A DNA stretch of 23,319 nucleotides from a virus, in IMG/VR virus record IMGVR_UViG_3300048586_000243, positions 1 through 23,319 of that record; one strand, written 5' to 3'. Shown here in pieces: positions 1-23,319 of this stretch. The position numbers were made by a program, and so were the translations under genes. Numbering within the stretch: position 1 is the first letter of the stretch; each line of letters begins with the position of its first letter. Under the pieces are notes generated by a model. That model was not told where the DNA came from and did no database searches. It saw nothing but the letters and a program-made list of their open reading frames with translations.

Positions 1-28
1 TGCGCATCGTGTCCCCGGTATAAACGAG

Positions 29-52
29 AAAAGACCCCACGACGGGGGCCTT
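29..52 (-). terminator. Rho-independent terminator downstream of the tRNA-Asn remnant
   Basis: Read on the minus strand, a stem of about eight pairs (AAGGCCCC against GGGGTCTT, with one G-T pair) closes a CGTCGT loop and runs into TTTTCTC. It lies 30 bp past the encoded CCA end of the tRNA fragment at 82-126, where a host tRNA terminator would be expected. I infer that it is host chromosome flanking the prophage. It could also be reached by transcripts leaving the left end of the prophage. Confidence 0.65.
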
Positions 53-81
53 GCTCGTAAATCTCTTTTTTCAGGGATTTT

Positions 82-126
82 TGGCTCCGGCGGTAGGGAT
101 CGAACCTACGACCAATTGATTAACAG
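82..126 (-). other. Attachment site: 3' half of tRNA-Asn(GTT)
   Basis: On the minus strand this reads as the 3' part of a tRNA: anticodon loop CTGTTAA (anticodon GTT, Asn), 3' anticodon strand TCAAT, a five-base variable loop, a perfect T arm (GTAGG-TTCGATC-CCTAC), acceptor strand CGCCGGA, discriminator G and encoded CCA. The 5' half is missing: no TCCGGCG acceptor strand or D arm lies at 127-160. This is the remnant left when a tyrosine integrase inserts at the anticodon loop of a tRNA gene. A short inverted repeat (ATTGA at 115-119, TCAAT at 130-134) straddles the point where tRNA identity ends and could be part of the core integrase site. Host DNA is therefore inferred to the left and prophage to the right. 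A phage-borne attP copy is less likely, because a terminator follows. Confidence 0.75.
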
Positions 127-167
127 TTGTCAATATATAGTGGCAATTCAACACGTTAATACTATGG

Positions 168-209
168 GTTGCGGACAGTCGCAACATGCGGCTGCCACGC
201 ACTGCATGT
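168..209 (-). other. Two abutting hairpins after the last prophage gene
   Basis: Two inverted repeats lie between the stop of the DUF5658 gene and the attachment site. One is GTTGCG/CGCAAC (168-173 and 180-185, six-base loop). The other is ACATGC/GCATGT (184-189 and 204-209). They overlap by two bases, so only one can form fully at a time. Neither is followed by a T run on the minus strand, so I do not call a clear terminator. They may be weak transcript-end structures or arm sites of the attachment region. Confidence 0.35.
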
Positions 210-211
210 GG

Positions 212-490
212 TTAGCGCTTGATCAGGCGCAGGTTGTTGAAGGTGACGACGGCATAGGCGACCGACAGGATGACCAGCCAAATCAGGCTGTCGATGCGCC
301 AAAGAAATATTGCCAACGCAACGACTGCGCCCTTGGTGACGATCAGCGCCGGGATCACGCCGATCCTCTTCATGATGCGGGCCATAAGGGGATTGGCCTC
401 GACCGCGCGCCTGGTGCGCAGGGCAAAGGCGGTGGTGGCGAAGTCCAGCAATTGCAGCGCGATCACGGAAATCAGCAGCAGATCGATCAT
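212..490 (-). CDS. DUF5658-like small membrane protein at the prophage end
   Basis: This 92-residue protein is mostly hydrophobic, with likely membrane segments near residues 3-22, 44-62 and 66-84 and basic residues at both ends. The order 'LQLLDFATT', then 'EANPLMAR', then a hydrophobic block and an 'NNLR' C-terminus resembles the DUF5658 family of small membrane proteins, whose function is unknown to me. It is the last gene before the attachment site, 54 bp past the LamG-like gene, and is not translationally coupled to it. That position is typical of accessory 'moron' genes expressed from a prophage, for example in superinfection exclusion, but nothing in the sequence proves this. The start at 490 has only a distant AGGA upstream. 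Stop is TAA. Confidence 0.72.
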   Translation of the reverse strand: MIDLLLISVIALQLLDFATTAFALRTRRAVEANPLMARIMKRIGVIPALIVTKGAVVALAIFLWRIDSLIWLVILSVAYAVVTFNNLRLIKR

Positions 491-544
491 TCGTCATTCA
501 TCCTGGTCAGGGCGAGTATTGCTACGATGGGGGTGGCGTCACTC

Positions 545-1333
545 TCAGAGCGTAATCCCGCACTTACCGGCCGCCCAGGCTTCGGCGTTCGCCAATTCCC
601 CAGCAGTCAAGCTCCGGTAGATAACGATCATCGCGTAGAGCCGTCCTTTGAAAAACCTGGACGTGCCCCCTCTGGAGCCGAGAAACACCGTCCCGCCGTT
701 GTAATCTCCCGTTCCCTGATCGTTAGCGTTGGTTCCGAGCTGCACGCCATTTCGACGGATCAGACAGGTGTCAGCGCTGATATCACCAATCCCTGTCACA
801 ACGTAGTTGACGCCGACAGAGGACGATCCTGCACGGGCGAGAGCGTTGGCTCCGGTGCCCTTGCTGTTGAACCCTATATTGTCGCTGGCTGCGTCGGCTG
901 TTGCGGCAAGAGCAAAAGTGCCGTTGTTCCCTGTCGGGTTTGACGTGATCCCGAGAACATCCTCCACGACAGCGTTCTGTTCACGCCGCATGGCTGCCAC
1001 GACGGTTACGGCATCTCCAGCCGACGCCGCACTGCCAAGCATGTAGTCATCAACGCCGTCGAATTGCAGATACGGCAGTGACCCGTCCAACTGGTACGTA
1101 GGGGTCAGGCCACCGCCCCCACGGTTAAAGGTGACCGACCGTACGAACGTGGTAATACTAGAAACGCCCGCCCCCGGCGTCGTCGTGGACAGTGTATCTC
1201 GTGTCGGATCGAGAACAAAACCAGCTTCTCCCGCGGAGAACAGCGACGCAGGATCGAACGCCGGTGGCGGCGAACCGCCGCCTGCGCCCCGAAATGCCGC
1301 CGCCCCAAGTGTGATGCCAAGCCCCAGCATCAT
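545..1333 (-). CDS. LamG-like fibre protein paired with a GTA-type spike base
   Basis: This 262-residue protein starts with a short Gly/Pro-rich stretch and 'ASLFSAGEAGF', a pattern I associate with Rhodobacterales phage and GTA receptor-binding proteins. From about residue 90 it resembles a concanavalin/LamG beta-sandwich: 'LQFDGVDDYM', repeated beta-strand blocks, and a C-terminus reading 'FKGRLYAMIVIYRSLTAGEL', the usual closing strand of such domains. The start (ATG ATG at 1333/1330) overlaps the stop of the spike-base gene by ATGA. In RcGTA the spike base (Rcc01079) and fibre (Rcc01080) are a pair that decorates the head and helps adsorption to the capsule; I infer the same role here. 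One hand-counted 120-bp stretch (661-780) is 60% GC, below the core genes. Family placement is moderate; the sugar-binding role is inference. Confidence 0.68.
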   Translation of the reverse strand: MMLGLGITLGAAAFRGAGGGSPPPAFDPASLFSAGEAGFVLDPTRDTLSTTTPGAGVSSITTFVRSVTFNRGGGGLTPTYQLDGSLPYLQFDGVDDYMLGSAASAGDAVTVVAAMRREQNAVVEDVLGITSNPTGNNGTFALAATADAASDNIGFNSKGTGANALARAGSSSVGVNYVVTGIGDISADTCLIRRNGVQLGTNANDQGTGDYNGGTVFLGSRGGTSRFFKGRLYAMIVIYRSLTAGELANAEAWAAGKCGITL

Positions 1334-1590
1334 ATCCAGCCCGTCAGACCGGTCGCCGTGGTGCCGGTGGCGCGCACGCGGGCGGCCCACAGGACATAGG
1401 TGCCGGCGGGCAGGGCGCCGGTGGTATGGATTGTGCCCAGTGGCCATTCATAGGACAGCACGCCGGCCGTGCCGATCGTGATCGCGCGCACCGGGCTGGA
1501 CAGCGCCGTCGCATCGGACGGCGTGATCGCAATGGCCCCCTGCGCCGGGGCGCCCAGGGATTGCGGCAGGTTATTGAACTTGGGCGGCAT
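1330..1590 (-). CDS. Spike base protein, RCAP_Rcc01079 (GhsA-like) family
   Basis: This 86-residue protein has the hallmarks of the GTA spike-base family: 'ITPSDATALSSPVRAITIGTAG' in the first half (cut here into recognisable pieces: ITPSDAT, ALSSPVRAI, TIGTAG), then 'LPAGTYVLWAARVRATGTTA' and a short hydrophobic end (LTGWI). Members are about 80-110 residues and anchor a head spike. In R. capsulatus GTA this protein and its partner promote attachment to recipient cells. I chose ATG at 1590, with GGAG seven bases upstream, over an in-frame ATG at 1623. The 5' end overlaps the o-spanin gene by 20 bp and the 3' end overlaps the fibre gene by 4 bp, so the three are coupled. Whether it sits on the head or the tail of this podovirus cannot be seen from the sequence. 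Confidence 0.82.
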   Translation of the reverse strand: MPPKFNNLPQSLGAPAQGAIAITPSDATALSSPVRAITIGTAGVLSYEWPLGTIHTTGALPAGTYVLWAARVRATGTTATGLTGWI

Positions 1591-1831
1591 TGCCTGTCTC
1601 CATGGTTCGGGCCAGCGCGTCATGCCGGCTGGCGCAGTTGCGAAGGGCCGATCGATCCCGGCCCCACATGATTTCGACCTCGGCGCCGGTCAGATCCCGC
1701 GATGGCAGATCCAGCGGCGCCGGGCAGCGCACAAGCAGCGATGCCGCCGGCGCCACCCTCGGCGCGTCATCGGCGGCGCAGCCGGTCAACGCGGCTGCGA
1801 GGCAGGCCGCCCGCATCATCCGTGTCGGCAT
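1571..1831 (-). CDS. o-spanin (Rz1-like outer-membrane lipoprotein)
   Basis: The 86-residue product begins MPTRMMRAACLAAALTGC, a lipoprotein signal with a lipobox (LTGC) that would be lipidated at Cys18 and sorted to the outer membrane. The mature part is short and Pro/Ala-rich at first, then has 'LTGAEVEIMWGRDRSALRNC', similar to Rz1-like lysis proteins of alphaproteobacterial phages. The gene overlaps the 3' end of the i-spanin by 65 bp in another frame, the classic Rz/Rz1 arrangement. Together the two would fuse inner and outer membranes as the last step of lysis. An upstream in-frame ATG at 1864 would also keep the signal peptide, and one at 1819 would give a shorter n-region, so the exact start is uncertain. 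Confidence 0.8.
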   Translation of the reverse strand: MPTRMMRAACLAAALTGCAADDAPRVAPAASLLVRCPAPLDLPSRDLTGAEVEIMWGRDRSALRNCASRHDALARTMETGNAAQVQ

Positions 1832-2057
1832 AGGCTTGATCCTCCAGCTCTTGCGCGAGGGCATTGCGTTCGGCCTCGATCGCCAGCCGCTCGGCCTCGA
1901 TCCGGCTGGCGATCTCGGCATTGCGGATCGCCTGGGCCATGGCCTGCGCCGTGGCGGCCTTTGCGGCCAGCGCAGCCTGCTCATTGCCGCGATACCAGCC
2001 TGCGCTGTAGGCCAGCGCCAGGGCCGCCAGCGCGGCAAGGGCAAGCCAGCCCTTCAC
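1767..2057 (-). CDS. i-spanin (Rz-like inner-membrane lysis protein)
   Basis: This 96-residue protein has one N-terminal membrane segment (about residues 3-20, Leu/Ala-rich) and then a charged alpha-helical stretch rich in Ala, Glu, Gln and Arg (about 24-75) that should form a periplasmic coiled coil. This is the topology of Rz-type spanins (type II membrane protein). The start is GTG at 2057, overlapping the endolysin stop as GTGA, so translation is probably coupled. The embedded o-spanin gene in another frame supports the call. The last 20 residues (Arg-rich) are encoded where the two frames overlap and are probably constrained by the partner. Confidence 0.82.
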   Translation of the reverse strand: MKGWLALAALAALALAYSAGWYRGNEQAALAAKAATAQAMAQAIRNAEIASRIEAERLAIEAERNALAQELEDQAYADTDDAGGLPRSRVDRLRRR

Positions 2058-2602
2058 CTGCGCACCTGTGCCAGCACCTCGGCCGCCGACAGCGTGCGGA
2101 TCGGCTTCCAGATCACACTGCCGGTGCGGCTGACCTGCCAGACAGAGGCGCGGCCGGTGGGGTAAATCCCGCGCGCAAACAGATCTCGCTCGGCCTGCCT
2201 GCGCGCGGTGACTTCCCTGGGCTTCGTCCAGTTCATGAACTGCGCGGCCGCAAGGGACAGGTTCCCTGTGTTCAGGGTCTTGACCAGCGTGGCCCGCGCG
2301 ATGGCGCCTGTGTTGAAGTGAAAGCTGACCAGCGCATCAAACTGATGCTGCGCGATCGGGATCTTCACGGCCGCGTTCACGGCCGCCTCGTACCTGGGCA
2401 GATCCCGCGCCAGCACGCTGAACACCTGTCGCAGCTCGGCGTCCAGATCGGCCGGCATGCCACGGGGCAGGGTGATCGGGTCGGGTGTTCCGGCCTCGGC
2501 CGTGTGACCGATGCCATATGTCCATACGCCGTTACTGTCGCGGTACGGACCAGGCACGATGCCTTCATGCAGGACCAGCGCCACAGTGCCCTGTGGGGAC
2601 AT
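2054..2602 (-). CDS. Endolysin, glycoside hydrolase family 24 lysozyme
   Basis: This 182-residue muramidase cleaves the beta-1,4 bond between MurNAc and GlcNAc. It shows the full GH24 catalytic signature, Glu-x8-Asp-x5-Thr: Glu13, Asp22 and Thr28 (HEG...RDS...WTYGIGHT). A later 'AQHQFDALVSFHFNTG' matches the second conserved helix of T4-type lysozymes. I chose ATG at 2602, four bases after the stop of the small membrane protein; an in-frame ATG at 2692 would add about 30 residues unlike the family. There is no signal peptide or SAR anchor, so it should accumulate in the cytoplasm and need a holin. It lies between the holin candidates and the spanins. Confidence 0.92.
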   Translation of the reverse strand: MSPQGTVALVLHEGIVPGPYRDSNGVWTYGIGHTAEAGTPDPITLPRGMPADLDAELRQVFSVLARDLPRYEAAVNAAVKIPIAQHQFDALVSFHFNTGAIARATLVKTLNTGNLSLAAAQFMNWTKPREVTARRQAERDLFARGIYPTGRASVWQVSRTGSVIWKPIRTLSAAEVLAQVRR

Positions 2603-2604
2603 CT

Positions 2605-2736
2605 TCAGATCAGCCACTGGATCAGCACTCCGATTGCAAGGATGATCAGGCCGCCCACCAGGGCGACCAGCATGCGGTATTTGAAATCGCACCAGGGCGA
2701 TCGCGACGGCCTGCGAAGGGATCGGATGTCAAACAT
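2605..2736 (-). CDS. 43-residue single-helix membrane protein, holin candidate
   Basis: This is a short reading frame of 43 codons plus TGA. A basic N-terminal part (MFDIRSLRRPSRSPW) is followed by one strongly hydrophobic segment (MLVALVGGLIILAIGVLIQW) that ends almost at the C-terminus. ATG at 2736 has GGAG six bases upstream and overlaps the end of the 122-residue gene by 8 bp; the stop is two bases before the endolysin ATG. The tight packing between two lysis genes and the good ribosome site argue that it is real. A single-helix holin, pinholin or antiholin role is inferred from position and topology only. An alternative in-frame ATG at 2748 lacks a ribosome site. Confidence 0.72.
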   Translation of the reverse strand: MFDIRSLRRPSRSPWCDFKYRMLVALVGGLIILAIGVLIQWLI

Positions 2737-3097
2737 CTCTGTCTCCATCGGCGGGCAACCGACCGGCGCGGATGCGCGTCAGGACAACTTCCATGATGGC
2801 AGGGCCAAAGATGCCGGTCATATAGGCCATGGCCCCGCCTGTTCCGAATGCCGGGATGGCGGTCACTGGCAGATCCAGCCAGTGCGCCAGCAGTGCGCCC
2901 AAGGTTGTGCCGCCCCCGGCAGCGGCAAGGGCGCCCAAGATGATCTGGCGCAGGGCAGCACGGACCTTGCCGTTGCCGTCATCGATCAGCAGGGCAGAGG
3001 TCAGGCCACCTGCGCCGCCCCACATGGCGGCGACGATGATGGCGTTTGCGATGATCGATCGGCCGACTTCGGCCAGGATGCTGGGTTCGTCGTTCAT
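2729..3097 (-). CDS. Three-helix membrane protein, probable holin
   Basis: This 122-residue protein has three predicted hydrophobic segments near residues 14-36, 49-70 and 80-104, many small residues (Gly/Ala), and a charged C-terminal tail (RIRAGRLPADGDRDV). Size and topology fit class I holins, which form the inner-membrane lesion that lets the endolysin out. The ATG at 3097 abuts the tail-spike stop (TAAATG). The next genes are a one-helix protein, the endolysin and the spanins, so the lysis context is strong. I do not recognise a named holin family, and it could instead be an antiholin or another phage membrane protein. Confidence 0.7.
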   Translation of the reverse strand: MNDEPSILAEVGRSIIANAIIVAAMWGGAGGLTSALLIDDGNGKVRAALRQIILGALAAAGGGTTLGALLAHWLDLPVTAIPAFGTGGAMAYMTGIFGPAIMEVVLTRIRAGRLPADGDRDV

Positions 3098-5509
3098 TTA
3101 TACGCTCTGCACGATCAGTGTGGCATGGGCTTGCCGCCCGGCAGGGTCGGTCACCAGTGTGTTGTCGCGGTACAGCCCACCGAGGACGCCGTAGGGCGAC
3201 ATGATCGCCCCGGTGCCGCCCGAGTTGTGGACTGCGATCACCTGTCCGTCGGCGCGTACCTGTATCTGCAGATTGTCCGTGCCCGCCTCTGTCGTGCAGT
3301 GAATGCTGATCAGGCCCGCCCATGCTCCCGATCCTGAAGTCTTGATGGACGCCACGGAAAAGACCCCGCCCGAGCCGTGCAGAACGCGCAGGATATCGGC
3401 CCCGGTTGAGGTGCGCAGGACGACGATGGACTGGCAGCGGCGGCTTGGCCCCGTGTCGCCGACGTCGTGAAAGACGTGCTGTGTGCCAATCACACAACCC
3501 CAGCCGACCGGGATCGCCCCGTTCAACAGCAGGTTGGCGGAGCCGACGAGACGCGGAACGATCTCCGGCCGCGCCCACCAGAAGTCAGGCAGAAAGATCT
3601 CCCGCGCGGTCGCGACGGAATAGGCCGACACTGACACGGGATCGAACTGGTCCACGATCAGCCACCCGCCAAACTCGAATGTCCCTGCGCCACCGCAGCG
3701 AAAGCGCAGGCGTGACAGGCCGAAAGGCAGTTCCGCGACATACAGGTGATTTTCCGCCGGGCGTTCCGTCGTTGGGCTAGAGGCGACCCCGAAATTGACT
3801 TCCTTGCCGATCTCCGTCGCTGTGCCAGCGGTGCCGACATAGGCATAGGCCGGATTGCCACCCGCCACGACAGATCGGTCGGGCGAGACATAGACCGCGC
3901 GGCGCGCCCGGTCGCTCCATACCCAGATTTCATTTGCCACGTTGACGTTTCCGGTCGCGACCAGGCGCGCGGAAAAGCCCGCATGGTTGTTCATCAGGTC
4001 GTTGTAGCTGACGGCCACTTCAGCCGAATATGCGGCATTGTGCGGTCCAAGGCGCGACCCATGGGCGACCTCGATCACGCGATGCCGGAAGATCTCGCGC
4101 ACGATGTACTGCGCCAACAGGATGTGGACAGTATCGTTGAAATGCGTGCCGTCCGTTTGCACATCCGCCAGCCGATACTGGTCCCTCCGATCCCGCTGCC
4201 ACGCGGCAAGCATGGCATTGGTGTCCACCAGATCCACCCGCTGTTCGGCGGCCACCTCGCGCACCGCGTTCAGCAGCGCTGCCTGGATCAGCGGATTTGG
4301 CCGGAGCGGCGCGGCCGAAATCAGCCAGGGCGTCACCATGACCGGCACCCGACCGGACAGTCGCACCTGCCACAACAGCTCTGCATAACGCTGCTTGAAC
4401 AGGTCAGGGTTCCAGACCGGTGCCGTGTCGGTCTTGATGTCGTTCAGCCCGAAACAGATGAACACGAACTGCGCACCCGGATAGGGCGTATCGACCGAGG
4501 GGCCGAAGTTGTCGCGCGCCCAATAGTCGATGATCTTCTTGCCGCCGGAACCCGCATTGAACGTCGTGACGGCCGCATTGCCCGTGATCACCCGCAGGAT
4601 GGAGCCAAGCCGATTGGGCCAGTTGTTATATGCCTCGGTCACGCCATCGGTGCCCAGCACCGAACTGTCGCCGTAGCACACGATCCGCACGTCCTCGCCG
4701 TTCTGGGCCTGAAGACCAATCCGGGCCAGGGCACCGCGGTCATCCTGCGGCCAGTCAACGACCGCCAGTTTCACGGGTGTCGTTGCCGAAGTCTGCACCG
4801 AATGGTTGGTGGCGCCACTTCCCAGCACCCTGAAAACGGCGTTCTCTTTCCGGGTCAGGATCAGATTGCCTGAATTGACCCGGCCGGGACCGGTTCCCGC
4901 GTAGGTCAGAGCAGTATCAGCGCGCAAGGCGGCGATGTCGTCAAACCACAGCCCATCGTACAATGCCGCCTGTGCTGCGGATGCCGCAGCAGCCTGGGCC
5001 GCTGCGGTTGCGATGGCACCGTTCGTTTGCGCGCCGGCTATATCAGCCGCATCGGGGCCCAGATCGATGCCTTGTCCATCGGATGCCCACATCAGCACCC
5101 GCCCGGGTTGCGGCGTTCCCGGTCGCAGCGGCACATCGGCGCGCACAGTGGTTTGCATTTCAGCGGTCAGCTCCTGCACGCGCATCACCGTGGCGTCCAG
5201 TTGCCGTTCCAGCCCGCGTTCGCGATACCCCAGAATGCCCTGCCATCCCTGTTCGATCGGGGTCTGCCGGCTGATGATCAGACTGCCGCCCTCATGCAGC
5301 GCGGCGGCTGCGGGCGTCAGGGTCAGTGTCCCGTCCGAAGCCGAAGTGATCGGGTCGACCACATAGTCAGCAGGGCCAAGAACGATGCGCTCCCCGTCAT
5401 TGACCACAACTGCAATGACCCCGCCTTCCATGTAGGGCCACGGGATATCGTAGGATGCGCCGATCACGATCGTCGCGGGGGATGCTGCCTCGAAAGCTTC
5501 AACAGTCAT
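3098..5509 (-). CDS. Tail fibre/spike with N-terminal T7-type anchor and SGNH/GDSL esterase domain
   Basis: This is an 803-residue receptor-binding protein. Residues 1-120 resemble the T7 gp17 N-terminal virion anchor: a beta-rich domain, then a helix with 'GLERQLDATVMRVQEL'. An Ala-rich helical linker follows (about 155-185). Residues 270-475 carry SGNH hydrolase blocks: block I CYGDSS (Ser282), the block II Gly in FNAGSGG, block III FGLND (Asn356) and block V DGTHF (Asp453, His456). Such domains deacetylate capsular or O-antigen sugars. The C-terminal 300 residues are beta-rich and unrecognised. ATG at 5509 fits the anchor better than 5524, though both have weak ribosome sites. T7 gp17 is 553 residues, so this is a larger, enzyme-armed version. 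Substrate is unknown. Confidence 0.85.
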   Translation of the reverse strand: MTVEAFEAASPATIVIGASYDIPWPYMEGGVIAVVVNDGERIVLGPADYVVDPITSASDGTLTLTPAAAALHEGGSLIISRQTPIEQGWQGILGYRERGLERQLDATVMRVQELTAEMQTTVRADVPLRPGTPQPGRVLMWASDGQGIDLGPDAADIAGAQTNGAIATAAAQAAAASAAQAALYDGLWFDDIAALRADTALTYAGTGPGRVNSGNLILTRKENAVFRVLGSGATNHSVQTSATTPVKLAVVDWPQDDRGALARIGLQAQNGEDVRIVCYGDSSVLGTDGVTEAYNNWPNRLGSILRVITGNAAVTTFNAGSGGKKIIDYWARDNFGPSVDTPYPGAQFVFICFGLNDIKTDTAPVWNPDLFKQRYAELLWQVRLSGRVPVMVTPWLISAAPLRPNPLIQAALLNAVREVAAEQRVDLVDTNAMLAAWQRDRRDQYRLADVQTDGTHFNDTVHILLAQYIVREIFRHRVIEVAHGSRLGPHNAAYSAEVAVSYNDLMNNHAGFSARLVATGNVNVANEIWVWSDRARRAVYVSPDRSVVAGGNPAYAYVGTAGTATEIGKEVNFGVASSPTTERPAENHLYVAELPFGLSRLRFRCGGAGTFEFGGWLIVDQFDPVSVSAYSVATAREIFLPDFWWARPEIVPRLVGSANLLLNGAIPVGWGCVIGTQHVFHDVGDTGPSRRCQSIVVLRTSTGADILRVLHGSGGVFSVASIKTSGSGAWAGLISIHCTTEAGTDNLQIQVRADGQVIAVHNSGGTGAIMSPYGVLGGLYRDNTLVTDPAGRQAHATLIVQSV

Positions 5510-5553
5510 TCTGTCCGTCCGCATGGAATACGATTGGCAGACAGAAGACGAAG

Positions 5554-5577
5554 GCAGCGGATCAGGGGCTCCGCTGC
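5554..5577 (-). terminator. Hairpin between ejection-protein and tail-spike genes
   Basis: A perfect 8-bp stem (GCAGCGGA against TCCGCTGC, eight-base loop) starts 17 bp past the stop of the 831-residue gene. On the minus strand it is followed by CTTCGTCTTCTGTCT, which is pyrimidine-rich but not a clean T run. It is the only sizeable hairpin in this otherwise overlapping cluster between 14 kb and 5 kb. It could be a partial terminator that lowers tail-spike and lysis expression relative to core proteins, or an mRNA-processing site. Confidence 0.5.
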
Positions 5578-5593
5578 GCTGGCTTGCACACTA

Positions 5594-8089
5594 TCACGGG
5601 GTATTTCCGAACGCATTACCTAAATCTGGTAGCCTGCCGGGCAAAGCCTCGCCCGGCGTCCACCAGGGGGAGTTTCCGAACTCCTTCTGCTGGCGCTTGA
5701 TCCGCCGCCGCATCAGCGTCTCGGCCTCGGGATCAAGGAACTGGCTCAGGTTCTCCATGACCAGCCGGGAGTAGGCTGTCCGCGCGTACCACGACGAAGA
5801 CAGGAACGGAGTGTATCGCTGCGCCAGCCCGGCAACATCCCGGCCCAGATGCGTATCCTCGCCCTTGACAAGTGCATTCACGTTCGTGGCGACCGGCGAA
5901 ATCAGATCGCCAAGGAAGCTGATCGATGGGCCTGCGACAGTGGATCCCAGGCCGCCGCCCATGCGGTTCTGTTCGGATGCGAAGAAATCGCCGAAGATCC
6001 CAAGGCCACCCCCCTGGAACAGGGCGGCCCACCAGAACTTGCCCTCGGTCATCGGGCGCGGATCGTTCCCCTTTGCCAGCTCCTTCAGCTGCACGGCGAC
6101 GGCGCCGAGGACGATCAGCATGCCGCTGACCTTGGCGGCATACTTCGCCTTGTTCCAGCGCCCCTCGATCTGCGCAAATCGACGGTATTGGTTCAGCATC
6201 AGCGACAGGGCAAAGCTCTTGTATGTGAAGCTCGATCGCAGCAGCTCGCCCGGGATCGTGCCGGGTGCGGCCGCGCCCTGCATCCGGGCGCGGCCTTCGA
6301 TGCTGGCCGTGGGCACTGCGAATTCCAGCTGCTCCTGGATCAATGCCTGCACGCGCATGGCCAGCCCCTCGGCCTCGACGCGCGGCATCGCGGTCTGATG
6401 CTCTAGCCAGTAGATCGGGCTGATGAAATCCGCGCCGTTCGGGGCGGTGAAGCGCGCAGCCGGATCGCGCAGCGCGTTCCAGTCATGCCCGGTGATCCCC
6501 CGTGCCTCGAAGGCGCGGCGCAGTTGGTCGGGCAGCATGTGATAGGGCAGGTCGGCATGATCTGCCATGTGGCCTGCGAACTCCATCTGGAATGCGATCT
6601 TGCGCATGTCGGTGATGAAACTGAGGCCCGTGGCACGCAGGGTAAACCCCGCCAGCCGCTCGGGGATGCCATTGCCAAAGATCTGCCCGAACCAGCGCGC
6701 GGATCCGCCGCCGGCATCGGCCAGCGCCTCGGCCACATATCCCATGCGCGCGGCGGTCTGGCGGGTTGCCTGACTGGCCATCAGCTCGACCGATCGGCCC
6801 ATGACGTTCCGGGCATTCATGCCCATGTGCTGCGCGGCCGCCGTGATCGTCGCCACATCGGTGACAGAGGATAGAACCGCGCTGCCCAGCTGGGCCGATG
6901 TCAGCACCGCCCGGGTGCCCGCGAAGAACCGCGCCATGGCGATATTCTCGGGCACATTCGCGGCGCCATCCATATGGGCCATCATGGTCAGGGCCAGCTT
7001 CGCCTGCTTGCCCACCGCCTCTTGCAGCGCCGCATCGCGGGCATCGGCCGCACGCTTGGTGGCAACCTGCGTCGCAAACTCCAGCCCCATGCGTGGGTTC
7101 GGTCCCAGCACGCGCATCATCGCCACGTCGCGTGCCAACCCGTTCAGCCCGTTCATCATGGCCGAAAAGGGATCGGATGCGCCGAAGTCGCGGTTATATT
7201 CCAGCCAGGCGCTGCCATCGCGGAAATGCAGGACGCGGTGTTCCGCGCGCTGGTTGTAAAGGGCCTTGCCGCCCATCGTCATGCCAGGGTCCCGGGTGTC
7301 CCATCCACGCGTGACGATACCGTCATAGACATCGCGCAGGAACCGATCGACATCCGCCCGCGCCGGGATCTGCCCCGGGGCGCTGGCAAAGGGCTTGCCT
7401 GTGGAAAGGTCAGGGATGCGGTCCCAGGCCAGCAGCCCGTGCACGCGCTCTGCCCAGGCGTCAAAGCCTGCCTTGCGCAGCTGGCCGCTGTCATGGGTAT
7501 GGGGCACGCCGTAGTCGGCCAGGTCGCCGATGTTGCCACCATGCGCGTTGAACAATCGGCGCATGCGCTGCTGCACCGTGCGCACCGCGCCCGCCAACCC
7601 CTTGGCGACGGTATCGCCGGTGGCCTCTCCATGCAGCTCGCGGATCAGCTTTTCCAGAAGTGCTGCATCGCGGCTTGATCCCACGACATTCAGCCCGACC
7701 TTCTGCAGCACCTCGTTCAGCCCTGCAGCGATGCTGGTCTGATAGGCCTCCATGATCGATCGGACGCTTTCGCCCTTCCAGCCAGATCCTTCGGAATACT
7801 CCAGAAGGTTGCGCAGGGCGACAGCCGGGTCCGGCGCGCGGCTGATCTGCTGCTGGATGCGGCGCATCGTCTGCAGTTGATTGATGACCTTGTGCCGACG
7901 CTGCACCGTCGCGGCCTTCGATGCGGCCTTGATGTCGGCCGCCGCAGCCGCCTTGGCCTGCGCATCGCCCATGGTTGTACGGTAGCGCTCCACCAGCTGT
8001 TCGTATTGGTTCAGCACAGCCACGCCGCGCTGCCGGTCCAGCTCGCCAAAGTCCATCGCGCGCGTGATGCAGTCCGCCATATTGGTCAT
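5594..8089 (-). CDS. Internal virion/ejection core protein, C-terminal partner of the gp16-like protein
   Basis: This 831-residue protein is largely helical, without a clear enzyme motif. It has an Ala/Gln/Lys-rich N-terminal helical region (to about 110), a middle region with 'GMTMGGKALYNQR' and 'FRDGSAWLEYNRDFG', and a hydrophobic helix near 645-665 (MLIVLGAVAVQLKEL) before a conserved-looking C-terminal tail (SWYARTAYSRLV, then a basic helix RRRIKRQQKEFG). These features and its place after the gp14-, gp15- and gp16-like genes fit a podoviral core protein ejected to line the channel across the envelope. T7 gp16 is 1318 residues; here the equivalent mass seems divided between this gene and the one before. 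ATG at 8089 gives an ATGA overlap and has GGAGG close upstream; an ATG at 8119 is rejected. Confidence 0.78.
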   Translation of the reverse strand: MTNMADCITRAMDFGELDRQRGVAVLNQYEQLVERYRTTMGDAQAKAAAAADIKAASKAATVQRRHKVINQLQTMRRIQQQISRAPDPAVALRNLLEYSEGSGWKGESVRSIMEAYQTSIAAGLNEVLQKVGLNVVGSSRDAALLEKLIRELHGEATGDTVAKGLAGAVRTVQQRMRRLFNAHGGNIGDLADYGVPHTHDSGQLRKAGFDAWAERVHGLLAWDRIPDLSTGKPFASAPGQIPARADVDRFLRDVYDGIVTRGWDTRDPGMTMGGKALYNQRAEHRVLHFRDGSAWLEYNRDFGASDPFSAMMNGLNGLARDVAMMRVLGPNPRMGLEFATQVATKRAADARDAALQEAVGKQAKLALTMMAHMDGAANVPENIAMARFFAGTRAVLTSAQLGSAVLSSVTDVATITAAAQHMGMNARNVMGRSVELMASQATRQTAARMGYVAEALADAGGGSARWFGQIFGNGIPERLAGFTLRATGLSFITDMRKIAFQMEFAGHMADHADLPYHMLPDQLRRAFEARGITGHDWNALRDPAARFTAPNGADFISPIYWLEHQTAMPRVEAEGLAMRVQALIQEQLEFAVPTASIEGRARMQGAAAPGTIPGELLRSSFTYKSFALSLMLNQYRRFAQIEGRWNKAKYAAKVSGMLIVLGAVAVQLKELAKGNDPRPMTEGKFWWAALFQGGGLGIFGDFFASEQNRMGGGLGSTVAGPSISFLGDLISPVATNVNALVKGEDTHLGRDVAGLAQRYTPFLSSSWYARTAYSRLVMENLSQFLDPEAETLMRRRIKRQQKEFGNSPWWTPGEALPGRLPDLGNAFGNTP

Positions 8090-11000
8090 TGAACGCCTCC
8101 TGTCGGGATGATGCCGCACGCCTGCACGACAGCATCGGCCGCCGCGTCGGCGTCCAGATCGTCCAGCATCTCGCGGGCGGTATAGGTGGTGCCGTCGACG
8201 TTGATCTCCAGATCCGCGAATTCCTCGCGCAGTTTCTGCAGCTCGACCGCGACGGGATCGGGGGCGGGCGCTTGATCCGGGTGCGGATCGGCGCCATCTT
8301 TGGCGTGACCGGTCGGGGATGGAGCCCGTTCCTCGCCAAGCCCAGTGTCCCGGAACGCTTCCCGCTGGGGCCGGTCGCCGCCGTCTTGAATGGCGGCGCT
8401 GTCTGCATTATCTTTTTGTTGCAGGGGTGCGGAAGGGGAAGAGCCGTCCGGCAATTCTGTGGTCCTCCCCATACTACGACCACTGTTCCCCTGCGCTTCG
8501 ACAGCCTCCAGCTCCGCCCGCATCGCCGCATCCGCCGCATCGGCCTCGGGGCTGGCCGCGCCTTGGTCAAAGCCCTGATCAGGCAGGGCCGCGGGCTCGC
8601 GGGCCGCAGGCGTGGCATAGCCGCGCGCCGCGCCCATGTCCTGTGGCAGATCTCCGAAGGCAGCGCGGTCGATCGTGATCAGCACATCGCGCGGGCCGGG
8701 CGCGTCGAACATGCCACCCGTTGCACCGGCCTTGCGGGCCTCATCCGCGTAGCGCGTCAGGAAATTGGCAACTTCCTCGGCCGGGGCTGCGCGGCCGTTG
8801 CGCCAGAACTTCCTGACCAGCGCTGCGGTCAGCGGCGAAATTGCGCCCTCGATCAGATCGACCTCGTCCAGCAACTCGGCCACGGCCTTTGCGATCGGCA
8901 CCTTCGTGCTGGCGGCCAGCTCGCGCGCGGCGGCGATCAGGCGCATCGCATCCAGCACATGCCCGCCGATGTCCATATCCGGGGAAACGCGCCCAGCCTC
9001 GATGTCGGCACGCAGGGCAGCCCAGCCGGGTGCTGCGGTTTCCAGTGCTTCCAGCAGGCTCTTCAGCTCGGCCGCATTGCCCTCGGTATAGCGCGCCAGA
9101 ATATCGGGATCGGGCCAGGCGCGGGCAAACAAGGCCTCGCGCAGCTGCCGCTCGCCCAGGCTGTTCAACATGCCGCTGGCCTCGAACATCGCATTTCGCG
9201 CTGACCGGGGCAGGGCCGCAAGGGCAGACCGCACGAATTCGGCGTTACCCTCGGCACGGATCGGCTGCGCCGGATCCAGCCGCCCAAGGACTTCGGGCGT
9301 CATGGCGCGGCTGGACGTGCGCGCCACTTCGGTGGGTGTCATGACCGCAACGCCACTGTCCTGGGCGGCAACGGTAAACCGAACGCGATCTTCGCGGCTC
9401 AGCTCCGATTTGCGGCGGGCGACAAGAACCGGCCGCTGCACTCCCTCGGGCACGGCAAAGCCGGCCGCCTCGATCTGGGCCCGGTACTGCGCCGCGCGAT
9501 CGGGGTGCTTTTCATAGGCGCGCAGGATGGCGCCATAGCGGCCGTTGCCGCTCTCGATCATGCCGTCCGGCCCGACAACGGGCGGTCCCCGGTCTGCCGT
9601 GGGCGATGGCATCAGCTGCGCGGGATCAAGTCGCGCGGCTGTGTCCGCGATCCAGGCATCCGATGTGATGCGGCTGCGATCGCGCGGCTGGAAGTCACCG
9701 CTGGCCCGGAACAGGCTGTCTGCGTCGACAATCTCGTAATCGACATCGATGCGGAATTCGTCGCCTGCTGCGACCTGGCCTGATCCGGTATAGCCCCGTG
9801 ATGTGGGTCCGAGGTCGTCCGATCCTGCGACATAGCCGCCACGGTTTGGGTCCATCTTGGACCGCGCCCAAAGGTGCAAATCGTGGGCCGTGAATTGATC
9901 CAGACGCTTTCCATTGAAGCGAACGCCTTTGTTGTCCGCGATTTGCTTCGGGCTCATCAGTTGTGTGACTGGCGTTTCCGGCGCAGCTTTCAAAACCCGT
10001 ATCGCGCCGGTGGGTCCGAGAAAGTGTGCCAGGTAGCGTTCGCCGGGGCCGACGGTTTCGATGCCGGCCGCCTTCATCGCGGCGGTATTTTCGCGCATGT
10101 AGGCCCGGGTAAGCTCGCGGCTGATGGCAGGATCGCGGCGAAGTTCTAGCACCTCTGCAGGCGTGCGCCCATCCAGCAGGTCAGGCCTGTGGGTGCGAAC
10201 AACCTCCATCCATGTGCCGGCCAGAAATTGACCATGTCCGGTTGCGCTGCTGTTCGGGTTCACCGCATCCGAACGACCGCTGCTTTCTGCTCCGATCACG
10301 AGGTTCACTTCCTCGTCCTCGGTCAGCGGTGCAGTACGGCGAGCGCCTGTGGACGGCGCGGCCCTATATGCGGCGTCAGGGACAAAGTCCGTTATGCCAG
10401 CGCGACCCGCTTCGATCGCCTTGCCAAAATAGGGGTCCAGTGATCGGGCCTTGGTGTCCGGCCCCCAAGACGTGACGGATCCTCCGCCAACATGGACGCC
10501 CCACTCATAATGCCCAATTCCGGGAAATACCTTTGCCGCCTCGAAGAAGAAGCGGGCATACAGTTCCTTGTCTTCACCGGGGCGCACAGGCACGCCGTTG
10601 CGCGTCAGGACCAAGTCACCAGTATGGGAATGCCCAGTATGATCGACATCGTGTCGGGTTGATCCGGTGCGCTTCCCACCCGGCGTTCCAGCAGCGTCTT
10701 GTCCACCCGAAACGATGACCACCCCGATATCATCACCCAAGGGAGCGACGGCACCGCGCAGGCGACCCATGAAATCTTCACTGACCGGTTTGTCGCGGAT
10801 CTTGCCTTCGGTCGAGACCACGACTTTCACATCATCGGGGGCACGGTTCGATCGGTTACGGCCAAGGATTGCCCCCATGGTCCCGGGCTCGGGCTCCGGT
10901 GCGGGATCTGACGGTCGCGCCTTTGGGCCGACCTTTTGCTGCACCGTTTCGTCGCCGCGCAACCTTGCCTCGGCCTCATCGATCTGGATTTCTGCCTCCA

Positions 11001-11844
11001 GCTCGTCACCCTCGCGCGCGGCCGCGCGGATGCCATCGCGATGACCACGAAACAGGCTGACCGCCTTGCCGATGCCCAGCAGGCCCGCCGTCAGGCCGCC
11101 GCCAAGCATGGCACCCAAACCGATGCGCGAAACTGCATCCGGCTTGTCGATGCCCAGTTCTTCCGACACTTCTGTTTCGCGGGGCAGGATCAGGGCTTCG
11201 CCCGCGGCGCCGGCCAGTGCTTCGCGCGCGATCATCTTCCAGGCAGCGCCCGAACCGCCGCCAAGGGGCAGGGTCAACAGGCTGACCTGATCGGTCATCG
11301 CCCGGGCAGATGTGCCCAGGAACTCGGCCACCGCGCCGCCGTCCTGATCAAGGATCCGCTCGGCCGCTTCCAGCTCGGCTTTCCGCTCGTCGGTGATCCG
11401 GCTTTCCAGCCCTTCCTTGGTCAGGGGGAAGCCCGCAAACAGCTTTGCCGTTTCCGGGGTCATCTTCGCGATCGCGGCGGCTTCCTCCATCACGATCTCT
11501 TCGAACGTGGTCCAGCCGGTCGTGTTGTCGGCAAACTTGGTCCAGACGCGCGACTTCACATCCTGGGGCAGCAGATCGAACATCTGGTCTGCGACCTCGC
11601 GCCGCTTTCCGGCCGCATAGTCCCAGGCATCGGTTCGGATGGTCTCGGCCTGCCAGCCGGCGGCAAAGACATCGTCAAAGCCCGCATCCCTGTCGGGCGG
11701 CGCTGGCAGGCCGGTCTCGGCCTCTGGCAGGTCATCGGGCACCTCAAAGCGCGGGGCAGGTGCAGGTGGCGGCACGCTGGCATCGGCGCCGCTCAAGGCT
11801 AGCGTGCCGCCCAGGTCTTCGTCCTTCTGCGCGAAGTCGTTCAC
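8086..11844 (-). CDS. Multi-domain ejection protein: M15-like block, SLT transglycosylase, DdrB/ParB-like domain
   Basis: A 1252-residue gp16-like internal virion protein. Order: Pro/Ala-rich start; helical region with a glycine-rich hydrophobic stretch (241-265, possibly membrane-active); an M15 peptidase-like block (about 340-460) with 'VVIVSGGQ', a His-rich segment RHDVDHTGHSHTGD (398-410) and later HYEWGVHVG (445-453); a lytic transglycosylase block (about 505-665) with Glu520 in IGAESSGRSD, then GHGQF (536-540) and a YLAHFLG helix; a DdrB-like ParB-superfamily region (about 703-850) with ESGNGRYGAILR (764-775); a helical region; and an acidic, low-complexity linker (about 1075-1200) before a short C-terminal domain. 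It would open peptidoglycan during genome entry. The M15 call is tentative: His/Asp spacing is not standard. It has 4-bp overlaps with both neighbours. Confidence 0.85.
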   Translation of the reverse strand: MNDFAQKDEDLGGTLALSGADASVPPPAPAPRFEVPDDLPEAETGLPAPPDRDAGFDDVFAAGWQAETIRTDAWDYAAGKRREVADQMFDLLPQDVKSRVWTKFADNTTGWTTFEEIVMEEAAAIAKMTPETAKLFAGFPLTKEGLESRITDERKAELEAAERILDQDGGAVAEFLGTSARAMTDQVSLLTLPLGGGSGAAWKMIAREALAGAAGEALILPRETEVSEELGIDKPDAVSRIGLGAMLGGGLTAGLLGIGKAVSLFRGHRDGIRAAAREGDELEAEIQIDEAEARLRGDETVQQKVGPKARPSDPAPEPEPGTMGAILGRNRSNRAPDDVKVVVSTEGKIRDKPVSEDFMGRLRGAVAPLGDDIGVVIVSGGQDAAGTPGGKRTGSTRHDVDHTGHSHTGDLVLTRNGVPVRPGEDKELYARFFFEAAKVFPGIGHYEWGVHVGGGSVTSWGPDTKARSLDPYFGKAIEAGRAGITDFVPDAAYRAAPSTGARRTAPLTEDEEVNLVIGAESSGRSDAVNPNSSATGHGQFLAGTWMEVVRTHRPDLLDGRTPAEVLELRRDPAISRELTRAYMRENTAAMKAAGIETVGPGERYLAHFLGPTGAIRVLKAAPETPVTQLMSPKQIADNKGVRFNGKRLDQFTAHDLHLWARSKMDPNRGGYVAGSDDLGPTSRGYTGSGQVAAGDEFRIDVDYEIVDADSLFRASGDFQPRDRSRITSDAWIADTAARLDPAQLMPSPTADRGPPVVGPDGMIESGNGRYGAILRAYEKHPDRAAQYRAQIEAAGFAVPEGVQRPVLVARRKSELSREDRVRFTVAAQDSGVAVMTPTEVARTSSRAMTPEVLGRLDPAQPIRAEGNAEFVRSALAALPRSARNAMFEASGMLNSLGERQLREALFARAWPDPDILARYTEGNAAELKSLLEALETAAPGWAALRADIEAGRVSPDMDIGGHVLDAMRLIAAARELAASTKVPIAKAVAELLDEVDLIEGAISPLTAALVRKFWRNGRAAPAEEVANFLTRYADEARKAGATGGMFDAPGPRDVLITIDRAAFGDLPQDMGAARGYATPAAREPAALPDQGFDQGAASPEADAADAAMRAELEAVEAQGNSGRSMGRTTELPDGSSPSAPLQQKDNADSAAIQDGGDRPQREAFRDTGLGEERAPSPTGHAKDGADPHPDQAPAPDPVAVELQKLREEFADLEINVDGTTYTAREMLDDLDADAAADAVVQACGIIPTGGVQ

Positions 11845-14000
11845 TTGCGGGCCTCTCGCATCAGTTCCTTCAGGGAAAACCGCCAGGCGCGACCGGCCGG
11901 ATCATCGGCCTTGGGCACGGCGTAGACGCGGCCATTGCGCACTTGCGTCAGCTCGTAGATGTCGCTTTCGCCGACGCGGCGCAGCGACAGGTTCGACCAG
12001 GTCGCAGCCGGGTCTTTGCCAAGGTTCGGCACGGATCCGTCAATGCTGGCCGCCTTGAATGCGCGCAGGCGTTCCGGGGCAGCTGCGGCCTGATCGTCGG
12101 GCCAGCCATAGGCGTCTTCGCCCATGACGTTCATCTTGACGCGGCCCTGAAGGTGCCAGCCCAGGTTCTGCAGGGTCTGGTCAACATCATCGACCGAAAC
12201 CCCGGCAGGCAGATAGACCGGTCGGCCGTTCACTTTCTGCAATCCCCCCACGGTCAGGCCGCCATTGGGATCGGCGCTGGCGCCCAGCACCCGCTGCACG
12301 GATGTCAGAAACAGCTCTTGCGCCTCCACGTCATCCATGAAGGGGATCCAGCTATCGGCGCCATCCGGGTTCACGCTGGCGGCACCATCGGCATAAAGCG
12401 CCCGCGCCGCGCCGATCAGTTCGGCCTTGATCTTGGGATCGGCATCGAATGCGCCGCCGGTCTGCGCATCAAAAATCGATGTCATCTGCTTTTCGCTGGG
12501 CAGGTTCACGGTGCCCAGCTGGGCCTTCTGCTGGCCGCGCAGGATGCTTTCGGCAAGGGCAGGGTTGCCCGTGGCAGCAAGCGCCCGGGTGGCGCGCACG
12601 AAAACCGGATCGGCCTCCAGCACACCGGCCAGCCGATCGATCTTGCCGCCGCCGGCCGCCAGAAGGCTGCGCGCCAGAACCAGCTTTGGCCCCGGATCGG
12701 CCTTGGGGTCCAACACGGTTTTCAGGCGGGCCTTCTCTTCGGCGCTGACGATAGCCTGCGTCCGCGTCCAGCCCTTTTCGGTTGCCACGCCGTCATAGCT
12801 GATGCGCGCGGCCAGACCTTCAGCAAAGGCTCCGGGGTTGGCCGGGTCGAAATCGGGCAGCGCCGGGGGCTTTTGCCCGGTCTGCTGGGCCAGCGCGATA
12901 TAGTCGCTGTCCGCCTTGGCCGCCGCTTCGTCGCGCCATTTCCGCAGCACATTCACCCGCTCGGCTTCCCAGTCATGGGTCTTCGGGCGTGTCATCTCGG
13001 CGTCGATCGCGGCGTCCAGCTCGGCCACGGTCATCGACTGGATGCCGGGGGTTTCATCGCGCAGCGACTGGGCCGCCTGAGTTGCAGGCCACTTTGGATG
13101 CGCCCGAACCTCGGGATCCTTCAGATAGGCCTCATCGCTGACGGTAAAGCCCTGCGACATCAGCCCGCCCATTTCGTCCAGCCGCTTGCCGATGGCGTCG
13201 GACCGCGCCTTCGCGCCAGCCTCGGCATCCTTTGCCGCCGCCGCCGCGCGGCGGTCCACCTCGCGCTGTGCGCTGATCCGGTAGTCTGCAAGGCCGCTGC
13301 CCATGGCCGCCCATGGGCCGACGCCGCCTTCCGCGTCCGGGGTGGTCGCGGCAAGAAAGCCCTCGGGATCGTCCAGGATCATCTGCTTGGCGCGGGCGCT
13401 GTAGATGCTTTCGGACAGGGCTGCCTTTTCCTTTGCGGCCGTCTCGGGCGAAATGCTGCCTGCAGCCAGCCGGTCATCGATCGCCGCCGCGCCCATCTCG
13501 ACATAGGCATCCAGCGTGTCAGGATCGGCCACCGCCGCGCGGGCAGTGACATCGGCCTGAAACTCGACATAAGCCGCCTCGCGCTGCGACTGGCGCAGGC
13601 CGATCGCCCGGTTGCCAAGCGCAAGGCCATGACGGTCGTTCAATTCGGTGAAGGCCAGATCCAGCTGTGCGGCCGTGTCTGCATCGTACCGCTGCTGGCC
13701 GTTCTCGTCCGGGCCCAGATACTTCGACCGGATCTCGGCCGATCGCTGCTGCCAGTTGGCATCGATCGCGTCCGGATCGCTCGACTGTTCGACCTCTTGC
13801 CGCGCCTGACCAAGATCGCGGGCAATGTCCAGCTGTGTGCGCCGCATGGTCAACTGCTGGCTCTGCTCGCGGAACTGCAGCTCGCGCGCCTGTATGCTGC
13901 GCCCCAGATCGGCCACGGCATCGCCGATGTCGGGGGTGGCCACGCGCACATCGGCAGAACGCCCGGCGATCACGCCGGCGGATGGAACCGTCAGGCTCAT
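11841..14000 (-). CDS. Internal virion protein, gp15-like
   Basis: This 719-residue protein is close to the 747 residues of T7 gp15. It is predominantly helical and soluble. The N-terminal 250 residues contain long Gln/Arg/Ala/Glu-rich coiled-coil-like helices (LGRSIQARELQFREQSQQ and on). The rest alternates helices with short conserved-looking turns and ends with a basic tail (FSLKELMREARK). No enzyme motif is visible. Position between gp14-like and gp16-like genes, size and composition support a core protein that is ejected and forms part of the trans-envelope tube. ATG at 14000 overlaps the previous stop (ATGA), and its own stop overlaps the next start the same way. Sequence similarity to gp15 cannot be judged by eye, so the role rests on synteny. 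Confidence 0.78.
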   Translation of the reverse strand: MSLTVPSAGVIAGRSADVRVATPDIGDAVADLGRSIQARELQFREQSQQLTMRRTQLDIARDLGQARQEVEQSSDPDAIDANWQQRSAEIRSKYLGPDENGQQRYDADTAAQLDLAFTELNDRHGLALGNRAIGLRQSQREAAYVEFQADVTARAAVADPDTLDAYVEMGAAAIDDRLAAGSISPETAAKEKAALSESIYSARAKQMILDDPEGFLAATTPDAEGGVGPWAAMGSGLADYRISAQREVDRRAAAAAKDAEAGAKARSDAIGKRLDEMGGLMSQGFTVSDEAYLKDPEVRAHPKWPATQAAQSLRDETPGIQSMTVAELDAAIDAEMTRPKTHDWEAERVNVLRKWRDEAAAKADSDYIALAQQTGQKPPALPDFDPANPGAFAEGLAARISYDGVATEKGWTRTQAIVSAEEKARLKTVLDPKADPGPKLVLARSLLAAGGGKIDRLAGVLEADPVFVRATRALAATGNPALAESILRGQQKAQLGTVNLPSEKQMTSIFDAQTGGAFDADPKIKAELIGAARALYADGAASVNPDGADSWIPFMDDVEAQELFLTSVQRVLGASADPNGGLTVGGLQKVNGRPVYLPAGVSVDDVDQTLQNLGWHLQGRVKMNVMGEDAYGWPDDQAAAAPERLRAFKAASIDGSVPNLGKDPAATWSNLSLRRVGESDIYELTQVRNGRVYAVPKADDPAGRAWRFSLKELMREARK

Positions 14001-14557
14001 GCGGTGGCACCCCCACGATCAAAGCCGGGCCACAGGTCGGGCGATCCCTTCAGAACGCTGTCGGCCGCGCTGAAGGTGCCCTTAAGGAAAGAACTCACAC
14101 CCTGCCAACGTGCAGCCTGCGCCTGGCTGTCCAGCTCGATCTGGCGGGCGCTGCCCTGGGCGCGGATCGCCTGACTGTCAAAGCTCATCTCCTGGGCGGC
14201 TGCCTGGCCAAGGGCAAGCGATGTCGGGCTGGACAGGTCAACCCCGCGCGCGGCCAGCTCGGCCCGCTGTTGGCTGATCTGCGCCATGTACTTCTTGCGG
14301 GTGCGCTGATCCTGCACGGCAGTCAGCTGCTTTTCGGTTTCGGCTTGCTGCTTGATCGCGGCTTCCTGCGCCTTTGCCGCCTGCATGCCCATGATCCCCT
14401 GCGCCACAGAACCGGCCACGGAAAGCGCAGTGCCGATGCCCGAGAACGCCCCGGCACCGGCGGCGGCTGCCCCGGCACCAGCTGCTGCCGCTCCGGCGCC
14501 TGCCGCTGCCGCGCCGCCACCCATGCCAAGTACACCCAGTATCGTTGGCCCACACAT
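13997..14557 (-). CDS. Internal virion protein, gp14-like
   Basis: This 186-residue protein (T7 gp14 is 196) begins MCGPTILGVLGMGGG, followed by three near-identical copies of a GAGAAAA heptad and a Gly/Ala hydrophobic segment to about residue 60. The rest is a Gln/Ala/Arg-rich helix (65-170). This pattern, a small glycine-zipper-like N-terminus plus a long amphipathic helix, is typical of gp14-type ejection proteins, which insert in the outer membrane. The ATG shares one base with the preceding TAA (TAATG). Its place between the gp12-like and gp15-like genes is as in T7. Confidence 0.82.
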   Translation of the reverse strand: MCGPTILGVLGMGGGAAAAGAGAAAAGAGAAAAGAGAFSGIGTALSVAGSVAQGIMGMQAAKAQEAAIKQQAETEKQLTAVQDQRTRKKYMAQISQQRAELAARGVDLSSPTSLALGQAAAQEMSFDSQAIRAQGSARQIELDSQAQAARWQGVSSFLKGTFSAADSVLKGSPDLWPGFDRGGATA

Positions 14558-16767
14558 TAGCGTCCTGCCTCCTCAACAACGGGGACGATGGAAGTGATCG
14601 TGACCGGCGCACCGCTGAAGGGGCGCACCACGACCTGCAATTCGCGCGCGGTACCGGACACGCCGCCGGTGTTGACGACGCCCGAGATCACCTCGGTCAG
14701 CGGGGCCGCGACCGGCATCTGGATCAAGGGCCGCTCGCGCAGCTCGGTCCGGCGCTGCGGCTCGACCTCGACCACAGCGGTGCGGGCCTGCGCCGTCCGG
14801 GCAAAGCTGACCGCGATATCCTTCAGCCGCTTCTGACGCCCGGTGGTATCGCCGTTCGGGCTCGCGGCCTGCACATCAAGCGTGATCAGCTCATGCGTCG
14901 CATCGAAAAGACCGACCCAGGCATGGGTGACCGCGCCGGGCAGCTGCACCGTGCCCCCCGGCGATGACACGACCAGATCCGGAAAGGCGCCCTCATTGCT
15001 CCAGACATGCACGGTCTTGCCTGCCAAGTGCGGAACCGAGATTTCCGACACGGGCGTTTCGACCGAGACGCGCAGCGCAGCAAACAGGTGGTTCGCTTCA
15101 TGCGCTTCGGCGTCCGGGTCCATGGCCGTGAAGGGCAGGGACATTTCCTCGACAAAACGCCGGGTCTGCCCATCGATCACGCGGCGCACGATCATCATCA
15201 CCACGTCCATCGATCCCGTCACATCGGGCACCACGGCCATGGCCTCGACCACGCCACCGGCCACTGGCACCACGGACCAGCCCAGGACCTCTTCGGCCGG
15301 GTCATAGATCATTGCGGCCAGATTGCCCGATGCCTGCCTGACCCAGGCGGTGGGCTCGGGTGAGGATTGCCAGACAAGATCCTGAAATCTGTCACTGCCG
15401 ATATGCTGGGCGGGGCGCGACAGGCTTGATCCCCGGGTGCGATCTTCCTGCAAAGTGAACTTCTGCAGCATCAGCCGCCGCTCGTCCCGCGTGATGAAGA
15501 TCGGATCGCCGTCCGGGCAGATCGGCCGCCCGCCGTTCGATCCTGCCGATCCGATGGTCTCAAACACGGCAGTCGTCGGGCCGATCGCCTGGGCGCGGCT
15601 TTCGCTGCGGGTCGCGAATTCCTCGCCCAGGGCGAAGATGTGCAGGCCCGCCGCGCCGCGCTTCAGGTTCAGGATCCGGTTGATCGAAGACGTGCCCGCG
15701 ATGGTGTAGGCAAAGGGATCATCCGCCTCGATCCCGTCCAGGAAATCGGCATAGGACCCGACCCGGGAAAACCAGATGGTGCGCGGTTCGCGGGTCGATG
15801 ACGCGGCCACAAGGCGCTGATCGAACAACTCGATCGCGGATGGATAGCCATGACGCGCCGACCACGCCCCTTCGGACCAGCGATAGGTCGATGATGCGAC
15901 GACAGACGAAGGCAGCCGCTTGACAACCTGCGCGACTGCCACCGTATCCGATGTGATGCTCGTGATGCGCAGCACGCCGACGCGGTCGGAGATAAAGCGC
16001 CAGACCTCGAATTCGCCAGTGCGGGAGTCCCCGCTGCTGTGGATAGGTGGATTTTGCCCGGTGTTTGTGCCCTCGATCAGCTCGTAGGTTTTGCCATCGT
16101 AGATGCACCTCTCGCCGACCGCCCAGTCCGTGTTCGACACCCAAAGCGCGACATCGGTTTCATCGGTGGGCGTCAGTCGGATCAGCGAACCGACATGGTC
16201 GGCTGTGAAGAACGACCAGGACGCGGTCAGGGTGATGCTGCCGGTCTCACCGCTGGCTTGCAGGGTGCGGCTGGTGACCGTGTTCTGCACGCGAAACGGG
16301 CCGCGGTTCAGCTCCTGATCCTCGATCGTCCAGCTGTCCAGGGCAAGACGCGACAGGCGCTTCATGGGATGCGCCCCGTCCACCAGATAGATCACATCCG
16401 CAGATTGCACCCATTGCAGGTTCGGCAGATCTTCTGCGCCATAGGGCGTGGCCAGCCGATAGGGCGATGTGCCGTCCATCACCAGCTCGCCATAGCGCCA
16501 GACCCGCATCCAGTTCGGCACGAATTCCAGGACCAGCGCGTCATTGGCCGCAAACTGGAAGGGGATCAGGATCCCGGCCGCATCGTTGCGGGTGCGCCCG
16601 CGATAGATCGTGCCCGGTGCGCGCGTGATACCGCCCTGCGGAAGGGGAAGAAAGCCCCGGCATTTGGCAAGCCCGGACTGGAACCGCAGGTAATCAGACC
16701 GGCGATGCAGCAGCGGGTCGATCTCGCCCGATGAAAATGACCGCTGGGCGGGGGACGTTCTGGTCAC
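14557..16767 (-). CDS. Tail tubular protein B, gp12-like nozzle protein
   Basis: This 736-residue beta-rich protein (T7 gp12 is 794) would form the tail nozzle below the gp11-like ring. The N-terminus is characteristic: 'QRSFSSGEIDPLLHRRSDYLRFQSG', 'CRGFLPLPQGG' and 'RAPGTIYRG' in short order, followed by 'FVPNWMRVWRYGELV' and 'DVIYLVDGAHPMKRLSR', all typical of the podoviral/gene-transfer 'tail tubular B' and stabilising-protein families. Later blocks (ELFDQRLVAASS, TIWFSRVGSYADF) are also common in this family. It overlaps the gp11-like stop by ATGA and the gp14-like start by one base. The call is secure by both sequence pattern and order. Confidence 0.9.
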   Translation of the reverse strand: MTRTSPAQRSFSSGEIDPLLHRRSDYLRFQSGLAKCRGFLPLPQGGITRAPGTIYRGRTRNDAAGILIPFQFAANDALVLEFVPNWMRVWRYGELVMDGTSPYRLATPYGAEDLPNLQWVQSADVIYLVDGAHPMKRLSRLALDSWTIEDQELNRGPFRVQNTVTSRTLQASGETGSITLTASWSFFTADHVGSLIRLTPTDETDVALWVSNTDWAVGERCIYDGKTYELIEGTNTGQNPPIHSSGDSRTGEFEVWRFISDRVGVLRITSITSDTVAVAQVVKRLPSSVVASSTYRWSEGAWSARHGYPSAIELFDQRLVAASSTREPRTIWFSRVGSYADFLDGIEADDPFAYTIAGTSSINRILNLKRGAAGLHIFALGEEFATRSESRAQAIGPTTAVFETIGSAGSNGGRPICPDGDPIFITRDERRLMLQKFTLQEDRTRGSSLSRPAQHIGSDRFQDLVWQSSPEPTAWVRQASGNLAAMIYDPAEEVLGWSVVPVAGGVVEAMAVVPDVTGSMDVVMMIVRRVIDGQTRRFVEEMSLPFTAMDPDAEAHEANHLFAALRVSVETPVSEISVPHLAGKTVHVWSNEGAFPDLVVSSPGGTVQLPGAVTHAWVGLFDATHELITLDVQAASPNGDTTGRQKRLKDIAVSFARTAQARTAVVEVEPQRRTELRERPLIQMPVAAPLTEVISGVVNTGGVSGTARELQVVVRPFSGAPVTITSIVPVVEEAGR

Positions 16768-17357
16768 AGCCGCGCCTCCGTCGCCCAGTCACCCTGTTCG
16801 GCAAGCCCGTCATACCGGCCTTCCGATGCCGATCGGGCGTCCTCGCGCGAGGCTTCCTTCAGCGTGTTGCGCAGCTCATCCTTCAGCTCCTGCATGCGGG
16901 CCTCGGTCACAGACCAGCGCGCGCCCAGCACCACGGCCAGGCGCAGGGAAACAGCGGCCTGGAAGGCAGCAGGGGTTTTCGTCTCGTCCGTGATCTCGCC
17001 GGTGTAGCGCACATAAAGCGGCGCCGTCACATTGGCGCGCAGCCCGTCGCGGTCGATCCGCCACTTGACCGAAGCGTCACCCACTTCGCGGATCTTCACC
17101 ACGTCGCCGGGAATGCCGAACAGATAGGGCAGGTCGGGATCGGGGAAGGGATCACTTTCCAGCGTTGAAAGGATGCGCCGTGTCGATGCGAAGGACCAGT
17201 CGGTCTTCTCCAGGCAGAATTGCATAGCCAGCGGGTACTGTTCGCGCGCGGCTTCCGCTTCCTCGCTTTCGTCTCCCAGGCTGCTGATGGGGCTGCGGCC
17301 GATCAGGCGCATGGTCTGCGCCACGATTGCGGAATTGGCGGGGTTGAACTCCGGCAT
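16764..17357 (-). CDS. Tail tubular protein A, gp11-like gatekeeper
   Basis: The 197-residue length equals that of T7 gp11 (196). The N-terminus 'NPANSAIVAQTMRLIGRSPISSL' is followed by 'AREQYPLAMQFCLEKTDWSFA', the pattern typical of podoviral head-to-tail adaptors of this family. The C-terminal half has 'YVRYTGEITD' and a helix near 'LRLAVVLGARWSVTEARM'. It would form a 12-fold ring under the portal. ATG at 17357 has CAGGAGAG nine bases upstream, one of the better ribosome sites in the window; it is the first gene after a strong terminator, so it needs either read-through or its own transcript. The stop overlaps the gp12-like start. Confidence 0.88.
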   Translation of the reverse strand: MPEFNPANSAIVAQTMRLIGRSPISSLGDESEEAEAAREQYPLAMQFCLEKTDWSFASTRRILSTLESDPFPDPDLPYLFGIPGDVVKIREVGDASVKWRIDRDGLRANVTAPLYVRYTGEITDETKTPAAFQAAVSLRLAVVLGARWSVTEARMQELKDELRNTLKEASREDARSASEGRYDGLAEQGDWATEARL

Positions 17358-17376
17358 CGTGCTCTCCTGTCAGTGG

Positions 17377-17402
17377 AAAAAGGGGGCGAGGCCGCCCCCT
17401 TT
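17377..17402 (-). terminator. Strong rho-independent terminator after the capsid/cement unit
   Basis: On the minus strand AAAGGGGGCG and CGCCCCCTTT form a 10-bp GC-rich stem around a four-base loop (GCCT), directly followed by TTTTT when the stem's last Ts are included. It lies 21 bp past the stop of the probable cement gene and 20 bp before the gp11-like start. It is the cleanest terminator in the prophage part of the window. It may cap the abundant capsid message while limited read-through supplies tail genes. Confidence 0.82.
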
Positions 17403-17422
17403 CCTTGGCGTGTGGCCGGGTC

Positions 17423-17863
17423 TCAGCCCCGCCAGCGATAGGCGATCTCGACTTTCATGCTGCCTGCGCCGGTCGCGTTTGCGATGGCATGGGCGTAAAG
17501 GTCGATCATGCCGCCCGGATCATCCGCCAGGCCAAGTGCCTGCCACAGTGGCTGGCCATGCTTGGCGTCAAAGCGCGCGATCGGGTTCACCACGTTGCCG
17601 GCCGACTTCAGGACCGAGACCAGCGCGGCCGGGTTTCCGGCGGTGCCGATGCGGATGTCCGCAAAGCCCCAGTTCTGCACCTGGAAGCCGGTCAGGGCGT
17701 CCAGAACAGCGCAGGACGGCAGGCTGGCGATCTTGAATTTCGACCCCAGAAGGTCATCGGCGGCGTTGGTCAGGGTGGCGGTGACAAAGCGCAGAACGCC
17801 ATTGGCCTTCGCGCTGTCGGGATCTGCGGACAGGATGTCCGACTTCTTGTTGGTGATGGGCAT
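17423..17863 (-). CDS. Probable capsid cement/decoration protein (Bbp16-like position)
   Basis: The 146-residue product follows the major capsid gene and ends before a strong terminator. It looks beta-rich: an N-terminal arm, 'FRFVTATL'-type strands (VLRFVTATLTN), 'FQVQNWGFADIRIG', and a C-terminal pair of strands (IDLYAHAIA, MKVEIAYRW), compatible with a jelly-roll decoration protein. In Bordetella phage BPP-1, to which the neighbouring Bbp19-like gene also points, the capsid gene is followed by the cement protein Bbp16. I cannot confirm sequence homology by eye, so the role rests on position, size and fold impression. ATG at 17863 has AGGAGG six bases upstream; a GTG at 17866 is the alternative. 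An N-terminal histone-like or tail role is not supported. Confidence 0.66.
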   Translation of the reverse strand: MPITNKKSDILSADPDSAKANGVLRFVTATLTNAADDLLGSKFKIASLPSCAVLDALTGFQVQNWGFADIRIGTAGNPAALVSVLKSAGNVVNPIARFDAKHGQPLWQALGLADDPGGMIDLYAHAIANATGAGSMKVEIAYRWRG

Positions 17864-17898
17864 CACATGCCTCCTATAAGGTCACGATGAAGGGGGAC

Positions 17899-17917
17899 GC
17901 CCGGCGCGCGGCCGGGC
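17899..17917 (-). other. Hairpin between capsid and cement genes
   Basis: A perfect 7-bp GC stem (GCCCGGC against GCCGGGC, five-base loop) begins six bases past the capsid stop. On the minus strand it is followed by GTCCCCCTTC with no T run, so it is more likely an mRNA-stabilising or weakly attenuating structure than a full terminator. It would protect the 3' end of the capsid message and set the capsid:cement ratio (inference). Confidence 0.5.
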
Positions 17918-17923
17918 ATCGGT

Positions 17924-18862
17924 TCATTCGGTGCAGGGGATGACCACCACGCCCGCATCCTCGCCGCGCACCGCGTCCAGGTTGGTGCGGACGCGGACGT
18001 AAGGAAGATCATCGGCATGGGTGTCGTTCCACATCTTGCCGTTGATCGGTTCCCATTCGCCGCCGATGATGTTGGCCTTCGACCAGATCGCGACCATGCG
18101 CTTGTTGGTCGCCGAACGGGGCACCCGGTTGGTCATGATCCAGTTGACGCCCATCAGCATGGTGGGCTTGCCGCTTTCCAGCTGCTTGACGTCAAAAGCG
18201 TTCAGGTTGGCATTGGTCGCGGCCGCGATGCGCAGCAGGTCCGACTTCTGGCGCGGCGTGATCAGGCCGAAAAGCGGGTCCAGATCGTTGTCGATCCCGA
18301 AGTCTGCCAGCTGAAGCAGCTCGACAGCCTCGATCAGCTTGTCCAGCGTCAGGCCGTTTGCGTCATCGGGCAGGTATTGACCGGCGGGCAGGGCGGTCCC
18401 GACAGAGTTGGGCGTCTTGCCTTCGCGTGCCAGGCCATAGATGCCGCCGCGCGTCACGGTGAAATCTGCGCCGACCTTCTCGATGCCCAGCAACTGGTCC
18501 ATCTGGCCGCGCGTGACGGCGCCGGTGTGCGCCTTCACGAATACCGAAGTCGGGTCCGTCGCGGTGCGGAACTTGTCTTCGGTTTCGATGTACTGGCCCG
18601 ACTTGATTTCGTTGGTCGGTTCATAGACCACCCAACGCCGCGAACCGGAAACCGGGTTTTCGGTATTGCTGCGGTTGCGGGCAGTGCCGCGCACATAGTC
18701 CACCTTGCCGACCAGGTCGCGGACGGATTGCGCTTCGCCATTGGCGGGCACGATGGTCACGGCCGGAAGCAGCGGGTTCTTCAGTTGCTGCGCGACCATT
18801 TCGACGCTTGCAGCATATTGCAGCTTGTGGTGCTGCTCGACGTTACCGGGATAGACGGGCAT
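17924..18862 (-). CDS. Major capsid protein
   Basis: The 312-residue protein fits the small HK97-type capsid proteins of podoviruses (T7 gp10A is 345). It starts 'YPGNVEQHHKLQYAASVEM', has an extended-loop-like region with 'RNRSNTENPVSGSRRWVVYEP', and ends with strand-rich 'YVRVRTNLDAVRGEDAGVVVI'. This resembles the phage capsid family often found beside Bbp19-like genes. The position (after portal and scaffold, before tail tube genes) agrees. The ATG at 18862 is preceded by AGGAGGGG, the strongest ribosome site here, as expected for the most abundant virion protein. It has its own promoter-like sequence and long leader (18863-19061) and a hairpin after the stop. Confidence 0.9.
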   Translation of the reverse strand: MPVYPGNVEQHHKLQYAASVEMVAQQLKNPLLPAVTIVPANGEAQSVRDLVGKVDYVRGTARNRSNTENPVSGSRRWVVYEPTNEIKSGQYIETEDKFRTATDPTSVFVKAHTGAVTRGQMDQLLGIEKVGADFTVTRGGIYGLAREGKTPNSVGTALPAGQYLPDDANGLTLDKLIEAVELLQLADFGIDNDLDPLFGLITPRQKSDLLRIAAATNANLNAFDVKQLESGKPTMLMGVNWIMTNRVPRSATNKRMVAIWSKANIIGGEWEPINGKMWNDTHADDLPYVRVRTNLDAVRGEDAGVVVIPCTE

Positions 18863-18906
18863 GAACCCCTCCTGTTTGAAAACCTACGATGATGTGTGAG
18901 TTTTCG

Positions 18907-19022
18907 GCCGGGGTGCCCGATCGCGATGCGGACCCATCCTCATGGGATCGCCCATGTCGCGGCGGTCTTTGCCAGCTGTCATCTGGACCCGGAAATGCGC
19001 AAAGCGCGCGCCGGGGTGCCCG
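18907..19022 (-). promoter_or_regulatory. Structured capsid mRNA leader with paired 13-bp direct repeats
   Basis: The 275 bases between the 67-residue gene and the capsid gene contain no convincing protein gene. This part would be the capsid 5' untranslated leader. It is bounded by two copies of a 13-bp direct repeat (GCCGGGGTGCCCG on the plus strand, 18907-18919 and 19010-19022). Between them lies a compound hairpin: GCGAT (18923-18927) with ATCGC (18947-18951), enclosing CCCAT (18933-18937) with ATGGG (18942-18946). A protein- or RNA-structure-based control of capsid translation is possible but unproven. Confidence 0.4.
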
Positions 19023-19033
19023 TCAGTTGCTAT

Positions 19034-19061
19034 CACATATTGATGCGCGGCAGGCTGTCAA
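19034..19061 (-). promoter_or_regulatory. Sigma70-like promoter for the capsid gene
   Basis: On the minus strand a perfect TTGACA (19061-19056) is followed after 16 bp by TATGTG (19039-19034), a three-to-four-of-six match to TATAAT. Local sequence is AT-richer than the surroundings. The start of transcription would be near 19027, giving a leader of about 165 nt before the capsid ATG. It lies just past a terminator-like hairpin, the usual arrangement for a separately driven gene. No other comparable promoter was found inside the cluster by eye. Confidence 0.55.
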
Positions 19062-19074
19062 CACTACAGATAGG

Positions 19075-19107
19075 AAAAGGGCCTGCGAATATGCTCCGCA
19101 GACCCTT
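19075..19107 (-). terminator. Terminator/attenuator after the procapsid genes
   Basis: On the minus strand AAGGG and CCCTT close an extended stem with CTGCG/CGCAG (19083-19087 and 19097-19101), interrupted by one A-C mismatch, a nine-base loop, and TTTTCC after the stem. It begins about 30 bp past the stop of the 67-residue gene and directly precedes the capsid promoter-like sequence. A 15-codon reading frame runs through it, so it may act as an attenuator rather than a plain terminator. Confidence 0.6.
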
Positions 19108-19115
19108 CCATGATA

Positions 19116-19137
19116 CTCCCCGGATGCTCCCCGGACG
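19116..19137 (-). repeat. Two tandem 11-bp repeats abutting the 67-residue gene
   Basis: CTCCCCGGATG (19116-19126) and CTCCCCGGACG (19127-19137) on the plus strand are adjacent copies with one mismatch. They start at the base next to the TAG stop of the preceding gene. On the mRNA strand each copy supplies a GGGGAG, which looks like a ribosome site. The downstream copy lies four bases before an ATG (19111) opening a 15-codon frame. Confidence 0.6.
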
Positions 19138-19341
19138 CTACCGATCACGCTCCGGCCGGACGGCAAAGCCCTCCATGTCGCTCCGCACGTTCACGCGCAT
19201 GTCCAGCAGGATGCCGTCCTCGCTGATCGCCCGGCCAAGCAAGCGGTTTGTCTCGGGACCGATCTCGACCTTCAGGGGCTCGAAGCCCCGCATCATCATG
19301 ATTGCCCTGGCCTGGGCAATCTGCTGCAGCTCGTCGATGGC
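19138..19341 (-). CDS. Unknown 67-residue protein between scaffold and capsid
   Basis: The product is 67 residues: a helical first half (MAIDELQQIAQARAIMMMRG) and a mixed second half with 'PLKVEIGPETNRLLGRAI' and a strand-like 'GILLDMRVNVRS', ending in a charged tail. I recognise no family. It begins 12 bases after the scaffold stop and ends at a repeat/terminator region, so it closes the portal-scaffold transcription unit. ATG at 19341 is preferred to an in-frame ATG at 19446 that would overlap the scaffold gene by 94 bp and add low-quality sequence. Being small and beside the scaffold, it could be an assembly factor or minor head protein; that is a guess. Confidence 0.62.
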   Translation of the reverse strand, partial: AIDELQQIAQARAIMMMRGFEPLKVEIGPETNRLLGRAISEDGILLDMRVNVRSDMEGFAVRPERDR

Positions 19342-19352
19342 CATCCTGCGCG

Positions 19353-20306
19353 TCAGCCCCGTGCCATGACCTTCGCCAGCTGATCGATCTTCACCTTCAG
19401 CCGGGCCTGTGCAGCGCGATCGCCGGTCGCAACCGCCTTGTACCATTCGCCATCAGGTGAATGCAGCTTGTCGAACTCGGCCTTCGCATCGGCCGCCGAC
19501 ATCATGCCGCCGCTGCCTCGACCCAGAAGGGCATCCTCGCCCGCGAGCTCACCGACCGCGTTGAACAGCCGGATCACGCGGGCATCGCCTACCTTTTCGC
19601 TTAGCAACTGGCTGACGCCGTCAAGGCCCTCGGCACTCAGCCCGGCCTTCTCGGCCAGAAGTGCGGCGCCCTGTTTCGCGCGGGCGGTCACCGCATGCAC
19701 CTGGTCGCCGAAGTCGCGGGTCAACTCGGTCATCAGATCCGTCTTTGCCTTGGCAAGGCCTTCGGCGCTGGCGGTCTCCAGCCCTTTCACATGCTCGGCG
19801 AACAGCGCGACATAGGCTTTGTGCACCTCGGGCGGCGCGCCCATGTCGAATGCCAGCTGGCGCGCGCGGGCCTCCAGGTTGCTATCCCAGGGCAGATCCT
19901 TGGGCCAGTCTTCGGGTGGCGCGGCGGTGTAGCCTTCGGCGGTCTCGGGCAGGCCAAGGGCGGCGCCATTGGCTTTGGCCCATTCCGCATAGGGCTGATC
20001 CTTGGCCGGGCGGTCCATGATGCTGTCCAGTCCCTTGCCGATGCGCTGCTCGGCCGATCGATGGCCTTTCACCAGCTTGGGCAGAACTTCGGCCGGGTCA
20101 TCGACGGCAAGGCCCTTGGCCGACAGCCATTCACGTTCCTCGGCGGAATAGCTCTCGCCTTCGAACCATTTGCCGGGCGGGTTCGCAGCAGCTGCCGCCG
20201 CTGCAGCCGCAGCTGCTGCATCGCCACCTGCGGCGCCTTCATTGGCAACATCGAACAGGGGCAGGCGCAGAACGCGGGGAAACAGGAAGTTACGCATCGG
20301 GGTCAT
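19353..20306 (-). CDS. Capsid assembly scaffolding protein
   Basis: The protein has 317 residues (T7 gp9 is 307). The N-terminus has a run of 12 alanines, encoded by mixed GCN codons at 20184-20219, then 'GKWFEGESYSAEEREWLSAKGL', 'EVLPKLVKGHRSAEQRIGKGL', 'YTAAPPEDWPKDL' and long charged helices in the C-terminal half. This order of motifs (a short 'W..KGL' domain, then a 'Y..P..' segment, then helices) is typical of podoviral scaffolds annotated as capsid assembly proteins. It lies between portal and capsid, as in T7. The start could be 20306 or ATG at 20297; both lie inside the end of the Bbp19-like gene and neither has a clear ribosome site. It acts inside the procapsid and leaves before packaging. 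Confidence 0.85.
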   Translation of the reverse strand: MTPMRNFLFPRVLRLPLFDVANEGAAGGDAAAAAAAAAAAANPPGKWFEGESYSAEEREWLSAKGLAVDDPAEVLPKLVKGHRSAEQRIGKGLDSIMDRPAKDQPYAEWAKANGAALGLPETAEGYTAAPPEDWPKDLPWDSNLEARARQLAFDMGAPPEVHKAYVALFAEHVKGLETASAEGLAKAKTDLMTELTRDFGDQVHAVTARAKQGAALLAEKAGLSAEGLDGVSQLLSEKVGDARVIRLFNAVGELAGEDALLGRGSGGMMSAADAKAEFDKLHSPDGEWYKAVATGDRAAQARLKVKIDQLAKVMARG

Positions 20307-20586
20307 CCATCATCTGGTTGAGCTGGTAGGGGGAAAGCCCGGCAACCGACAAAAGCTGCAGGGCGAAATCGCGGCGGCCAGCCTCGTAGGCCAGTTGCTC
20401 GACACTTGGGGGGCCGTCACGGGGCGGCGACAGCGTCAGCACACCGCCCAGACGGATCAGATCTTCCGCAAGGGCAGGCTGGGCAGCGACGGCTTTGTGC
20501 CACCGCTGGATGCAGTCGCGCTCCACGCTGCGCGGTGTGCCCGGGCGGAACACGGTCGCAAAGATTGCCAGACGGTTCCAGATCAT
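20290..20586 (-). CDS. Bbp19-like phage protein
   Basis: This 98-residue protein has 'RLAIFATVFRPG' near the start and, in the last third, 'EQLAYEAGRRDFALQLLSVAGLSP', the pattern of the Bbp19-like family named after Bordetella phage BPP-1 ('..G.R.....LL..LG...' followed by a short acidic tail). The biochemical role is not known to me; the family is regularly found between portal and scaffold genes. The start overlaps the portal stop by 4 bp (ATGA), and the 3' end overlaps the scaffold start by about 17 bp. Confidence in the gene is high, and in the family good. Confidence 0.8.
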   Translation of the reverse strand: MIWNRLAIFATVFRPGTPRSVERDCIQRWHKAVAAQPALAEDLIRLGGVLTLSPPRDGPPSVEQLAYEAGRRDFALQLLSVAGLSPYQLNQMMDDPDA

Positions 20587-22241
20587 GCCGGGGCACCGCC
20601 GGCCAACGCGGCCTCGGCGCCAGCGGCATCCTTCAGCGCGCCTGCGCCCAGCTTGGCCATCTGCGCCATCTGGGCTGCTTGCTGCATCTGCTGGCGGTTT
20701 CCGGCCAGCTCGTCCGCCGCGTCGCGCGACCGCAGGATGCGGGCAGGGGCGCCGCGCGCGTCCATCAGCGTTTCCAGCAGCCCGTCCGTATCGAGACGGT
20801 CGCCTAGCCGGGCAGCGGCCTCCGGTGAAATGCTGGCCAGCGGGGTGATATCCTGCAGAACGCGCAGGGTGGCGTTGCCCTCCACACTCCGCTGGGCGGC
20901 CGCTGCGGCGCTGTCGTATTCAACCCGCAGCTCTGCGCCTTCCATTTCCTTCGGCGGTGGCCTGATCTGACCGGCCCGCCACAATAGGGCAAAGCGGCGC
21001 GCGATCTTGGGGGCAAGGAACTCTTCCTGCACACGCCCCTGATGCGGGGCCCAGAGGCGCTGGCGCTCTTCGGTGATCGCCATGACTTCGGTGGCGGTCA
21101 TGCCGGTGCGGCCTGCCAGCTGCATCAGCGTGTAGTGGAACGCGTCGCGGACCTCTTCCAGCTTCGCCTGCCGTTCCTGCAGGGTCAGGTTCAAACCACC
21201 GGCCATCTGCAGGGGCTGCAGCAGGGCGTTGCCGCGCACGGGATCGACCGCGCCATAGACCACTTCGCCCGGGCGGATGCGGCCGTTCAGCGGAAAGTCC
21301 TGCCGATCGGGGGCCAGAAGTGTCGGATCAGCCGCCCGCTGCGCCGCGCGGACCGTGGCGTCTTCCATCCGCTGCAGGATCCGGGCCGAGGGAAGGGCCG
21401 TGAAACCGGGGCCAAGGCCGCAGGTCTGGCCCGCATCCACCTGCCAGCGCGGCACGAAGAAGGGCATCTCCATGTATCCGCTTTCGCTGATGATGCAGCC
21501 TTCCACCTCGCAGCAATAGCGGCTCAACCACGGCTTGCCCTTCACGCCCAGCTTGTAGAACGGCCGCCATTCGGCGTTCTTGAAGGCGTGGTGATAGAAG
21601 GCATGTTTCGCGGTATCGCCCTTCTCGGCAAGCTCCACGATCTTGGCAGGCAGATCCTTGCCCTTGAACAGCGACATGGCCTGCGCCGGCGTCAGCATGA
21701 ACCGCCGCACGATCTCGACCACGCGGCCATAGCCGTCGATCTCCCAGACGACTTCGGCAAGGCTCAGCGCCGGATCGAGGATCTTGCGTTCGGCCTGGTC
21801 GACCTCGTCATACTGGACGGCATTTCCAAAGCTCGACAGATCGCCAAAGGTCTGGATCGCGGCGGAATAGAACGGGCTGACGCTTGGCCCGAAACTCGCC
21901 AGCACCCTGTCGGTCACATGGTCGAGCCACATCCGGCCCTCGTGCCAGGTGTTCAGATCGTTGTTGTTGGTACGGAACCCGAACCAGCGATTTGCCGGGT
22001 TGGTCAGGGTGCCGTAAAGACCGGCCGCGAAATTGTCATTGGCATGGATCGGGGCCGAAGACAGCGGCTTGTCGATCGTCCGGCCGCCGGGATCTCCGGT
22101 GCGGAACCCGCCACGGCCGGGACGCATCAACCGTGCGATATCCTCCCAAAGCTGTTCGTGTTCTGACCGCGCGGTCTTCATCTCGTTCCAGCGGCGTTCG
22201 GCCAGCTCGAACCTTGGATCTTTCACCAGGCTGGACATCAC
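20583..22241 (-). CDS. Portal protein (head-to-tail connector, T7 gp8-like)
   Basis: This 552-residue protein matches the size of T7 gp8 (536). It has 'RWNEMKTARSEHEQLWEDIARLMRP' at the start, 'ANDNFAAGLYGTLTNPANRWFGF', 'WLDHVTDRVLASF', 'GNAVQYDE' and 'LQLAGRTGMTATEVMAITEERQRLW' (as LMQLAGRTGMTATEV in residues about 370-400), all characteristic of the podoviral head-tail connector family (PF12236). The C-terminal 60 residues are Ala/Met/Gln-rich helices (MQQAAQMAQMAKLGAG), the barrel region of the portal. It would form the dodecameric DNA gate at the unique head vertex. It overlaps both neighbouring genes by 4 bp. This is the firmest structural call in the window. Confidence 0.95.
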   Translation of the reverse strand: MMSSLVKDPRFELAERRWNEMKTARSEHEQLWEDIARLMRPGRGGFRTGDPGGRTIDKPLSSAPIHANDNFAAGLYGTLTNPANRWFGFRTNNNDLNTWHEGRMWLDHVTDRVLASFGPSVSPFYSAAIQTFGDLSSFGNAVQYDEVDQAERKILDPALSLAEVVWEIDGYGRVVEIVRRFMLTPAQAMSLFKGKDLPAKIVELAEKGDTAKHAFYHHAFKNAEWRPFYKLGVKGKPWLSRYCCEVEGCIISESGYMEMPFFVPRWQVDAGQTCGLGPGFTALPSARILQRMEDATVRAAQRAADPTLLAPDRQDFPLNGRIRPGEVVYGAVDPVRGNALLQPLQMAGGLNLTLQERQAKLEEVRDAFHYTLMQLAGRTGMTATEVMAITEERQRLWAPHQGRVQEEFLAPKIARRFALLWRAGQIRPPPKEMEGAELRVEYDSAAAAAQRSVEGNATLRVLQDITPLASISPEAAARLGDRLDTDGLLETLMDARGAPARILRSRDAADELAGNRQQMQQAAQMAQMAKLGAGALKDAAGAEAALAGGAPA

Positions 22242-22420
22242 GCGGTCCCGCCCAGCTTTGGCGTTGCGGGAATGCCGTTCGGCCCGGTCAGGATATCGGC
22301 CGCAGCACCGGCGCGGCGCTTGCGCAGGCGGGCTTCCATGTCAGCTTGTTGCTGGGCTTCGCCGTTGTCATAGGCCGCGACCTGCGGCTTCTGCACCTTT
22401 GGCGTCTTCATGAAACACAT
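22238..22420 (-). CDS. Small 'MCF...ILTG' protein upstream of the portal
   Basis: The product is 60 residues: MCFMKTPKVQKP, a Gln/Ala/Asp-rich middle, then 'RLRKRRAGAAADILTGPNG' and a short Pro/Gly tail. Small proteins with an N-terminal MCF or MGF, a Pro-rich start, and a basic 'KRRG.A..ILTG' motif commonly precede portal genes in podoviruses; their job is not known to me. The ATG at 22420 has GGAG ten bases upstream; an internal ATG at 22411 has none. The stop overlaps the portal start by 4 bp. Confidence 0.78.
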   Translation of the reverse strand: MCFMKTPKVQKPQVAAYDNGEAQQQADMEARLRKRRAGAAADILTGPNGIPATPKLGGTA

Positions 22421-22432
22421 TTGCAGGGGCTC

Positions 22433-22966
22433 CTATTTCTGGTTTTGGCAGACAGAAACAGGGCGCGGGTGACGGTCGGTCACCAGCCAGGCCCATTGTC
22501 GGAAAGTCACACCTCCGGTCAAGCCGAAACCGCGCATGTCGCATTCGCGGACAAAGCCGATGCTACGCAGCAACCCCGAAGCGGTCGGATGGTCTGCCCA
22601 GCTCCGCGCTTCGATCCGGTGCACTCCCTTGCCGTCGATGAAGGTGGGAAGCTCGCTCCGGATCCGCACCGCCAGGCGTGCCAGTGGCACCCTGAAGGCG
22701 GCATGATCCCGCGCCAGAAGAACGGCACCGGCAACGCCGGCCTGCCCCGTGTGGGACAGGCCGAAAATTGCAAAGGGCGTCTCGCCCGTGATCGCCACGA
22801 AGGAAGCGATGCGAAACCCCTGCATGGCCCGCCAGTCCGCCCAGATTGCCAGCGGGGTCGAGGCGCTGCCCCGCACAAGCTCGCACTCCAGATGGTCGGC
22901 GGGATCCAGTCGATCGATCACCGCCTTCGCGGCCAGATCCTCATAGGGCAAGACGCGCAGCATCAT
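22433..22966 (-). CDS. T7 gp13-like virion protein with GNAT-like fold (DUF2833 type)
   Basis: The protein has 177 residues. After 'LRVLPYEDLAAKAVID' it shows a run of strands and helices ordered as in small N-acetyltransferase-like phage proteins: 'ASFVAITGETPFAIFGLS', 'GAVLLARDH', 'RLAVRIRSELPTF' and a late 'GLLRSIGFV', the last resembling the GNAT 'A.....GF' helix-strand. Phage gp13/DUF2833 proteins of this form lie near head genes in podoviruses. No acetyl-CoA loop (Q/R-x-x-G-x-G/A) is evident, so enzyme activity is doubtful. ATG at 22966 overlaps the GapR-like stop (ATGA); a second ATG follows at once. Twelve bases separate it from the next gene. Confidence 0.7.
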   Translation of the reverse strand: MMLRVLPYEDLAAKAVIDRLDPADHLECELVRGSASTPLAIWADWRAMQGFRIASFVAITGETPFAIFGLSHTGQAGVAGAVLLARDHAAFRVPLARLAVRIRSELPTFIDGKGVHRIEARSWADHPTASGLLRSIGFVRECDMRGFGLTGGVTFRQWAWLVTDRHPRPVSVCQNQK

Positions 22967-23208
22967 TTGCCCTCAAGCGCCCGCAGGTAGATCTCAAGGA
23001 CCGCCTCTTCCTCGGCGATGTCATCCGCCCGGCGCTTCCTCCGGGCGATGATCATGCGCATGACCTTGGTGTCATAGCCCCGGGCCTTGGCCTCGGCGAA
23101 CAGTTCCTTCTCCTGTTCGGCGATGTCGCGCTTCTCGGCCGCCAGCTGCTCGGCCCGCTCGATGAAGCTCTTCAGCTCGTCTGCGGTGACGATGTAGGGA
23201 TCAGACAT
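22963..23208 (-). CDS. GapR family (DUF2312) DNA-binding protein
   Basis: The 81-residue product matches the GapR/DUF2312 pattern closely: 'ELKSFIERAEQLAAEKRDIAE', 'KELFAEAKARGYDTKVMRMII' and an acidic-basic helix ending 'EAVLEIYLRALEG'. In Caulobacter, GapR binds AT-rich, overtwisted DNA ahead of polymerases and supports replication and segregation. A phage copy could aid replication or packaging of phage DNA or compete with the host protein; this is inference. ATG at 23208 lies inside the end of the upstream gene (8-bp overlap) and is preferred over an in-frame ATG at 23223. The stop overlaps the gp13-like start. Confidence 0.88.
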   Translation of the reverse strand: MSDPYIVTADELKSFIERAEQLAAEKRDIAEQEKELFAEAKARGYDTKVMRMIIARRKRRADDIAEEEAVLEIYLRALEGK

Positions 23209-23319
23209 TAGCCAGCTCCGCAATCGCCTGCCGCGCCGCCATGCACCAGTTGGTCAGCAACAGGCCCTCGTCCTCGCTGACCGCCTCGGCGCGCACCCCC
23301 GCCAGGGTGACGGTCTGGC
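23201..23319 (-). CDS. 3' end of an unidentified upstream gene (partial)
   Basis: An open frame enters from the right edge and ends with TGA at 23203-23201, overlapping the GapR-like start by 8 bp. The visible 38 residues read QTVTLAGVRAEAVSEDEG, then a helix LLLTNWCMAARQAIAEL and a final ANV. The tight overlap and good codon pattern support a real coding end in the same operon. The fragment is too short to assign a family. Confidence 0.65.
   Translation of the reverse strand, partial: QTVTLAGVRAEAVSEDEGLLLTNWCMAARQAIAELANV

Follow-up and report, generated by a model that had tools for sequence, protein, structure and literature searches.

The locus analysed here raises the question of whether a short-tailed phage of the T7 type, whose tail has its own spike, carries on its head a second adhesion organelle of the kind known from a gene transfer agent (GTA). 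It lies in IMG/VR virus record IMGVR_UViG_3300048586_000243, of which positions 1 to 23,319 make up the window, that is, the whole stretch of 23,319 nucleotides that was analysed. A sequence-only reading had recognised an overlapping gene pair coding for a spike base and a LamG-like fibre, and had proposed either a second adhesion organelle on the virion or a spike module moving between GTAs and unrelated phages. Cryo-EM of the R. capsulatus particle (RcGTA) revealed that each spike consists of a base pentamer seated on capsid pentamers and of one fibre, residues 2-10 of which (IALGLGLGL) fit as a "five-point star" into hydrophobic pockets of the base pentamer (PMC7296036). The spike genes of R. 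capsulatus are flanked by polysaccharide biosynthesis genes (PMC10218006), and spikes of this kind are known by sequence from RcapMu and RcapNL (PMC8601537). The spike genes are not mentioned in a paper on the origin of RcGTA (PMC11409702).

The first gene of the pair (1330-1590, minus strand) encodes an 86-amino acid protein, the proposed head spike base. Its assignment to the Rcc01079 family was borne out by a profile search, in which NF048002 ("spike base protein, RCAP_Rcc01079 family"; curated cut-off 28 bits) was matched over positions 2-85 of 85 with 75.9 bits and E=2.2e-21. The protein also matches phrog_12296 and, in a single-sequence search, PDB 6tb9 ("Head spike base Rcc01079", E=9e-6), and a profile of its family run against all PDB sequences returned only two significant matches, 6tb9 (1.3e-23) and 8cjz_h ("Spike Base Protein", 1.8e-10). 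An AF2 model built from 77 relatives (pLDDT 88.5) has the small single jelly-roll fold of 6tb9, and superposes on 6tb9_A1 from RcGTA with a TM of 0.79 and Z of 11.8 (84 residues aligned, rmsd 2.4-2.6) and on 8cjz_h from the mature capsid of podophage Carin-1 with a TM of 0.67 and Z of 8.6; the next row of the fold search drops to Z 4.7. The protein is thus a member of the Rcc01079 family by both sequence and fold. Its N-terminus is variable among relatives, and the contact of the base with the capsid may be capsid-specific. In RcGTA, as a detail that is not family-wide, this contact is made through a cation bound by Glu12 of the base. Glu12 aligns with Gly in the window base and with D, E, S, T or G among relatives, so that, as judged from this alignment, the contact in the window phage probably differs from that of RcGTA.

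The second gene (545-1333, minus strand) encodes the putative fibre or adhesin, 262 amino acids long from the first ATG (1333) and 261 from the second (1330); relatives begin at the position equivalent to the second ATG. The two genes overlap as had been described, an ATGATG sitting on the TGA stop of the base gene, and the fibre gene is thereby coupled directly to the base gene; -1 nt is the commonest spacing in the survey presented below. At its N-terminus (1304-1333) the fibre reads M-MLGLGITLG, the same alternating hydrophobic/Gly "star" peptide as residues 2-10 of RcGTA Rcc01080; this docking plug had gone unremarked in the sequence-only reading. A flexible linker, GAGGGSPPP, is also present. 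The LamG-like character of the fibre was supported by a match of residues 106-247 (593-1018) to Pfam Laminin_G_3 (PF13385; 27.7 bits, E=3e-6), barely above the gathering score of 27.6, and by a model with a ConA-like fold, while no relative was found by sequence in the PDB. The model also matches many other ConA-like domains, including receptor-binding lectin domains of toxins, and these matches were set aside as reflecting merely a common fold. As modelled, the LamG/ConA fold would be compatible with binding of capsular polysaccharide.

The pair is embedded in a virion gene set of the T7 kind, defined by phrog_332, 394, 376, 418 and 684. All genes discussed lie on the minus strand: the portal (20583-22241; phrog_332, E=8e-109), the major capsid protein, on which the base presumably docks (17924-18862; phrog_3437, E=2e-49), tail tubular protein A (16764-17357; phrog_394, phrog_9239), tail tubular protein B or nozzle (14557-16767; phrog_376, E=5e-155), and internal virion proteins, one of them at 5594-8119 (phrog_684, E=2e-161). 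These are followed in order by an 808-amino acid tail fibre or spike with a GDSL esterase domain, a second receptor-binding protein (3098-5524; PF13472, E=4e-13; phrog_19294), a holin-like gene (2729-3097), an endolysin of the Phage_lysozyme family (2054-2692; PF00959, E=9e-26), an Rz-like i-spanin (1767-2057; phrog_312, E=7e-4), an Rz1-like o-spanin (1571-1831; phrog_456, E=1e-7; LysC, E=1e-4), the end of which overlaps the start of the base gene, and then the base, the fibre and a DUF5658 membrane protein (212-490). The position of the pair downstream of the spanins and its coexistence with a T7-type tail bearing a separate spike are therefore as first read. Since the full replication half is missing from the 23-kb record, the term "T7-like" rests here on virion genes only. 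The capsid and portal have their nearest named relatives, at about 25-30% identity, in HTVC010P-type Pelagibacter podophages.

Some features of the surrounding sequence deserve mention in their own right. The small DUF5658 protein, which has a 77% counterpart in the closest relative, lies between the spike module and a putative attachment site. At the window edge (85-126) we observed a tRNA-Asn-like 3' half (ctccggcggtagggatcgaacctacgaccaattgattaacag, reverse sense), where ARAGORN finds no complete tRNA; as this half looks like an integration site, the record may be the end of a prophage. A tRNA-Pro called by ARAGORN at 6404-6498, antisense to the internal virion protein gene (8119-5594), is probably false.

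The closest relative found, locus L005 (loci of the survey carry an L number), is 91-92.5% identical at the DNA level over most shared virion genes (blastn). The similarity breaks off 94 nt into the fibre gene, at about codon 31, leaving a conserved block at 1239-1333, and resumes beyond the fibre; the bases are 94% identical and the fibres 50%, with plug and linker conserved. The GDSL tail-fibre gene has a second break, about 395 nt from its start (codon ~132); its product keeps its N-terminus in L005 and has its C-terminus replaced. Both receptor-binding proteins consequently vary behind fixed anchors, a conserved anchor with a variable adhesin occurring twice in the same genome, and the fibre varies in the manner of a receptor-binding protein.

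Comparison with L005 also revealed a third gene of the module. In L005 it lies behind the fibre (11076-11426) and encodes a homologue of Carin-1 gp38 with 43% identity; further homologues occur in L088, L132/L281, L148/L268, L155, L157, L289 and L014/L097. Such genes, coding for about 120-130 amino acids, follow the fibre in podophages and other loci (also L314, 31819-32217), and their products have no Pfam or PHROG match. Only the ends of this gene are left in the window (488-548, minus strand), an internally deleted remnant that starts LRVT and whose 3' end reads VAILALTRMNDE before the stop.

The capsid spikes of Carin-1, a T7-like podophage of Cobetia marina, are reportedly likened to those of RcGTA in the abstract of the study describing them. 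A spike of this kind is thus not new for T7-like podophages, Carin-1 (2023) preceding the present case. Its gp40 (GenBank PQ119497) is annotated "head spike base protein; structurally identified and validated" and is the chain seen in the mature-capsid structure 8cjz_h. The adjacent gp39, a hypothetical protein of 384 amino acids, overlaps gp40 by 1 nt, starts MLGLGLGIAR and matches the profile of the window fibre family in its middle part (99.5% probability; LamG-like domain), so that Carin-1, the one T7-like podophage whose spike base has been solved, shares the two-gene arrangement; by these same features gp39 is the probable fibre. The two phages further resemble each other in having a separate enzymatic tail spike, represented in the window by the GDSL tail fibre, and the tail tubular protein B (by tblastn) and portal of the window match Carin-1. 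They differ in that the bases are only 21-23% identical in structural alignment, the major capsid proteins show no similarity detectable by BLASTP, and the Carin-1 module lies among head genes with an intact gp38, whereas that of the window lies behind the spanins with a remnant third gene. The host of Carin-1 is gammaproteobacterial.

RcGTA itself offers a comparison with Rcc01079/Rcc01080 (GhsA/GhsB), which share with the window pair the base family and fold (36% identity), the N-terminal alternating hydrophobic/Gly plug, the neighbouring arrangement of the genes and, likely, capsule binding. The RcGTA fibre is longer (325 versus 262 amino acids), and in GTA-type loci the pair sits beside capsule or exopolysaccharide genes, apart from the virion cluster, whereas the window pair follows the spanins. 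Coupled second genes are likewise found in RcapMu (RcapMu57-58), RcWaterboi and the Paracoccus phage Pben1, whose bases belong to the same clade as that of the window; these phages are long-tailed (siphophage or Mu-like) and the window phage short-tailed. The Pben1 partner starts MLIGLGIGIGF, while the plug of the RcapMu/RcWaterboi partner is divergent (MTGLPGCGMGGGG). In T4-like Flavobacterium phages (immuto; L315, 3971-5894) the major capsid gene is immediately followed by that of the base, and next comes a gene for a repeat-rich protein starting MYIGLGISLQ, annotated as tail fiber or hypothetical; judging from this arrangement, the pair probably encodes head spikes in Bacteroidota myophages.

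The plug was followed across the family in a survey of viral, phage and genome loci, which together hold 205 distinct bases; a tightly coupled next ORF accompanies 111 of these. The motif, defined as H-G-H-x-H or H-x-H-G-H within the first 16 residues (H being I, L, V, M, F, W or Y), is present in 59 of the 111 coupled partners. Its frequency is 3.7% among 5,649 background ORFs, and when each peptide is shuffled it turns up in 16.6±3.5 of 111. As the motif had been tuned after the first loci were seen, it was re-tested without alteration on a held-out set of loci, drawn from 296 genomes of a single family, of which 101 have a base scoring above the cut-off; here the motif occurs in 16 of 33 partners, compared with 3.5±1.6 after shuffling (maximum 9 in 1000 shuffles). 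Most plug partners (41/59) begin at a spacing of -1 nt. Their full lengths range from 92 to 1,021 amino acids, 52 of their C-termini sort into about 25 clusters without BLAST links between them, and Pfam searches on a sample recovered LamG, SASA esterase, GDSL esterase and Ig-like domains. The strict motif is absent from nearly half of the coupled partners, and many members of the base family have no coupled partner. Eight loci (L064, L065, L067, L071, L077, L044, L052 and L039) form a group of their own, in which the base is followed 9 nt on by a protein of ~311-317 amino acids starting MAGFW and devoid of a plug; in these the base may act by itself or together with a different protein.

One plug with many adhesins thus appears, from these sequence comparisons, to be a plug-and-socket rule across many unrelated phages. 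We consider it fairly probable that bases of the Rcc01079 family act as a general socket, into which the degenerate hydrophobic/Gly plug of a neighbouring gene product would mount any adhesin on the head vertices of unrelated virions (T7-like, siphophage or Mu-like, T4-like and GTA), that Pseudomonadota and Bacteroidota phages would thereby swap head adhesins independently of their tails, and that part of the modules would include a third, gp38-like protein.

For the window, a second adhesion organelle on the virion is the best reading, and very probably the pair encodes capsid-vertex spikes: the base belongs to a family of which both solved members sit on capsids, and the fibre combines the RcGTA docking motif with a receptor-binding variation pattern. 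Five copies of the jelly-roll base would occupy each major-capsid pentamer at the non-portal vertices, giving up to 11 spikes. Each base pentamer would take up a single fibre, whose N-terminal L-G-L-G-I-T-L peptide would be threaded in with its alternating hydrophobic side chains filling one pocket per base subunit, and the flexible linker would present the LamG-type glycan-binding domain. This domain may hold the particle reversibly in capsule or exopolysaccharide, and the short tail with its GDSL-bearing fibre would engage the cell surface afterwards.

The pair could instead be a tail component, an additional tail fibre in which the base links the LamG adhesin to the nozzle or tail tip, as the PHROGs label "tail fibre" for the base family (derived from the RcapMu annotation) and the location of the pair after tail-fibre or lysis genes in the window, RcapMu and RcWaterboi would have it. 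We regard this as improbable, because the solved members of the family are capsid spikes, a pentamer is unsuited to tail parts of 6- or 12-fold symmetry, and the bases of Carin-1 and immuto are encoded beside capsid genes. Proximity to the lysis genes would also suit a base that merely caps pentamers for stability, with the fibre, unrelated to it or soluble, a lectin or depolymerase that lysis sets free, and the many base-family members lacking a coupled, plug-bearing partner are in keeping with such a bare decoration. The window fibre, however, has the plug, the start/stop overlap and an anchor conserved with L005 in front of a divergent C-terminus, which makes this explanation very improbable.

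The head-spike reading must also be weighed against a recently captured, non-functional GTA fragment, for which speak the homology to GTA genes and the C-terminal domain of the fibre, which shares a BLAST-linked cluster (built with Rcc01080 itself left out) with fibres of GTA-type loci L116, L147, L155 and L157. A maximum likelihood tree of 54 bases over 86 columns, in which many forks are open, places the window base within a supported 23-row clade (98/92) where podophages are mixed with RcapMu, RcWaterboi, Pben1 and Paracoccaceae prophages, whereas the GTA-type bases (L130, L139, L131, L147 and L116) form a separate supported set (98/92) that includes the long-branched podophage L073. Genes for polysaccharide biosynthesis are among those flanking L147 and L139; L116, L130 and L131 are taken as GTA loci from the tree and by reference to these two. 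The pair is moreover kept in L005, other podophage loci also have it in this position, and a captured fragment is accordingly a most improbable explanation.

The mobility proposed for the module held in one part. Podovirus-marker loci with a base include L005, L006/L007, L040/L043/L045, L073, L189, L232, L024, L059/L158, L041, L081, L082, L145 and Carin-1, and the module is also carried by sipho/Mu-like, T4-like myovirus and GTA-type loci. The AU test rejects a single clade for all podophage bases (p about 5e-74, a value whose size is untrustworthy given long branches and only 86 columns) and does not reject a clade of the window, L005 and L006 (p=0.22). The mixing of podophages with RcapMu, RcWaterboi and Pben1 in the base tree indicates that the module has passed between phages with different tails but related hosts; a GTA origin of the window copy by a direct GTA-to-phage step is not supported.

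Our analysis brings a group of podophages, whose hosts appear to be Paracoccaceae, into the range of probable GTA-type head spikes, and adds a podophage member with a remnant third gene, a plug rule with a held-out test, and Carin-1 gp39 as a probable fibre. The rule is simple to apply: it looks for an Rcc01079-type base whose next gene, at -1 nt, encodes L-G-L-G-like repeats at the start of its product, and points to candidate head adhesins now annotated as hypothetical proteins or tail fibres. Such phages would possess two independently varying receptor-binding proteins, which bears on the prediction of host range and on the origin of GTA particles.
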